Source: Pseudoalteromonas xiamenensis (GTDB lineage: Bacteria > Pseudomonadota > Gammaproteobacteria > Enterobacterales > Alteromonadaceae). From it: a stretch of 64,000 bases of DNA. The position numbers were made by a program, and so were the translations under genes. The stretch lies in NCBI RefSeq assembly GCF_030994125.1, contig NZ_CP099917.1, forward strand, positions 2,300,001 through 2,364,000. The letters are read 5' to 3'. The notes beneath the pieces were generated by a model. It was not told where the DNA came from, ran no database searches, and was given only the letters and a program-made list of their open reading frames with translations. Positions 1 through 64,000 of the stretch are shown here, piece after piece (the stretch's first letter is position 1; each line of letters starts with the position of its first letter).

Positions 1-872
<872 letters not shown>

Positions 873-1001
873 TACAACGCCAAAGTGGTTTAGTTGTTAG
901 AAGTTAAGTATTGACTAAAGTAGACAACGACGAAGTAAAAGACATTAATATTAGCGTTCCAGATTTAGTTTACTTGCGGTAGCGAGTAGACGACCAGCTT
1001 A

Positions 1002-1119
1002 TGCTTGGTGACAATAGCGTTGTGGACCCACCTGACCCCATGCCGAACTCAGAAGTGAAACGCAACAGCGCCGATGATAGTGTGGCAGCTGCCATGTGAA
1101 AGTAGGACATCGCCAGGCT
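1002..1119 (+). rRNA. rrf: 5S ribosomal RNA
   Basis: A 118-base copy of 5S rRNA. It begins TGCTTGGTGAC, has the conserved core CCACCTGACCCCATGCCGAA and the AGAAGTGAAACGC block, and ends CGCCAGGCT, which pairs with the start to form helix I. It lies about 130 bases downstream of the 23S end in the same direction and is followed at once by a strong terminator, so it closes the rrn operon. The ends are placed by analogy with E. coli 5S. Confidence 0.96.
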
Positions 1120-1130
1120 CTAATTAAATA

Positions 1131-1165
1131 AAAAGGCCTCTTCGAAAGAAGAGGCCTTTTTATTT
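1131..1165 (+). terminator. Terminator of the rrn operon
   Basis: A perfect GC-rich hairpin, AAAAGGCCTCTT - CGAA - AGAAGAGGCCTTTT, with a short loop and a T-rich 3' flank, starts 12 bases after the 5S gene. It has the normal shape of a Rho-independent terminator for the rRNA operon. Confidence 0.92.
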
Positions 1166-1180
1166 ATTACGTGTTTAGGG

Positions 1181-1310
1181 ATGTGCTACGTGAAAGTAGG
1201 GTGAAAAGTCGATTAGGGAAGCAAACAGTTTTGCTTCACCGGCTTTGAACGTCGAAGGCCTCTGGCCGCAGACCGGACATCGCGAGGCTGGGCGCCCCCG
1301 ACTCTTAATT
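1181..1310 (+). pseudogene. Decayed 5S rRNA-like remnant
   Basis: Just after the rrn terminator are two pieces resembling the 3' end of the neighbouring 5S gene. The first, TACGTGAAAGTAGG at 1187-1200, resembles CATGTGAAAGTAGG of the true 5S. The second, GGACATCGCGAGGCTG at 1275-1290, resembles GGACATCGCCAGGCTC and is followed by CTCTTAATTAAAG, which matches the sequence following the true 5S. No complete 5S can be folded from this stretch. I infer remains of a duplicated 5S unit with its own terminator. The similarity is visible by eye, but the history is inference. Confidence 0.5.
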
Positions 1311-1314
1311 AAAG

Positions 1315-1346
1315 AAAGCCCGATCCGAAAGAGTCGGGCTTTTTTG
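1315..1346 (+). terminator. Second Rho-independent terminator after the 5S remnant
   Basis: The hairpin AAAGCCCGATC - CGAAA - GAGTCGGGCTTTTTT has a T-run. It sits behind the 5S-like remnant just as the first terminator sits behind the real 5S gene. It would give the rrn operon a back-up terminator. Confidence 0.85.
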
Positions 1347-1897
1347 CTTTATTTTTTTCTAGAAAATTCAGACCAATTCGAGAAACGATCCCAAAAAAAC
1401 GAAGTTCGGTGTTGGAATGGCTCCTGTAGCATCGTACCTCGGTAAATTCTGACCTACACCTCACATTACTTATCTGTAAGCAGCTTTCGTAAGCGGCCTA
1501 TTCTGATTTATGACCAGTTAGTCATAAAACAAAGCGTACCTTTAGTCCTCTAACGTTAAAGCAGCACGCAGTGCTCATGCTGTTTCTTTAGTTATATGTC
1601 TTGTTAGCTTTATTCGAAAGACGCACCCTAGTCATGCTGTTGGGTATGCTGATTGCCATTTAGGGTGAATGTGATACGAATCGATAGTGGTTGAACTTGA
1701 AGAACAGTTTTAAAATAGTGAGGGAGCACCGTATCCGAGGGGATAGCCGATACGCTATTAACCGCAGTGGGATGCGTTGGTTTCGAAATGGCAGAGGATG
1801 CCGTAGCTGTATTAAAGGGCGCGTTGAATCCGTTATTGTGAGTCTTGATGTGAAAGTGCGCTACCTACGTCAAAAGGGCCGCGGTAGCGCGACATAT
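1347..1897. other. Intergenic stretch, no supported gene
   Basis: About 550 bases lie between the second rrn terminator and the 3' end of the minus-strand PhnA-like gene. A 76-codon open frame at 1691-1921 starts with TTG, has no convincing ribosome binding site, shows no recognisable family and runs into the 3' end of the opposite gene, so I do not call it. The only structure I noticed is an imperfect inverted repeat at 1549-1608 (TCTAAC to GTTAGC). Confidence 0.6.
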
Positions 1898-2239
1898 TTA
1901 GGCTTTTTTAACAAACTCTGATTTCAACATCATGTCGCCGTTACCATCCACTTTACAATCAAGATCGTGGTCGCCATCGACGAGGCGTTTGATGGTAGCC
2001 TTAGTACCAATTTTTAAGACTAAAGATGAACCTTTCACCTTTAGGTCTTTAATCAAGGTTACTTTGTCGCCATCGGCAAGCTGAGTACCATTTGAATCTT
2101 TAATGATGAGTGCATCTTCATCAACGGTCACTTCGTTTGGATTCCATTCATGCGCACATTCAGGACAAACTAAATTAGCTTGGTCTTCGTAAACGTATTC
2201 TGAACTGCATTTAGGGCATGGTGGTAAAGCTGAGCTCAT
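1898..2239 (-). CDS. yjdM: PhnA/YjdM-family zinc-ribbon protein
   Basis: A 113-residue protein of the PhnA family, called YjdM in E. coli. Despite the family name it is not a phosphonate-degrading enzyme in enterobacteria and its role is unsettled. The N-terminus has a zinc ribbon with two CxxC pairs (CPKC and CPEC) separated by about 17 residues. The C-terminal half is the compact beta domain of the family ([16 protein letters not shown], then [15 protein letters not shown]). The longest frame starts five codons earlier at 2254. I prefer the ATG at 2239 because AGAGG lies five bases upstream and because homologues begin with the zinc ribbon. It is apparently a single gene with its own AT-rich upstream region. 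Confidence 0.9.
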
Positions 2240-2345
2240 GTGAACCTCTGTCATGGATCTTTGAATGCCGAAGCATTAATTTATGATAATCGCATTATAA
2301 TAAAATTATAATCCCCAGTCAGGTTTTGTGTGCAATTATACGTCT

Positions 2346-2531
2346 TTAATTCTTTTCTTCGTTTTCCAACTCTAGCTTAGTGAAGTCAACATCGTGTTGC
2401 TCTAGGTACGTCCGAATAAGCTGACGCACGACTTGAGAGGGAGTTCTGTCTTGTTCAGCACACAGTTGCTCAAAGGCCTTTTTCTTGCGCGGATCGAGCA
2501 ATACGGTAAATCGAGCTGTTTTTGTTTCCAT
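2346..2531 (-). CDS. Small ribbon-helix-helix (CopG-like) protein
   Basis: A 61-residue protein starting METKTARFTVLLDP. It has the ribbon-helix-helix pattern: a beta strand (residues 5-12), a first helix (KKKAFEQLCAEQ), a turn (DRTPSQ) and a second helix (VVRQLIRTYLEQ). Such proteins dimerise and bind short operator repeats through the beta ribbon. No toxin gene is adjacent, so an antitoxin role is not supported and a free-standing DNA-binding regulator is more likely. The acidic tail (KLELENEEKN) is typical of small RHH proteins. The target is unknown. Confidence 0.8.
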   Translation of the reverse strand: METKTARFTVLLDPRKKKAFEQLCAEQDRTPSQVVRQLIRTYLEQHDVDFTKLELENEEKN

Positions 2532-2586
2532 TGTGTAGCCTGCTTATTTGATACTGCTGCGAAATTATAGACTGAGAGCGAGATAC

Positions 2587-2616
2587 AATAAAGAAAGGCC
2601 CACAGATAGGCCTTTC
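2587..2616 (-). terminator. Terminator downstream of the CheW-CZB gene
   Basis: Read on the minus strand, the hairpin GAAAGGCC - TATCTGTG - GGCCTTTC is followed by TTTATT. It lies 30 bases beyond the stop of the CheW-CZB gene and would end the transcript running from the uvrD side. Confidence 0.8.
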
Positions 2617-2645
2617 AATTTGCAATGTAGCTGGATGGTGAAGGG

Positions 2646-3494
2646 CTAGAACAAACCATAGCTTTCCGTTTCTTCCGGTTCATATTCTGACAGGTGCTCA
2701 GGGCGGAAGATGGCGGATGGGTCGATAATTACGGAGTGTTTATCGCCGCGTTTGATTAATCCTTTCATCATGCGTTTAGTTTGAGGGTCGATATCAAATC
2801 CAACATTGGTTAATTCATGCAACGACTTCACCTCGCTTTCATCACAGCGGACATTGTCTTCTACTTGATCAACTAATAAGCCTACATGTGGGGTACGACC
2901 ATCTAACGTGGTGAACACAATAATCGGCTTGTGATCTAGATCGATTTGTTCTCGTGCAGATTCAAATAAGCGAATGAGTTTAACGTAGGTTGTAACACGC
3001 TCTTTTTCCAGCAATTTTATTGCGCCTTCTTTGTCCCCTTTGTCACACATGTTGAGCAAAGTATCGGCAAGTGCATGCAAACGCGTATGTGGTTCTTCAA
3101 ACCGACTTAAAAGCGCTTTCAAATCTTCATTGTCCGTTTTGAAGCTATAGTACCAACGACCAAACTCACATTGATGTGGATCTTTGGCTTTAGTAAAGGC
3201 TGCGCCTGAAAGAATGCTTTGTTCTAACGCTGAAAGCCACGCAATATGATCTTGTTCGCGCTCTTTAAGGAGATGAGTCAGACTCTTGATGATTTCAAAT
3301 GAGGATTGGTCATTCAAAATAATACCCATATCAAAGATAGGTGTTGGGGTTCCCATATAGTCTTTGATACCGAGGAAGCTGGGGTTTTTATTCGGCAATG
3401 AAGTGAGATTGCCATCATAGCGTTCGGTTAGTAGGATATCCAAGATTTTTAAAGAGATTGTTTTATGCCCTACTTTAAAGTTGATTAAGTCCAT
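2646..3494 (-). CDS. CheW-type coupling protein with inserted CZB zinc-sensing domain
   Basis: A 282-residue protein. Residues 1-62 look like the first half of a CheW fold (FKVGHKTISLKILDI, FLGIKDYMGTPTPIFD). Residues about 190-270 look like the second half (IIVFTTLDGRTPHVGLLVDQVED). Between them, at about 68-185, is a chemoreceptor zinc-binding (CZB) domain with its signature: His83 in DHIAW, Cys109 in CEFGRWY, and His136 and His140 in PHTRLH. CZB domains bind zinc and in known proteins respond to zinc or to oxidants acting on the Cys-Zn core. The protein is therefore probably a coupling or adaptor component whose contact with CheA or receptors is tuned by zinc or redox state. AGGGGA precedes the ATG. 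The neighbouring solute-binding protein gene ends 38 bases upstream and is probably co-transcribed. Confidence 0.85.
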   Translation of the reverse strand: MDLINFKVGHKTISLKILDILLTERYDGNLTSLPNKNPSFLGIKDYMGTPTPIFDMGIILNDQSSFEIIKSLTHLLKEREQDHIAWLSALEQSILSGAAFTKAKDPHQCEFGRWYYSFKTDNEDLKALLSRFEEPHTRLHALADTLLNMCDKGDKEGAIKLLEKERVTTYVKLIRLFESAREQIDLDHKPIIVFTTLDGRTPHVGLLVDQVEDNVRCDESEVKSLHELTNVGFDIDPQTKRMMKGLIKRGDKHSVIIDPSAIFRPEHLSEYEPEETESYGLF

Positions 3495-3532
3495 ATCGTC
3501 CCCTGCTAGCTGAATGCTCTAAGAATAGTACA

Positions 3533-4657
3533 TTATTGATAATATGAGCGAAAAACAACGTACTTATTTCGCTGTGGATGATTAAATAATGCTTGAAGCT
3601 TATGGTCTTCAATACGCACGTCTTCCAGTTGCGCCATAAGGCATGTTTTATCAAATGGTGGTTTACATCGGTTTAACGCCTGAGTTGTCACATAGGCGTT
3701 TAAATAGCCTTCAAATGCTAGGCGACTTACCGTTATGTGGTTGTGTTTCGCAAGTCGTTTGAACTCCTCACAAAGCTCAATATCACAATCCAAAGGATCA
3801 GGCACAACTTCCGTTGTCATGATGGTTGCGGGTTTAGTCAACCGAGCATAAAGAGCATTACTAAAGGCGAATGAGACGGTTGAATAGATAAAAGCGCTTT
3901 TTGATGCTTCGGCTTTTTTAATAAACTCGGCGAGTGGGTCATACGTGCCCACCATTGCTACGGCTTCTGCACCACTCGCAGCAATGCGTGTCAAAGCTTT
4001 GTCGATGTCTTGGGTATTGCGGCGAAAACGAGCGATAGTGATGGCGGTGAGGTTCACGTCTTTTAACGCTTTCACTAAGCTTTTTTCAAGTGTTAAACCA
4101 AATTCATCTGCTTGGATGAGCAAAGCAACTTTTTTGAGCTGCTTTTCTTGGGTCAGAAATTGGATTTGCTCATACGCTTCTTGCTGATAGCTTGCCCGTA
4201 AGTTAAACACATGAAATGTATTCGCTGAGCGTAAAAAGTCAGCACCCGTAAAGGGAGTAATAAAGGGTAACTGACTGCGTTCGAGAAGTGGTTTGATCGC
4301 CCATGAGGTGGGCGTCCCCATGTAGGTAAATAACGCATCCACTTTGTATTCTTCGATCAGTCGTTTGGTGTTTTCTACTGTTTTTGGTGGCTCATAACCA
4401 TCATCAAGCTTTATCAATTTCAGTTTGTGCTGATGAACTCCGCCGCGTGTGTTCAAGTCATCAAAATGCAGTAACGCACCTTCGCTTAGCTGGATACCGA
4501 TCTGCCGCGCTGGGCCTTCAAACGCAGCAGACATACCTAGTTTATATTCTGCGGATTCGGACATGGCTTCTGTAGAAAATAATAACGAGGACAGCCCTAT
4601 TAAGGCTGCAGATGAGAGGTTACTCTGTGTTTGAAATAAAAATTTGCACGACGTCAT
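3533..4657 (-). CDS. Orphan periplasmic solute-binding protein (branched-chain amino acid type)
   Basis: A 374-residue protein of the type I periplasmic binding family (LivJ-like, Peripla_BP_6). A hydrophobic signal segment lies at about residues 14-31 (SAALIGLSSLLFSTEA), and the mature part begins with the family pattern YKLGMSAAFEGPARQIG and GALLHFDDLNTRGGV. No ABC permease or ATPase gene is nearby, so it may be a sensor for a receptor or kinase rather than a transport component. The ATG lies inside the end of tmcA, giving a 38-base overlap, and the next gene encodes a CheW-CZB protein, which also suggests signalling. Several cysteines in the C-terminal lobe (CDIELC, CKPPFDKTC) may form disulfides. 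The ligand cannot be told from sequence. Confidence 0.8.
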   Translation of the reverse strand: MTSCKFLFQTQSNLSSAALIGLSSLLFSTEAMSESAEYKLGMSAAFEGPARQIGIQLSEGALLHFDDLNTRGGVHQHKLKLIKLDDGYEPPKTVENTKRLIEEYKVDALFTYMGTPTSWAIKPLLERSQLPFITPFTGADFLRSANTFHVFNLRASYQQEAYEQIQFLTQEKQLKKVALLIQADEFGLTLEKSLVKALKDVNLTAITIARFRRNTQDIDKALTRIAASGAEAVAMVGTYDPLAEFIKKAEASKSAFIYSTVSFAFSNALYARLTKPATIMTTEVVPDPLDCDIELCEEFKRLAKHNHITVSRLAFEGYLNAYVTTQALNRCKPPFDKTCLMAQLEDVRIEDHKLQALFNHPQRNKYVVFRSYYQ

Positions 4658-6680
4658 TCAGCTCTTGCTCTATTTGCTTCTTACTCAATTTGGGCAGATC
4701 GTTAAGCGACTCAGAGAGTAACCAGCCTTGCAACACATGGCGAATGATTCTGATTTGCTGTGATTCGCAAAGGAGTGTAAGTGACATTGGATGGTCAACA
4801 AGCCATTGCCATATCACAGGTTGTAGTTCTGCCATACTTCGACGAGTTATCGGCAAAAATACTGTTTTCTCCAATTTTTTCAGCAAAATATTGTCGCTCT
4901 CTGCCCATAAGCTTAGCACCAATTGGGCGTCGAGTAGTTTGAAGTACGTCAATAATTGGTAAGGTAATTGGCGAAAGAATACCCGACTTAATGTCATGAC
5001 GTGGCTATCGAGCGCGGGCTGTCTTGTTTTCAAGACCAGTGCAGCATGTTCGCCGCTGACCTTATCGAGTTTGTACCCCAATTTAACTATACGGAACTTA
5101 TTCTTAAACCAAAAAGACAGCAGCTCATGGTTTGCGCCAAAACTACTGCCGATATAAGTAATATCTGAAGCGAGGCATTGTTCAATTTCACTTAGAAGTT
5201 GTGAACCTAAACCGGCGTATTGAATTCCAGGTGCAACGGCAATTCTTACAATGCGCGCCAAACGTTGCGTACACCAATCCGGATTTTGGCTAAGTTGAGC
5301 AAGTTGCTGTGCCAGTAAATGACCTCTAGGTCGGCGTGACCCCTCGACAATTGCACGACTTAATTCACTAGAGAGACCACCTTCAATTGCGACAAGGCAT
5401 GCGGCGATGATTTTGCCCTTGGTGCGCAAGACATAAACGGATTGATTTGGTGTATCGAGCAATTGCCGAAGATCATTGACCGACGTTTGATAGTGAGAAA
5501 GCACGAATAAACTAAAGATTTCTTGCAATAAGAGGTCGTCATTTACTAACGATGCAGATTCGATGGTTGCAAACTCGATTTGGTCTACATCGACTACATC
5601 TTCATAGTGGCAATCTAGGGCAAACAACTGATTAATGCGCAGTTCCAGCGGATCCGCTGGAGCAAATCGAAGCGGGTTATCTAGGTGGATTGATAAACAT
5701 TGAGGCGCAAGTTTACGCAGTTTTTTCAAGAACTTTAATGTGTAACCTCGGCCATTACCTTCGTAGCCAATTAGCGTGCTGGAAAACACGCAGCATGGAT
5801 ACTGTTTTAACAAATCGAGCAGCATAGGCACTGGAATAGCTGCTGCTTCATCGACGAATAGCACATCACATTTAGGCCGCTCGCGCAGTATTTGGTCCGG
5901 AGGCAAAAACTGGAGATTTTTATACTGAGTTAAGTCACTTAGCGCATCCTCACCCGCCCCTAAATGGCGGAACGTTGGTGTGGTTGAGTGTCGATGTGGA
6001 GCACATAAAATAAACGTTTTATTTGGCATCGCTTTGGCGATAAGCCCCAAACTGCTCGATTTCCCGCGACCTCTGTCAGCACTTAAGACCACCGGTAATG
6101 TCCGTTTGGTTTTGAGAGCATGTACGATTTGGTTTATTGCTGAGTTTTGCTGTGAAAAATCAGGAAATTCAGGCGTTTTAGCCGTTGTGCATTGAGTCAA
6201 ATGTAAACCATATTGCTCAGAGAGACGCCACTGATTTGTGTCTTTAAGTTTAGCGGCTAATCGAAGGAGAAAATGACTTTGAACAATGTCACATTCTGCA
6301 GAGCACCATTTTTCAAGCGCGGGATCGTGGAAAGTCCCAAGTTGTTCTAACTCAGGTAATAATAAAACCAGTAATCCCCCTGCTTTTACCGTTCCGCTGA
6401 GGGCGGACAGTTTGTTCGGGATCACTCCTGAATAGCCATCATATATGGCTATTGGCCATTCCTGCCCTAAAATTTGGTGTAAGTGTTCAGGCCATCTTGC
6501 GTCAGTGAGCTCGTCAGACTGACTGAGGACGCAACATCCTTCACGTTCAAATAGAGAATTAGACGCGGCATAGCAAAAATCAGCCGAGCCTGAAATGACC
6601 AAAAGCTGTCGATGGTAAGCCGTCGACAGCGTAACTCGTGCTCTATCGATTAACGATTTAAAGTGGCTGAAGTCGCGCAT
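4620..6680 (-). CDS. tmcA: tRNA(Met) cytidine acetyltransferase TmcA
   Basis: A 686-residue enzyme that makes N4-acetylcytidine at the wobble base of elongator tRNA-Met using acetyl-CoA and ATP. The N-terminal domain (1-170) is followed by a RecA-like helicase module with Walker A (SADRGRGKSSS) and Walker B (VLFVDEAAAIPVPM). A GNAT acetyltransferase domain follows (RIVRIAVAPGIQYAGLGSQLL region), then a C-terminal tRNA-binding part. The length is normal for the family. Its start overlaps the end of uvrD by 23 bases and its end overlaps the next gene, so it is translated from a compact minus-strand transcript. Confidence 0.95.
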   Translation of the reverse strand: MRDFSHFKSLIDRARVTLSTAYHRQLLVISGSADFCYAASNSLFEREGCCVLSQSDELTDARWPEHLHQILGQEWPIAIYDGYSGVIPNKLSALSGTVKAGGLLVLLLPELEQLGTFHDPALEKWCSAECDIVQSHFLLRLAAKLKDTNQWRLSEQYGLHLTQCTTAKTPEFPDFSQQNSAINQIVHALKTKRTLPVVLSADRGRGKSSSLGLIAKAMPNKTFILCAPHRHSTTPTFRHLGAGEDALSDLTQYKNLQFLPPDQILRERPKCDVLFVDEAAAIPVPMLLDLLKQYPCCVFSSTLIGYEGNGRGYTLKFLKKLRKLAPQCLSIHLDNPLRFAPADPLELRINQLFALDCHYEDVVDVDQIEFATIESASLVNDDLLLQEIFSLFVLSHYQTSVNDLRQLLDTPNQSVYVLRTKGKIIAACLVAIEGGLSSELSRAIVEGSRRPRGHLLAQQLAQLSQNPDWCTQRLARIVRIAVAPGIQYAGLGSQLLSEIEQCLASDITYIGSSFGANHELLSFWFKNKFRIVKLGYKLDKVSGEHAALVLKTRQPALDSHVMTLSRVFFRQLPYQLLTYFKLLDAQLVLSLWAESDNILLKKLEKTVFLPITRRSMAELQPVIWQWLVDHPMSLTLLCESQQIRIIRHVLQGWLLSESLNDLPKLSKKQIEQELNDVVQIFISNTE

Positions 6681-8823
6681 AAGCGGTGACTAACCATTTA
6701 GAACCGACATCATCAAAATTCACTTGAATTCGTGATTGTGCACCGCTGCCTTCATAATTTAATACCGTGCCAGCACCAAATTTGGCATGTAAAACTCGTT
6801 GACCCAACGTAAAACCACTATCCTCAAATACCGCATGCGTGACGGTAGCGCTGAATCTGCCAGCCGATGTTGGGCGCGTTACTTGGGTTTTGATTCGGAT
6901 CTCTTCTACACAGTCCGTTGGCAGTTCACGTATAAAACGAGAGGGGCTATGGTATTTCTCTTGTCCGTACAACCGGCGGCTTTCTGCATGACAAATATAA
7001 AGTTTTGTCATCGCACGCGTCATGCCCACGTAGCAAAGTCGTCGTTCTTCTTCGAGTCGACCAGATTCTTCATGGCTCTGTTGCGAAGGGAACATACCTT
7101 CTTCAACACCGACCATAAAGACCAATGGAAACTCAAGACCTTTGGCCGAATGCAGCGTCATCATTTGTACCGCGTCTTCGTGTTCTTCAGCTTGGCCGTC
7201 GCCGGCTTCAAGCGAGGTGTACGCTAAAAAGCCTTGTAACGGCGTAGAGAATTCTTCTTCCACAGGCGGTTCATACTGGCCACAGGCGTTTATTAGTTCT
7301 TCTAAGTTTTCTACACGCGCACGGCCTTTTTCCCCTTTTTCTGCTTGGTACATGGCCATCAAGCCTGAACGCTCAATGGTCAGTTTGGCTTGTTGTTCTA
7401 AATTTAATTCATCAATGGTTTGTTCCAAAGATTCAACAAGCTCTAGGAACTGGTTTACCGCGTTTGCCGCACGACCGGATAAATGCTTTTCCGCGATAAC
7501 CGATTTGGCTGCATACCACAGCGGTTGTGCGGTGTTTCGTGCGCAATCACGTATATGGCTTAAAGTTTTGTCACCAATGCCACGTACGGGCGTATTGATA
7601 ATGCGTTCAAAGGCGGCATCGTCATTGCGATTTGTAATAAGTCGAAGGTAACACAAAGCATCTTTGATCTCTTGACGTTCGAAGAAACGCATTCCACCGT
7701 AGATGCGATATTTTAGTCCTTCTTGTAAGAAGGCTTCTTCTAAAATACGTGATTGCGCATTGCTGCGATATAGCACCGCGCACTCTTGCAACGCATTCCC
7801 ACCTTGCAACCACGTTTTGATTTTTCCAACAACAAAACGGGCTTCATCCAACTCGTTAAATGCGGCATAAATTGAAATTGGTTCGCCATCAACACCATCC
7901 GTCCACAGGCTTTTGCCCATTCGCTCGGCGTTATTGGAAATCAGCGCGTTAGACGCTTTCAAAATGGTTGCGGTGGAACGGTAATTTTGTTCGAGACGAA
8001 TGGTGTGTGCGTCAAAATCCTCTAAGAATTGACGAATATTTTCGACGCGCGCACCTCGCCAACCATAAATACTTTGGTCGTCATCACCAACAATCATGAC
8101 GGATCTACTGCCACCGGCGAGCAAACGAAGCCATAAATATTGGATGCGGTTGGTGTCTTGGAACTCATCCACCAACATATGCGCAAATCGATTTTGGTAA
8201 TGACGTAATAACGTTGGTTGTGTTGCAAGTAACTCGTAGCTGCGCAGCAAAATCTCGGCAAAATCGACTAAGCCAGCTCTATCACATGCATCCTGGTATG
8301 CGGCATAAACTTTGAGCATCAGTTGCTCATTGAGGTCAAACGCTTGAATGTCTTTCGGTCGACGACCTTCGTCTTTCTGAGCGCCGATGTACCACGCAAA
8401 TTGTTTGGCTGGCCACTTTTTCTCATCGATGTTCATGGCTTTTAGCAAACGACGGATCATGCGGACTTGGTCATCACTGTCTAATACTTGGAAAGACTCA
8501 GGTAAGTTTGCTTCTTTATGATGTTGACGTAAAATTCGATGTGATAAGCCGTGAAACGTACCAATCCACATACCTGACACTGGGCCTTGTAAAGTAGCCT
8601 CTACGCGACTACGCATTTCTTTGGCGGCTTTGTTGGTGAACGTTACGGCCAAGATGCTGTAGGGAGAACTTTGCTCAACCTGCATTAACCAGGCAATTCG
8701 GTGTACAAGCACACGTGTTTTACCTGAACCTGCGCCTGCAAGCACCAACATGTTTTGCAGCGGTGCAGCAACGGCTTCACGTTGTTTGTCATTTAACCCA
8801 TCGAGAAGTTCTGATACGTCCAT
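6658..8823 (-). CDS. uvrD: DNA helicase II, UvrD
   Basis: A 721-residue superfamily 1A 3'-5' helicase used in nucleotide excision repair and methyl-directed mismatch repair. It has Walker A (AGAGSGKTRVL), motif II (LVDEFQDTN), the QSIYGWRGA motif, motif V/VI blocks (MMTLHSAKGLEFPLVF, EERRLCYVGMTRA) and the C-terminal Tudor-like tail (GQRVLHAKFGAGTVLNYEG). Length and motifs are those of an intact enzyme. It heads the minus-strand group uvrD-tmcA-binding protein-CheW-CZB. A link to the SOS response is usual for uvrD, but I did not see a convincing LexA box just upstream. Confidence 0.97.
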   Translation of the reverse strand: MDVSELLDGLNDKQREAVAAPLQNMLVLAGAGSGKTRVLVHRIAWLMQVEQSSPYSILAVTFTNKAAKEMRSRVEATLQGPVSGMWIGTFHGLSHRILRQHHKEANLPESFQVLDSDDQVRMIRRLLKAMNIDEKKWPAKQFAWYIGAQKDEGRRPKDIQAFDLNEQLMLKVYAAYQDACDRAGLVDFAEILLRSYELLATQPTLLRHYQNRFAHMLVDEFQDTNRIQYLWLRLLAGGSRSVMIVGDDDQSIYGWRGARVENIRQFLEDFDAHTIRLEQNYRSTATILKASNALISNNAERMGKSLWTDGVDGEPISIYAAFNELDEARFVVGKIKTWLQGGNALQECAVLYRSNAQSRILEEAFLQEGLKYRIYGGMRFFERQEIKDALCYLRLITNRNDDAAFERIINTPVRGIGDKTLSHIRDCARNTAQPLWYAAKSVIAEKHLSGRAANAVNQFLELVESLEQTIDELNLEQQAKLTIERSGLMAMYQAEKGEKGRARVENLEELINACGQYEPPVEEEFSTPLQGFLAYTSLEAGDGQAEEHEDAVQMMTLHSAKGLEFPLVFMVGVEEGMFPSQQSHEESGRLEEERRLCYVGMTRAMTKLYICHAESRRLYGQEKYHSPSRFIRELPTDCVEEIRIKTQVTRPTSAGRFSATVTHAVFEDSGFTLGQRVLHAKFGAGTVLNYEGSGAQSRIQVNFDDVGSKWLVTAYARLQPL

Positions 8824-8918
8824 CTTTTTACCTGTTTAACTAGCAAGCGCGCAGTATAGCGTGTTGAACGCTGAAGGTTAACATGACTTATTGTTGATCA
8901 AGGTTTGCTTCAGTTTAA

Positions 8919-8956
8919 GTTTGCGTATAACACAAGTGTTTTTGTTATACGCAAAC
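8919..8956. repeat. Perfect 13-bp inverted repeat upstream of uvrD
   Basis: The arms GTTTGCGTATAAC (8919-8931) and GTTATACGCAAAC (8944-8956) are exact complements around a 12-base loop. The repeat lies between the end of cheV and the start of uvrD, both on the minus strand. It could be a terminator for cheV, although the T-run is in the loop rather than after the stem, or a regulator binding site. Confidence 0.7.
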
Positions 8957-9062
8957 AGCAAACATCACAATGTCACGAAAGCGGTATGGAATTAACGCTT
9001 TTCGCGAACGTTCGGTCATCAAAACACGCTGTTGAAATTTAATACTGTATATTAAACCAGTA

Positions 9063-10013
9063 TTAATCTTGATTTAAAACTTCTTTCAAGCGTTTTTGTA
9101 CTTCAGAGACCAATAAGTCTGGCTGGAATTTTGAGAGGAATACATTACAACCCACTTTTTCAACCATCGCATTATTGAAACTGCCACTGAGCGATGTATT
9201 TAAGATCACGTACAAATCGCGCAATCGAGGGTCGTTGCGAATTTCATAGGTTAGGCGATAACCATCCATTACAGGCATCTCTGCGTCGGTGATCACCGCC
9301 AAAAACTCTTTGGTGACGTCTATCCCTTCATCGGCCCATCCTTTAAGGAGATTTAACGCTTCATGCCCGTCAGTGGTTGGGATAATCTCGATTCCTAGTT
9401 GTGCAAGCGTATCAGAGACTTGGCGTCTAGCCGTCGCAGAATCGTCGGCGTGCAGTATTTTACGGCCATGAAACTCATCAATGATGGCTTTGTCGAGAAT
9501 GCCTTCAGGGATTTCTACGTCGTATTCCACAATTTCCGCTAATACTTTTTCCACGTCGATAATTTCGACCAAATGCTCCACATCACCACGGCGAATTTTG
9601 GTTAACGCCGTGAGGTAGTGATTACGGCCAACAGAACGTGGAGGAGGCATAATATCGCTCCAGGTGGTGTTAACGATTTGGTCTACCTTGCCGACCAAGA
9701 AGGCTTGGACTGTACGGTTGTATTCCGTGATCACCAAGTTACACTCTTTATCGTCACGGGGACATGAAGGCATAGCAATCGCTAGACGTAAATCGATGAC
9801 CGGAATGGATTCGCCACGAATATTTGTAACACCCACTACTTTTGGATGGGCATTTGGCATTTTATTCAAGTGTGGAAGTTTGACGACTTCTTTAACTTTA
9901 AATACGTTGAGTGCAAACAGCTGGCGGCTGTGTAAATGAAACAGCAACAATTCCAAACGGTTTTCACCGACGAGTTGGGTTCGTTGATCTACCGATGCGA
10001 GTACGCCAGCCAT
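9063..10013 (-). CDS. cheV: Chemotaxis protein CheV
   Basis: A 316-residue chemotaxis coupling protein made of a CheW domain (about 15-165; LLLFHLHSRQLFALNVFKVKE, GVTNIRGESIPVIDL) joined to a response-regulator receiver domain (about 185-312). The receiver has the acidic pair in ILHADDSATAR and the phospho-acceptor Asp243 in ITDAEMPVMDG. CheV links receptors to CheA and is thought to work in adaptation through its own phosphorylation. It is a lone gene, far from the chemotaxis operon at 41617-50155, so it may serve the flagellar CheA encoded elsewhere. Confidence 0.95.
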   Translation of the reverse strand: MAGVLASVDQRTQLVGENRLELLLFHLHSRQLFALNVFKVKEVVKLPHLNKMPNAHPKVVGVTNIRGESIPVIDLRLAIAMPSCPRDDKECNLVITEYNRTVQAFLVGKVDQIVNTTWSDIMPPPRSVGRNHYLTALTKIRRGDVEHLVEIIDVEKVLAEIVEYDVEIPEGILDKAIIDEFHGRKILHADDSATARRQVSDTLAQLGIEIIPTTDGHEALNLLKGWADEGIDVTKEFLAVITDAEMPVMDGYRLTYEIRNDPRLRDLYVILNTSLSGSFNNAMVEKVGCNVFLSKFQPDLLVSEVQKRLKEVLNQD

Positions 10014-10154
10014 AAACTTCTTGTGCCTATCTTGTTAATTGTAACCAGTATATACCCAAAATTAACAAGAATGCGAGTCTTTGCCCAAGCCCTCTTTTCA
10101 ATCGACTTGTCATCAAGTAAGGTGCAGCTTTAAGGACTCTCAATAACATTAAAT

Positions 10155-11225
10155 ATGCCTGTGATTTTTAAGCGATTCATCGCCATGATAGTGCAGCATG
10201 TCGACAAAGCGAGTTGGCAAATGCTGAGCTTGGTTACATTTGCTCACATGGGGCTGACGTGGATTGCCCTTTATGCCGCGAATGAAACGGCCTTATTGGG
10301 ACTCAACACGTTTGTGTATTACTACATCGTGACGACATCAACGGTCGGCTACGGCGATTTTAGCGCAAGCAGTGAATTGGGTCGTTGGGTTGTGGCGTTA
10401 TGGCAAATACCCTTTGGATTGGCGCTGTTTGGGATTATTTTAGGTAAAGTGGGTCAATTGGCGACATTTTGGATAAGACGAGCGATGACAGGAAATAAAG
10501 ACTTTTCACATATGACCGATCACATCATTATTTTTGGATGGCATTCGGTTCGCACAAAAAAAATGATTGATTACATTCTCGCAGACACGAAGCGAAAGGC
10601 ACGTCGAATTTTGCTCGTCGTGACCGATGAAATGGAACATCCCTTTCTCCATTACCCTGAAGTTGATTTCGCCAAGTTGATGACCTTTACGGATGATTCA
10701 GAATTAACTCGAGTTGCGTTGATGTCGGCCGATAAGGTGATCATAGACGGAAAAGACGATGACCAAACGTTCACAACCGCATTAAAAATTAGCCCGATGG
10801 TTAAACCGACTTGCCACATCAGCGCGCATTTTGAAGACGAGAGCAAAGTCTCGTTATTGCTGATGCATTGTCGTAACGTGGAATGTTCAAGTAGCAAATC
10901 GGCTGAGATTTTGGTGCGGTCAATGCAGGATCCTGGTTCAAGTCGCGTCCAAGAGGAATTATTGTCAACGTTGCATGGTGATACGCAGTTTTGTTTGGAA
11001 GTACCAGAAGGTGTTGCGACGTTCAGTTTTGGTGACGTATTTCAAAAGTTTAAAGCGCAATACAATGCGATTGTGCTAGGGGTCGCCCATGACTTAAGCG
11101 CGAGCGATATGGATTTAAACCCGCCATTGGATTATCGCATTCAAAGTGGCGATATATTGCACTACATCGCGCCAGAGCGGGTCTTAGTGACCGAAGTCGA
11201 TTGGACGAAATTAGCGTCTAATTAA
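10155..11225 (+). CDS. Two-TM potassium channel with cytoplasmic RCK/TrkA-N domain
   Basis: A 356-residue inner-membrane ion channel. Two membrane segments (about 24-42 and 78-100) flank a pore loop with the potassium selectivity filter TVGYGD (residues 63-68). The cytoplasmic part is a Rossmann-type RCK/TrkA-N domain (HIIIFGWHSVRTKKMIDYIL) followed by a TrkA-C-like C-terminus (FQKFKAQYNAIVLGVAH, LDYRIQSGDILHYIA). The filter is intact. The first glycine motif of the nucleotide site reads GWHSVR rather than GxGxxG, so the ligand may differ. It is divergent from cheV and followed by a small membrane protein gene. Confidence 0.92.
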   Translation: MPVIFKRFIAMIVQHVDKASWQMLSLVTFAHMGLTWIALYAANETALLGLNTFVYYYIVTTSTVGYGDFSASSELGRWVVALWQIPFGLALFGIILGKVGQLATFWIRRAMTGNKDFSHMTDHIIIFGWHSVRTKKMIDYILADTKRKARRILLVVTDEMEHPFLHYPEVDFAKLMTFTDDSELTRVALMSADKVIIDGKDDDQTFTTALKISPMVKPTCHISAHFEDESKVSLLLMHCRNVECSSSKSAEILVRSMQDPGSSRVQEELLSTLHGDTQFCLEVPEGVATFSFGDVFQKFKAQYNAIVLGVAHDLSASDMDLNPPLDYRIQSGDILHYIAPERVLVTEVDWTKLASN

Positions 11226-11250
11226 TCAGTGAGTATCAAAGGGGAAGAGC

Positions 11251-11466
11251 ATGTTGGCCGTACTGTTACTTGTCACAACAATATGTGCTTATTTGATCCC
11301 ATTAGGTGTGATTGCCAACAGCAAACGCACCCGCGGCCACGAAAAAAACATTTGGCTTATGGCAACCCTTATTTTTTCATGGGTTGCCCTCCTGCTTTAC
11401 GTCACCGTTGTACCGTCTCATCACAAACAAACGCCAAAGCGTCTGCGCAAGCGGGCTAGCGCGTAA
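11251..11466 (+). CDS. Small two-helix membrane protein of unknown function
   Basis: A 71-residue protein with two predicted membrane helices (about 2-21 and 33-54) and a very basic C-terminal tail (KQTPKRLRKRASA). I do not recognise the family. It is called because GGGGAAGAG lies just upstream of its ATG and because it starts 25 bases after the potassium channel gene in the same direction. Its last 11 bases overlap the end of the opposite EVE-domain gene. Confidence 0.65.
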   Translation: MLAVLLLVTTICAYLIPLGVIANSKRTRGHEKNIWLMATLIFSWVALLLYVTVVPSHHKQTPKRLRKRASA

Positions 11467-11923
11467 CGCCAGACTTAGCCAACAAGTAATGCCATTCTTG
11501 TTCATTGACTGGCATGACCGATAAACGTCCCGCTTTTTTTAATGCCAACTCTTGTATTGCATCGTCGGCTTTAATTGCCTGAAGCGTTACTGGCTTCGGT
11601 AAATGTTGGCGGTATTGTATGGTCAGGCCAATCCAGCGCGGTTTTTCCGGGTCTGACTTGGGATCAAAATACGGGCTTTCAGGGTTAAATTGGTGCGGAT
11701 CCGTCTTTGCACCTTCGGTGATTTGTGCAATGCCAACAATCGCAGGGACTTTGCAGCTAGAATGATAAATGAAGACTAAGTCGCCAACCTGTGCTTGGTC
11801 TCGCAAAAAATTTCGCGCTTGATAATTGCGGATCCCTTCCCAGAACGTGCTTTGCTGCGGTGCCTTGGCTAGTGTATCAATTGAAAAGGTATCTGGTTCG
11901 GTTTTAAACAACCAATAGGCCAT
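11456..11923 (-). CDS. EVE-domain protein
   Basis: A 155-residue protein that is a single EVE domain, a PUA-like fold. The opening MAYWLFKTEPDTFSID, then FWEGIRNYQARNFLRDQAQVGDLVFIYHSSCK, are typical of the family. EVE domains form an aromatic cage that can read modified bases in DNA or RNA, and some are parts of anti-phage systems. Stand-alone copies such as this are widespread housekeeping genes of unclear role, and no nuclease or helicase partner lies beside it, so I do not infer defence. Confidence 0.9.
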   Translation of the reverse strand: MAYWLFKTEPDTFSIDTLAKAPQQSTFWEGIRNYQARNFLRDQAQVGDLVFIYHSSCKVPAIVGIAQITEGAKTDPHQFNPESPYFDPKSDPEKPRWIGLTIQYRQHLPKPVTLQAIKADDAIQELALKKAGRLSVMPVNEQEWHYLLAKSGVTR

Positions 11924-12028
11924 GATAATTCCTTAATAATAAGAGTGTTTACTCAATTACAGGATTGAGTTTTCGTGTATTATTATTGTTTATAAGGCAA
12001 AAATCCAAACATCTCTAGGGAGTAAGGC

Positions 12029-12886
12029 ATGAGCCAAGTATTACAAGAACTGCTAAACCTACTGACGTTAGAAGAAATCGAACAAGGGATCTACCGTGGT
12101 CAAAGCCAAGACTTGGGATTTCGCCAAGTGTTTGGTGGTCAAGTGATGGGGCAAGCTCTATCGGCCGCGAAGCAAACGTTGCCAGAAGGGCGCTTTGTAA
12201 ACTCATTGCATTCATACTTTCTTCGACCCGGTGATGCGTCCAAACCAATCGTTTATGATGTCGAAACGATCCGCGATGGTAAAAGCTTTTCAACGCGTCG
12301 TATCAGCGCCATTCAGTATGGTAAGCCAATTTTTTATATGACGGCATCGTTTCAAGGCGATGAGGAGGGGGTGTCGCATCAGTCGGCAATGCCTGATGTG
12401 CCTGCTCCGGAAGAATTAAAATCGTCGCTAGAGTTCTATCAAGAACACGCCGCGCAGATCCCTGAAAGTATTCGCAGTAAGTTTACCCGTGAAATGCCGA
12501 TTGAAATGCGTCCAGTCAATTTCCAGAATCCATTTTTACCACAGGTGACGGAGCCGGTTCGGCATGTTTGGTTTAAGGCAAATGGCTCGATGCCAGACGA
12601 TCGTCGCATTCATAACTATTTATTAGCGTACGCGTCGGACTTTGAATTTTTACCGACGGCGCTGCAACCGCATGGTCTGTCGTTTATGCATCCAACGATG
12701 CAAGTCGCGACCATTGACCACGCGATGTGGTTTCATCGTCCATTTAGAATGGACGAATGGATGCTTTACAGCGTTGATAGCCCAAGTGCAAGCAACGGAC
12801 GAGGCTTAGTGCGTGGACAATTCTTTAATCGCAGTGGTGAGCTGGTGGCCTCGACCATTCAAGAAGGTGTTATGCGTCAGCGCTAG
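12029..12886 (+). CDS. tesB: Acyl-CoA thioesterase II, TesB
   Basis: A 285-residue double-hotdog thioesterase that hydrolyses medium and long acyl-CoAs to free fatty acids and CoA. The family pattern is clear: [54 protein letters not shown], and in the second half [11 protein letters not shown] and [31 protein letters not shown] precedes the ATG. It converges with plsB, and the two share a bidirectional terminator. Confidence 0.95.
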
Positions 12887-12950
12887 TTGCAGCCGGTGGG
12901 CAGATAGATCCTGTCTTTGAGCATGCTATTAAGTTGCGAACATAGAATTA

Positions 12951-12978
12951 AGAAGCGAGGCTGAGCCTCGCTTCTTTT
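12951..12978. terminator. Bidirectional terminator between tesB and plsB
   Basis: The hairpin AGAAGCGAGGC - TGA - GCCTCGCTTCT is followed by TTTT on the plus strand and preceded by AATTA, so it can act in both directions. Its right edge touches the plsB stop codon. Confidence 0.85.
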
Positions 12979-15418
12979 ATTCTGAGTGACTGGTGACGGT
13001 ATCCGCGATGGATTGCCAGACCCTAGCTGGAAGCAAAGTCACGAGCGTTTGTTGTAGTGCATCCAGTTGTTGATTACCGCACAAGCGATTCTGAGCGCCT
13101 TGTTCTACATAGCCTTGCTCTTTCATTGAGTTTAGAAGTGAAGCCAACACTTTTGCATCGAAAAATTCAGGGCTCTTAATACCATGTAAGCGGCCCAGTC
13201 TTCCCGCTAGCGTTTGGTAATCTTGTTCTAGCTGTGCTTTATCATAATCTGGTGTTCCAAGGACTAGCGCGGATAGAATTGCATAGCGCTCGAGGGTGAG
13301 TTGGATTGACTTGCCAAGTATTTCCAATTGGCTTCGAGTTTGGCTGTCCGTGTTCATCGTCCAAAGCTCGTCATTTCGCGTAACAAGACCTTGTGCTTTG
13401 AAACTTGTTAATACCTCTTGAATGTAGTCTTCACGAAGTGGCGTCAAGAACCATTCTTTTGCAAAAAGTGGATACAGTTTGTGTAAGTGTGTTTTGCAGG
13501 CTTCGACGGTCACCGCATCTTTATACAGTAGGAATTGTGCAATCACCGCAGGTACTGCGAACAGATGTAGAATGTTGTTTTTGTAATAGTTAACGAGCGT
13601 TTGCTCACGTTCGCTGATACTAATGATGTCGCCAAAGCTGTCTTGATGCACCTCGAACTTATTTAATGTAAGCGCGTGAGCGAGCAGACTTTCTGCGTTT
13701 TCATCCGGCATGGTCACATCTAAATGATATGGCGCGGTGTGTTGCAAAGACAAGTAGAACTCTAGTTGGGAGAGTAGTTTACTTTTGCTAAGTGCAAATT
13801 GCTCGGCACTTAACAAGATGAGCGAAATCAAATTCACGGCATTGAGTGCCGCCGTGCTATTGATGTTTGTCATGATCTTGTCGGCAAGTTCGGCCACTTG
13901 CGGGGCTAACCAGCTTGGCTTCTGAGCTTCGGTTGGATGGATAGCTTCACGCCAGTTGGGTTGTTGCTCAGTTAAAAACTGATTGATGTTAATTGGCTCA
14001 CCAAAATTCAAATAGCCACGGCCATAATTCTTTAGATTCTTAATGGCTTTAAATACGCCAAGGATGGACTCGTTTTTCTTATGATCGCCCGCGAGTTCTT
14101 TAAGATAGGTATTGATTTCCATTACATGCTCATAGCCGATGTACACGGGTACGATAGAAATAGGGCGGTCAATACCACGCAACATAGCCTGCAACGACAT
14201 GGCTAACATACCGGTTTTAGGTGGTAACAAGCGACCAGTTCGGCTCCGACCACCTTCGGTATAAAACTTGACGGAATACCCTTTTATAAAGAGTTGGCTC
14301 AGATATTCATTGAAGACCGCTGCGTACAGCTTATTCCCCGCAAATGATCGGCGAATAAAGAAAGCCCCCGAACGACGGAAGATCCCGCCGGCAGGAAAGA
14401 AGTTAAGGTTTACCCCTGCTGCGATATGTGGAGGTACTAGCCCTTGGTGATAAATCACGTAGGTCAGTAAAAGATAGTCCATGTGACTGCGATGACACGG
14501 AACGAAGAGAATTTCATGACCTTTGTCTGCAAGTGCGTGGACTCGGTCAACGTTTTTCACGTCGATACCATTGTACAGTTTTGTCCAAAGCCAGGTCAGA
14601 ATGCGTTCTGCGACGCGAACCATTGCGTCAGAATAATTTGCCGCGATCTCTTCAAGCATTTTTAATGCTTCACGACGAGCTTCTTCCTGGCTTAAGCCTT
14701 TACTTTTAGCTTCTTGAGCAATCGCATGTTTGATACTAGGGGAAGCTAAAAGACTGCTGAACAGTTGTTCGCGTGAAGGCAATTTAGGCCCTGTTGCGGC
14801 CAATTTTTGACGACGAAAATGTACGCGTGCTACACGCAGTAATTTGTGCGGTAGCTCATCGACGTCCGCTTTATCAGTGATAAGTTGCGACAAATCAATG
14901 GGTTTACTCAGACGTACGAAATTATTTCGCCCAGAAAAGAGCACCACAAAACATTTTCTAAACCAACTTGGTGTCAGTGAGCTGCTGAGAAGTGTGCCTA
15001 GACCAGGCTTTTCTTTACCAGGATCGCGTCCCCACAAAATTGTTGCAGGAATGATTTGGATTTTCGTCCCTGGGTTTGCTCTGAGTGCTTGAAAGATAGC
15101 TTGGCCTTGTTTGAGTGCCACACTTTCTTTGGGGGTATTTGAAAACAGTGGAGTCGGGTTTTGGATACCAACAAATCTTGGCAATACCGCACTGCCAACC
15201 TTTTCTGAACCGCTTGCTTTTGGTAGACCGAGTTTCTTACACACAGAGTCTAATGCAGCGATGTCCGAGTGCGCATTCAATCTTGCGACATAAAAGGTAG
15301 GCAAATTTGGATCAAGCCCAAATTGTTCGAGAGGGTTCTCGGGCAACAGTTTTGTTTTTACGAATAACGCGTTGCCGAACTTGGCTAACGCCAACATAAC
15401 ACCAGAAAATATGCGCAT
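12977..15418 (-). CDS. plsB: Glycerol-3-phosphate 1-O-acyltransferase PlsB
   Basis: An 813-residue peripheral inner-membrane enzyme that acylates sn-glycerol 3-phosphate at position 1, the first step of phospholipid synthesis. The catalytic HX4D motif is present (HRSHMD, His309-Asp314). Further acyltransferase blocks follow: IFRRSGAFFIRRSF, FYTEGGRSRTGRLLPPKTG and ISIVPVYIGYE. The length is close to the E. coli enzyme. In Alteromonadales relatives I recall plsB lying next to and divergent from lexA. Here about 17 kb separates them. Confidence 0.97.
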   Translation of the reverse strand: MRIFSGVMLALAKFGNALFVKTKLLPENPLEQFGLDPNLPTFYVARLNAHSDIAALDSVCKKLGLPKASGSEKVGSAVLPRFVGIQNPTPLFSNTPKESVALKQGQAIFQALRANPGTKIQIIPATILWGRDPGKEKPGLGTLLSSSLTPSWFRKCFVVLFSGRNNFVRLSKPIDLSQLITDKADVDELPHKLLRVARVHFRRQKLAATGPKLPSREQLFSSLLASPSIKHAIAQEAKSKGLSQEEARREALKMLEEIAANYSDAMVRVAERILTWLWTKLYNGIDVKNVDRVHALADKGHEILFVPCHRSHMDYLLLTYVIYHQGLVPPHIAAGVNLNFFPAGGIFRRSGAFFIRRSFAGNKLYAAVFNEYLSQLFIKGYSVKFYTEGGRSRTGRLLPPKTGMLAMSLQAMLRGIDRPISIVPVYIGYEHVMEINTYLKELAGDHKKNESILGVFKAIKNLKNYGRGYLNFGEPININQFLTEQQPNWREAIHPTEAQKPSWLAPQVAELADKIMTNINSTAALNAVNLISLILLSAEQFALSKSKLLSQLEFYLSLQHTAPYHLDVTMPDENAESLLAHALTLNKFEVHQDSFGDIISISEREQTLVNYYKNNILHLFAVPAVIAQFLLYKDAVTVEACKTHLHKLYPLFAKEWFLTPLREDYIQEVLTSFKAQGLVTRNDELWTMNTDSQTRSQLEILGKSIQLTLERYAILSALVLGTPDYDKAQLEQDYQTLAGRLGRLHGIKSPEFFDAKVLASLLNSMKEQGYVEQGAQNRLCGNQQLDALQQTLVTLLPARVWQSIADTVTSHSE

Positions 15419-15529
15419 GTACCTACCTTACTGCGTAACTGAAATTGCAACTGGACAGACCATTGTAACTCAGCAAAGAGTTTGTTGCGAATAACCAAGT
15501 CCATTTTAAAAATAACTTAGCATTAGTTG

Positions 15530-15557
15530 TTGCATTTATCACCAACATCATTATAAT
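15530..15557 (+). promoter_or_regulatory. Predicted sigma-70 promoter of the S10 operon
   Basis: TTGCAT (15530-15535) and TATAAT (15552-15557) are 16 bases apart and are followed by GTGCG, so transcription would start near 15564. This places a leader of roughly 185 bases ahead of rpsJ. It is the best promoter match in the plsB-rpsJ gap. Confidence 0.7.
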
Positions 15558-15564
15558 GTGCGGA

Positions 15565-16060
<496 letters not shown>

Positions 16061-16087
16061 TCGGAAGATTAGAGAGGTTTTAGGAAA

Positions 16088-16723
16088 ATGGCATTAGGTC
16101 TAGTCGGTCGTAAAGTGGGTATGACACGTATCTTCACTGAAGATGGTGTATCTATCCCTGTGACAGTTATCGAAGCGACGCCTAACCGTGTTACTCAGAT
16201 CAAATCTGAAGCAACAGACGGTTATAACGCGCTTCAAGTTACTGCAGGCGAGAAAAAAGCAAGCCGTGTCAACAAACCAGAAGCGGGTCACTTCGCTAAA
16301 GCTGGTGTTGAAGCGGGTCGTGGCCTGTGGGAATTCCGTCTTAATGGCGGTGAAGGTGAGTTTGAAGTTGGTTCAGCTCTTACTGTTGAAATCTTCTCTG
16401 AAGTTTCTCTAGTAGACGTAACTGGCACTTCAAAAGGTAAAGGTTTCCAAGGTGGTGTTAAGCGCTGGAATTTCCGCACGCAAGACGCTACACACGGTAA
16501 CTCTCTATCTCACCGTGCTCCTGGTTCAATCGGTCAAAACCAAACACCTGGTCGCGTTTTCAAAGGTAAGAAAATGGCTGGCCACATGGGTGCAGAGCGT
16601 GTGACTACTCAGAATCTTGAGCTAGTGCGTGTTGACGCTGAGCGTAACCTGCTTTTAGTTAAAGGTGCAGTACCTGGCGCTATCGGCGGCGACGTAATCG
16701 TTAAACCTGCTGTTAAAGCATAA
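16088..16723 (+). CDS. rplC: 50S ribosomal protein L3
   Basis: A 211-residue L3 protein with the expected start ([20 protein letters not shown]) and the central loop reaching toward the peptidyl-transferase centre ([23 protein letters not shown]). The glutamine in GQNQTPG is the residue methylated by PrmB in E. coli. Second gene of the S10 operon. Confidence 0.99.
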
Positions 16724-16740
16724 GTCCTGGAGATTTAGTG

Positions 16741-17343
16741 ATGGAATTAGCAATTAAAGGCGCTGGTGCGCTTGAAGTTTCCGAAGCTACTTTTGGACGT
16801 GAGTTTAACGAAGCATTAGTACACCAAGTAGTTGTTGCTTACGCAGCAGGTGCTCGTCAGGGTACTCGTGCTCAGAAGACACGTTCTGAAGTAAGCGGTA
16901 CTGGTATGAAGCCGTTCCGCCAAAAAGGTACTGGCCGTGCTCGTGCTGGTTCATTCCGCAGCCCAATCTGGCGCTCGGGTGGTGTGACATTTGCAGCTAA
17001 GCCGCAAGATCACAGCCAAAAAGTTAACCGTAAGATGTATCGCGGTGCGATTAAGAGCATTCTTTCTGAACTAGTTCGTCAAGAGCGTCTAGTGGTAGTT
17101 GAGAACTTCACACTTGAAGCTCCAAAGACTAAGTCGCTAGTAGCTAAGTTGAAAGAACTTGAGCTTAAAGACGTGTTAATCGTGACTGAAGAAGTAGATG
17201 AGAATCTATTCCTTTCTGCGCGCAACTTGTACAAAGTTGACACACGTGACGTTGCTGGTATCGACCCAGTAAGCCTAATCGCTTTCGATAAGGTACTTAT
17301 TACTGCAGGTGCTGTTAAGCAACTTGAGGAGGCGCTAGCATGA
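16741..17343 (+). CDS. rplD: 50S ribosomal protein L4
   Basis: A 200-residue L4 protein, which in E. coli also represses its own operon through the leader. It shows the long exit-tunnel loop ([41 protein letters not shown]). A GTG lies directly before the ATG. I choose the ATG at 16741 because homologues begin MEL. The stop overlaps the rplW start by four bases. Confidence 0.98.
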
Positions 17344-17642
17344 TCCGTGAAGAACGTCTTTTAAAAGTAATCCTTGCTCCTCATATCTCTGAGAAGAGCA
17401 CAATCTCTGCTGAAACGAACAACACGATCGTTTTCAAAGTAGCTAAAGACGCTACTAAAGCTGAAGTTAAAGCAGCTGTAGAGAAGCTTTTCGAAGTTGA
17501 GGTAACTGGTGTTCGCACTCTAGTTGTTAAGGGTAAGACAAAGCGTACAGGTATGCGTTTCGGTCGTCGTAGCGATTGGAAAAAAGCTTACGTTACTCTT
17601 AAAGAAGGCAGTGAGCTAGACTTCGTCGGCGGCGCTGAGTAA
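17340..17642 (+). CDS. rplW: 50S ribosomal protein L23
   Basis: A 100-residue L23 ([44 protein letters not shown]). It lies at the exit of the peptide tunnel and is the docking site for trigger factor and SRP. It overlaps rplD by four bases (ATGA), which indicates translational coupling. Confidence 0.99.
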
Positions 17643-17659
17643 TAAGGGGAGTTAGAATT

Positions 17660-18484
17660 ATGGCACTTCAAAAGTGTAAACCAACTTCTGCGGGTCGTCG
17701 TCACGTAGTTAAAGTGGTTAACTCTGATCTACATAAGGGTAAGCCATACGCACCACTTTTAGAGAAAAACTCTAAGTCAGGTGGTCGTAACAACAACGGT
17801 CGTATCACGGTTCGTCACATCGGTGGTGGTCACAAGCATCACTATCGTGTAGTAGACTTTAAACGTAACAAAGATGGCATTCCAGCTATCGTTGAGCGTC
17901 TAGAGTACGATCCAAACCGTAGCGCAAACATCGCTCTTGTATTATACAAAGACGGTGAGCGTCGTTACATTATCGCTCCTAAAGGCTTGAAAGCTGGTGA
18001 TCAAATCCAGTCTGGTGTTGATGCACCAATCAAAGCTGGTAACGCGTTGCCAATGCGTAACATGCCTGTAGGTTCTACAGTTCACAACGTTGAACTTAAG
18101 CCTGGTAAAGGTGCACAAATCGCTCGTTCAGCGGGTGCATACGTACAGATCCTAGCTCGTGAAGGTCAATACGTAACTCTACGTCTTCGTTCAGGCGAAG
18201 TTCGTAAAGTTCTAGCTGACTGTCGCGCTACACTTGGTGAAGTAGGTAACTCTGAGCACATGCTTCGTTCACTAGGTAAAGCTGGTGCGATGCGTTGGCG
18301 CGGTGTACGTCCTACAGTTCGTGGTGTTGCCATGAACCCAGTAGACCACCCACACGGTGGTGGTGAAGGTCGTACTTCAGGTGGTCGTCATCCTGTAACT
18401 CCATGGGGTGTACCGACTAAAGGTAAGAAGACACGTAGCAACAAGCGTACTGATAAGTTTATCGTACGTCGTCGTTCTAAATAA
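17660..18484 (+). CDS. rplB: 50S ribosomal protein L2
   Basis: A 274-residue L2, one of the most conserved large-subunit proteins, needed for subunit joining. Landmarks are [18 protein letters not shown] near the N-terminus and the [20 protein letters not shown] loop near the C-terminus, which contains the conserved histidine close to the peptidyl-transferase centre. Confidence 0.99.
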
Positions 18485-18491
18485 TAGTTGA

Positions 18492-18779
<288 letters not shown>

Positions 18780-18791
18780 TAGGGGAATATG

Positions 18792-19124
18792 ATGGAAGCA
18801 TTAGCTAAACATAAATACGCCTCTGGTTCGGCGCAGAAAGCACGTCTAGTGGCTGATCAAATTCGCGGTCTACCAGTAGCTCGCGCTCTAGATATTCTAG
18901 CTTACAGCCCGAAAAAAGCGGCTGCATTGGTTAAGAAAGTACTTGAGTCTGCTATCGCTAACGCGGAGCACAACGAAGGTGCCGACATTGATGAGCTTAA
19001 AGTGGCTAAAGTGTTTGTTGACGAAGGTCCAACAATGAAACGCATCATGCCACGTGCTAAAGGACGCGCTGACCGCATCCTTAAGCGTACAAGCCACATC
19101 ACTGTTGTGGTTTCGGATCGCTAG
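18792..19124 (+). CDS. rplV: 50S ribosomal protein L22
   Basis: A 110-residue L22 ([20 protein letters not shown]; the loop [19 protein letters not shown] lines the exit tunnel and is a known macrolide resistance region). Two ATGs stand side by side. The second, at 18792, matches the usual start of homologues. Confidence 0.98.
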
Positions 19125-19136
19125 GAGATATAAGTA

Positions 19137-19844
19137 ATGGGACAAAAAGTTCATCCTACTGGTATTCGCCTAGGTATCTCTAAACCTTGGGTATCTACTT
19201 GGTATGCGAATACAAAAGATTTCTCTGAACAGCTTTTTGGCGATCACAAAGTGCGTCAATACCTTACTAAGGAATTGAAAGCAGCTTCTGTGTCTAAAAT
19301 CGTTATCGAGCGTCCAGCTAAATCAATCCGCGTAACAATTCACACGGCTCGTCCTGGTATTGTTATCGGTAAAAAAGGTGAAGACGTAGAGAAGCTACGT
19401 CAAGCTGTAACGAAGCTTACTGGCGTACCAGCGCAAATCAACATTGCAGAAGTTCGTAAGCCAGAGCTTGATGCTAAGCTTGTAGCAGACAGCATCTCTT
19501 CACAACTAGAGCGTCGTGTTATGTTCCGTCGTGCTATGAAGCGCGCTGTACAAAACGCAATGAAACTAGGTGCGAAGGGTATCAAAGTTGAAGTTAGCGG
19601 CCGTCTTGGCGGTGCTGAAATTGCTCGTTCTGAGTGGTATCGTGAAGGTCGTGTACCTCTACATACACTACGTGCGGACATTGACTACGCAACTTCTGAA
19701 GCGTTAACCACTTACGGTATCATCGGTGTTAAAGTTTGGATTTTCAAAGGCGAAGTAATTGGTGGTCTTCCACTAGTTCAAGAGCAAGAAAAACCAGCTG
19801 CGAATAAGCGTGCACCGAAGAAAGCCAAAAAAAGTGCTAAGTAA
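19137..19844 (+). CDS. rpsC: 30S ribosomal protein S3
   Basis: A 235-residue S3 with an N-terminal KH domain ([16 protein letters not shown]) and C-terminal domain ([20 protein letters not shown]). It forms part of the mRNA entry tunnel. The basic tail ([16 protein letters not shown]) is common in the family. Confidence 0.99.
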
Positions 19845-19857
19845 GAGGTAGCGATAA

Positions 19858-20271
19858 ATGTTACAGCCAAAACGTACCAAATTCCGCAAAGTACAAAAAG
19901 GTCGTAACCGCGGTGTTGCGACAAGCGGTAACAAAGTTAGCTTCGGTTCTTTCGGCTTGAAAGCGACAGCCCGTGGCCGTATGACTGCTCGTCAAATCGA
20001 AGCAGCTCGTCGTGCTATGACTCGTCACATCAAGCGTCAAGGTAAAATCTGGATCCGTGTGTTCCCAGACAAGCCAATTACAGAAAAGCCGTTAGAAGTT
20101 CGTATGGGTAAAGGTAAAGGTTCAGTAGAATACTGGGTTGCAGAAATTCAACCTGGTAAAGTACTTTACGAGATGGAAGGTGTTTCTGAAGAGCTTGCTC
20201 GTGAAGCATTCGACCTAGCTTCTCGTAAATTACCTTTCAAAACAACATTTGTAACTCGGACGGTAATGTAA
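19858..20271 (+). CDS. rplP: 50S ribosomal protein L16
   Basis: A 137-residue L16 ([38 protein letters not shown]). It lies near the A-site. The arginine in the GRMTARQ-preceding segment region is the type of site hydroxylated by YcfD/RoxA in E. coli, but I did not align it exactly. It overlaps rpmC by one base (TAATG). Confidence 0.99.
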
Positions 20272-20462
20272 TGAAAGCTAGCGAACTTAAAGACAAAAGT
20301 GTAGCAGAGCTACAAGCTGAACTTTTAGAGCTTCTACGTGAGCAGTTTAACCTGCGCATGCAAGCGAGCACGGGTCAGCTAGCTCAGACTCACCAGTTGA
20401 GAAAAGTACGTCGCGACATCGCGCGTGTTAAAACGGTTATCAACCAGAAGGCAGGTGCATAA
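20271..20462 (+). CDS. rpmC: 50S ribosomal protein L29
   Basis: A 63-residue two-helix protein ([39 protein letters not shown]), located near the tunnel exit. It overlaps the genes on either side by one base (TAATG junctions), indicating translational coupling. Confidence 0.99.
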
Positions 20463-20719
20463 TGAGCGATAAAATCCGTACTCTTCAAGGTCGTGTTATT
20501 AGCGACAAAATGGACAAGTCAATCGTTGTTGCTATCGAGCGTCAGGTTAAGCACCCGATCTACGGTAAATTCATCAAACGTACAACTAAGTTGCACGTAC
20601 ATGATGAAAACAACTCAGCTCTAGCTGGTGACCTAGTTTCAATTCGTGAGTGTGCTCCAATTTCTAAGACTAAGTCTTGGACTTTGGTAGACGTAATTGA
20701 GCGTCCAAAACAAGCTTAA
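20462..20719 (+). CDS. rpsQ: 30S ribosomal protein S17
   Basis: An 85-residue OB-fold protein ([58 protein letters not shown]). It is the last gene of this operon. In most gammaproteobacteria rplN and the rest of the spc operon follow. Here a terminator and a sensor kinase gene follow instead. Confidence 0.99.
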
Positions 20720-20743
20720 TGTTAATTAAGTCTGTTTAGAAGA

Positions 20744-20772
20744 AGCCTCGGCCTTGGTCGGGGCTTTTTTTT
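20744..20772 (+). terminator. Terminator of the S10 operon
   Basis: The hairpin AGCCTCGGC - CTTG - GTCGGGGCT (nine pairs including G-U) is followed by a run of seven further T residues. It lies 24 bases after the rpsQ stop and is a clean Rho-independent terminator, so the operon ends here. Confidence 0.9.
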
Positions 20773-20890
20773 GTGTCGAAAATAAAGCGGCGTGTCATTT
20801 CTATTTTTTCCTTTCTTACACTGTACTAAAGTGCGGCTGCTATTTTGCATTAGACGCGTTATGCTGAATAAAAAATAATAAAGTCCGTTT

Positions 20891-23800
20891 ATGTTCTCGA
20901 TTGGAGTAATAAGTCTCGTTGCCATCGCTTACCTTGGCGTACTCTTCGCGGTTGCGTGGGTGGCTGATAAGAGTCCGAAACCTCGTGCGCGTGCAAGTGT
21001 TTATGCGTTGTCATTGGGAGTGTATTGTACTTCATGGGCGTTTTTTGGTACGACCGCACAAGCCGCGAATAACGGCTGGTGGTTGGCTCCGACCTATTTA
21101 GGCACAATTCTGCTGTTCATCTTCGGATGGCAAATATATTTAAGAATCGCAACCGTTTGTCGTCAACAAAAGCTGACTTCCATGGCTGATTTTATCGCGA
21201 CGCGTTATGGGCAATCATCGAGCCTTTCTGGTTTGATTTCATTTATATCTGTGATTGCGGTGGTGCCTTACATTGCGCTACAGCTCAACGCGACAAACAC
21301 CAGTATTTCGTTACTCACGGGCAAACCATCGACGGCTACCATCGCATTTTGGCAAGACGGTACCTTTTATATTACGTTGCTGTTGGCGCTTTTTGCTGTG
21401 TTGTTTGGTACTCGGCGTTTGCGCCCCAGTGAACATAATCCTGGGTTGATGACCGCAATTGCGTTTGAATCTTTAGTGAAGTTGTTCGCCTTTCTCGCGG
21501 TTGGTGTATTTGTTTGTTTTGGCATTTTTGACACTCCTTGGCAATTGCTTGAGCAGGCTCATCGAGATGGTGTTACGGCGCAAATTGAAACAACGAGAAG
21601 CCCCAACTACGTATATTGGGTGCATGTGTTGCTGGGGTTACTAGCCACATTGTGTTTACCTCGGCAATTCCACACCGCGTTTATTGAGCCCAGTTCGGAG
21701 AAACAACTCGTCGCTGCGCGGTGGTTGTTTCCAGTGTATCTCGTGCTGATTACGCTATTTACCTTACCTATTGCGTATGCAGGGCTGTTACTTTTCAAAT
21801 CAGGTAATGTCGGCTACGACACCTTTGTACTTGCGTTACCCATAGCAGCAAATGCGCCCGTGATGACCATGTTGGCGTTTCTTGGTGGCTTTTCAGCAGC
21901 CACGAGTATGGTGATTGTATCGACCATCGTTTTAGCCATCATGATCACCAATGATTTTATCAATCAATATTTACTTCGCCGTGCTCAGGTAGGTGCAAAA
22001 ACGCGCGGATTAACAAAGCAGAGGCTTATTTACGCTCGACGCGGCGTGATCGTCGCCATTTTACTCTTAAGTTATTTGAGTCATCGTATCTTTGCTGATG
22101 GCAATACGCTGGCGAATATGGGCTTGATGTCATTTGCATTAGTCGCACAGTTTGCACCTGCCATGATCATTGGTTTATGGTGGCGCAAGGCTTCTTGCCT
22201 TGGTGCACAGCTGGGTATCATCAGTGGTTCTGTGATTTGGTTTTACACGCTCTTATTGCCCAATCTTATCACCGGTTTGTCTGGCCCCGAAAATTGGTTG
22301 CATGCAGGACCGTGGGGAATTGCTTGGCTTGCTCCAAAAGATTTATTTGGTATTGGTCTTGATGCCATTAGTCAGGCTGTGCTGCTTTCGTTATTCGTCA
22401 ATACACTGGTGTATCTCGTTGTGCCTTGGTTTAGCCAGGCGCGATTGGCAGAACGTCTGCAAAGTAATAAATTTATATTGAGTGAACCAGAGCCAAAAGC
22501 ATTATTGACACCCCTTACATATCAAGACTGTGCAGACTTGCTACTGCGTTTTGGTGAGCCAGACTCAACTGCGCAACTGATTGACGAAGAATTTCCGAAA
22601 GAGCGTGGAAAATGGAAAGAAACAGCACCTCGTCACATCGAAGATTTGGTTGAGCGTGAAATGTCAGCCCTCATCGGTGGGCCTTCTGCTCGGCTTATAT
22701 TACAAGCCAGTAAAGATGAAAAAGCGCAATCTATTGAACACGTTGCGGAGTTTGTGGATGAAGCCAGTCAAGTATTACGCTTTAATCGCGACTTGCTGCA
22801 AGCCACCATTGAGAACGTAGAACAGGGTATCAGCGTAGTCGATAGTGAGTTGAAGCTGGTCGCATGGAACCAACGCTACAGTGAAATGTTTTCTTACCCC
22901 GAAGGGAGTTTGTACATCGGTCGTCCTGTTGAAGAACTGATCCGCCTCAACGCGCAGCGGCAGTTGTTTGAATTCAATAATCTATATCAAGAGGTTGAAA
23001 AACGACTCGCGTATTTGAAACAAGGAAGTGCCTACAAGTATCGTCGTCAGCACAATGATGGTCGCGTGTTTGAAATGCAGGGGAATCCGTTACCCGGAGG
23101 TGGCTTTGTGACGACCTATACGGACATTTCTGATTTTGTACGCCAGCAACGAGCGCTGGAGCAAGTGAATACGGACCTTGAGGAAAAGGTTCAGGCCCGT
23201 ACCGTTGAACTCACGAATGCCAATCAACAACTCGAAACCGCAAAACGGCAGGCTGAACTTGCAACTGAGAGTAAAACTCGCTTTTTTGCTGCGGCCAGCC
23301 ATGACTTACTGCAGCCTTTCAATGCTGCTAGTTTGTTTTGTGCTTTAATGAGTGAGCGTGCACAAGGCTCCGAGCTTCAAGGTTTGTCAGAGAACATCAA
23401 AGATGCGTTGGCCAGTGCAGAGGATTTACTGTCAAGCATTTTAGAATTGACGAAATTGGAGGCTGGCGCGTTCAAGACCTCGATAGCCCCTTTTAACTTG
23501 GCGTCTTTATTAACGCCGTTGTGTAATGAATATCGAGCCCTTGCAAAAGCTAAAGGGTTGGCGTTTGACGTCAGCCCGTGTCCGGTCTCGCTTACTACAG
23601 ATAAAGCACTTTTGAAACGCGTGTTAAGTAACTTACTTAGTAACGCCATACGCTACACCAAACAAGGCGAAGTCCGCTTGCGTTTAGAGCGAGATGGACA
23701 ACGGTTGTCCATCATGGTTGAAGACACCGGTATTGGTATCGCACAGCAAGATCAAACACTCATCTTTCAAGAGTTCAAGCAACTTGGCGATCGTTCTCAC

Positions 23801-24343
23801 GGGCAAGGGTTAGGATTAGGCTTAGCGATCAGTAAGCGGATCTGTGATTTGCTGGGCATTCATATTTCCATGGGCTCAGAAGTAGGGAAAGGCACACAGT
23901 TTACCTTGACCCTGCCGTGTGAAGACGCCTTAAGCACAACATCTGGACAAGAACTCATTGAGGCTACGGGAGATAGCCAGCTACAAGGTCTTTCTGTGTG
24001 GCTACTGGATAATGACGAACATGCTCTAGAGGCGTTGAAACAATTACTCACGAACTGGGGGTGTGAGATCCAGTGCGCGAGAAACCAACAGGAGTTGGCA
24101 GTACTAGTGGCGACGAGCAAGGCTGATTTGCTTATTGCGGATTATCAACTTGACAGTGGCGTTACAGGGTTGGACGTGGTTGCTGAGTTATCACTGCAAG
24201 CAATGCCGATTATACTGAATACAGCGAATCATGATGAGTTAATCCGAGAGAGAATCACCGACAGTGGCTACCCGCTTTTATATAAGCCGCTCAAAGCGCC
24301 CGCCCTTAAGCGACTTTTAAAGCGTATTGCAACTGCGTTGTAG
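20891..24343 (+). CDS. crbS: CrbS/CbrA-type hybrid histidine kinase with sodium-solute-symporter domain
   Basis: An 1150-residue membrane sensor. Residues about 1-500 form a sodium/solute-symporter-like domain with many membrane helices. A PAS domain follows (about 630-745; VEQGISVVDSELKLVAWNQRY), then a coiled linker, a HisKA domain with phospho-acceptor His804 (AAASHDLLQPFNA), an ATPase domain with LLSNAIRYT, VEDTGIGI and GLGLGLAISKR, and a C-terminal receiver with Asp1084 (LLIADYQLD). This order matches CrbS/MxtR and CbrA, kinases that control acetate or carbon use. The convergent LuxR-type regulator at 24395-25042 supports CrbS over CbrA. The ATG used has no clear ribosome binding site, so the start may be slightly different. 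Confidence 0.85.
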   Translation: MFSIGVISLVAIAYLGVLFAVAWVADKSPKPRARASVYALSLGVYCTSWAFFGTTAQAANNGWWLAPTYLGTILLFIFGWQIYLRIATVCRQQKLTSMADFIATRYGQSSSLSGLISFISVIAVVPYIALQLNATNTSISLLTGKPSTATIAFWQDGTFYITLLLALFAVLFGTRRLRPSEHNPGLMTAIAFESLVKLFAFLAVGVFVCFGIFDTPWQLLEQAHRDGVTAQIETTRSPNYVYWVHVLLGLLATLCLPRQFHTAFIEPSSEKQLVAARWLFPVYLVLITLFTLPIAYAGLLLFKSGNVGYDTFVLALPIAANAPVMTMLAFLGGFSAATSMVIVSTIVLAIMITNDFINQYLLRRAQVGAKTRGLTKQRLIYARRGVIVAILLLSYLSHRIFADGNTLANMGLMSFALVAQFAPAMIIGLWWRKASCLGAQLGIISGSVIWFYTLLLPNLITGLSGPENWLHAGPWGIAWLAPKDLFGIGLDAISQAVLLSLFVNTLVYLVVPWFSQARLAERLQSNKFILSEPEPKALLTPLTYQDCADLLLRFGEPDSTAQLIDEEFPKERGKWKETAPRHIEDLVEREMSALIGGPSARLILQASKDEKAQSIEHVAEFVDEASQVLRFNRDLLQATIENVEQGISVVDSELKLVAWNQRYSEMFSYPEGSLYIGRPVEELIRLNAQRQLFEFNNLYQEVEKRLAYLKQGSAYKYRRQHNDGRVFEMQGNPLPGGGFVTTYTDISDFVRQQRALEQVNTDLEEKVQARTVELTNANQQLETAKRQAELATESKTRFFAAASHDLLQPFNAASLFCALMSERAQGSELQGLSENIKDALASAEDLLSSILELTKLEAGAFKTSIAPFNLASLLTPLCNEYRALAKAKGLAFDVSPCPVSLTTDKALLKRVLSNLLSNAIRYTKQGEVRLRLERDGQRLSIMVEDTGIGIAQQDQTLIFQEFKQLGDRSHGQGLGLGLAISKRICDLLGIHISMGSEVGKGTQFTLTLPCEDALSTTSGQELIEATGDSQLQGLSVWLLDNDEHALEALKQLLTNWGCEIQCARNQQELAVLVATSKADLLIADYQLDSGVTGLDVVAELSLQAMPIILNTANHDELIRERITDSGYPLLYKPLKAPALKRLLKRIATAL

Positions 24344-24394
24344 TTCACGCTATGCAAAAGGGAGCGAGCAAAATACAACACGTTCGCTTGTTAA

Positions 24395-25042
24395 CTACTC
24401 GGCTCCAATCGTTGATAATTGGTTGAACAAAATCCCCGCTTGTGTGCGATTGTAAACATTTAACTTTTTCAAGATGGCAGACACATGCTGTTTGATGGTG
24501 GTTTCTTGAATGTTCATCGCATAAGCAATTTGTTTGTTGAGTTTGCCGTCCGCGATCATGGCGAGCACACGATATTGTTGTGGCGTGAGCTTTTCCAAGT
24601 TGCGAGCAAATTGCGCTTGTTCAGAATCAGTCTGATCCATAAGTTCAGTTTGGTCTGGTAACCAATTTTCCCCTTCAATGACTTTGGTAATTGCTTCAGC
24701 TATCAGTTCTAAAGAGGCGGATTTAGGAATATACGCACTCGCACCCAGTGCCATGGCTTGTTCTATAATTTGCGGGCTTTCATTCGCAGAAACCATGACG
24801 ACCAAGATATCAGGATACTGATTGCGAAGGTTCGCAAGGCCCTGCAACCCTTTTGCTCCCGGTATGGTTAAATCTAAAAAGACGAGTTCCGTTTCGGGAT
24901 GTGAGACCAATAACATCATGAGCTCGTCAACCGTACTGGCTTCTTTTATTTGTTCATTGCTCATCACTTGTGCAGCTGCTTGTTGCAATGCACTGCGAAA
25001 AAGCGGGTGATCATCGGCAATTATGGCTTGCACGTGTGTCAT
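24395..25042 (-). CDS. crbR: LuxR/NarL-family response regulator, CrbR-like
   Basis: A 215-residue regulator: receiver domain (about 4-120) with the acidic pair in IIADDHP and phospho-acceptor Asp57 (VFLDLTIPG), and a C-terminal LuxR helix-turn-helix (LTPQQYRVLAMIADGKLNKQIAYAMNIQETTIKQHVSAIL is split here only for description). The family includes CrbR/ErdR, which activates acetyl-CoA synthetase genes in Vibrio and Pseudomonas. It converges with the CrbS-like kinase gene. The frame opens five codons earlier with TTG, but I choose the ATG at 25042, preceded by GGAGAGATTGAGG. The next gene upstream is the TonB receptor of the 3-hydroxybutyrate locus. Confidence 0.82.
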   Translation of the reverse strand: MTHVQAIIADDHPLFRSALQQAAAQVMSNEQIKEASTVDELMMLLVSHPETELVFLDLTIPGAKGLQGLANLRNQYPDILVVMVSANESPQIIEQAMALGASAYIPKSASLELIAEAITKVIEGENWLPDQTELMDQTDSEQAQFARNLEKLTPQQYRVLAMIADGKLNKQIAYAMNIQETTIKQHVSAILKKLNVYNRTQAGILFNQLSTIGAE

Positions 25043-25140
25043 CCTCAATCTCTCCAACTAGCTCAGTTATATGGTATTTTGAGAAAATAGACAAGGCAAC
25101 AAGGTGGCTGGGGATCCGCTTGCTGCCTCGTCAAGTGGTG

Positions 25141-27417
25141 TTAGAAACGATAACCAACCGTCAAGGAAATAGTGCGAGGGTCACCGTAATAACCAATGAG
25201 TGTATTGTCACCGCCAAGACCCGGGGTGTATTTGCTCGTATCGTTTGGTGCCGTTGGGTCTGGTGTTACAAATTGGTAGCCACCAATCATATATTCTTCG
25301 TCAGTCAGGTTTTTCGCATGCAGACCGACACGCCAGTTACCGTCTTGGCTATACCAATTCACGTTGAAGTTTAAGAGTCCATACCCGTCTTGAGTGAGCA
25401 AGCTGTCTTCTTCAAATAGAACGTAATCACCGCGATAATAATAATTAGCGTTGAGAACAAAATCTCCAAACTCGGAGTAGATTTTGTAATTTGCCCCGAC
25501 ATTAAACGTAACATCAGGGGTATTCGAAATACTAAAACGCTCGGACTTATCAAAGGTTAAACCGGTTGCTTGGTCGGTATCCAATACTTCGTCGAACGAA
25601 CTATCAATGTAGCCGATGGCGGCATCAAAGGAGAGTGACTCAGTGGCGATGTAAGTGAGCTCTAACTCTGCGCCCTTACCCGAAGATTTACCAATGTTGC
25701 CGAGTCGTTGGTTCAAATCAGCTGACGTTGCACCCGGCAATACAGAGATGTATTGGCGATCTTTGTGGTCAAGCGCAAAGAGTGTCAGATTGGCCCGTAG
25801 CGTCTTGTTCCATTCGCTTTTCATACCTAACTCGAAGGAATCAACAATTTCAGGATTTGCTGCGGGTTCCGTCGTGCTAGCTCGAGGATTATAAGTACCA
25901 GATTTAAACCCTTGTGAGTAGCTTGCAAAGAACATGATGTCATCAGAGTACTGGTATTCAATACCCACTCGAGGCGTAAAACGTGACCAGTCTTTGTTGT
26001 CGTCAAGCACATTTGGCACCAGTTCACCTTCAGGGCGAACATAACCCGGTATCCAATTGGATTCAGGGTAAACCGTGGCAAACACTAATCCATTATTAAC
26101 CGTCGCTTCTTTGCTATCTCTGGTATATCGAGCGCCTAGGGTGAGTGACCACTGTTCGTTCAAATCCACATTACCTTGTGCATAAAACGCTTTGCTGGTG
26201 GAATTGCTGCAACCGCTGACTTCACGGGTAAGGCCTGGCGCACCTAAGCTTTGACCTAAAACTTCAAGAATAGCTTGGAATTGCCCGCAGGATTCGGCAT
26301 CGTAGTAGTATAAGCCAGAAACGACTTTATAGTTTTCCCCACGATGGGTCACTTGCAGTTCATGGGTTAATTGGTTGTCGTCATAAATGGCGGGCACATC
26401 GAAGATTTTGAGAGGTGTGTTATCAAAGTCAATGTTGGTGGGTGAATAGCTATCGCGTTTTGCGACGGTATATTTGAAGGATGTATGATCATCCATATCC
26501 CATCGGCTGGTTAAGCTGTAGCCTTCCAATTCCACTTTATTCCAAGTGGGCATGCTGGTGTAACTATCAAAAACACTGTCCGGAATAGGGGCGTTTGTCA
26601 GTAAACTTGGCAATAATCGGTAGCCACCTTTCGCATTCGATTTGTCGTCTGTTTTATCCCAAGCTAAACGGAAAAAAAGTTTATCAGTCGGATGCATTTC
26701 AAGCGTTAAACGCATGGCGCTGACATCTTTGTTGTAATTTTCTTTGTCTTGGCCTGCCTGTGACATTTGTAGAAATTCACCGAAGCCATCGCGCGTCAGA
26801 TTTGCGTAACCGTAGCCGAGGTAAATCTTATCGGAGATGGGAAGCTGCCCAGTTATTTTCAAGTCTCGTTGATTGTAACTCCCCACCGTGCCATCAATGT
26901 TTAAGGTTGCGTCACCAGTCATTTCTTTTGTGACGTATTTTATTGCGCCGCCAATGGTGTTTTTACCATACAGCGTACCTTGTGGACCACGTAGTACTTC
27001 TATTTGCTGTACATCTAATAAATCGAGTACCGCACCTTGTGGTCTGGCGATGTACACATCATCAACGTATATACCAACACCCGGTTCATATCCCCACAGC
27101 GGGTCTTGCTGACCTACGCCTCGAATGAATGCCGTGATCGTCGAGTTGGTCCCCCGGCTAGCCTGTAGCGTTGTATTGGGTGAAAACTGCTGTACTTCAG
27201 TCATGACTGAGATGCCGTTCTCCATCAGCGCAGATTCGCCAATGCTGGTAACGGCGACGGGTACTTCCTGTAAGTTTTCCACGGTTTTACGAGCCGTGAC
27301 TTCAATGCGTTCAAGTTCTGCCTTTTTTGCTCCGTCTTCAGCGTAGACCACCATACTAGAAAGTGCGGTGCTGATGGCGAGAGCGAGATATGAAACACGA
27401 GTTGGCTTTCTGTTCAT
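25141..27417 (-). CDS. TonB-dependent outer membrane receptor
   Basis: A 758-residue receptor with a signal peptide (cleavage near residue 26, VVYA-EDG). A plug domain spans about 36-170 (VENLQEVPVAVTSIGES, FIRGVGQQDP, VLRGPQGTLYGKNTIGGAI), and a beta barrel ends in the outer-membrane signature TISLTVGYRF with a terminal Phe. It is of the general type found in Alteromonadales for small organic substrates and not recognisably a known siderophore or B12 receptor. It is divergent from the permease-hydrolase-dehydrogenase-CoA-transferase operon and shares with it a 249-base control region, so I infer that it imports that pathway's substrate, possibly an ester or oligomer too large for porins. Confidence 0.88.
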   Translation of the reverse strand: MNRKPTRVSYLALAISTALSSMVVYAEDGAKKAELERIEVTARKTVENLQEVPVAVTSIGESALMENGISVMTEVQQFSPNTTLQASRGTNSTITAFIRGVGQQDPLWGYEPGVGIYVDDVYIARPQGAVLDLLDVQQIEVLRGPQGTLYGKNTIGGAIKYVTKEMTGDATLNIDGTVGSYNQRDLKITGQLPISDKIYLGYGYANLTRDGFGEFLQMSQAGQDKENYNKDVSAMRLTLEMHPTDKLFFRLAWDKTDDKSNAKGGYRLLPSLLTNAPIPDSVFDSYTSMPTWNKVELEGYSLTSRWDMDDHTSFKYTVAKRDSYSPTNIDFDNTPLKIFDVPAIYDDNQLTHELQVTHRGENYKVVSGLYYYDAESCGQFQAILEVLGQSLGAPGLTREVSGCSNSTSKAFYAQGNVDLNEQWSLTLGARYTRDSKEATVNNGLVFATVYPESNWIPGYVRPEGELVPNVLDDNKDWSRFTPRVGIEYQYSDDIMFFASYSQGFKSGTYNPRASTTEPAANPEIVDSFELGMKSEWNKTLRANLTLFALDHKDRQYISVLPGATSADLNQRLGNIGKSSGKGAELELTYIATESLSFDAAIGYIDSSFDEVLDTDQATGLTFDKSERFSISNTPDVTFNVGANYKIYSEFGDFVLNANYYYRGDYVLFEEDSLLTQDGYGLLNFNVNWYSQDGNWRVGLHAKNLTDEEYMIGGYQFVTPDPTAPNDTSKYTPGLGGDNTLIGYYGDPRTISLTVGYRF

Positions 27418-27500
27418 CCTGTTGCCCCTGTTATTGTCATTTTGGGTTGTTCGAGTTTTTAAACTAATCCGACTCTAGGAGAATGTGTGTAAAAGTGAAT

Positions 27501-27516
27501 TAGTACCTTAGTACTA
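27501..27516. promoter_or_regulatory. Dyad operator site 1 in the divergent control region
   Basis: TAGTAC-CTTA-GTACTA is a perfect 6-4-6 dyad; it can also be read as two heptamers with a two-base gap, the arrangement used by NarL/LuxR-type regulators. A 13-base core (ACCTTAGTACTAT) recurs exactly 56 bases downstream. It lies between the TonB receptor and the permease operon. The cognate regulator is inferred, with the adjacent CrbR-like protein a reasonable candidate. Confidence 0.55.
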
Positions 27517-27556
27517 TCGGTGCTGTAGCCCTGCCACGACGGGGGGTGGGCTTGGT

Positions 27557-27572
27557 TATAACCTTAGTACTA
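27557..27572. promoter_or_regulatory. Dyad operator site 2 in the divergent control region
   Basis: TATAAC-CTTA-GTACTA has the same right arm and centre as site 1 but a degenerate left arm. The shared 13-mer starts at 27505 and 27561. The 56-base spacing is not far from five helical turns, so two bound dimers could lie on roughly the same face. Confidence 0.5.
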
Positions 27573-27666
27573 TGTATTTTCTGTGTAACTCGTCTCAGAC
27601 TGATTATATTCCAATGCACTTTGAGGTTGCTCTTGGTGCATGACTATAACAATAAAGGAATTGGAT

Positions 27667-28968
27667 ATGCTCAGTATGGTAGGTCTTTTAGGTGGTCTTA
27701 TCCTCCTGATAATCATGACATTACGAGGTGTGAATCTTTTCTTGGCTGCACCCTTGTGTGCACTTATCGTCGCATTGTCGAGTAATATGGAGGTGTTTCC
27801 GCTTAGCGAGCAGGTGAATTTCTTAAGCACCTATATGTCTGGTTTTGCCGGTTTCATTAGTGCTTGGTTTTTCATGTTTTTACTCGGTTCACTGTTTGGT
27901 AAATTTATGGAAGATAGTGGAGCCGCCGACAGTGTGGCGCGATTCATTGTTGCTAAATTGGGAATGAAGCACGCCGTGCTCGCTGTGGTCATCGCCTGTG
28001 CTGTGCTTACCTATGGTGGCGTAAGTGTTTTTATTGTGGCGTTTTCCGTATATCCCATGGCCCTCGGCTTATTTAAAGATGCCGACTTACCACGTCGCTT
28101 CATCCCTGCAACGTTAGCGTTTGGTTCAGTGACGTTTACGATGACGTCTGCGGGCAGCCCCGAAATTCAAAATTGGATCCCAATCAAATATTTAGGTACG
28201 TCACCCTACGCTGCGTGGGAAGTGAGTCTTGTCGTCGCTATTTTTATGGCACTCAGCGGTTATTGGTGGCTCATGCGTATGATTAACAAAGCAAAAGCAA
28301 ATGGAGAGCGTTTTGACACTCGTCCTGATGATCCTGCCATTGCTTTACGCGACTATCCCCATCCCATAACGGGAGTCATCCCGCTTATTGTTGTGTTACT
28401 GCTGTCCTTTACGCTGCATGAAGCTTTGCAACAAAGTGCGCTTATTGTCGCGTTACTCGGTGGCGTTCTGAGTATTGTGATTATCAACTTTAAACGTTTT
28501 CGCTCAATAACCAATGCGGTCAATTTAGGGACGACAGGCGCGCTTGTCGCGATTGGCAATACGGCAGCCGTGGTGGGGTTTGGTGCGGTTGCTAAGAATA
28601 CGGACGCATTTAATGCCGCTGTTGATGTAATGACTGCTATGCCGGGCAATGAATTACTCGGCGCGGCCATGGCAGTGAGTGTTATTGCGGGGTTAACCGG
28701 TTCGGCGTCCGGCGGGCAAGCGATAGCGTTACCGCTCGTTGCACCGCATTACCTGGATGCAGGTGTTAATCCAGAACAATTACATCGTATTGTGGCCATT
28801 AGTTCGGGGGCACTCGATACGTTGCCACACAATGGTTATGTGGTTACGACGATTCGCGCCATTTGTAAAGAAACGCACCAACGCGCCTATTGGTCAATGG
28901 CGGCACTTACCGCGCTGATCCCGTTGATTGGGGTTGCATTGGCACTAGGCTTGTTTATTTGGTTTTAA
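27667..28968 (+). CDS. GntP-family permease, probable 3-hydroxybutyrate importer
   Basis: A 433-residue inner-membrane transporter with about 12 hydrophobic segments. It shows features of the GntP/gluconate permease superfamily (GSLFGKFMEDSGAADSVARFI, SAGSPEIQNWIP, GLTGSASGGQAIALPLVAP). Members found beside 3-hydroxybutyrate dehydrogenase and CoA-transferase genes are annotated as short-chain hydroxyacid carriers, which is what the context suggests here. The frame opens at 27640, but the ATG at 27667 has AAAGGA at a good distance upstream and is preferred. First gene of a five-gene operon. Confidence 0.85.
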   Translation: MLSMVGLLGGLILLIIMTLRGVNLFLAAPLCALIVALSSNMEVFPLSEQVNFLSTYMSGFAGFISAWFFMFLLGSLFGKFMEDSGAADSVARFIVAKLGMKHAVLAVVIACAVLTYGGVSVFIVAFSVYPMALGLFKDADLPRRFIPATLAFGSVTFTMTSAGSPEIQNWIPIKYLGTSPYAAWEVSLVVAIFMALSGYWWLMRMINKAKANGERFDTRPDDPAIALRDYPHPITGVIPLIVVLLLSFTLHEALQQSALIVALLGGVLSIVIINFKRFRSITNAVNLGTTGALVAIGNTAAVVGFGAVAKNTDAFNAAVDVMTAMPGNELLGAAMAVSVIAGLTGSASGGQAIALPLVAPHYLDAGVNPEQLHRIVAISSGALDTLPHNGYVVTTIRAICKETHQRAYWSMAALTALIPLIGVALALGLFIWF

Positions 28969-28980
28969 AGAGGAAGAACG

Positions 28981-30153
28981 ATGAAAAGGCAATTATTCAG
29001 TGTATTTTGGCTTGTTATTCTGAGCTTCACGGCACACGCCCAAACTTTGCTGGTTGAAAAACAACGATTTGAAACGAAGGCCTTTACTACCGAATCTGGC
29101 GTTACTTTACCAGCGGTGGTGATAGGGTATGAAAGCTACGGTACGCTTAATGAGAAAAAGGATAACGCCATCCTCATCACTCACTTTTTCTCAGGAACGT
29201 CGCATGCGGCAGGTAAATATTCGGAAAGTGACCCCTTGCCTGGTTATTGGGATGCGATCATTGGCCCAGGTAAAGCGATTGATACCAATAAGTTTTTTGT
29301 TATTAGTAGTGATACCTTGGTGAACGCCAATGTGTACGACCCCAATGTGATCACCACAGGCCCTGCCTCTCTAAATCCGAAAACAGGCAAAGCGTATGGA
29401 TTAGACTTTCCAGTGGTGACAATTGGTGATTTTGTGGAAGTTCAAAAACGCCTTTTGGATAGCCTTGGCATTGACAAGCTGTATGCCGTTGCAGGTGCCT
29501 CCATGGGGTCTTTTCAAGCGTTGGAGTGGGCGGTCCGTTACCCCAATAAAGTGGAAAGATTGCTCCATGTTATTGGTGCGGCAACGATGGATGCATGGAC
29601 CGTGGCTGCACTGGAAAAATGGGCTTTACCCATTCGCTTAGATCCTAACTGGAACAATGGGGACTATTACGAAGGCAAAAAGCCGATCGCTGGACTCACG
29701 GCGACCCTGCTGAATATTACGCAAGATGCTATGCACCCCGTTATTTATAACGCAAGTTTTAAAGATTTTGAGGTATTAGATGAGCCGGCCATGAAGGACA
29801 TTCGTGTTCTTCCAAAAATTAACCAAATCTTGGCTCAGCGTGCGGCGGTCAGAGCGTCATTGCAAGATGCAAATCATGTGTTGTATCTCATCCGCGCTTC
29901 ACAGTTATTTTCTGCAGGAATGAACCAAAACCTAGAAGGCGCGCTTGCTCGTATTCAAGCGAAGGTCTTGCTCATACCATCCTCAGGTGACTTATTGCTT
30001 CGCCCTGAAGGCGTAAGGTCGCTCTATGACACGCTTAAACAGATGAATAAATCGGTGTCTATCAGCGAAATAAATGGAGGGTGGGGCCATTTAGATGGGT
30101 TGTTCTCCATCAGCAGTAAGCAAGCTGAAATTGCGGCTTTTTTAGCGGAGTGA
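28981..30153 (+). CDS. Secreted alpha/beta hydrolase of the MetX (homoserine acetyltransferase) superfamily
   Basis: A 390-residue protein with a clear signal peptide (MKRQLFSVFWLVILSFTAHA, cleaved before QTLL), so it acts in the periplasm. The body resembles MetX-type acyltransferases: the oxyanion region ITHFFSGTSHAAGK, nucleophile Ser174 in GASMGSFQALEW, Asp337 in PSSGDLLLRPEG and His370 in GWGHLDGL. A periplasmic enzyme would not have acetyl-CoA, so it probably works as an esterase or hydrolase. Its place between the permease and 3-hydroxybutyrate dehydrogenase suggests it splits esters or oligomers of 3-hydroxybutyrate brought in by the TonB receptor. The substrate is inference. True homoserine acetyltransferase is cytoplasmic and lacks this leader. 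Confidence 0.8.
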   Translation: MKRQLFSVFWLVILSFTAHAQTLLVEKQRFETKAFTTESGVTLPAVVIGYESYGTLNEKKDNAILITHFFSGTSHAAGKYSESDPLPGYWDAIIGPGKAIDTNKFFVISSDTLVNANVYDPNVITTGPASLNPKTGKAYGLDFPVVTIGDFVEVQKRLLDSLGIDKLYAVAGASMGSFQALEWAVRYPNKVERLLHVIGAATMDAWTVAALEKWALPIRLDPNWNNGDYYEGKKPIAGLTATLLNITQDAMHPVIYNASFKDFEVLDEPAMKDIRVLPKINQILAQRAAVRASLQDANHVLYLIRASQLFSAGMNQNLEGALARIQAKVLLIPSSGDLLLRPEGVRSLYDTLKQMNKSVSISEINGGWGHLDGLFSISSKQAEIAAFLAE

Positions 30154-30157
30154 TGAG

Positions 30158-30913
30158 ATGAAGAAGGTATTGATTACCGGCGGAGCCAGTGGCATCGGCC
30201 AGCACCTTGCGCATCGACTCGCGGCATTAGATTTTGATGTTGTGGTGAGTGATGTTAATGAAGTCCAAGCGATAGAAACAGCTCAAGAGATTGTTGCGAA
30301 AGGGTTTAAGGCACGAGGCATTGGCTTAAACATGTTGGACAGCGCACGTTTTGTGCATCTTACCCAAACGCTCGGTCCTATTGATGTACTGATTAATAAT
30401 GCGGGTATCCAGCACGTTGAAGCGCTTGAACATTATCCGCTTGAAAAATGGGAAATGTTGCAGGCCGTTATGTTGACGGGGCCTGCGATGTTAAGCAAGG
30501 CGTTATTGCCACACATGCGCAAACAGAACTTCGGCCGCATTATTAACATCGGCTCTATTCACGCGCTGGTGGCGTCAAAATACAAATCGGCTTATGTCGC
30601 GGCAAAACATGGTTTGGTTGGGTTATCAAAAGTCATGGCGCTTGAGACTGCTGAGTTCGACATAACGATAAACACCATTTGCCCCGCCTATGTAAAAACG
30701 CCGTTGGTGGAAAAACAAATTGCGGCCCAAGCCAAAGAACATGGCATGAGTGAACAAGAGGTGGTTGACCGTATCATGCTGGCGCCAATGCCTAAAAAGG
30801 CGTTTATCGATGTGGAAGAGATTTTCCATAGCGTGCAATTTTTGGTCGCCCCTCTGGCGAGAAACATCACAGGGCAAACCATTGTTATTGACGGTGGTTG
30901 GACAGTGCAATAG
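30158..30913 (+). CDS. bdhA: 3-hydroxybutyrate dehydrogenase
   Basis: A 251-residue short-chain dehydrogenase that oxidises (R)-3-hydroxybutyrate to acetoacetate with NAD. It has the cofactor loop [19 protein letters not shown], and the catalytic set Ser133 (INIGSIHAL), Tyr146 and Lys150 (SAYVAAKHG). The IQHV and [14 protein letters not shown] blocks are the ones that separate this enzyme from generic SDRs. It starts four bases after the hydrolase and is followed by the CoA-transferase genes that use its product. Confidence 0.9.
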
Positions 30914-30921
30914 GAGTACGT

Positions 30922-31620
30922 ATGGCGGGTTTTGATAAAGTGGTTGATTCCTACGAAGCGGCGTTAGCTGGGCTTGAAGATGGCATGACCGTGATAGCGG
31001 GTGGATTTGGCTTATGCGGAATTCCGGAGGGGCTCATTGCCGAAATAAAGCGACAAGGTAAAAACGCACTGACCGTTGTCTCGAATAACTGTGGTGTAGA
31101 TGGTTTTGGTTTGGGTGTGTTATTGGAAGACAAGCAAATCAAGAAGATGATTGCCTCGTATGTGGGGGAAAATGCGTTATTTGAACAGCAGTTGTTGAAT
31201 GGTGATTTAGACGTGGAGTTGACACCACAAGGTACGCTTGCTGAGAAAATGCGTGCAGGCGGCGCTGGGATCCCGGCGTTTTTTACGGCGACAGGCGTTG
31301 GCACAATGGTCGCAGAAGGCAAACCTCACAAAATGTTTCAAGGTCGTGAATACGTGATGGAAGAAAGCATCACAGGCGATTTTGCGATTGTTAAAGCGTG
31401 GAAAGCCGACCGTTTTGGCAATTGTGTTTACCGCCACACCGCGATGAATTTCAATCCAATGGCCGCGACAGCTGGAAAAATAACCGTTGTGGAAGTCGAA
31501 GAGTTAGTTGAACCTGGAGACATAGCGCCAAGTGAAATTCACACGCCAGGAATTTACGTTGATCGCGTGATCCTAGGACATTTCGAAAAACGCATCGAAA
31601 AGCGCATGGTGAGGGGGTGA
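30922..31620 (+). CDS. scoA: 3-oxoacid CoA-transferase, subunit A
   Basis: A 232-residue alpha subunit of succinyl-CoA:3-ketoacid CoA-transferase, which activates acetoacetate to acetoacetyl-CoA. The pattern [18 protein letters not shown], then [13 protein letters not shown] and [14 protein letters not shown], is typical. A longer frame opens at 30898 inside the dehydrogenase gene. I choose the ATG at 30922, which has TAGGAG upstream and matches family starts. The next gene starts one base after the stop. Confidence 0.92.
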
Positions 31621-31621
31621 C

Positions 31622-32278
31622 ATGGGATTAACAAGAGAACAAATGGCCATGCGTGTGGCGAAAGAATTGCAAGATGGCTACTACGTTAATTTAGGTATCG
31701 GGATCCCAACGTTGGTAGCGAACTACGTACCTCCTGATACAGCCGTGATGTTGCAATCTGAAAATGGACTTTTGGGAATGGGTCCATACCCGCTGGATGA
31801 AGAACTCGACGCGGATCTCATTAATGCAGGCAAAGAAACTGTGACGACGGTGCCAGGTGCGGCAATTTTTAGTTCTGCAGAAAGTTTTGCGATGATCCGT
31901 GGCGGGCATGTGGACTTAACCGTACTTGGTGCATTTGAAGTTGATCAGCACGGTAATATCGCGAGTTGGATGATCCCCAACACGTTAGTGAAAGGCATGG
32001 GTGGTGCCATGGATTTGGTCGCCGGCGCAAAAAACATCATCTGTACAATGACGCATGCCAACAAAGCAGGAGAATCCAAGGTACTTGAGCGCTGTTCACT
32101 TCCGTTAACTGGCGCTGGTTGTATAAACAAAGTGCTGACTGACTTGGCGTTGCTGGAAATAAAGAATGGCGCGTTTCATTTGCTCGAACGAGCACCGGGC
32201 GTGAGTGTCGAGGAAATTGTCCGTAAAACGGCAGGCGCACTCGTGGTTGATGGAGACATTCCCGAGATGACTTTTTAG
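31622..32278 (+). CDS. scoB: 3-oxoacid CoA-transferase, subunit B
   Basis: A 218-residue beta subunit with the catalytic glutamate Glu47 in the motif SENGLLGMGP, preceded by YVNLGIGIPTLVANYVP. Together with subunit A it moves CoA from succinyl-CoA to acetoacetate. Thiolase, needed for the next step to acetyl-CoA, is not in this operon and must be encoded elsewhere. Last gene before a clear terminator. Confidence 0.93.
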   Translation: MGLTREQMAMRVAKELQDGYYVNLGIGIPTLVANYVPPDTAVMLQSENGLLGMGPYPLDEELDADLINAGKETVTTVPGAAIFSSAESFAMIRGGHVDLTVLGAFEVDQHGNIASWMIPNTLVKGMGGAMDLVAGAKNIICTMTHANKAGESKVLERCSLPLTGAGCINKVLTDLALLEIKNGAFHLLERAPGVSVEEIVRKTAGALVVDGDIPEMTF

Positions 32279-32297
32279 TCAGCAAAAAACGACGAAC

Positions 32298-32325
32298 AAG
32301 CAGGGTAAAGCCTGCTTTTTTATTT
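32298..32325 (+). terminator. Terminator of the 3-hydroxybutyrate operon
   Basis: The hairpin AAGCAGG - GTAAAG - CCTGCTT is followed by a T-run, 20 bases after the CoA-transferase stop. It insulates lexA from this operon. Confidence 0.88.
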
Positions 32326-32376
32326 TTCATCATGGGTTTTATGTTCTTTGGTATTAAATTTGCGATTTTTAAATAA

Positions 32377-32392
32377 CTGTATATACTCACAG
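32377..32392. promoter_or_regulatory. SOS box 1 (LexA operator)
   Basis: CTGT-ATATACTC-ACAG fits the gammaproteobacterial LexA operator CTGT-N8-ACAG exactly at both arms. It lies 45 bases before the lexA ATG. Confidence 0.9.
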
Positions 32393-32401
32393 GTAATTGT
32401 A

Positions 32402-32417
32402 CTGTATGGAAAACCAG
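32402..32417. promoter_or_regulatory. SOS box 2 (LexA operator)
   Basis: CTGT-ATGGAAAA-CCAG matches the operator with one change in the right arm. It is just upstream of the lexA ATG and 25 bases from box 1, like the tandem boxes of E. coli lexA. Confidence 0.8.
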
Positions 32418-32421
32418 TGAT

Positions 32422-33039
32422 ATGCGACCGTTAACTAAACGCCAAGAACAAATTTTCGAACTGATTAAGGTTTTTATCCGCGATACGGGTATGCCGCCAA
32501 CGCGAGCAGAAATTGCAGATTCATTAGGTTTTAAAAGCGCCAACGCAGCAGAAGAGCATTTAAAAGCACTTGCTAAAAAAGGCGTGATTGAAATGGTTCC
32601 GGGTGCCAGCCGTGGTATTCGTTTAGTCGAAGAAGATGAACCTGAACAATTAGGTTTACCACTTGTCGGTCGTGTTGCTGCAGGTGAACCAATCTTGGCC
32701 GAGCAGCACATCGAAAGCCATTGTAAAGTTGACGCGCAAATGTTTAAACCGATGGCGGATTACTTGCTCCGCGTACACGGTATGAGTATGAAGAATATCG
32801 GCATTTTAGATGGTGATTTGCTCGCAGTACACCGCACGCAAGTTGCGCAAAATGGACAGGTTGTCGTAGCTCGCGTAGAAGAAGACGTTACAGTTAAGCG
32901 GTTTGAGAAAATCGGCAAAAAAGTGTACTTACATGCTGAAAATGAAGATTTTTCTCCGATAGAAGTTGATCTTGAACATGAAAGTTTTTCGGTAGAAGGT
33001 CTGGCCGTTGGCGTAATTAGAAATAATCAATGGATGTAA
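32422..33039 (+). CDS. lexA: LexA repressor
   Basis: A 205-residue SOS repressor with an N-terminal winged helix ([42 protein letters not shown]) and a C-terminal S24 protease domain. The self-cleavage site is Ala87-Gly88 (GRVAAGEP), and the catalytic pair is Ser122 (HGMSMK) and Lys159 (TVKRFEK). It is repressed by itself through the two boxes upstream. No sulA-like gene follows before the oxidase operon. Confidence 0.98.
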
Positions 33040-33075
33040 TTTCGCCAAACCATCCAAAAGTGTGAGTTATCTTAG

Positions 33076-33105
33076 GCCCTTCAAAGCAAATTTGAAGGGC
33101 TTTTT
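33076..33105 (+). terminator. Terminator of lexA
   Basis: A perfect ten-pair hairpin, GCCCTTCAAA - GCAAA - TTTGAAGGGC, is followed by TTTTT. It ends the lexA transcript 36 bases after its stop. Confidence 0.93.
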
Positions 33106-33347
33106 ATTTTGTTTTTTCAAATAACGTTACATAACTTGTTCATTACCAGATATATTTCCAAGTCATCGCAAAAAATTACCCATTCATAACATATTAACCT
33201 TCATTACTTGCTAATTGTTCAAAAATTGACTAATTGGTTAATAGTCGTGCAGTTGGTATAAGACCTCGGTCTCATACTATGACAGTCATCCAATAATAAT
33301 AACGATTGCCTGAACGCGCTTCGTAAGGCAATTGAAGGAGACGTCAT
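33106..33347 (+). promoter_or_regulatory. Control region upstream of the cytochrome oxidase operon
   Basis: An AT-rich, gene-free stretch. It includes a possible promoter (TTGGTA near 33253 and TACTAT near 33275) and a short inverted repeat AGACC-TC-GGTCT (33261-33272) lying between those elements, which could be an operator. AAGGAGACG precedes the coxB ATG. Promoter placement is tentative. Confidence 0.35.
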
Positions 33348-34493
33348 ATGAAAGCGTATCGGTTTGCAGTAGGTTGGCTTGCAGGGATTGCACCAACAGT
33401 GGCGTTAGCGAATAGCGCCTACAACATGAGAGAAGGGGTTACGGATATAAGTCAGCAAGTATATGACTTACACATGACCATTTTCTTGATTTGTTGTGTC
33501 ATTGGTGTGGTGGTGTTTGCTGCGATGTTCTGGGCAATTATCCATCACCGAAAATCAAAAGGGGTGACCCCTGCCCAGTTCCATGAAAGTACCAAAGTCG
33601 AAATTCTTTGGACCGCGATTCCTTTTGTGATCTTAATTGCAATGGCAGTTCCCGCAACAAAAACTTTGATTGCGATGGAAGATGCCTCTAAAGCAGACAT
33701 CACTATCAAAATAACCGGATCGCAGTGGAAATGGCACTACGAATATATGGGCGAAGGGGTAGATTATTATTCCGTTATCGCCACACCTCAGGACCAAATC
33801 GCGGATAAAGCCGAAAAAGGTGAACACTATCTATTAGAAGTAGATAAACCGCTGGTTATCCCAACTGGAAAAAAAGTTCGATTCTTAATGACCTCTGATG
33901 ACGTTATCCATTCTTGGTGGGTACCTGATTTTGCAGTGAAGAAAGATGCCAATCCAGGTTTCATCAATGAGGCGTGGACACGCGTTAATGAAGAAGGTAC
34001 TTACCGTGGCCAATGTGCTGAATTGTGCGGTAAAGATCATGGCTTTATGCCCGTTGTTGTCGAAGCCGTGTCACCGGAATCTTTCGATACGTGGCTCTCA
34101 GAACAAAAGGCTGAAAAACAACAAGCGGCTGCAGCTAGTGCGGCATTGCTTGATCAAACCTTATCGAAAGAGGAGCTAATGGCGGAGGGTGAGAAAGTCT
34201 ACATGGCTTACTGTGCTGCGTGTCATCAACCTACCGGTATGGGATTACCAGGCGTTTTCCCAGCCTTAAAAGGCAGTAAAGTAGTACTTGGTCCTATTAA
34301 TGATCACATCGACGTTCTTCTCCATGGTCGTCCGGGCACCGCAATGCAATCTTTTGCAAAACAACTCTCTATCAAACAAATTGCAGGGGTAGTTACATTC
34401 AAGCGAAATAGCTGGGGCAATGACACTGGCGATGTCGTACAGCCAAGCCAAGTACAAGCGAGACTGGATGCCGATAAGGAGGCAGGACAATGA
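33348..34493 (+). CDS. coxB: Cytochrome c oxidase subunit II with fused cytochrome c domain
   Basis: A 381-residue subunit. It has an N-terminal signal (cleavage near VALA-NSAY), two membrane helices (about 42-64 and 85-105) and a CuA domain with the ligand sets HSWWVPDFA and CAELCGKDHGFM. A C-terminal cytochrome c domain has one heme site, CAACH, in MAYCAACHQPTGMG. It accepts electrons from periplasmic cytochrome c. The fused heme domain marks the caa3-like type common in marine gammaproteobacteria. It overlaps coxA by four bases. Confidence 0.97.
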   Translation: MKAYRFAVGWLAGIAPTVALANSAYNMREGVTDISQQVYDLHMTIFLICCVIGVVVFAAMFWAIIHHRKSKGVTPAQFHESTKVEILWTAIPFVILIAMAVPATKTLIAMEDASKADITIKITGSQWKWHYEYMGEGVDYYSVIATPQDQIADKAEKGEHYLLEVDKPLVIPTGKKVRFLMTSDDVIHSWWVPDFAVKKDANPGFINEAWTRVNEEGTYRGQCAELCGKDHGFMPVVVEAVSPESFDTWLSEQKAEKQQAAAASAALLDQTLSKEELMAEGEKVYMAYCAACHQPTGMGLPGVFPALKGSKVVLGPINDHIDVLLHGRPGTAMQSFAKQLSIKQIAGVVTFKRNSWGNDTGDVVQPSQVQARLDADKEAGQ

Positions 34494-36079
34494 GTAGCAT
34501 CGTTAATCCGCACGACCATGGGCATGATGACCATCACCACGCGCCATCTGGGTTTAAACGTTGGATTTTTACCACCAATCACAAAGACATCGGTACACTC
34601 TATCTTATTTTTGCGTTGACCATGTTTCTCATAGGTGGCGCCATGGCCATGGTGATCCGCGCTGAGTTATTTCAACCCGGATTGCAATTGGTTGAACCTC
34701 ATTTCTTCAATCAAATGACGACAGTACATGGGCTGATAATGGTGTTTGGTGCTGTAATGCCAGCCTTTACCGGTCTTGCAAACTGGATGGTACCAATGAT
34801 GATTGGCGCACCAGATATGGCGCTGCCTCGCATGAACAACTGGAGTTTTTGGATTTTACCCTTTGCGTTCATCATGCTACTCGCCAGTTTGTTTATGGAA
34901 GGCGGTGGTCCGGCATTTGGTTGGACGTTCTATGCGCCGCTTTCCACCACATACAGCAATGACAACACGGCATTGTTTGTGTTTGCAGTTCACATCATGG
35001 GCATGAGTTCAATTATGGGTGCTATCAACGTAATCGTGACGATTGTTAATCTTCGTGCTCCTGGTATGACGTGGATGAAGCTGCCTTTATTTGTTTGGAC
35101 TTGGTTGATTACTGCATTTTTGTTGATTGCCGTAATGCCTGTGTTGGCAGGGGCAGTAACGATGGTGTTAACCGATAAATACTTTGGCACAAGCTTCTTC
35201 AACGCCGCAGGTGGTGGAGATCCGGTGATGTTTCAGCACATCTTCTGGTTCTTTGGTCATCCTGAAGTGTACATCATGATTTTACCTGCTTTTGGTGTGA
35301 TCTCAACGATAGTGCCGACTTTCTCTCGTAAGAAACTCTTTGGTTATGCCTCTATGGTGTATGCAACGGCATCCATTGCGCTGTTGTCGTTTATTGTCTG
35401 GGCCCATCATATGTTTACAACCGGTATGCCGCTGACAGGTGAGCTCTTCTTTATGTATGCGACGATGCTTATCTCTGTACCGACTGGCGTGAAAGTATTC
35501 AATTGGGTTGCGACAATGTGGCGAGGTGCGATTAGTTTCGAAGTGCCGATGTTGTTTTCAATAGCCTTTATTGTGTTGTTCACCTTAGGTGGTTTTTCTG
35601 GGCTTATGCTCGCGATCACACCGGCTGATTTCCAATACCATGATACTTACTTTGTTGTTGCGCATTTTCACTATGTCTTGGTGACAGGAGCCATCTTTTC
35701 GATAATGGCTGCGGCGTACTATTGGCTTCCGAAATGGACGGGGCACATGTACAACGAAACCTTGGCCAAGTGGCATTTTTGGTTATCGCTAGTCAGTGTC
35801 AATGTGCTGTTTTTCCCTATGCACTTCGTTGGACTTGCAGGGATGCCTAGGCGTATTCCGGATTACGCACTGCAATTTGCCGACTTCAATGCCATTATCA
35901 GCCTTGGTGGTTTCGCCTTTGGTTTATCGCAATTGTTGTTTGTCTATGTTGTCTTTAAATGCGCTAGAGGTGGCAAGCCCGCGCCAGCCAAAGTATGGGA
36001 TGGAGCTGAAGGGTTAGAATGGGAAATCCCTTCTCCAGCACCGTACCATACCTTTAGCACGCCACCGGAGATCAAGTAA
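34490..36079 (+). CDS. coxA: Cytochrome c oxidase subunit I
   Basis: A 529-residue heme-copper oxidase core with 12 membrane helices. Ligand motifs are present: the heme a histidine in TTVHGLIMVFG, the CuB/heme a3 region FWFFGHPEVYIMILPAFG with the cross-linked His-Tyr pair, the CuB histidines in WAHHMFTTG, and HDTYFVVAHFHYVL. The His-rich N-terminus (NPHDHGHDDHHHA) is unusual in density but common in relatives. Together with CoxB and CoxC it reduces oxygen and pumps protons. Confidence 0.98.
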   Translation: MSSIVNPHDHGHDDHHHAPSGFKRWIFTTNHKDIGTLYLIFALTMFLIGGAMAMVIRAELFQPGLQLVEPHFFNQMTTVHGLIMVFGAVMPAFTGLANWMVPMMIGAPDMALPRMNNWSFWILPFAFIMLLASLFMEGGGPAFGWTFYAPLSTTYSNDNTALFVFAVHIMGMSSIMGAINVIVTIVNLRAPGMTWMKLPLFVWTWLITAFLLIAVMPVLAGAVTMVLTDKYFGTSFFNAAGGGDPVMFQHIFWFFGHPEVYIMILPAFGVISTIVPTFSRKKLFGYASMVYATASIALLSFIVWAHHMFTTGMPLTGELFFMYATMLISVPTGVKVFNWVATMWRGAISFEVPMLFSIAFIVLFTLGGFSGLMLAITPADFQYHDTYFVVAHFHYVLVTGAIFSIMAAAYYWLPKWTGHMYNETLAKWHFWLSLVSVNVLFFPMHFVGLAGMPRRIPDYALQFADFNAIISLGGFAFGLSQLLFVYVVFKCARGGKPAPAKVWDGAEGLEWEIPSPAPYHTFSTPPEIK

Positions 36080-36651
36080 TGCATGGCGCGTTGTTGAAAA
36101 AGTTAGTGCTTACCAGCCTTGGTATGTTTGCATTTGCTTTTGCGTTAGTACCGCTTTACGACGTGTTTTGCCAAGTGACTGGGCTCAATGGAAAACCGAG
36201 TCTGGCAGTGGCGCAAGCAAGTCAACAAATTGACATCGAAAGGTTTGTCGATGTCAGCTTTACTACGCATGCTCAACAAGGCGCGCCTTTCTCCGTTCAA
36301 GCCGAGCACTTTAAGGTCACCATTCAACCCGGTGAAATTACCAAAGTGGCCTTTTCGGCGACCAACCTAAGCCAAGAAGCACGTGTAATGCAGGCGATCC
36401 CCTCGGTATCACCGGGAATTGCCTCTAAGTATCTTCATAAAATGGCCTGTTTTTGTTTTAACCAACAACCGATGGAAGCAGGCCAACATCAAACGTTTGA
36501 ACTGATGTTTTATTTAGACACCGCGTTGCCTTATGAAATCGAAGAGCTGACTTTGTCTTACACCTTGTTTGATATAACCGAGCAAAGTCAGCAACTAGTA
36601 TTAGAATCACCGATAGAGTCGGTGTTTTCTATGGAGAACAGTGATGAGTAA
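36079..36651 (+). CDS. ctaG: Cytochrome c oxidase assembly protein CtaG (Cox11)
   Basis: A 190-residue copper chaperone with one N-terminal membrane anchor (LTSLGMFAFAFALVPLYDVFC) and a periplasmic immunoglobulin-like domain. The copper-binding pair is in MACFCFNQQ. It delivers copper to the CuB site of subunit I. It starts inside the coxA stop (TAATG) and overlaps the coxC start. Confidence 0.95.
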   Translation: MHGALLKKLVLTSLGMFAFAFALVPLYDVFCQVTGLNGKPSLAVAQASQQIDIERFVDVSFTTHAQQGAPFSVQAEHFKVTIQPGEITKVAFSATNLSQEARVMQAIPSVSPGIASKYLHKMACFCFNQQPMEAGQHQTFELMFYLDTALPYEIEELTLSYTLFDITEQSQQLVLESPIESVFSMENSDE

Positions 36652-37522
36652 CTCAGATTATCAACACTATTACGTACCTGCACAAAGTCAGTGGCCTATT
36701 GTTGGCGCTGTCGCGTTGTTCTTTATTGCCTCTGGTGCCGGTCTGACGGTGATGCAACACAACAGCGATGGCGGGAATGGGCATTATTTACTGTTTACAG
36801 GGATAGCAATTTTGCTCTTTATGTTGGTCGGTTGGTTCAGAAATGTGATTTCGGAATCGCAAGGCGGCCTTTACTCAAAACAAATGGACCAGTCGTTTCG
36901 ACAAGGAATGAGCTGGTTTATCTTTTCTGAGGTGATGTTTTTCTTAGCGTTCTTTGGTGCGCTTTTCTACGCTCGCGTGTTTTCAGTGCCATGGCTTGGC
37001 GGCAGCAGTAACAATGCGATGACAAACGAAGTCTTGTGGCCGACCTTCGAGGCAATTTGGCCGCTGCTGACGACACCAGGCGGTGAAGTGACACAAGCGA
37101 TGGAGTGGAAAGGGTTACCACTGGTGAATACCTTAGTGTTATTGATTTCGTCCGTCACTATCCATTTTGCCCATCAGGCGCTTGAGCAAGATAAGCGCGG
37201 TCAGGTTAAGTTATTCATGGGCTTAACGATTGCGCTTGGTATTAGCTTCCTTGCACTTCAAGTTGAAGAATACATGCATGCTTATCATGAGCTTGGTTTG
37301 ACGCTGCAATCAGGTATCTATGGCAACACGTTCTTTATGCTAACAGGATTTCACGGCATGCACGTGACGCTCGGGACAATTCTCCTTACGGTCGTGTGGT
37401 TGCGCATTTTCAATGGTCACCTTAACAGCAAACAACATTTTGCGTTCCAAGCAGCAGCTTGGTACTGGCATTTTGTTGATGTGGTGTGGCTATGTTTGTT
37501 TGTGTTTGTATACGTTCTTTGA
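36644..37522 (+). CDS. coxC: Cytochrome c oxidase subunit III
   Basis: A 292-residue subunit III with seven membrane helices (MSWFIFSEVMFFLAFFGALFY; FHGMHVTLGTILL; AWYWHFVDVVWLCLF). It has the conserved membrane glutamates (SEVMFF and the HAYHEL area). A GTG directly precedes the ATG. I use the ATG at 36644, with GGAG upstream. The last 100 bases overlap the antisense DUF2909 gene. Confidence 0.96.
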   Translation: MSNSDYQHYYVPAQSQWPIVGAVALFFIASGAGLTVMQHNSDGGNGHYLLFTGIAILLFMLVGWFRNVISESQGGLYSKQMDQSFRQGMSWFIFSEVMFFLAFFGALFYARVFSVPWLGGSSNNAMTNEVLWPTFEAIWPLLTTPGGEVTQAMEWKGLPLVNTLVLLISSVTIHFAHQALEQDKRGQVKLFMGLTIALGISFLALQVEEYMHAYHELGLTLQSGIYGNTFFMLTGFHGMHVTLGTILLTVVWLRIFNGHLNSKQHFAFQAAAWYWHFVDVVWLCLFVFVYVL

Positions 37523-37733
37523 CGTGGTGTGGATTGGGGTTGAAGTGGATCAACCCCAGTTTTGCCGCAATTAAAATAAAAGCAAGCACAATGGCAGAAA
37601 ATAGGACGCGTCTTCCCAAAAAATAGGACATCGGCTTATCACCCGCTTTTCCACTGACCATGAGAAAAAGCGCGCGGAACAGATTGAACAATACGAAGCC
37701 GAGCAAGAGCACGATAATAATTTTAATAATCAT
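37422..37733 (-). CDS. DUF2909-family small membrane protein, antisense in the oxidase operon
   Basis: A 103-residue protein on the opposite strand to its neighbours. Residues 1-70 are a two-helix membrane unit (MIIKIIIVLLLGFVLFNLFR; PMSYFLGRRVLFSAIVLAF) recognisable as the DUF2909 family, which I recall being located between coxC and surf1 in Shewanella relatives. The tail after about residue 70 runs into the coxC 3' end and looks unselected. The function is unknown; the fixed position suggests a link to oxidase assembly. Confidence 0.75.
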   Translation of the reverse strand: MIIKIIIVLLLGFVLFNLFRALFLMVSGKAGDKPMSYFLGRRVLFSAIVLAFILIAAKLGLIHFNPNPHHVKERIQTQTNIATPHQQNASTKLLLGTQNVVCC

Positions 37734-37744
37734 AGAGTGCCTAC

Positions 37745-38476
37745 ATGAGTAACATTGATTCTTCTAAGCGTAGTGCAAGTTGGATGGTTTTGGCAGCTAT
37801 ATGCGTTGTCATTACCTGCCTGTGTCTCGCAATATGGCAATATCGACGAGGCGTTGAAAAGGAAGCTTTGCTGGCGACCTCTGATGCTGCGGTTCTCGAT
37901 ATAAATGCGTTACCTATGGTGAATAACGAATCGCTACATGGTAAAGCGGCCATGCTAGAAGGGCGGTGGGTAGAAGGGCATTGGTGGTTATTGGACAATC
38001 AAGTCGTGCAGAGTAAATCGGGATTCGATTTGCTCTTGCCATTTGAGTTGTCAAATCACGCGTTGATTATAGTGAATGTGGGTTTTGTTCCCGCGCAGGG
38101 GCTTCGTGAAGCGCCATCAGATCTCCCGAGCGTAGCTAGTTTAACGACAGTATTCACCTCGATACTTAAATCAAAAGATCTCAAGGGGTTTACGTTAGCG
38201 GATGAACCTGCTCAGAATCCCACATTTCCACAACTAGTTCAGTTTATTGATCTTTCTTTTTTTGAACGCCAGTTAAAGCGCCCCATATTGCCAATGGTCG
38301 CCTATGCCTCGGGTCAATTAAATTCGAATCTTACCCCTCATTTCCAAATTTCGACGATGCCAGCACAGAAACATTTTGCCTATGCCTTGCAATGGTTATT
38401 GCTTGGTTTTGCCGCGTTTATCGTCGCATTCGTTGCGTTTAACTCTCAACAAAGGAGCTTAATAAATGAAGAATAA
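37745..38476 (+). CDS. SURF1-family oxidase assembly protein
   Basis: A 243-residue Surf1/Shy1 protein with membrane helices near both ends (WMVLAAICVVITCLCLAIWQ and ALQWLLLGFAAFIVAFVAF) and a periplasmic domain between. The family helps to insert or keep heme a in subunit I. It overlaps the next gene by 11 bases. Confidence 0.9.
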   Translation: MSNIDSSKRSASWMVLAAICVVITCLCLAIWQYRRGVEKEALLATSDAAVLDINALPMVNNESLHGKAAMLEGRWVEGHWWLLDNQVVQSKSGFDLLLPFELSNHALIIVNVGFVPAQGLREAPSDLPSVASLTTVFTSILKSKDLKGFTLADEPAQNPTFPQLVQFIDLSFFERQLKRPILPMVAYASGQLNSNLTPHFQISTMPAQKHFAYALQWLLLGFAAFIVAFVAFNSQQRSLINEE

Positions 38477-38957
38477 AGCGCTTTGGCTTTTTGTTGGTTG
38501 CTGCGGATTGCCGTTGTTTGCGGCCTATATCGCGTTGCATTCGGGTTGGTTTCCTTCCGGTACGACAAACTACGGTCGGTTTGTTGAAGGCGACCTTCAC
38601 ATAGATGAACTTAAGCACCGGGATGGCAAACTCTGGACTATTCTTTTAAACAGTCCAGAAACATGTCAACAGGCGTGTGCTACGCAAAAGGCCTCATTAG
38701 AAGCGCTGTTCGTAGCGCTTGGGAAGCTGCAAAAAGACGTCGACATCGCGATTTTAGGTAAGGAAGACAAAACCTTGCCGTTTGCAAATATCGACAACTC
38801 ACTTCAACTATCACCCGCTAATCTCTATTTAGTTGATAACAAAGGGTTGGTTGTACTCCAGTATCCGTTTGACGACGATCCTGAAACAAATCGGCTCGTT
38901 CAAAAAGGACTACTGAGCGATTTAAAAAAACTGTTGAACTACGCGCGTTCCAGCTAA
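38466..38957 (+). CDS. Membrane-anchored thioredoxin-like protein of the oxidase operon
   Basis: A 163-residue protein with one N-terminal membrane helix (ALWLFVGCCGLPLFAAYIAL) and a periplasmic domain. The pair CQQAC (LLNSPETCQQACATQ) has CxxxC spacing like the copper site of Sco proteins. The end (LYLVDNKGLVVLQYPFDDDPE) resembles the late strands of a thioredoxin fold. It sits between surf1 and ctaA, so a role in copper or thiol handling for the oxidase is likely but not shown. I do not know a gene name. Confidence 0.75.
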   Translation: MKNKALWLFVGCCGLPLFAAYIALHSGWFPSGTTNYGRFVEGDLHIDELKHRDGKLWTILLNSPETCQQACATQKASLEALFVALGKLQKDVDIAILGKEDKTLPFANIDNSLQLSPANLYLVDNKGLVVLQYPFDDDPETNRLVQKGLLSDLKKLLNYARSS

Positions 38958-38966
38958 GGAGTCACC

Positions 38967-39956
38967 ATGGAAAGAAAGTATAAGTATGTCACCTTGTTTG
39001 CGTGTTTGCTGGCTGCGGTGGTTGTAACATTAGGTGCGTATACACGCCTTAATAATGCAGGACTTGGTTGCCCTGATTGGCCTGGCTGTTATGGTTTTTT
39101 GACGGTGCCAGATGAACATCATGAGATCTCGGCTGCTTTGCAGGCCTTCCCAGACAGTGAGATCGAACATGGTAAAGCTTGGTTGGAGATGATCCACCGT
39201 TACTTTGCTGGAACGTTAGGCTTAGTCATTCTCTCGATTGCTCTTCTTGCACTGCGTCGGAGAACTGAAAAGCCACTTCCACTTAAGTTAGCGCTGTCGA
39301 TTTTAGTTTTAGTCGTATTTCAAGCTCTGCTTGGTATGTGGACCGTTACGATGAATTTACAACCTTTCATCGTGATGGGTCACTTGCTAGGCGGGTTCTC
39401 GATATTAACATTGCTGACCCTATTGTATTTGAGACTGAGCAATCATTTATTGTTTATCGACGAACCTAAAATCCGACGTCAATCCCGCATTTTATTTATA
39501 GCGCTGAGCGCGCTTATTGTTCAAATTGCGCTTGGCGGATGGCTTGCGGCAAACTACGCGGCGCCTCATTGTGTTGGATTACCGCTGTGCCAAAACATCG
39601 AATTATTTTCCCTGGAGAGTTTATTTCATTTGCCTGTAGGGGCTGCAAACTATGAATACGGTGTGTTGCCTTTCGAAACGCGATTATCAATACATTTTAT
39701 TCATCGAGTGTGGGCTATGGTTACGCTGGTTTTGTTGGGCTTTGCAGCATGTCGAGTTGTTGTAGCCGCGAAATCGGAGTTATTTAAAAATGCAGGTCGA
39801 ATAGTGCTATTTCTGTTGATTACTCAAGTATCGGTAGGCGCAGCAATAGTACACTGGCAATTTCCGTTGCATTTGACCTTATTTCACAACTTTATGGCAG
39901 CCATGCTGCTAATCGCAACCGTGCGGTTGTGCTACTTAGCTCGCTGTAAAGCGTGA
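38967..39956 (+). CDS. ctaA: Heme A synthase CtaA (COX15)
   Basis: A 329-residue eight-helix membrane enzyme that converts heme O to heme A. Family signatures are TRLNNAGLGCPDWPGCYG near the N-terminus, the histidines in MIHRYFAGTLG, MGHLLGG and FIHRVWAM, and a second cysteine pair in HCVGLPLCQ. It acts after CtaB, whose gene follows. Confidence 0.95.
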   Translation: MERKYKYVTLFACLLAAVVVTLGAYTRLNNAGLGCPDWPGCYGFLTVPDEHHEISAALQAFPDSEIEHGKAWLEMIHRYFAGTLGLVILSIALLALRRRTEKPLPLKLALSILVLVVFQALLGMWTVTMNLQPFIVMGHLLGGFSILTLLTLLYLRLSNHLLFIDEPKIRRQSRILFIALSALIVQIALGGWLAANYAAPHCVGLPLCQNIELFSLESLFHLPVGAANYEYGVLPFETRLSIHFIHRVWAMVTLVLLGFAACRVVVAAKSELFKNAGRIVLFLLITQVSVGAAIVHWQFPLHLTLFHNFMAAMLLIATVRLCYLARCKA

Positions 39957-39965
39957 GGAGATCTT

Positions 39966-40865
39966 ATGGCGTATGTTAATTCAGTAAATCATTACTTGCT
40001 GCCAGCGATAAACCGTAGTCGAGACTATTTAGCTATCTGCAAAATAAAAGTGGTATTGATGTTAGTTATCACCGCGTGGGTTGGGATTGCACTTGCGCCA
40101 GATATGGGGCGCACTTGGTTGCAACAAGTCATGAGTTTGATTGGTATTGGCGCGTTATCAGCGTCCGCCGCAGCCATAAATCATGTTGTTGATCGCAACA
40201 TTGATAAGCAAATGGCGCGGACTCGACATCGACCGGTTGCTACGGAACGCTTAAGCGCGTCACACGCGGTCGCTTTCGCATTGATATTAGCGTTGCTTGG
40301 TACGTTGACGATAGTGGTCTTTAGTAATTGGTTATGTGCATGGTTTACGCTTGCTTCATTAGTGGGTTACGCCGTCATTTATACTTATTACCTAAAGCGT
40401 GCGACGCCTCAAAACATTGTTATTGGTGGTCTTGCAGGGGCAATGCCCCCATTACTTGGATGGCTCAGCGAAACAGGGGAACTTATGGCTGAACCTTGGC
40501 TACTGGTGATGATTATTTTCACTTGGACACCGCCTCACTTTTGGGCATTAGCGATAGCTAGACGAAACGACTATGCGCGAGCCAATATTCCTATGTTGCC
40601 TGTGACTCACGGTGTAGAATTCACCAAACTGTGTATTCTTGTGTACACCGTATTGCTGACACTTGTTTGTGTTTTGCCTTATCTAATCGGTATGTCTAGT
40701 GGGGTTTATTTGGGCGTTGCATGCATTCTAAATGGCATGTTTTTACTTAAAGCATTTGAATTGTACCGTAATGGCACTGATTTGATGGCAATGTCACTTT
40801 TCCGTTTTTCGATTGTTCATTTACTGGTACTCTTTATTGCTCTGTTTGTTGATAAATGGGTTTGA
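39966..40865 (+). CDS. ctaB: Protoheme IX farnesyltransferase CtaB/CyoE
   Basis: A 299-residue polyprenyltransferase of the UbiA family that adds farnesyl to protoheme to make heme O. It has the aspartate-rich site NHVVDRNIDKQMARTRHRP and the second loop WTPPHFWALAIARRNDYARANIPM. About nine membrane helices are predicted. The end overlaps the sco gene by ten bases. Confidence 0.95.
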   Translation: MAYVNSVNHYLLPAINRSRDYLAICKIKVVLMLVITAWVGIALAPDMGRTWLQQVMSLIGIGALSASAAAINHVVDRNIDKQMARTRHRPVATERLSASHAVAFALILALLGTLTIVVFSNWLCAWFTLASLVGYAVIYTYYLKRATPQNIVIGGLAGAMPPLLGWLSETGELMAEPWLLVMIIFTWTPPHFWALAIARRNDYARANIPMLPVTHGVEFTKLCILVYTVLLTLVCVLPYLIGMSSGVYLGVACILNGMFLLKAFELYRNGTDLMAMSLFRFSIVHLLVLFIALFVDKWV

Positions 40866-41467
40866 CTGTGAGCAAAGGAATATGGGCGTTATTATTATTA
40901 GTTTTGGCATCTTGTACAAAAGTACAACCTGAACTGGCTGAAACGACCTTATTCTATTCGCAACCTAAAGTTGTCCCTGAATTTTCTTTAACCGATCAAC
41001 AAGGAAACGTGATTGGAAATGCCCAGCTAGAAGGACACTGGACGTGGCTATTTTTAGGGTATACAAGTTGCCCAGATATCTGTCCAATGACACTGGCGAA
41101 GTTAGCGGCAGCTAAAAAACAAGTAAAAGAAAAAAATGTACAAATTTGGTTTGTGTCGGTTGATCCACATCGAGACACGCAACAAAAGCGTGCTGACTAT
41201 GCAGCATATTTTGGTGAAGGTATTGTCGCTGCTACGGCGGCGCATGAGGTGTTATTCCCATTTGTGCGTAGTTTGGGGCTAATTTACGCTATAGGGGATA
41301 CGACTCAAGAACAGTACGCTGTTGATCACAGTGCATCTATCGCCTTAATCAATCCAAAAGGCGAGCTTACGGCTATTTTTAAGCCAGAGTTCGCTGTTGG
41401 CCAAGTTCCATTGGTCGATAATTCTAAATTAGTCAAAGATTTTAACAGCATTTCTTCGCAATATTGA
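40856..41467 (+). CDS. SCO1/SenC-family copper chaperone
   Basis: A 203-residue lipoprotein-like or membrane-anchored protein (LLLLVLASCTKVQ may be a lipobox with Cys at about residue 20). It has the copper-binding CPDIC motif (GYTSCPDICPMTLAKL) and a conserved distal histidine (AVDHSASIALINP) in a thioredoxin fold. Sco proteins load the CuA centre of subunit II. Last gene of the oxidase operon. Confidence 0.93.
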   Translation: MGLTVSKGIWALLLLVLASCTKVQPELAETTLFYSQPKVVPEFSLTDQQGNVIGNAQLEGHWTWLFLGYTSCPDICPMTLAKLAAAKKQVKEKNVQIWFVSVDPHRDTQQKRADYAAYFGEGIVAATAAHEVLFPFVRSLGLIYAIGDTTQEQYAVDHSASIALINPKGELTAIFKPEFAVGQVPLVDNSKLVKDFNSISSQY

Positions 41468-41616
41468 TCTTCCTCACTCAAATTAACTGATTTACTGCGT
41501 ATTATTGTGCTAACACGTTAATTGTTTTTAGCTTTTCAATGATCTTTTGTGGCAATTTTACGATCTCAGTCTAAGCTAATTTTATATAAAACTTTTACAA
41601 GGAAAGTGCAGCACTC

Positions 41617-41889
41617 ATGTTAAAACTTCCTTCAGAATTAGCAGTTTCGCACGTGGAAGAATTACATCAGCAGCTCTTGCATGAAATTCACGATGTGCGG
41701 GATATAACCGTTGATGTTTCTGACGTTATTCGAGTCGATACGGCGACGGTTCAATTGCTTTGTGCGTTACAAAAACAGTTGCTTTCTGTCGGACATAAAG
41801 TGGTTTGGCATGGGAAAAGTGAAGCACTTAGTGAATCAGTAAAAGATTTAGGGCTTAGCGAATTCTTAAACCTGCAAATAGAACTCTAA
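41617..41889 (+). CDS. STAS-domain protein of the chemosensory operon
   Basis: A 90-residue single STAS domain (anti-sigma-factor-antagonist type). The strand-loop DVSDVIRVDTATVQLLCALQKQL is the usual phosphorylation region, with Asp-Thr-Ala in place of the common Asp-Ser-Ser; Thr could still be modified. It is the first gene of the chemotaxis operon, ten bases ahead of cheY. STAS proteins occur at this place in several F7-like clusters, but their role there is not established. Confidence 0.85.
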   Translation: MLKLPSELAVSHVEELHQQLLHEIHDVRDITVDVSDVIRVDTATVQLLCALQKQLLSVGHKVVWHGKSEALSESVKDLGLSEFLNLQIEL

Positions 41890-41898
41890 GAGGTTGGT

Positions 41899-42261
41899 AT
41901 GAAGAAAATTTTAGCGGTGGATGATTCGGCATCTATGCGTCAAATGGTAAGTTTCACCCTAAAGAAGGCGGGCTTCGATGTCACTGAAGCAAAGGATGGC
42001 AGTGAAGCATTGAGTCTAGCCAAGCAACAAGGCTATGACGCGGTTATCTCTGACGTAAACATGCCGGTGATGGATGGCATTACCCTCATCAGAGAGCTCC
42101 GAGCACTCCCTAGCTATAAATTTACGCCGTTGTTAATGCTGACGACTGAATCTGGATTAGATAAAAAGTCTGAGGGCAAAGCTGCGGGTGCAACGGGGTG
42201 GATTGTGAAACCATTCAACCCAGAACAACTGTTGGCTGTATTGAAGAAAGTGATTCGCTAA
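41899..42261 (+). CDS. cheY: Chemotaxis response regulator CheY
   Basis: A 120-residue single receiver domain: acidic pair in ILAVDDSASMR, phospho-acceptor Asp52 (VISDVNMPVMDG), Thr in MLTTES and Lys in IVKPFNPEQL. It is phosphorylated by the CheA encoded next. Whether it acts on the flagellar motor or another target cannot be told. Confidence 0.93.
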   Translation: MKKILAVDDSASMRQMVSFTLKKAGFDVTEAKDGSEALSLAKQQGYDAVISDVNMPVMDGITLIRELRALPSYKFTPLLMLTTESGLDKKSEGKAAGATGWIVKPFNPEQLLAVLKKVIR

Positions 42262-42276
42262 ATTTAAGGAGCGACC

Positions 42277-44424
42277 ATGAGTATCGATCTGAGCCAATTC
42301 TTTGAAGTTTTCTTTGAGGAAAGCTTCGAAGGACTTGATGCGATGGAAGCGGAGTTACTAAACCTCCGCCCTGGTGAAGAAGACTCGGAGACGATTAACA
42401 CCATTTTCCGAGCTGCTCATTCCATTAAGGGAGGCAGTGGAACATTTGGTTTTACATCGGTATCTGATTTTACGCACGTACTTGAAACTCTCTTGGATCA
42501 GATACGTGATGGTCGCAGAAAGCTAACGTCTGAGCACATCAATCTGTTATTGCAATCTGTGGACTGTTTGCGTGCCATGCTTTCTGCGTTGCAAAATCAG
42601 TCAGAGCCCGACCCAACAGAAAGTCAGAAGCTAAAAGCACAGTTTGAAGCGATATTGGGCATTGAATCTGAGGCTGGTGGTGAGGAAGTATTAAGCGAAG
42701 CCGAGCCGGATAAACTCACCTTTCAAATCGATTTCAAACCTCATGCCCATTTGTTCAAAACGGGAAACGAACCGCTTTATATGATTGGCGAGTTGGCTGA
42801 ACTCGGCGATTTAGAAACGCAGGCGTTTCATGATGGCATACCTCCATTTGATGAGTTTAATGCAGAAGACTGCTATCTGGCATGGCGATTTTTTTTAACA
42901 ACAACCGCGCCTGAAACGGCTATTCACGAAGTGTTTGAGTGGGTCGAAGACGATGCCGACATCAGTGTGCAATTATGTGGTGGTTTGTTTGAAGAATTCG
43001 ACGATGATCTAGACAAAGAAATTGCGGCAACAATTTCGTCGAAAGACACCCCCAAAAGTGTAGAAACTATTGAACATGAGCCAGCGGAAAATATCACAGC
43101 GCAAGTAAAAGAAGAAAAGGCACCAAGTGCAACCGCTGCAGCCCAACCGGCGCTTAGTGCTAAACCTAGCACCAGCACACCTAAAACCCAAGATAATACC
43201 TCTACTTCTATTCGCGTGGGTATCGATAAAGTGGATTCCCTCATTAATATGGTCGGCGAGTTAGTGATCACTCAAGCTATGCTAAGTCAACTCGGCGAGC
43301 AGGATATGACGGACTCGACAATTTCGGCTTTGCAAGAAGGGCTCGCTCAACTGGCGCACAATACGCGAGATCTACAAGAGAGTGTGATGCGTATTCGCAT
43401 GTTGCCCATTAGTTTCGTATTCAGTCGTTTTCCACGTTTAGTTCGAGATATTTCTCAAAAACTCAATAAACAAGTCGAGTTGAAACTCTTAGGTGAGCAA
43501 ACTGAACTCGACAAAACCGTCATGGAGAAAATTTCTGATCCCATGGTGCATTTGGTTCGAAATTCGTTAGACCATGGTATCGAAACGCCGGAACAGCGCA
43601 TTGCTGCGGGTAAAGACCCAGTGGGCACACTTACACTCAATGCGTTTCATCAAGGCGGCAATATTGTTATTGAAATCATGGACGATGGGCAGGGTTTAAA
43701 TACCGACAAAATTAAACAAAAAGCCATTGCGAATGGGCTAATTAACGAAGACGATGAACTCTCAAGTGAAGAAGTAAACGAATTAATCTTTAGACCTGGA
43801 TTTTCCACTGCAGATACCGTAAGTGATATTTCCGGACGAGGCGTCGGCATGGATGTAGTAAGACGCAACATCCAAGCACTAAATGGTTCGGTTGAAGTTT
43901 CCTCTGCTCGAGGTGTTGGCAGCACATTCACGATACGACTGCCATTGACACTGGCAATCCTCGATGGACAGCTTGTCCAAGTGGCTGAGCATACCTACAT
44001 TATTCCACTCATTTCTATCGTTGAGTCTTTGCAAATTGATGTAAAAAAAGTGAGCCGGGTCGGCAAAAACTTAGACGTTTTGCGGCTGCGTGATGAATAC
44101 ATTCCAATCTTAAGACTATTCGATATTTTCAATCACGACGGGGCGATTGAAGAGTTAGACAAGTCTCTTCTTGTGGTTGTTGAATCTGACAATCAAAAAG
44201 TCGGTTTACTGGTTGATGATTTGCTGGCTCAGCAACAAGTCGTAATTAAGAGTTTAGAAGCCAATTACAAACGAGTGGATGGTATTTCGGGTGCAACGAT
44301 ATTAGGCGATGGACGAGTTTCGTTAATTATCGACATCAGCGGTTTAGTTAAACTAAGCGGGTTGCGTAAACCCGGTTCGCAGGAATTGGTCTTAGATCCT
44401 AATTTAGCGGAGGCGATATCCTAA
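42277..44424 (+). CDS. cheA: Chemotaxis histidine kinase CheA
   Basis: A 715-residue kinase with an N-terminal Hpt domain and phospho-acceptor His48 (FRAAHSIKGGSGTFGF). A regulator-binding segment (about 145-245) is followed by an acidic-to-Ala/Pro/Thr linker. Then come a dimerisation domain (RVGIDKVDSLINMVGELVI), an ATPase domain (HLVRNSLDHGIETP, IMDDGQGL, SGRGVGMDVV) and a C-terminal CheW-like domain. All catalytic boxes are present. The stop overlaps cheW by one base. Confidence 0.96.
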   Translation: MSIDLSQFFEVFFEESFEGLDAMEAELLNLRPGEEDSETINTIFRAAHSIKGGSGTFGFTSVSDFTHVLETLLDQIRDGRRKLTSEHINLLLQSVDCLRAMLSALQNQSEPDPTESQKLKAQFEAILGIESEAGGEEVLSEAEPDKLTFQIDFKPHAHLFKTGNEPLYMIGELAELGDLETQAFHDGIPPFDEFNAEDCYLAWRFFLTTTAPETAIHEVFEWVEDDADISVQLCGGLFEEFDDDLDKEIAATISSKDTPKSVETIEHEPAENITAQVKEEKAPSATAAAQPALSAKPSTSTPKTQDNTSTSIRVGIDKVDSLINMVGELVITQAMLSQLGEQDMTDSTISALQEGLAQLAHNTRDLQESVMRIRMLPISFVFSRFPRLVRDISQKLNKQVELKLLGEQTELDKTVMEKISDPMVHLVRNSLDHGIETPEQRIAAGKDPVGTLTLNAFHQGGNIVIEIMDDGQGLNTDKIKQKAIANGLINEDDELSSEEVNELIFRPGFSTADTVSDISGRGVGMDVVRRNIQALNGSVEVSSARGVGSTFTIRLPLTLAILDGQLVQVAEHTYIIPLISIVESLQIDVKKVSRVGKNLDVLRLRDEYIPILRLFDIFNHDGAIEELDKSLLVVVESDNQKVGLLVDDLLAQQQVVIKSLEANYKRVDGISGATILGDGRVSLIIDISGLVKLSGLRKPGSQELVLDPNLAEAIS

Positions 44425-44918
44425 TGTTGAATGAAACAGCATTACAAACTGCGCTAAATCAACGCTTGGGCCATGGTGAAGCGCATGATGAAAAGCAGTA
44501 CTTAACGTTTTTAATGGCAGGCGAGGAATACGGTGTGGACATTTTATCCGTCCAAGAGATCCGAGGCTGGAGCAGTGCCACCGCAATTCCTAACTCTCCC
44601 AGTTTTGTAAAAGGTGCCATCAATCTACGAGGTACCATTGTCCCTATCATCGATTTACGGCTGCGATTTGGTATCGAGCCAATTGCTTATGGCCCTTTAA
44701 CTGTGGTGATAGTCGTTAAGGTGGATTTTAAAGAGCAGTCGAAAACCATGGGGATCGTTGTTGACGGTGTGTCGGATGTTTACAGCATTAGTGAAGACAC
44801 CGCGAAAGATGTGCCTGATTTCCAAGAATCCTCCAGTTCTCAGTATGTCGATGGATTGGTTAATGTCGGTGAAAAAATGGTCGTGCTTTTGAATTTGCAA
44901 AAGACGTTACAGATATAG
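44424..44918 (+). CDS. cheW: Coupling protein CheW
   Basis: A 164-residue single CheW domain (YLTFLMAGEEYGVDILSVQEI, FVKGAINLRGTIVPIIDLRLRFG, GIVVDGVSDVYSI). It bridges CheA and the receptor encoded immediately downstream. Confidence 0.95.
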   Translation: MLNETALQTALNQRLGHGEAHDEKQYLTFLMAGEEYGVDILSVQEIRGWSSATAIPNSPSFVKGAINLRGTIVPIIDLRLRFGIEPIAYGPLTVVIVVKVDFKEQSKTMGIVVDGVSDVYSISEDTAKDVPDFQESSSSQYVDGLVNVGEKMVVLLNLQKTLQI

Positions 44919-44939
44919 CAAGAAGATAAGGTGAATAAT

Positions 44940-47654
44940 ATGGGGTGGTTCTCTAGTTCGAAACCAGTGAAGACAGAAGGTGATTATGTATTGGATGCGT
45001 TAAAACGAGCGCAAGCTGTACTGGAACTTTCACCACAAGGTCAAATCATTGCTGCAAATCACAACTTTTCCAACTTATTAGGGTATATGCCTGATGCCAT
45101 CAAGGGCCAGCCTTTTTCTTCATTGCTTGCGCCTTCGGCAAGAGAATCGGGAGAATTTCAAACGGCGTGGCCAAAAATTGCGGGTGGCAACGCGACACAA
45201 GCGGATTTCTTGTTAGTGAGTGCAAGCGGTCTTGATACTTGGGTTAGCATGCAATTTTTGCCAGCGCTCAATGATACGGGACAAAACACAAAAATCATCG
45301 CACTTTGTTCTGACCACGCGAAGATGAAGCAAGAAATTACTGAGTTTAAAGGGCAGGTAACAGCCATCAACCGGACGCAAGCGACTATTGAGTTCGATGT
45401 TTCAGGCAAGATTCTCAGAGCAAACAACAACTTCTTGAACGTCATGGGGTATGAGCAATCTGAAGTGGTGGGAAAACATCATCGAATGTTCATTGAAGAA
45501 GAGTTTGCCAAAAGTGATGTATACCGGGACTTTTGGGATAAGTTGGGTCGTGGGGATTTCCATTCTGGTGAGTTTAAGCGAATCGGCAAAGGTGGAAAAG
45601 TTGTTTGGATTCAGGCGACGTACACCCCCATATTGGATGACACTGGCCGAGTTGTAAAAGTTGTAAAGTACGCAAATGACATTACAGCACGCAAAAAGTT
45701 GGAAGAAATAGCAAAACAAGACGCGAATTTGGCCAATGCTTTGCGGATCTGCCAAGCAAACGTGATGATAGCAAATGCGAATTTAGAAATTGTCTTTATG
45801 AATCGTGAAGTGGAAAAAATGCTGAAAACGCATGAAAAAACGCTTCAAACGGTGTTGCCTAATTTCAATGTAGATGGACTTGTTGGAACAAACGTCGATT
45901 TTTTCCATAAAAACCCAGCTCATCAAAGAGGCCTACTTGATAAGTTAACCCAAGCGTACAAAACACGTATTAAATTGGCGGGTTTGACGTTCGATTTAAT
46001 TGCAACACCTTGGCTTGGTAAAGAGGGTGAACGATTGGGTACGGTTGTGGAATGGTACGATCTGACCGAAAAGCTAGCTGAAGAAGAAAAGATACGGGCT
46101 CAAGCGGAAGAAAACTTACGTGTTCGTCGAGCGCTAGATAATGTGGCAGCCAATGCCATGATAGCGGACAACAACAACGTGATTGTGTATATGAACAATT
46201 CGGTCAGAGAAATGATGCGTATTGCTGAATCTGACTTGAGAAAAGATCTACCTAACTTTGATGCAAAGAATCTCGTTGGTAAGAACATCGATGAATTTCA
46301 CAAAAATCCAGCGCACCAACGTAGTTTACTCGCCACATTAAAAGACACGTATAAAACCCAGATTAAAGTGGGTGGTAGAACCTTCTCACTTATAGCAAAT
46401 CCTATTTTCACAGAAAGTAAAGAATACGTGGGTACCGTTGTCGAGTGGAATGACCGCACTGCTGAAGTCAAAATGGAAGAAGAAATTGCCCATTTGGTCA
46501 GTTCGGCGAGCAGTGGTGAACTCAGTGTTCGTGTCAGTGAAAAAGGAAAAGAAGGGTTCTTCTTGAACTTAACAAACGGCCTTAACGATTTACTTAGTAA
46601 TATTGCTGAAGCAATTGAAGATACGGGCGAAATGCTCGGAGCACTTGCTGGCGGAGACTTATCTCGCCGGATGAATAAGGATTATGAAGGGGCGTTTGAC
46701 CAACTAAAACGCGATGCCAATGCCACCGCGGATAAATTGACGGAAGTGATCAATCGCATTAGTACGTCAGCCGCTTTGGTTGCTAGTGGGGCAGAAGAAA
46801 TTTCACAAGGTAACGCGGATTTAAGTCAACGTACTGAAGAGCAGGCTTCGTCTTTGGAAGAAACGGCTTCCAGTATGGAAGAAATGACAAGTACGGTTCG
46901 TCAGAATGCCGACAATGCACGCGTCGCAAACCAATTAGCAGCAGAAACGTGTGATAAAGCGGAATTGGGTGGAGCCGTCGTTAGTCGTGCGGTTGATAGT
47001 ATGTCGGCTATCAACGAATCGAGTAAGAAAATTGCGGATATCATTGGTGTTATTGATGAAATTGCCTTCCAAACTAATCTCCTTGCGTTAAACGCGGCGG
47101 TAGAAGCTGCAAGAGCTGGAGAACAAGGCCGCGGATTTGCTGTTGTCGCGGGTGAGGTGCGTAACCTCGCACAGCGCTCGGCAGCAGCTGCAAAAGAAAT
47201 TAAAGACTTGATCCGAGACAGTGTGAGTAAAGTAGAAGATGGCACCGTGTTGGTTAACGAATCGGGTATGACTTTGAAAGACATTGTGGCCTCAGTACGC
47301 CGCGTGACAGAAATGATTTCCGACATCGCGTCAGCCTCTCAGGAACAAAGTTCAGGCATCGAGCAAGTGAACAAAGCCGTGTCACAAATGGATGAAATGA
47401 CACAGCAAAACGCGGCGTTAGTTGAAGAAGCATCCGCAGCGGGTGAATCGATGGCGGAGCAAGCCAGAGACATGCGACGTTTGTTGAATTTCTTTAACGT
47501 TAGTTCGGATGCTGAGCCATTAGCTATGCCGAAGTTAAATGGGCATGCACCAAAAGCGGCGGCAATAGAACATCAACCGAGAGTTAAACAACCTGCACCT
47601 GTAGCAGGAGGAAATAAATTTTCGGATGAAGCGGACGAATGGGAAGAGTTCTAA
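44940..47654 (+). CDS. Soluble chemoreceptor with four PAS domains (Aer2/McpB-like)
   Basis: A 904-residue cytoplasmic receptor; no membrane helix is visible. Order: PAS1 (about 20-120), PAS2 (about 140-250; [20 protein letters not shown]), then two related PAS repeats (about 260-385 and 400-505) that each contain [13 protein letters not shown]-like helices follow (about 515-620), then a signalling hairpin with the tip [21 protein letters not shown]. The C-terminus ends in EWEEF, a CheR/CheB-tethering pentapeptide like the GWEEF of Pseudomonas aeruginosa Aer2. A GTG start at 44931 is possible. I prefer ATG 44940 with AAGG upstream. Likely cues are internal redox or oxygen, by analogy. Confidence 0.9.
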
Positions 47655-47679
47655 CCTAGACAAATGAGTAGGGGCCTAA

Positions 47680-48507
47680 ATGAAGGAATTTGCATTATCG
47701 GACACGGATTTTAAGGCGATATCAGAAAAAGTTTACAAGGCTTGCGGTATCGTTTTAGGCCCCCACAAACGTGAAATGGTTTATTCCCGGTTAGCACGGC
47801 GGATTCGTGCTACCGGACTGAGTTCCTTTGAGGAGTATTTGTCTTATCTTGAAGACAATCCAGAAGCGGAGTTCAGTTCTTTTATCAATGCAATTACCAC
47901 AAACCTCACGTCGTTTTTTAGGGAGTCACATCACTTTGACTATCTGCAAAACGAGGTGATTCCCTTGTTACTTAAACACAACCAACAATCTAAGCGCGTC
48001 CGAATATGGTCAGCAGGCTGTTCAACGGGAGAAGAACCCTACACGATAGCAATGACGATTGCGGGGCAATTTCCAAAGAGTTGGGACGTTAAAATTTTAG
48101 CGACCGACTTAGACTCCAATGTGTTAGATAGAGCTCGGCGAGGTGAATATACAGCAAGCAACGTGACGGGGTTGTCCGATAGCCATTTGAAGCAGTTTTT
48201 TCTAAAAAGTAATGATGGAACTTTGTTTAAGGTCAAACCGGAATTGCAGCAAATGGTGCATTTTAAACGCTTAAACCTGCTTGAACCTTGGCCCATGAAA
48301 GGCCCATTTGATGTGGTTTTTTGTCGTAATGTTTTGATCTACTTTGATAAAGAGACGAAAGACCGACTTTTTCAAGGCTACTACAATATTTTGGCTCGTC
48401 ATGGTCACCTATTTATTGGGCACTCGGAGTCGATGGGCAAAGAGCATGTTGAATACAAAAGTTTAGGCAAAACGATGTATCGCAAGGCGAATTATGAAGC
48501 ATTTTAA
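47680..48507 (+). CDS. cheR: Chemoreceptor methyltransferase CheR
   Basis: A 275-residue enzyme that methylates receptor glutamates using S-adenosylmethionine. It has the N-terminal helical domain and the SAM site WSAGCSTGEEPYTIAM, then ILATDLDSNVLDRAR and VVFCRNVLIYFD. It probably docks on the EWEEF tail of the receptor. It overlaps cheD by 14 bases. Confidence 0.96.
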   Translation: MKEFALSDTDFKAISEKVYKACGIVLGPHKREMVYSRLARRIRATGLSSFEEYLSYLEDNPEAEFSSFINAITTNLTSFFRESHHFDYLQNEVIPLLLKHNQQSKRVRIWSAGCSTGEEPYTIAMTIAGQFPKSWDVKILATDLDSNVLDRARRGEYTASNVTGLSDSHLKQFFLKSNDGTLFKVKPELQQMVHFKRLNLLEPWPMKGPFDVVFCRNVLIYFDKETKDRLFQGYYNILARHGHLFIGHSESMGKEHVEYKSLGKTMYRKANYEAF

Positions 48508-49108
48508 ACCAGTTATTCATGGCTTTGAGCATGTAAAACGTTTTTGGGATTCGACTCGTCATAAAGTGGTGGCTAAAGTGTTGCCTGGTGAATTTTATAT
48601 TTCAAAAAATGATGAGCTGATTTCTACAGTGCTTGGTTCGTGTATTTCTGCGTGTGTGTATGATGAAGTTATGGGCATTGGTGGGATGAATCATTTCATG
48701 TTGCCAGGGGTGAAAGATGCGAACAATTTGCATGCGAATGATCTGAGTTGTCGGTATGGAAACTGGGCGATGGAGTTTCTGATTAATGAGCTGTTGAAAA
48801 ATGGTGCAGCTCGCAAAAATTTGAAAGTGAAGCTGTTTGGCGGTGGGAAAATAATACGTTCCATGACAGACATTGGTATAGGGAATATCCGATTTGCCTA
48901 CGACTACGTTCAAGAAGAGAAGCTGGAGCTTATTTCACACGACGTAGGTGGGCCGTGGCCTCGAAAAATCGTATTCAACCCACAATCCGGGAAAGTGCAA
49001 GTAAAGAAGCTTCGTGAAATGCACAACGACACAATTGAAAAACGCGAAGTTCGGTACTTGCACGAAATTGAGGCGCAAGATAAGAAAACGGATATTGAGC
49101 TGTTTTAA
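48494..49108 (+). CDS. cheD: Chemoreceptor glutamine deamidase CheD
   Basis: A 204-residue deamidase with the family core TVLGSCISACVYDEV and GGMNHFMLPG, giving the catalytic Cys and His, followed by KLFGGGKII. It converts receptor glutamines to glutamates. The N-terminus is about 35 residues longer than the core. Confidence 0.94.
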   Translation: MKHFKPVIHGFEHVKRFWDSTRHKVVAKVLPGEFYISKNDELISTVLGSCISACVYDEVMGIGGMNHFMLPGVKDANNLHANDLSCRYGNWAMEFLINELLKNGAARKNLKVKLFGGGKIIRSMTDIGIGNIRFAYDYVQEEKLELISHDVGGPWPRKIVFNPQSGKVQVKKLREMHNDTIEKREVRYLHEIEAQDKKTDIELF

Positions 49109-49117
49109 GAGAATGCC

Positions 49118-50155
49118 ATGATTAAAGTGCTGGTGGTGGATGATTCACCGTTGATTCGTAAATTGCTGACAGAGATCCTCACGCAGGCTGATGACATTAC
49201 CGTTGTTGGCGTAGCGGAAGACCCCTATGAAGCACGTGATAAAATAAAACAGCTTAACCCTGATGTCTTAACACTCGACATTGAAATGCCTAAGATGAAT
49301 GGGATCAGTTTTTTGAAAAATCTTATGCGTTTACGACCCATGCCTGTGATTATGATATCCACACTCACACAGCAAGGGTCGCCTGTAACGCTTGAAGCAT
49401 TGGAACTTGGAGCGGTTGATTTTATTGCGAAACCCTCTGTGAATGTCGCGAAAGAATTAAACGATTACATGGAAGTGGTACACCAAAAAGTACGAGCGGC
49501 ATATCGCGCGCGTTTACGGCCATTCAAAGCCGCTGATCAAGGAGGCGCTTCTGGGGTCGTTTCCAAATATGAGCATTTCTTGCCCGGACGGATATTAGCG
49601 GTAGGAGCAAGTACTGGTGGTACAGAAGCAATTAAAGAAGTGTTGATCCGCATGCCAGCGAATTGTCCTCCTATAGTCGTCACGCAACATATTCCACCGG
49701 TGTTTAGTACGTCATTTGCACTACGAATGGACAGAAGTTGTACTATCTCTGTCAAAGAAGCAGCAGAGGGCGATGTATTAAAACCGGGCACGGCGTATAT
49801 AGCACCCGGCGATAAGCATCTTAAAGTGATGCGCAAAGGTAGTCAGTTTGTGTGCGTGCTTGATAATGGTGAGCCTGTTAATCGGCACAAACCAGCCGTT
49901 GATGTGTTATTTGCGTCACTAATCGATTGCAATCCAAAAAACGTCAGTGCGGTCTTGCTTACGGGTATGGGCAGTGATGGGGCTAGGGGGCTACTTGCAC
50001 TCAAAAACGCTGGAGCGGTTACCTACGCTCAAGATGAAAAGACGAGTGTTGTGTGGGGAATGCCAAGGGCGGCGCATGAACTGGGCGCCGCGTTGAGTTT
50101 AGTACCTTTACATCATGTCGCCGAAACACTGCTTGCGAGTGCTGCCAAGCCTTAG
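49118..50155 (+). CDS. cheB: Chemotaxis methylesterase CheB
   Basis: A 345-residue response regulator and methylesterase. The receiver has Asp54 (LTLDIEMPKMNG). The esterase domain has the triad Ser165 (GASTGGTEA), His191 (TQHIPPVFS) and Asp287 (TGMGSDGAR). It removes methyl groups added by CheR when phosphorylated by CheA. Last gene of the operon; ten bases separate it from the convergent deacetylase gene. Confidence 0.96.
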   Translation: MIKVLVVDDSPLIRKLLTEILTQADDITVVGVAEDPYEARDKIKQLNPDVLTLDIEMPKMNGISFLKNLMRLRPMPVIMISTLTQQGSPVTLEALELGAVDFIAKPSVNVAKELNDYMEVVHQKVRAAYRARLRPFKAADQGGASGVVSKYEHFLPGRILAVGASTGGTEAIKEVLIRMPANCPPIVVTQHIPPVFSTSFALRMDRSCTISVKEAAEGDVLKPGTAYIAPGDKHLKVMRKGSQFVCVLDNGEPVNRHKPAVDVLFASLIDCNPKNVSAVLLTGMGSDGARGLLALKNAGAVTYAQDEKTSVVWGMPRAAHELGAALSLVPLHHVAETLLASAAKP

Positions 50156-50165
50156 ACTCGTTTTT

Positions 50166-51194
50166 CTATTGTACTAACCACTGCTGAGAATACCAATAGT
50201 AGCGAGCTGAGTTGTCTTTCATTGGTGATGTGCAGTTGTAGCGGCTTCTGCCTTTAGACAGTGGCGTGGGGGTGTACACCTTTACTTCGGTTTCGGACAG
50301 CCATTCGGTTTTTGCTTGGCCTTGACCTGACACATAACAAGCAAATTGACTTTGATGAAACGGTTTGTCTTTAAAATTTAAAGTAAGAACGGGTTCCTTG
50401 TTATCTGTCACCGTATCTTCGTAATCGACCGATTTTAGCGGAAAAGCGGCAGAGGTTAGTTTGTACTTCAACGTGTCGATATTGGCATAAATGCCCGAAG
50501 CTGGATAACGAGGGACTGCAGTCCAATCGGTTGTTGTATCTACCGCACCGGATTGTTGGCCAATTCCAATTACTGCCATGTCATTTAAGAGGCGTTGTAA
50601 CGCTTTGTTGTATTCGCCATAAGGAAATGCAACCCAAGGGTAATTGTGACCAATTTCTTCTGCAATGCGGTTTTGTGCATTAGTTAGGTCAGCGCGGATG
50701 CGAACTCGCCACTGTTCATCGTTTTCACTAGGTCGCTTTTCGTGGAGATAGTCGTGTTGTGAAGAGTGGCTGGCAATTATCGCTCCCTCTTTGCTCAATT
50801 TACGCAATTGCTCCCATGTCATCACGTAACTTTTATGCTCGTCGATGAGTTGCGGGTTTACAAAAATCGTGTAGGGAAAACCATATTCTTTGAGAATAGG
50901 CGCAGCTGTATCGAAATTGTTGTCGTAGCCATCATCAAAGGTGATTGCGACAGTTTTGTCCGGTAATGAATGACCCTGTTGCAATGAAGCGAATAGCTTA
51001 TCCAAACCGATGACGTTAAACCCATTATTTTTTAAAAAAGCTAAATGTTGTTTAAACGTCTCTTTCGAAATACTTGTCACAGGAGGAAGGGTTTCACTTA
51101 CATGGTGATACTGTAAGATAACGGCACTGTGAGCAGGCATTGCCAAACCGAAAAGAAAGCTAAGACTGAGATGCGCGCGTTTTTTACCAACCAT
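50166..51194 (-). CDS. Secreted polysaccharide deacetylase-family protein
   Basis: A 342-residue exported protein with a signal peptide (RAHLSLSFLFGLAMPAHSA). It carries a NodB-homology carbohydrate esterase 4 domain: the DD motif in AITFDDGYDN and the metal-binding histidines in ASHSSQHDYL, followed by WVAFPYGEYN. The C-terminal ~90 residues are extra and end in aromatic and cysteine-bearing sequence. It may deacetylate a surface polymer of N-acetylhexosamine; the substrate is not known. Its 5' end overlaps the start of the opposite MATE gene by 24 bases. Confidence 0.88.
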   Translation of the reverse strand: MVGKKRAHLSLSFLFGLAMPAHSAVILQYHHVSETLPPVTSISKETFKQHLAFLKNNGFNVIGLDKLFASLQQGHSLPDKTVAITFDDGYDNNFDTAAPILKEYGFPYTIFVNPQLIDEHKSYVMTWEQLRKLSKEGAIIASHSSQHDYLHEKRPSENDEQWRVRIRADLTNAQNRIAEEIGHNYPWVAFPYGEYNKALQRLLNDMAVIGIGQQSGAVDTTTDWTAVPRYPASGIYANIDTLKYKLTSAAFPLKSVDYEDTVTDNKEPVLTLNFKDKPFHQSQFACYVSGQGQAKTEWLSETEVKVYTPTPLSKGRSRYNCTSPMKDNSARYYWYSQQWLVQ

Positions 51195-52518
51195 AAGTTA
51201 CAACACCTTGAGTTACTGCGTCTAAGTGGGCCTATGATGTTAGCAAACATCTCCGTACCACTACTAGGACTTGTTGATACCGCGGTGATAGGTCACCTTT
51301 CAAATGCCTATTTTCTCGCGGCTATTGCTCTTGGTTCAAGTAGCGTTAGCTTGATTTTTTGGTTGTTGGGCTTTTTACGTATGAGTACAACAGGGCTTGT
51401 CGCTCAGCGATTTGGCGAACGCAATGAAGCCGCGTTACTTAGCCAACTTTATGCGAGTGCCGCGATAGCAATCGGTTTGTCTGTGTTGTTACTGTTGTTG
51501 CAAGGTTCAATCATAGCGCTCGTCGCTAACCTATCCAGTGCTTCTCCCGACGTGATGGCAAGTGCAGGGCGTTACATTGAGATACGTCTGCTGAGTGCAC
51601 CCGCAGCAATGATGAATTTGGTGTTATTAGGCGCGTTACTTGGATTACAAAATGGCAAAGGGCCATTTTATGTGGTGCTGTTTAGTAATGGATTGAATAT
51701 CGTATTAGACGTGTGGTTTGTTGTTGGTCTTGATCTCAATGTAGTTGGGGCTGCTTGGGCCACGTGCATCTCGGACTATTTGTCCTGTGCTTTGGCTATC
51801 GGATTAGTCATAAAATCATTGGCTAGGGCCAATATCACAATGAAATGGTTTCCCATCAATCTACGCCAAATTACTCATTTGCTGAATTTAAATCGAGACA
51901 TTTTTTTCGATCATTGGTACTTCAAGCGTGTTTTAGTTTTATGACGTTCTACGGTGCCCGATTAGGTGATATCACCTTGGCAACAAATGCTGTGTTATTA
52001 AACTTCCTATTGCTCATCAGTTTTGCGATGGATGGTATTGCTTATGCGCTAGAGGCAAAGGTTGGAGAAGCGGTCGGTCAAAAATCTCAAGCCGCCGTTC
52101 ATCGTTGGGTGAAAGTGGGATTTTTTGGGGCGCAGTCTTTGCGCTTGGCTATACGCTCACGTTTGCTATGCTTGGGCCGGTGTTTGTCGCCAGCTTAACT
52201 TCATTGGATACAATACAAGCGAATGCCGCTGAATATTTACCGTGGATTGTCGTGATGCCATTGATTGCAACCAGTTGCTTTCTATTCGATGGGATTTTTG
52301 TTGGGCTTATGCGTGCAAAAGACATGCGTAACAGTATGATTATTTCTGGTGTGGTGGGGTTTGCAGTACCATTTATACTGACCTCTTCATTCGGAAATCA
52401 TGCACTTTGGTTTGCGATGAGTTGCTTTATGGTACTAAGAGGTATTACTTTGGGTCTTCGTTATCGAACAGTGATGGGTCGAGGGCTTTTCGATCAAGCA
52501 CTTGTGCAAACCGATTAG
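51171..52518 (+). pseudogene. dinF: MATE-family efflux transporter (DinF-like), disrupted by two frameshifts
   Basis: Three overlapping frames together encode one MATE transporter of about 449 residues. Frame one (51171 to about 51907) runs from LLRLSGPMMLANISVPLLGLVDTAVIGHL to LNLNRDIFF. Frame two (to about 52120) contains FMTFYGARLGDITLATNAVLLN. Frame three (to 52518) contains YLPWIVVMPLIATSCFLFDG. Each junction is at a T-run one T too short: T7 at 51901-51907 where T8 would restore the frame, and T6 at 52121-52126 where T7 would. All other sequence reads as an intact gene. It could be a genuine pseudogene, a slippage-controlled gene or sequencing error. Confidence 0.88.
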
Positions 52519-52720
52519 CAAAGATACCGGTGTAGCCCCATGCGGCAAAGATTCCTCCCGGTAGGAGTATGACAAGACCTGGTAATTGCAACCACGGCCA
52601 ATACAGATACCCCAAGGCAATTAGGCTTGCACCCAAGGCAAATAATGCAAGGCCGATAAAAAATCGTGTCATGCTTCGCTTGGGGGTACTCCCCAAGCGA
52701 AAAATCCATTCTTTCAGCAT
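52445..52720 (-). CDS. Small two-helix membrane protein of unknown function
   Basis: A 91-residue protein with a basic N-terminus (MLKEWIFRLGSTPKRSMTRF) and two hydrophobic helices (FFIGLALFALGASLIALGYL; LPGLVILLPGGIFAAWGYTG). The acidic tail (DPSLFDNEDPK) is cytoplasmic by the positive-inside rule. I do not recognise a named family. It starts 15 bases after nfuA on the same strand, so it is probably co-transcribed. Its 3' end overlaps the broken MATE gene. A TTG precedes the chosen ATG. Confidence 0.7.
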   Translation of the reverse strand: MLKEWIFRLGSTPKRSMTRFFIGLALFALGASLIALGYLYWPWLQLPGLVILLPGGIFAAWGYTGIFANRFAQVLDRKALDPSLFDNEDPK

Positions 52721-52734
52721 CAATCGACTCGCGA

Positions 52735-53310
52735 TTAATAGTAAGAATGCTCACCGTGAGCGTGTTCAGTGATATCGCGAACGCCGCTTATTTCAGGGAA
52801 CTTAGCGATCATTTCTTTCTCAATGCCTTCTTTAAGCGTGACATCTATCATTGAACAGCCGTTACAACCGCCACCGAATTGAAGCACCGCTATACCGTCT
52901 TTTGTAATCTCGACTAAACTCACTTGGCCACCGTGGTTAGCCAATTGTGGGTTTACTTCCGTCGTTAACATGTGTTGGACTCGGTCATTTAGAGACGCAT
53001 CATCACCCAATTTTTTCGCTTTGGCATTCGGAGCTTTAAGGGTAAGTTGCGTGCCCATTTTATCGGTGACGAAGTCGATTTCTGCTTCTTCTAAAAACGG
53101 TGCGCTTTCTTCATCGACAACGGCATCAAAACCATTAAACGGTAAACGGATGTCAGTTGGCTCTACTGCGTCAGCAGGGCAGTAAGATACGCCACACTCT
53201 GCTTTCGATGTGCCAGGATTTACCACGAACACGCGGATATTCGTGCCTTCAGCTTGATTTGAAAGCAATTTACCAAAATGGATTTGTGCGGTTTCAGAGA
53301 TCTTGATCAT
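52735..53310 (-). CDS. nfuA: Fe/S biogenesis protein NfuA
   Basis: A 191-residue iron-sulfur carrier with an N-terminal degenerate A-type domain ([18 protein letters not shown]) and a C-terminal Nfu domain with the cluster-binding CxxC, Cys149 and Cys152 ([19 protein letters not shown]). Two Nfu domains join to hold a 4Fe-4S cluster and pass it to target proteins, especially under stress. The C-terminal tail ([13 protein letters not shown]) matches E. coli NfuA. Confidence 0.98.
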
Positions 53311-53457
53311 ATTGACGACTATACTTGACTAAATTACTCGGTTAATCGCTATCATACTCCGCTCATCTTATTGTCGCTAGTGTTGAACGAAATTTTTTGG
53401 AATCCTCAGAGTAAGGTTGATAGCGTAGAAAAAACGAAAAAGCATCAAGGCGAAGAA

Positions 53458-56004
53458 ATGAGAAAATGGTTGAGTTTGGCGGCAATTACGCTCAGCAGTG
53501 CGAGCATGGCGGCACCGTTGAGTTATTATTTTGAAAGTGCAGTAAAGTTTGACCCAACAATTCCAACCCCAAGTTCTGTGCTTGGCTATGAGGTCGGTGA
53601 TTGGCATGTACGCCACGACCAGCTGGTGGACTATTTAAAACTTCTCGCGGAAAAAAGCGATAGGCTTTCCATTACCGAAATTGGGCGTACGTATGAACAA
53701 CGACCTTTGTTGTTGCTTTCGTTTAGTGCTCCCGCTCGACGCAAATCGCTGGATAACATTCGTCAGCAACGCCTGACCGCGATCGCCAATGGTGAAGGAC
53801 TAAGTGAGCTACCTGCGGTTGCATGGATGGGTTACAGCGTTCATGGTAATGAGTCGTCCGGTAGCAATGCGGCATTATTGGTGGCGTATTACCTTGCCGC
53901 CGCAGAGGATGCCCGAATTGAACGATTGTTGTCCGATACCATCATTTTGCTCGACCCGTCATTGAATCCAGATGGTTTAAATCGGTTTGCAAGTTGGGTA
54001 AACAGTACGCGTAGTTTAACTCCATCACTCGATCCTAAACACCGAGAACACAACGAATCTTGGCCTTCAAGCCGAACGAATCATTACCTTTTCGATTTAA
54101 ATCGTGATTGGCTACCGCTTCAGCATCCGGAGTCGAGAGCAAGAATGAACGCATTCCATGCTTGGAAGCCCAATTTGCTGACGGACTTTCATGAAATGGG
54201 TCCGAATAGTACGTACTTCTTTCAGCCTGGCGTACCATCACGTACGAATCCTATTACGCCAAAACAAAACGTGAAACTAACCGAAGAAATCGCGACTTTT
54301 CATGCAGCGGCGCTTGATAAACGACAACAATTGTATTTCACCAAAGAAAGTTTTGATGATTTCTACTATGGCAAAGGGTCAACGTACCCAGACATCAATG
54401 GTGCTGTGGGCATCTTGTTTGAGCAAGCGAGTAGTCGAGGCCATTTACAACAGACGATTAATGGTCCCTTATCGTTTGCTGCAACGATTAAAAATCAGCT
54501 GACGACGACGTTGTCTTCTTTCGATGCATTATTGGCGAATCAACAAAGTTTAAAAGCTTATCAGCAGACCTTTTACAACAGCGCGATTGCTGAAGCGAGA
54601 AAAGAAGATTTTGCAGGTTATGTCATTGATTTAGAAAATGACAAATCACGTGGTGATGCTTTTATGGCGATTTTAAAACAACACCAAGTCCATGCCTATC
54701 CTTTGGCGCAAACGACGGCAGTTGATGGGCATGAATTCGATGCTGCTAGCAGCGTTTATGTTCCACTTGGACAGCCGCAATATAGAGTAATCAAAGCGTT
54801 ATTTTCAGAACAAACACGGTTTGAAAATAATACCTTTTATGATGTGTCCGGATGGACCATTGCCCATGCGTTTGATTTACCGTTCAAAAAGCTTAAACGT
54901 GTGCGAGATGCACAGGTTTCGGCGACGGAATGGCAGACGTCTTCAGTTCCGTCATTCGATTTAAAATCAGGTTCGTACGCTTATGCGTTTTCTTGGCAAG
55001 ATAGCCAAGCGCCCGCGTTACTCAATGCTTTGCTTTCCCGCGGGATAAAAGCGCGGTTAGCGCTTGATGGTTTTTCAGCTCGATCGAGTGGCAGAGAAAA
55101 GTCGTTTTTAGCTGGGGCGGTTGTGATCCCTGCAGGTCTGCAAACTCGTGCGGATTGGTTTAGTGAGTTGAATGCGGTTGCGCAGGCCTTTGCTATCCAA
55201 ATTAGCGCTATAGACAGTGGATTAACTCAATCTGGAATTGATTTAGGTTCACGGCAGTTTGCGGTGGCAAAACTCCCAAAAGTGTTGTTAGTTGGTGGAC
55301 AGGGGATCAGCCAATACGAATTGGGTGAAGTTTGGCACTTTTTAGATACGCGACTGCGAATTGCACCGACGATAGTGACTCAAGAGCAATTTGCTAAATT
55401 GACCTTAAGTGATTACACCCATGTTATTCTGGTAGATGGCCAGTACCGCTTTGATGAGCAGGCTAAACAAAACATGGGGGAATGGGTGAGCAAAGGCGGG
55501 GTGATTTGGGGGCACAAGCGAGGAGCCAAATTACTAATAGAAAATAATTGGCTGAATGCAACGGCGATCAGTGAAGCCGAGCTGCGCGCTCAATTTGAGA
55601 CACAAAATCTTCGCTACGTGGATCAAGAAGCGTTGGCTGCTAAACAACGAATAGCGGGGGCCATTTTCAACACTCATCTTGATATAACCCACCCTTTAAC
55701 ATTTGGAATGAAGGATGACACTCTTCCGATGTTCAAAGACGCGACTTGGTTGTTGCAACCCTCTACTAGTCCATTTGTCACGGTAGCAAACTATACGGCT
55801 TCACCCCTTTTAGCAGGTTATGCTGATCCGATTAACATCAATACGATTAGCCAGAGTGCCGCGTTGCTTGCACACCGAAAAGGTCGTGGCACTGTGATTG
55901 GCATGACCGACAACCCTGTGTTTCGTGGTTATTGGTATGGTACAAGTCGATTACTTGCGAACGCCTTGTTCTTTGGACATACATTAAGTGCGCAAGCCAA
56001 ATAG
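53458..56004 (+). CDS. Secreted M14-family zinc carboxypeptidase-like protein
   Basis: An 848-residue exported protein with a signal peptide (RKWLSLAAITLSSASMAA). The peptidase domain has the zinc ligands His129 and Glu132 (GYSVHGNESSGSN) and probably His245 (LTDFHEMGP), with DLNRDWLPLQHPESRA typical of this M14 subgroup. The large C-terminal half includes a segment with a class I amidotransferase-like look (VILVDGQYRF ... GGVIWGHKRGA). A longer frame opens at 53371, but ATG 53458 gives the signal peptide and has AAGGCGAAG upstream. It probably degrades peptides in the periplasm. Confidence 0.88.
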   Translation: MRKWLSLAAITLSSASMAAPLSYYFESAVKFDPTIPTPSSVLGYEVGDWHVRHDQLVDYLKLLAEKSDRLSITEIGRTYEQRPLLLLSFSAPARRKSLDNIRQQRLTAIANGEGLSELPAVAWMGYSVHGNESSGSNAALLVAYYLAAAEDARIERLLSDTIILLDPSLNPDGLNRFASWVNSTRSLTPSLDPKHREHNESWPSSRTNHYLFDLNRDWLPLQHPESRARMNAFHAWKPNLLTDFHEMGPNSTYFFQPGVPSRTNPITPKQNVKLTEEIATFHAAALDKRQQLYFTKESFDDFYYGKGSTYPDINGAVGILFEQASSRGHLQQTINGPLSFAATIKNQLTTTLSSFDALLANQQSLKAYQQTFYNSAIAEARKEDFAGYVIDLENDKSRGDAFMAILKQHQVHAYPLAQTTAVDGHEFDAASSVYVPLGQPQYRVIKALFSEQTRFENNTFYDVSGWTIAHAFDLPFKKLKRVRDAQVSATEWQTSSVPSFDLKSGSYAYAFSWQDSQAPALLNALLSRGIKARLALDGFSARSSGREKSFLAGAVVIPAGLQTRADWFSELNAVAQAFAIQISAIDSGLTQSGIDLGSRQFAVAKLPKVLLVGGQGISQYELGEVWHFLDTRLRIAPTIVTQEQFAKLTLSDYTHVILVDGQYRFDEQAKQNMGEWVSKGGVIWGHKRGAKLLIENNWLNATAISEAELRAQFETQNLRYVDQEALAAKQRIAGAIFNTHLDITHPLTFGMKDDTLPMFKDATWLLQPSTSPFVTVANYTASPLLAGYADPININTISQSAALLAHRKGRGTVIGMTDNPVFRGYWYGTSRLLANALFFGHTLSAQAK

Positions 56005-56021
56005 TGTCGAAAAGGAATAAA

Positions 56022-56699
56022 TCATGGTGAAATGGGGGTGAGCGCAAAGCTCATCGCCCATACCGTTCTAGCTCCTGCTGCTTTACAAGCTCGCGCCGCA
56101 GCATTCATCGTTGCGCCTGTGGTGATCACATCATCAAGAATCGCGACGGTCTTTCCTCTTAAATCGCCTTTGACGGTAAACGCGGCGTAGGTGTTTAGTG
56201 CACGAGCCTGTTTGCCAAGCGAAGTCTGAGGCTTTGTGTAATGCGTGCGATGTAACGTTGTGCTGGCCTTTGCTTTTGGGATGACGGGTTGCCAAATCTG
56301 CGCCGTTTGATTGTAACCGCGGAAAAAGTAACGAATGGGATGCAGTGGGATAGTGTGCATCGAATCAATCCCACGTCCAGAATCGAGCATCTGCCAACGG
56401 TTGTATTGTCGGGATAGCACTGTATGTAACGCGGCTAAATAGTGGGTTTGATTTTGAAATTTAAATGCACTGAGCCACGTCGCAATACTTCCTTCATACC
56501 AAGCACAACTGAATAAGCCATCGCAGTCGCTAAGTTGTGTCTGATGTTGTATATCTGGCCGAAGGAGTAAATTTGGCCATTGTGCTACGTCAAATAACTT
56601 TATTGTCGGTAAACAGTAAGCACAGATACCGGAGCCGTCTGGCAGCGTGTGTTGGCACAACACACAGCGGTTTGGTATGAGAGTTGAAATCCAATTCAT
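56022..56699 (-). CDS. ComF/GntX-family phosphoribosyltransferase-like protein
   Basis: A 225-residue protein with an N-terminal zinc finger (CVLCQHTLPDGSGICAYC) and a C-terminal type I phosphoribosyltransferase fold with the PRPP loop VAILDDVITTGATMNAAA. The family includes ComFC of competent bacteria and E. coli GntX, which is needed for use of external DNA. It lies next to and divergent from bioH, the arrangement I also recall from enterobacteria and Shewanella. Confidence 0.92.
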   Translation of the reverse strand: MNWISTLIPNRCVLCQHTLPDGSGICAYCLPTIKLFDVAQWPNLLLRPDIQHQTQLSDCDGLFSCAWYEGSIATWLSAFKFQNQTHYLAALHTVLSRQYNRWQMLDSGRGIDSMHTIPLHPIRYFFRGYNQTAQIWQPVIPKAKASTTLHRTHYTKPQTSLGKQARALNTYAAFTVKGDLRGKTVAILDDVITTGATMNAAARACKAAGARTVWAMSFALTPISP

Positions 56700-56769
56700 T
56701 GTGGATACATTCCTTGAATCCAGTTATAGAGCCGTTATCATGTGGCAAGTTTTACAGAGGATGGACTAA

Positions 56770-57507
56770 ATGCAAAAAAATATCGTCTTGCTCCATGGCT
56801 GGGGCATGAATAAAGCTGTTTGGCAGCTAGTGAACGATGCGTTGCAATCTAATCCGGATTTACACGTCAAGGCGCTCAATTTACCTGGCTTTGGTGGTGC
56901 GGATTGGGAGCAAGATAGTTATACGTTAACGGCGGCAGCGGATGAATTGGCAAAACAACTTGAAGACGATTCAATTTTGGTGGCATGGTCCATGGCCGGT
57001 CTTTTCGCGATTGACATCGCAACTCGTTATCCGCAAAAAGTAGCGAAAATTATTTTAGTGGGATCATCACCGTTCTTCCTCGGTTCTGCTCAATGGAATG
57101 GAATTAAGCCTGACGTGCTTCAGCAGTTTATGGAAGCATTGACGACAAATCCAACGAAGACAGTGGAGCGATTTTTAGCGATTCAGGCGATGGGGAGTGA
57201 GCACGCAAAAGACGACATAAAATGTTTGCGCACGTGGCTTTCGCAAGAAGCACCAGCGTCTCCTATCGCGTTGGCGGGTGGCTTAAACCTCCTTAAAGAA
57301 TGTGATTTACGCCTCCAATTTGCGGCATTAAAGATGCCTATCTTAGGAATTTTTGGTCGATTAGATGCCCTTGTACCCGTGAAAGTTGTGGATGAGTTGC
57401 ATAAGCTCAATCCGGCGTTTCGTGCAGAAATATTGCCAAAAGCGTCTCATGCCCCCTTTATTTCTCACCGCGAAGATTTTGTAAGCATATTGAAATCAAT
57501 GCTTTAA
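56770..57507 (+). CDS. bioH: Pimeloyl-ACP methyl ester esterase BioH
   Basis: A 245-residue alpha/beta hydrolase that removes the methyl group from pimeloyl-ACP methyl ester in biotin synthesis. It has LLHGWGMNKAVW, nucleophile Ser74 (VAWSMAGLFA), Asp199 (FGRLDALVP) and His227 (KASHAPFIS). The nucleophile elbow reads AWSMAG where E. coli has GWSLGG. It is alone on its transcript as far as I can see. Other biotin genes are not in the window. Confidence 0.93.
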   Translation: MQKNIVLLHGWGMNKAVWQLVNDALQSNPDLHVKALNLPGFGGADWEQDSYTLTAAADELAKQLEDDSILVAWSMAGLFAIDIATRYPQKVAKIILVGSSPFFLGSAQWNGIKPDVLQQFMEALTTNPTKTVERFLAIQAMGSEHAKDDIKCLRTWLSQEAPASPIALAGGLNLLKECDLRLQFAALKMPILGIFGRLDALVPVKVVDELHKLNPAFRAEILPKASHAPFISHREDFVSILKSML

Positions 57508-57608
57508 AATTAAGCAAAGAGGATGGGAATAAAAAATGAAACTCATCCTTTCATTTGAGCTTGTTTTGAGTAATAATTAAACAGTGTAAAAGTGTGAGGA
57601 GGGGAGCT

Positions 57609-57917
57609 ATGCCAATTGGTGATGCTTTTAGTAATGGGGTTGAAGGCTTCAATCGTGCGTCGCAGCAGATTGAGCGCACGAGCGCAGATATTAATCGCGC
57701 TACCTTACAACAACAGGATGATGACCAAATCGCGCAGCAGCGTCAACTTCAGGCCGCTCGTCCTGAAGAAGCGGTAACGCCACCAGTATCGCAACCACCT
57801 CGTCTCGACGAGTCGCTGGTGCAACTTAAAGTGGAAGAATTTAACGCTAAAGCTAATACGCAATCCATACGTACAGCCGATGAGGTGTTAGGGACGTTGG
57901 TCGACATTAAAGTGTAA
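57609..57917 (+). CDS. Small flagellar axial-like protein (rod/hook D0-type ends only)
   Basis: A 102-residue protein. The C-terminal ~35 residues (ESLVQLKVEEFNAKANTQSI, then RTADEVLGTLVDIKV) strongly resemble the C-terminal helix of flagellar rod and hook proteins (FlgC, FlgE, FlgG type, with ANxxxIRTADEMLGTLLDI). The N-terminal part (NGVEGFNRASQQIERTSADI) resembles their N-terminal helix. The central domains are missing, replaced by a Gln/Pro-rich linker. The start at 57609 has GAGGAGGGGAGCT upstream. It ends one base before the next gene, so the two are probably made together. Its role is unknown. Confidence 0.72.
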   Translation: MPIGDAFSNGVEGFNRASQQIERTSADINRATLQQQDDDQIAQQRQLQAARPEEAVTPPVSQPPRLDESLVQLKVEEFNAKANTQSIRTADEVLGTLVDIKV

Positions 57918-57918
57918 A

Positions 57919-58821
57919 ATGAACATCGTTACGCCGCAGCCGGCGCTAAATTTCCACACAGGTAACGTCTACACTGAAACCGCGAGGCGTGACAATCAAT
58001 TGCGGGAAGTGATTCCACAACCCGCCCAAGCGGCTGCGTCTTTCACCGAAAATAAAGCCTATCAAGATACAGATAAAGCGAAACAAGCTCCTTCAGACGA
58101 AAAAGGACTCTACGACAAAAAAGGGCAACTTGAGGATAAACAAGCTGTTCAGAGTCGCGATGCAAAAGACGAGCATGGTCATGAAGAAGGTGACCATTCA
58201 AGTGGTCGAGAAGAGCAAAAAGCGGAAGCAGAACTTAAGCAAATAGAAGAGCTGAAAGATCGTGACACGGAAGTGCGATTACACGAAGAAGCGCATGCTC
58301 GAGTTGGCGGCCAACACGCAGGTAGCCCTAGCTACGAGTTTCAAAAAGGGCCTGATGGCACCAATTATGCGGTTGGTGGTGAAGTCATGATTGACGTGGC
58401 GGAAGTCCCCGGCGATCCACAAGGCACCATCGACAAAATGCAAACGGTTCGCGCGGCGGCACTGGCACCAGCAGAGCCGTCAGGGGCCGATCGCGCAATC
58501 GCGGCTGATGCATCGAGAAAAATCGCCTCTGCGCAAGCCGAGCTCTCTAAACAAGCTTTGAATGGTGATGGAGAAGACGATAAAACTCGTGTAAACAGTT
58601 TTGAGCGCCGACGTCTTGCTGGAGAAGACGAAGATGCCTCGTTGAACGCAGCGCAGAGCGATGTGCTTGAAGCTAAAGATAATTCTGTCCCATCGTTTCA
58701 AAATCGCAGTCTGAAGAAAGATAGAAATCCAGATGTAGAGTCAAGAGCAATGCGAATTGCTGACTTCTATCAACATGTGCATGAACCAAAAAGTGCATCT
58801 GGATTCAACGCCTACATTTAA
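57919..58821 (+). CDS. SprA-related putative metalloprotease-family protein
   Basis: A 300-residue, strongly charged protein. Residues 1-110 are low-complexity and rich in Lys, Glu, Asp and His. Residues about 115-205 are the conserved core of the SprA-related family (called putative metalloprotease, CJM1_0395 type), with the HExxH-type motif HEEAH (His122, Glu123, His126) and GGQHAGSPSYEFQKGPDG, then MIDVAEVPGDPQGT. No signal peptide is visible. Whether it is an active protease is not established for the family. The preceding gene, one base away, encodes a small flagellar axial-like protein, which suggests a joint role. Confidence 0.82.
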   Translation: MNIVTPQPALNFHTGNVYTETARRDNQLREVIPQPAQAAASFTENKAYQDTDKAKQAPSDEKGLYDKKGQLEDKQAVQSRDAKDEHGHEEGDHSSGREEQKAEAELKQIEELKDRDTEVRLHEEAHARVGGQHAGSPSYEFQKGPDGTNYAVGGEVMIDVAEVPGDPQGTIDKMQTVRAAALAPAEPSGADRAIAADASRKIASAQAELSKQALNGDGEDDKTRVNSFERRRLAGEDEDASLNAAQSDVLEAKDNSVPSFQNRSLKKDRNPDVESRAMRIADFYQHVHEPKSASGFNAYI

Positions 58822-58940
58822 CTTTTCGTGCTGGTTAACTCACCGGTTCATTGTTTGATTTAACGCTCTCCCATCAATTGAATTACTCATCTATTGCAAG
58901 CATAGCTAAGTGACGGTAACCGGCTGCGTAAAGAAATAAA

Positions 58941-58963
58941 AAAGGCCGCAAGCGCGGCCTTCT
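58941..58963 (-). terminator. Terminator of tex
   Basis: Read on the minus strand, AAGGCCGCG - CTT - GCGGCCTT is followed by TTTTATTTC, 15 bases after the tex stop. It is a good Rho-independent terminator for tex and may also stop transcripts from the opposite side. Confidence 0.88.
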
Positions 58964-58977
58964 CATCAAGGATTCGA

Positions 58978-61281
58978 TCACTTTTTTAATTTAGCAAAGG
59001 CTTCCGCAAACGCGTTACCCATTGCTGCATTAGCCGATACCGGTTTTGGCTTGTTTGCCGCACGAGGAGCCGCTTTCTTTTCGACCGCAGGTTTGCTCGC
59101 TGGTGCGCTTTGTACTTCATCTTCCAAGCGCATAGTAAAGCTGATGCGTTTACGGGCAACGTCGACCTCGAGTACTTTTACTTTGACAATATCACCCGCT
59201 TTGACCACTTCACGAGGGTCGCTGATAAACTTGTTGGTTAACGCTGAAATATGGACGAGGCCATCTTGATGAACGCCGACGTCAACAAAGGCACCAAAGT
59301 TCGCAACGTTAGACACGACACCTTCAAGTACCATTCCCACTTTTAAATCAGAGATAGTTTCAACGCCAGCTTTGAACTCAGCCGTTTTGAACTCAGGGCG
59401 TGGGTCGCGGCCTGGTTTGTCGAGCTCACTGATGATGTCGGTTACGGTTGGTAAACCGAACTTTTCATCGGTGAAGTCATTCGCAACCAACTTGTTAAGA
59501 ATGTCTTTATTGCCTATCAATGAGGATACTTGCAGTTGTTTTGTCTCGCAAATACGCTTTACAACTGGGTAGGCTTCGGGGTGAACCGCGGATGCATCGA
59601 GAGGATCTTTACCGTCAATAATACGTAAAAAACCGGCGGCTTGTTCGAAAGCTTTTGGCCCTAAACGCTCTACTTTTTTCAATTCTGAGCGGCTTGCAAA
59701 GCGACCATTTTCATCACGATAGCGAACAATATTGGTTGCGAGTGTTTTATTTAAGCCCGAAACACGTGTAAGTAGAGGCACTGATGCCGTATTGACGTCA
59801 ACGCCCACAGAGTTTACACAATCCTCTACAACTGTCGTCAATGTTTGGCCTAGCTGACTTTGTGATACGTCATGTTGATATTGACCAACCCCGATGGATT
59901 TCGGCTCAATTTTTACCAGTTCCGCAAGCGGATCTTGGAGGCGGCGAGCAATAGAAACAGCCCCGCGAAGCGATACATCTAGATCGGGGAATTCATTTGC
60001 CGCGAATTCGGATGCAGAGTAAACCGATGCGCCCGCTTCACTGACCATGATCTTGTTCATTTTCAGGTCCGCAACAGCTTTGACGAGTTCTGCGGCAAGC
60101 TTATCGGTTTCTCTAGAAGCTGTTCCATTACCGATTGCAATGAGTTCGACTTTATATTGACGGCATAACTGCTCAAGCGTGCGCAGCGATTTATCCCACA
60201 AGTTTTGTGGAACATGCGGGAAAATGGTGTTTGTTGTTAGAAGTTTACCTGTCGCGTCAACTACGGCGATTTTACACCCTGTACGCAGACCAGGATCGAT
60301 CCCCATAGTTACCTTTGCTCCCGCGGGCGCAGCCATTAACAGGTCTTTTAAATTTTTTGCAAATACATCAATCGCGTCTGTTTCAGCACGCTCGCGCATG
60401 TTGCCAAGAAATTCATTTTCTAAGTGCAGAGCCAATTTTACTTTCCATGCCCATTGCACAACCGTTAACAACCATGCACTTGCCGCTTTGCCTGAAATAG
60501 CCAAACGGTAGTGGTCGGCAATCATCTGAGCACAATAAGCCGCCGCATCTTCTGAAGACGGCTCAGGGTTAATGTTCAGTTGCAAGAAGCCTTCGTTGCG
60601 ACCGCGAAGCATCGCCAGAGCACGATGTGAAGGGACTTTCGCGAGAGGCTCGCTGTGTTCGAAATAGTCTTGAAACTTTACACCACTCTTTTCTTGGCCC
60701 GCGATAACGTTGCTCTCGATTTGGCCATTTTTTTGAATGTAATGTCTAAAAGTAGCTAAAAGCTTAGCGTCTTCCGCGAAGCGTTCCATTAGGATAAATT
60801 TCGCGCCTTCTAGTGCCGCTTTGATGTCTTCAATTCCTTTGGAGATATCGACAAAGGCATTGGCTTCAGCTTCAGGATCTTTATCTGCGTCGTGAAACAG
60901 CAAATCGGCAAGTGGCTCAAGACCCGCTTCAATCGCGATTTGGCCTTTGGTACGGCGCTTAGGCTTATATGGAAGATAAAGATCTTCAAGCTCCGTTTTG
61001 CTTTGAGCACTGTGAATGTCACGTTCGAGCGCTTCTGATAATTTACCTTGCTCTTTGATAGTTGCGAGGATGAAAGTACGGCGCTCTTCAAGCTCTCGCA
61101 AGTAAGATAGGCGTTGTTCTAAGAGACGTAATTGGGTGTCGTCTAAACCCCCTGTGACTTCTTTACGGTAACGAGCGATAAAAGGCACTGTAGCACCTTC
61201 ATCAAGAAGTCCAACAGCAGCGATAACTTGTTGTTCTTTGGCATTGAGTTCTTGTGCCAAACGAAGAGAGATGTTGCTCAT
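58978..61281 (-). CDS. tex: Transcription accessory protein Tex
   Basis: A 767-residue nucleic-acid-binding protein. An N-terminal helical domain ([24 protein letters not shown]) is followed by a YqgF/RNase H-like domain ([20 protein letters not shown]), a helix-hairpin-helix region ([18 protein letters not shown]) and a C-terminal S1 domain ([22 protein letters not shown]). A basic Ala/Lys-rich tail ends it. Related to eukaryotic Spt6, it binds RNA and RNA polymerase. It lies downstream of greB on the same strand; both act on transcription elongation. Confidence 0.96.
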
Positions 61282-61306
61282 GCAAAATCCTTATAAAAAT
61301 TCAGTA

Positions 61307-61324
61307 GCACAACCTTGGTTGTGC
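61307..61324. promoter_or_regulatory. Short perfect hairpin between greB and tex
   Basis: GCACAACC-TT-GGTTGTGC is an exact eight-pair dyad in the 80-base gap between greB and tex. On the minus strand it is followed by TACTGAATTTTTATAAGG, so it may be a weak terminator or attenuator before tex, or a protein binding site. Confidence 0.4.
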
Positions 61325-61361
61325 GCATATCGTCGATTTTATCACCCATGCTGGGCGGCGA

Positions 61362-61835
61362 CTAGGTTCTGTATGAGATTGAGTTGATATACCACGTCTT
61401 TTTGCCTTCTGGCGTGCGTACTACGACGTCATCATCGACGGCTTTACCAAGTAATGCTCGAGCCATCGGCGCGTCGATAGAAACCACCTCTTTTTGGTCA
61501 TAAATCTCATCAGGACCGACTATCTGAAAAGTCAGGGTGTCCCCATCGTCATTTTCAATTTCGACCAATGCGCCGAAAAATACTTTACCTTCCTGATCTG
61601 GGTGCGGATAAACAATTTTCAACTCAGGTAGGCGTTTTCTTAAATAGCGGACACGACGGTCAATTTGTCGCAAAAGGCGTTTATTGAACGTGTAATCAGC
61701 ATTTTCGGAGCGGTCGCCAAGGCTTGCAGCCCAAGTAACAATTTTGGTGACTTCAGGGCGTTTTTCAAACCACAACTGATCATGTTCTTGCTGTAATTGG
61801 CGATAGCCTTCAGGGGTTATCAAATTGGTTTTCAC
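61362..61835 (-). CDS. greB: Transcript cleavage factor GreB
   Basis: A 157-residue factor that enters the RNA polymerase secondary channel and stimulates cleavage of backtracked RNA. The N-terminal coiled coil carries the acidic tip (ASLGDRSENADYTFNKR), and the C-terminal FKBP-like domain has VSIDAPMARALLGKAVDDDV. The basic patch typical of GreB over GreA is present (YTFNKRLLRQIDRRVRYLRKRLPEL region). It is divergent from ompR. Confidence 0.95.
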   Translation of the reverse strand: MKTNLITPEGYRQLQQEHDQLWFEKRPEVTKIVTWAASLGDRSENADYTFNKRLLRQIDRRVRYLRKRLPELKIVYPHPDQEGKVFFGALVEIENDDGDTLTFQIVGPDEIYDQKEVVSIDAPMARALLGKAVDDDVVVRTPEGKKTWYINSISYRT

Positions 61836-62005
61836 GCTGTACTCTCTATCAAATTTTCACCGCAACCTTAATCAAAGCGAGATACTTTGTCGAGTTTGGT
61901 GTGCTGTAAACTTATGTAACAAAGTAGTATCAAATTCCCATGTCTAAGTCCGTCTATTTCCATTATATTTAAGGTTCTAGGCTTGCCAATAAGAAGAATG
62001 AAATT

Positions 62006-62725
62006 ATGGGAATGGAAACAACAAAAATTCTCGTCGTCGACGATGATATGCGCCTTCGTAGTTTGCTTGAGCGTTATTTGGTAGAACAAGGTTTTATCGT
62101 AAGGACGGCAGCAAATTCAGAACAGATGGACCGATTATTGGAGCGTGAAAACTTTCACATGATGGTGTTGGATTTAATGTTACCAGGCGAAGATGGGTTG
62201 TCTATATGTCGCCGTTTACGTCAAAAGGAAAATGAAATTCCTATCGTGATGTTGACGGCAAAAGGCGACGAAGTTGACCGTATTATTGGTCTAGAACTGG
62301 GGGCGGACGACTATCTACCAAAACCTTTCAACCCAAGAGAGTTACTCGCGCGTATTAAAGCCGTGTTACGTCGACGCACGAAGGAAGTGCCAGGGGCACC
62401 CTCAGCGGAAGAAAACATTGTTGCGTTCGGACAATTTGCACTTAACCTAGCGACGCGTGAAATGCAGCGTGGAGATGAAAGTCTATCGCTGACCAGTGGT
62501 GAATTTGCGGTGCTTAAAGCGCTAGTGTCTCACCCAAGAGAGCCATTAAGTCGTGACAAACTGATGAATTTAGCACGTGGTCGAGATTACAGTGCGCTTG
62601 AGCGAAGCATCGATGTGCAAGTATCGCGTCTGCGTCGCATGATCGAAGAAGACCCCGCAAACCCTCGCTATATTCAAACCGTTTGGGGATTAGGTTATGT
62701 CTTTGTGCCAGACGGTGGTAAATAA
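62006..62725 (+). CDS. ompR: Response regulator OmpR
   Basis: A 239-residue regulator with a receiver domain (acidic residues in LVVDDDMRLR, phospho-acceptor Asp56 in LDLMLPGEDG, Lys in LPKPFNPRE) and a winged-helix DNA-binding domain (LTSGEFAVLKALVSHPREPLSRDKLM region, ending RYIQTVWGLGYVFVPDG). It is partner to EnvZ, encoded eight bases downstream. A second ATG two codons later is an alternative start. It typically controls porin genes in response to osmolarity. Confidence 0.96.
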   Translation: MGMETTKILVVDDDMRLRSLLERYLVEQGFIVRTAANSEQMDRLLERENFHMMVLDLMLPGEDGLSICRRLRQKENEIPIVMLTAKGDEVDRIIGLELGADDYLPKPFNPRELLARIKAVLRRRTKEVPGAPSAEENIVAFGQFALNLATREMQRGDESLSLTSGEFAVLKALVSHPREPLSRDKLMNLARGRDYSALERSIDVQVSRLRRMIEEDPANPRYIQTVWGLGYVFVPDGGK

Positions 62726-62732
62726 GTAGCAC

Positions 62733-64000
62733 ATGAGTATTTTGCCAAGAAGTGCGTTCGGACAAACGGTTTTTTTCGTGGGCGCACTGCTGTTAATCAA
62801 TCAGATCGTTTCCTACATCACCGTCACGTTGTATGTGGTTAAGCCCACGTTTGAACAAGTGAATCTGATGCTGGCCAAGCAGGTCAAAACCGTCTTCATC
62901 GACCAAGAAGAAGGGGTCGAAATGACCAGTGCAATGTCAAAGAAGTTCTTTGAGATCACGGGTATCGAAGTCATGACGCAACGAGAAGCGTACGCGAATG
63001 GACTTGGGCAAGCCAAAGAATACACGATGTTGTCACGTAGCATGTCTGAACAGCTGAATGGTTCAGCGCGCGTGATGATCAGTCAAGGTAACCCACTGGT
63101 GTATTGGGTTGAAGCGCCGCAAGCTCCTGGGTATTGGGTACGTGTACCATTATCTGGATTTACCGAAACCAACATTCAATTCTTGGTTTTTTACTTATCC
63201 ACGATTGGCTTTTTGAGTGTGTTAGGTGGTTGGTTGTTTGCAAGACACTTAAATAAACCACTGAAATCACTGCAAATTGCAGCAGGTCGAGTTGGTGTTG
63301 GGGATTTCAGTACACGACTAAAAGAAGAAGGTTCGACGGAAGTGATTGAAGTGACTAAAGCGTTCAATCAGATGTCGAAAGGGATAGCCGATCTTGAAAA
63401 TGACCGCCGACTGATGATGGCGGGCGTGTCGCATGATTTACGAACACCATTGACTCGGATTCGCCTCGCCACAGAAATGATGAATGACGAGGATGATTAT
63501 TTGCGTCAAGGCATTATTGATGACATCGAGGATATGAACGCCATTATCGATCAGTTCATTGAATATCTGCGACACCACAACACCGCGGAGCTAGAGCTGG
63601 ATGACATCAATCATGTTGTACAAGAAGTTGTGCATGCTGAGCAGCAACATCAGCGTGAGATACGGCTAACCGTTCAGGAAAATTTACCTAACGTACTGAT
63701 GAATTGTGTCGCGTTGAAGCGTGTGGTCACCAACATGATTGAAAACGCGATCCGTTATTCTGATGATGTCATTGACGTTGAAACGCAATATTTAGCCGAT
63801 AAAAAACAAGTGCTTGTTACGGTTAAGGATAAAGGGCCTGGGATCCCTGAGTCAGAGCTGGAGAAAGTGTTTGAGCCCTTTACCCGTGGTGATTTGGCGC
63901 GAGGGAGTGAAGGCAGTGGACTGGGGCTTGCGATTATTAAACGGATTGTTTCAACCCATCGAGGTACCGTTAAACTGCGTAATCGTAAAGGCGGTGGCTT
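62733..64000 (+). CDS. envZ: Osmosensor histidine kinase EnvZ (partial, runs off the end)
   Basis: An open frame of 422 codons that continues past the window, probably missing only some 10-20 residues. The N-terminal membrane helix ([21 protein letters not shown]) is followed by a periplasmic part and a second helix ([20 protein letters not shown]). Then come HAMP, the phospho-acceptor histidine in [17 protein letters not shown], and the ATPase boxes [19 protein letters not shown] and [11 protein letters not shown]. It forms the EnvZ/OmpR pair with the gene just upstream. It is not frameshifted within the window. Confidence 0.95.

Follow-up and report, generated by a model that had tools for sequence, protein, structure and literature searches.

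PHB is a bacterial storage polyester whose breakdown yields oligomers of 3-hydroxybutyrate (3HB). In Pseudomonas, the operon for (R)-3HB use is composed of a GntP-type permease, bdhA, a CoA-transferase and the regulator HbcR. In SUS/PUL loci, oligomers are actively imported across the outer membrane, cleaved in the periplasm and taken up as monomers through the inner membrane, under the control of a local regulator. HbcR has been described as responding to (R)-3HB (PMC10482368, in its available part). A periplasmic PHB depolymerase is described for Rhodospirillum rubrum in the accessible part of PMC11893044; according to the title of the enzyme's own paper, which is cited there, it is structurally similar to the extracellular PHB depolymerases, and it is not MetX-like. 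In the available text on Pseudomonas, the two-component system CrbS/R (MxtR/ErdR) regulates acs and actP (PMC5715377), and the word hydroxybutyrate is absent from the main texts, as available, of three papers on this acetate regulon (PMC5715377, PMC8402216, PMC9927547).

The window analyzed here, a 64,000-nucleotide stretch of the Pseudoalteromonas xiamenensis genome, contains a locus that shares with the Pseudomonas operon the permease, the dehydrogenase and the CoA-transferase for the use of the monomer (Table 1). The locus differs from that operon in the addition of a presumably exported esterase of the E22 family and a TonB-dependent receptor, and in its regulator, which is CrbR-like rather than a sigma-54 activator. 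Based on its gene content and on the neighborhoods of related genes, we consider it probable that this locus serves the TonB-dependent utilization of (R)-3HB oligomers, i.e., PHB breakdown products, or of short (R)-3HB esters. Our literature search, which covered openly licensed papers, returned no account of such a locus or of E22.

Table 1. Features of the E22 locus in the P. xiamenensis window (positions are those of the window).
Feature	Position	Strand	Remarks
crbS-like hybrid sensor kinase	20891-24343	+	long N-terminal membrane part, PAS, HisKA, HATPase, receiver
crbR/erdR-like LuxR-type response regulator	24395-25057	-	best NCBIfam model ErdR
TonB-dependent outer-membrane receptor (TBDR)	25141-27417	-	Pfam plug and barrel
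Palindromic CrbR/ACTU-like site 1, TAGTACCTTAGTACTAT	27501-27517	+	candidate site
CrbR/ACTU-like site 2, TATAACCTTAGTACTAT	27557-27573	+	candidate site
GntP-type inner-membrane permease	27640-28968	+	PF02447, 34.3 bits (cut-off 22.5)
E22-family MetX-like esterase, signal-peptide-like leader	28981-30153	+	Ser174/Asp337/His370; GHL at 369-371
D-3-hydroxybutyrate dehydrogenase (BDH)	30158-30913	+	TIGR01963, 324.8 bits (cut-off 307)
3-oxoacid CoA-transferase subunit A (ScoA)	30922-31620	+	TIGR02429, 239.6 bits (cut-off 128.5)
3-oxoacid CoA-transferase subunit B (ScoB)	31622-32278	+	TIGR02428, 317.9 bits (cut-off 243.6)
Terminator-like hairpin with T tail, directly 3' of the operon	32298-32317	+	

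The five genes from the permease to ScoB form a tight operon, with intergenic gaps of 12, 4, 8 and 1 bases, and the TBDR gene is transcribed divergently from it. For ScoA, the list of open reading frames gives a TTG start at 30898 (30898-31620); the in-frame ATG at 30922 was preferred. Terminator-like sites such as the one closing the operon number nine in the region, with no excess over the mean of 9.5 in shuffled sequences. The 13 best PDB matches of BDH are all named hydroxybutyrate dehydrogenases, and in its alignment with 1wmb the GIQH, SxH, K, YxxxK and KQ elements correspond, among which are, presumably, the residues that bind the substrate. Matches of the permease to capsid proteins in the PDB (E of 0.25 or more) were set aside as chance.

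We compared the neighborhoods, with 9-kb flanks, of the best 80 of 490 confirmed E22 relatives. In this sample, GntP was present at 77 loci, TBDR at 75, an adjoining crbR at 74 and crbS at 43; BDH was found at 38 (39 were counted, and one at 23% was dropped), ScoA and ScoB at 25 each, and 42 loci had neither BDH nor the CoA-transferase within the fetched flank. In all nine loci that were extended, BDH had been missed by the 9-kb flank: it adjoins crbS, here a few kb further out, on the same contig and 11 to 17 kb from E22. In a tenth E22 genome, BDH lies beside crbS on another contig. Overall, 10 of the 14 searched genomes that had no BDH in the fetched flank carry it elsewhere, always beside crbS. 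Within the genus, the order crbR-TBDR-GntP-E22-BDH-ScoA was conserved in 15 of 15 loci, with ScoB following in 14 (L039 ends at a contig edge); given this conservation, the gene order is not due to chance. Three E22 loci (L161, L167 and L186) lack this context entirely. Among 60 relatives, the receptor was present in all 18 genomes with E22 and in 1 of the 42 without it. GntP is weaker as a lone marker, since 10 of 20 congeners lacking E22 carry a GntP paralogue elsewhere.

In the proposed pathway, the TBDR would import 3HB oligomers or esters across the outer membrane, E22 would hydrolyze their ester bonds in the periplasm by means of its Ser-Asp-His triad, and the GntP permease would take up the 3HB monomer. 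BDH and ScoAB, whose families are clear from the model scores, would then convert 3HB to acetoacetate and acetoacetyl-CoA, respectively. The sequence-only reading had proposed this same route from receptor to CoA-transferase. Its gene block, with the receptor divergent from the permease, the exported enzyme, BDH and both CoA-transferase subunits, was recovered as described; it had left out crbS and crbR, which belong to the conserved neighborhood. The expectation that the order would recur in other genomes was borne out, both in the genus and in most of the best 80 of 490 loci. The route itself gained support at the genome level from this conserved order, from the distribution of the receptor and from the presence of a depolymerase gene in the locus of some relatives.

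This depolymerase, of the extracellular scl-PHA type, lies inside the E22 locus in six genomes, four from the best 80 of 490 and two more. Three of these proteins scored 403.7 (L106), 377.5 (L043) and 355.9 (L168) bits against NF050059 (cut-off 280), and genome searches at the locus coordinates gave 371, 388 and 399 bits for L166, L170 and L182; the L106 protein matches the PHB depolymerase structures 2d80 and 2d81 (8.6e-52 and 2.2e-51), which are of type 2. Depolymerases of the NF050059 type were found in 23 of 42 E22 genomes versus 13 of 369 class genomes, 12 of which scored above the cut-off; these figures are uncorrected for kinship. The 42 come from 43 of the 80 that we chose ourselves, and those 43 include few Pseudoalteromonas (four), which lower the rate. 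Among the 60 relatives, the link between type 2 depolymerase and E22 is weak (2 of 18 with E22, 0 of 42 without). PF10503 exceeded its cut-off in 7 of the 60 (4 of 18 with E22, 3 of 42 without), so the notion that the congeners wholly lack depolymerases was wrong. Of three proteins scanned with the type 1 model, all exceeded its cut-off of 150 (G012, 180, and G025, 175, both with E22; G034, 236, without). The window genome has no PHA depolymerase according to PF10503 or NF050059, and E22 is of a different family from the type 2 enzymes. Relatives with a depolymerase would produce the oligomers themselves, and the window strain would scavenge those released by others. With less assurance than for the locus as a whole, we lean towards regarding it as a CrbR-controlled, PUL-like "polyester utilization locus" of marine Gammaproteobacteria, in which E22 would be the periplasmic oligomer hydrolase, some lineages carrying a depolymerase and others being scavengers.

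A wider substrate class is the alternative that best survives, although we consider it unlikely: the locus would serve esters of short 3-hydroxy or other acyl acids, such as acylated natural products or mixed polyesters, with E22 as a general periplasmic short-acyl esterase and 3HB as one of its products. The Idiomarinaceae speak for it. In their loci, the gene between GntP and E22 encodes an acyl-CoA ligase, and no BDH was detected at E 1e-70 in any of the four genomes searched; the one ligase examined scored 705.6 bits against the 3-(methylthio)propionyl-CoA ligase model, below its cut-off of 822. Such a ligase without BDH fits either a broader set of hydroxy-acid substrates or a different route of activation; therefore, the locus may not be strictly specific for 3HB. 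Additionally, the receptors fall into two clades with at least six switches on the E22 tree, which suggests changing ligands or outside pressure. The TBDR model (mean pLDDT 77.9) gave Foldseek matches that indicate the TBDR fold and no ligand. The nearest solved structures are mostly siderophore receptors, a likeness that counts against the 3HB-oligomer reading and is tempered by the dominance of this class in the PDB. Nevertheless, BDH, the CoA-transferase or a PHA depolymerase recurs in the locus across several lineages, and most of the searched genomes without BDH in the flank have it beside crbS, both of which argue against the wider class.

The regulatory genes raise a second and considerably less probable alternative, that E22 frees acetate from acetylated substrates and that the locus is part of the acetate metabolism controlled by CrbS/R, with the 3HB genes as passengers of the regulon. 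The kinase and regulator types and the ACTU-frame sites are probably common to the E22 locus and the acetate regulon as far as the available texts describe it, an adjoining crbR is present at nearly all loci compared, and acetyl esterase is the PDB name of some esterases with the MetX fold. The window regulator scored 225 bits against the ErdR model, below its cut-off of 390. The N-terminal part of the CrbS-like kinase, which from the family name we take to be SLC5-like, matches PDB entry 10ed, a "histidine kinase" (8.6e-64), and contains no SLC5 domain according to Pfam. Upstream of the operon, TAGTAC is present in 76 of 76 TBDR-GntP gaps, and a long palindrome in 56 of 76 gaps and in none of 30 acs upstream regions. 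The strict pattern TANNACYNNNGTNNNAT, which was built from printed ACTU sites and fits only two of the six published sites copied, occurs in 24 of 76 gaps (shuffled, 0.7%) and in 10 of 30 acs upstream regions (shuffled, 1.3%). A looser core that fits five of the six occurs in 61 of 76 gaps (shuffled, 23%) and in 14 of 30 acs upstream regions (shuffled, 27%; a weak enrichment). With a weight matrix of the E22-locus palindromes, 1 of 30 acs upstream regions scored above the 99th percentile of shuffles. As judged from these patterns, it is plausible that the palindrome and the ACTU box are identical, and CrbS/CrbR would probably turn on the operon via the palindromes before GntP. The acetate alternative leaves unexplained the co-directional BDH, CoA-transferase and PHA depolymerase and the dedicated outer-membrane receptor. 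Moreover, 3HB catabolism also yields acetyl-CoA; therefore, shared regulation with acetate genes is expected under the 3HB reading too.

The window enzyme scored 591 bits against NF005262, "E22 family MetX-like putative esterase" (cut-off 450), and shares with Esterase E22 (5jkf, 5jkj) its fold, with 56% identity, an rmsd of 1.2 over 367 residues and aligned triads; 5jkf also has the GHL motif. GHL occurs at the catalytic His of the window enzyme and of 80 of 80 relatives, versus GHD in 24 of 24 MetX proteins. The N-terminus, MKRQLFSVFWLVILSFTAHAQ..., is signal-peptide-like as judged by eye, and a hydrophobic N-terminal stretch was present in 79 of 80 relatives at a simple hydropathy cut of 1.6 (the exception, L188, scores 1.54), a crude criterion that 4 of 24 MetX proteins also pass. 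In its own numbering, the crystallized E22 chain has residue 25 as its first, as though a leader had been omitted. At 1e-3, the enzyme matched only Abhydrolase_1 and Hydrolase_4 in Pfam, with no match to PF10605, which we take to be the 3HB-oligomer hydrolase family, or to the extracellular scl-PHA depolymerase models NF050058, NF050059 and PF10503. Since all MetX models remained below their cut-offs (TIGR01392, 239.5/500; NF001209, 263/331; NF047916, 228/560; NF047917, 190.9/475), the enzyme has GHL, falls in a clade separate from MetX and belongs to a family with a nearly universal leader, and since the periplasm is not expected to contain acetyl-CoA, we rejected as scarcely credible that it is a homoserine (or related) O-acyltransferase with a misread N-terminus. 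The sequence-only reading was right about the intact triad, and the grouping with true acetyltransferases that would have refuted it was not found. Its claim of a new use of the MetX fold is not supported: MetX-fold esterases, including E22, MekB and a C. glutamicum acetylester hydrolase, are already in the PDB. Esterases with this fold are known; what is new is the conserved gene context, which is added here to a family whose name carries no physiological role.

Returning to the 3HB-oligomer reading, the proposed role of E22 has in common with the R. rubrum enzyme, as presented in the available part of PMC11893044, the hydrolysis of PHB material in the periplasm. The proposed logic is also that of the SUS/PUL loci, with the differences that the proposed substrate is ester-linked and that no SusD-like lipoprotein accompanies the TBDR among the eight proteins scanned at the locus; the E22 locus would operate in the manner of a PUL, yet we do not class it as a SUS-type PUL. 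Many marine bacteria seem to share a gene set for the uptake of PHB oligomers or similar esters, their cleavage by an exported enzyme and the use of 3HB. If this is true, the E22 esterase family would gain a physiological role, and TonB-dependent oligomer import would reach from glycans to polyesters. With marker genes, PHB degraders could be told apart from scavengers of PHB oligomers in the sea, the intended site of degradation of PHB-type bioplastics, and the question of "who eats the oligomers" would become testable with knock-outs and metatranscriptomes.

The open reading frames of the sequence-only reading were found where it had placed them, and Pfam and NCBIfam identified the products as a TonB receptor, a GntP-type permease, a MetX-like esterase of family NF005262 (E22), a 3-hydroxybutyrate dehydrogenase (BDH) and 3-oxoacid CoA-transferase subunits A and B (ScoA and ScoB); the closest named proteins belong to Pseudoalteromonas. 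From GntP to ScoB, the genes are separated by 12, 4, 8 and 1 bases, taking the ATG at 30922 as the start of ScoA. The catalytic triad of E22 is Ser174, Asp337 and His370, and use of the MetX fold in an esterase, which the sequence-only reading took to be new, is not new. Aligned with the D-3-hydroxybutyrate dehydrogenase 1wmb, the window BDH keeps all of the GIQH, SxH, K, YxxxK and KQ residues. The locus had been observed correctly, and the pathway proposed from it, for which independent support has been added, is still the best reading: the receptor would import the substrate, E22 would cleave it in the periplasm, GntP would take up the product, BDH would oxidise it, and ScoAB would then activate it. 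The analysis establishes the genes, their families, the E22 fold, the conservation and the link to depolymerases, whereas location, substrate, transport direction and regulation are inferred.

Coordinates of the window genes and of related features in the compared loci
Feature	Location	Coordinates	Remark
TonB receptor	window	25141-27417 (-)	type A
GntP permease	window	27640-28968	
E22 esterase	window	28981-30153	
BDH	window	30158-30913	
Terminator-like hairpin	window	32298-32317	directly after the operon; sites of this kind are not enriched over shuffled sequence
Second GntP copy	own genome (L082)	G000:C1:2102794-2104092	alone; 73%; spot looks common to E22-less congeners
GntP match	L033 (G022)	about 10967-13700	two pieces with ~1.4 kb between them, as an insertion would leave
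Leader-bearing protein	L043	7625-8566	between depolymerase and E22; matches M61 peptidase weakly (28 bits against a cut-off of 22)
Depolymerase gene	L108 (G049)	6702-8941	flanked by two short genes, phasin-like by eye, with no NCBIfam match
Type 1 scl-PHA depolymerase	congener, L095	6824-9004	
Type 1 scl-PHA depolymerase	congener, L096	7107-9287	
Type 1 scl-PHA depolymerase	congener, L094	7856-8785	

E22 (E 1e-100 or better) was present in 18 of 60 relatives, own genome included. The receptor (E 1e-100) occurred in 18/18 of these genomes versus 1/42 E22-less ones, and GntP (E 1e-60) in 18/18 versus 10/42; no other window gene lay near GntP in the 14-15 kb fetched from those ten E22-less carriers. 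The gene order is kept in other genomes: crbR-TBDR-GntP-E22-BDH-ScoA, where crbR encodes a LuxR-type regulator and TBDR is the receptor, was found in 15/15 same-genus E22 loci, with ScoB seen in 14. E22 is rare in the class sample (3/369, own genome counted in). A scan of titled genomes confirmed 490 relatives, and the best 80 of these, in which close kin are over-represented, carried crbR (74), TBDR (75), GntP (77), the sensor kinase gene crbS (43), BDH (38, from a raw count of 39 after excluding one at 23% identity), ScoA (25), ScoB (25) and a type 2 PHA depolymerase (4). Among them, crbR-TBDR-GntP-E22 stood alone in 37 loci, was followed by BDH-ScoA-ScoB in 24, had BDH upstream in nine, and was joined by a depolymerase and BDH in three; four loci had single-case arrangements, two of them ending at contig ends, and E22 lacked this context in three (L161, L167 and L186).

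In Shewanella carassii (L127), the entire Pseudoalteromonas-type block is present and its E22 falls in the Pseudoalteromonas group of the E22 tree, so horizontal transfer is likely. The receptors beside E22 (75 loci, L109-L188) form two discrete clades, with 44-48% or 59-87% identity to that of the window. Both clades occur within Rheinheimera and within Pseudidiomarina, and an E22 tree with 35 rows requires at least six switches between them; the receptor is replaced at a stable locus, perhaps driven by a changed ligand or by phages or bacteriocins. Genome G049 has two E22 copies (L041 and L042), a leader-bearing one adjoining the receptor and a leaderless one beside GntP, crbR, crbS and BDH, possibly one periplasmic and one cytoplasmic version.

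The window also carries a crbS-like and a crbR-like gene on the far side of the receptor. In Pseudomonas, CrbS/R drives acs and actP through the ACTU motif (PMC5715377). TAGTAC was found in 76/76 receptor-permease gaps (the window and 75 loci) and a longer palindrome in 56/76; the window gap contains two 17-bp sites in ACTU frame, 56 bp apart, which are candidate CrbR sites. Upstream of acs, a first PWM test was negative, strict ACTU-frame sites were found in 10/30 genomes, own one among them, and a looser pattern was weakly enriched.

BDH was sought in 15 E22 genomes picked from loci believed to lack it, one of which (L139) proved to have it in the flank. Ten of the 14 others carry BDH at a different place in the genome: in nine, it adjoins crbS and shares a contig with E22 at a distance of 11-17 kb, the order being BDH-crbS-...-crbR-TBDR-GntP-E22, and in the tenth (G433) BDH and crbS are together on a contig other than that of E22. 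In L214-L222, from Rheinheimera, Alishewanella and their kin, other genes fill about 3-9 kb between crbS and crbR and so part BDH-crbS from crbR-TBDR-GntP-E22. The remaining four genomes, all Idiomarinaceae, showed no BDH at E 1e-70. Idiomarinaceae loci (L131, L144, L173, L180, L183 and kin; an ORF cluster in 19 loci) have, between GntP and E22, a gene for an acyl-CoA ligase where others have BDH/CoA-transferase, and may activate the acid directly. This ligase without BDH is the main result against strict 3-hydroxybutyrate specificity.

A link to polymer breakdown comes from the type 2, extracellular-type scl-PHA depolymerase (NF050059, cut-off 280 bits). In another genus of the same family (L106), the operon is GntP-E22-depolymerase-BDH, with overlapping ends among the last three genes; the depolymerase reaches 403.7 bits, and its match to 2d80, a PHB depolymerase of solved structure, is at 8.6e-52. 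In another family (L043), a 377.5-bit depolymerase lies between receptor and E22. The gene is directly 3′ of E22 in Aliiglaciecola (L168, 355.9 bits), Neptunicella (L170), Paraglaciecola (L182) and a Thalassotalea (L166), with type 2 matches at the same coordinates. At least three changes in the in-locus depolymerase are needed on a tree of 33. Genome-wide, as raw counts ignoring kinship, the model matched in 23 of 42 E22 genomes, our own selection from the best 80 loci, versus 13 of 369 class genomes (12 above cut-off); none of the 23 is among the selection's only four Pseudoalteromonas. Inside the class sample, it matched in 2/3 E22 genomes (one below cut-off) versus 11/366 others, and among the 60 relatives in 2/18 versus 0/42, kinship again ignored. 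The broader PF10503 was above cut-off in 7/60 relatives (4/18 with E22, 3/42 without).

Our search, mostly outside subscription journals, found no paper that describes a locus of this kind. A 2025 PHA degradation review (PMC11893044) contains neither the word TonB nor outer membrane, and in work on Alcanivorax grown with polyesters (PMC7187450), monomer uptake is ascribed to substrate-binding proteins of inner transporters.

Proteins above the type 1 depolymerase cut-off occur in congeners G012 and G025, which have E22, and G034, which lacks it; two of the three genes lie in E22 genomes, on the second large contig there (C2). Judging by these proteins, some members of Pseudoalteromonas are probably able to cleave the polymer. 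The window's own genome matches neither PF10503 nor the type 2 model, and its strain is more likely a scavenger of oligomers.
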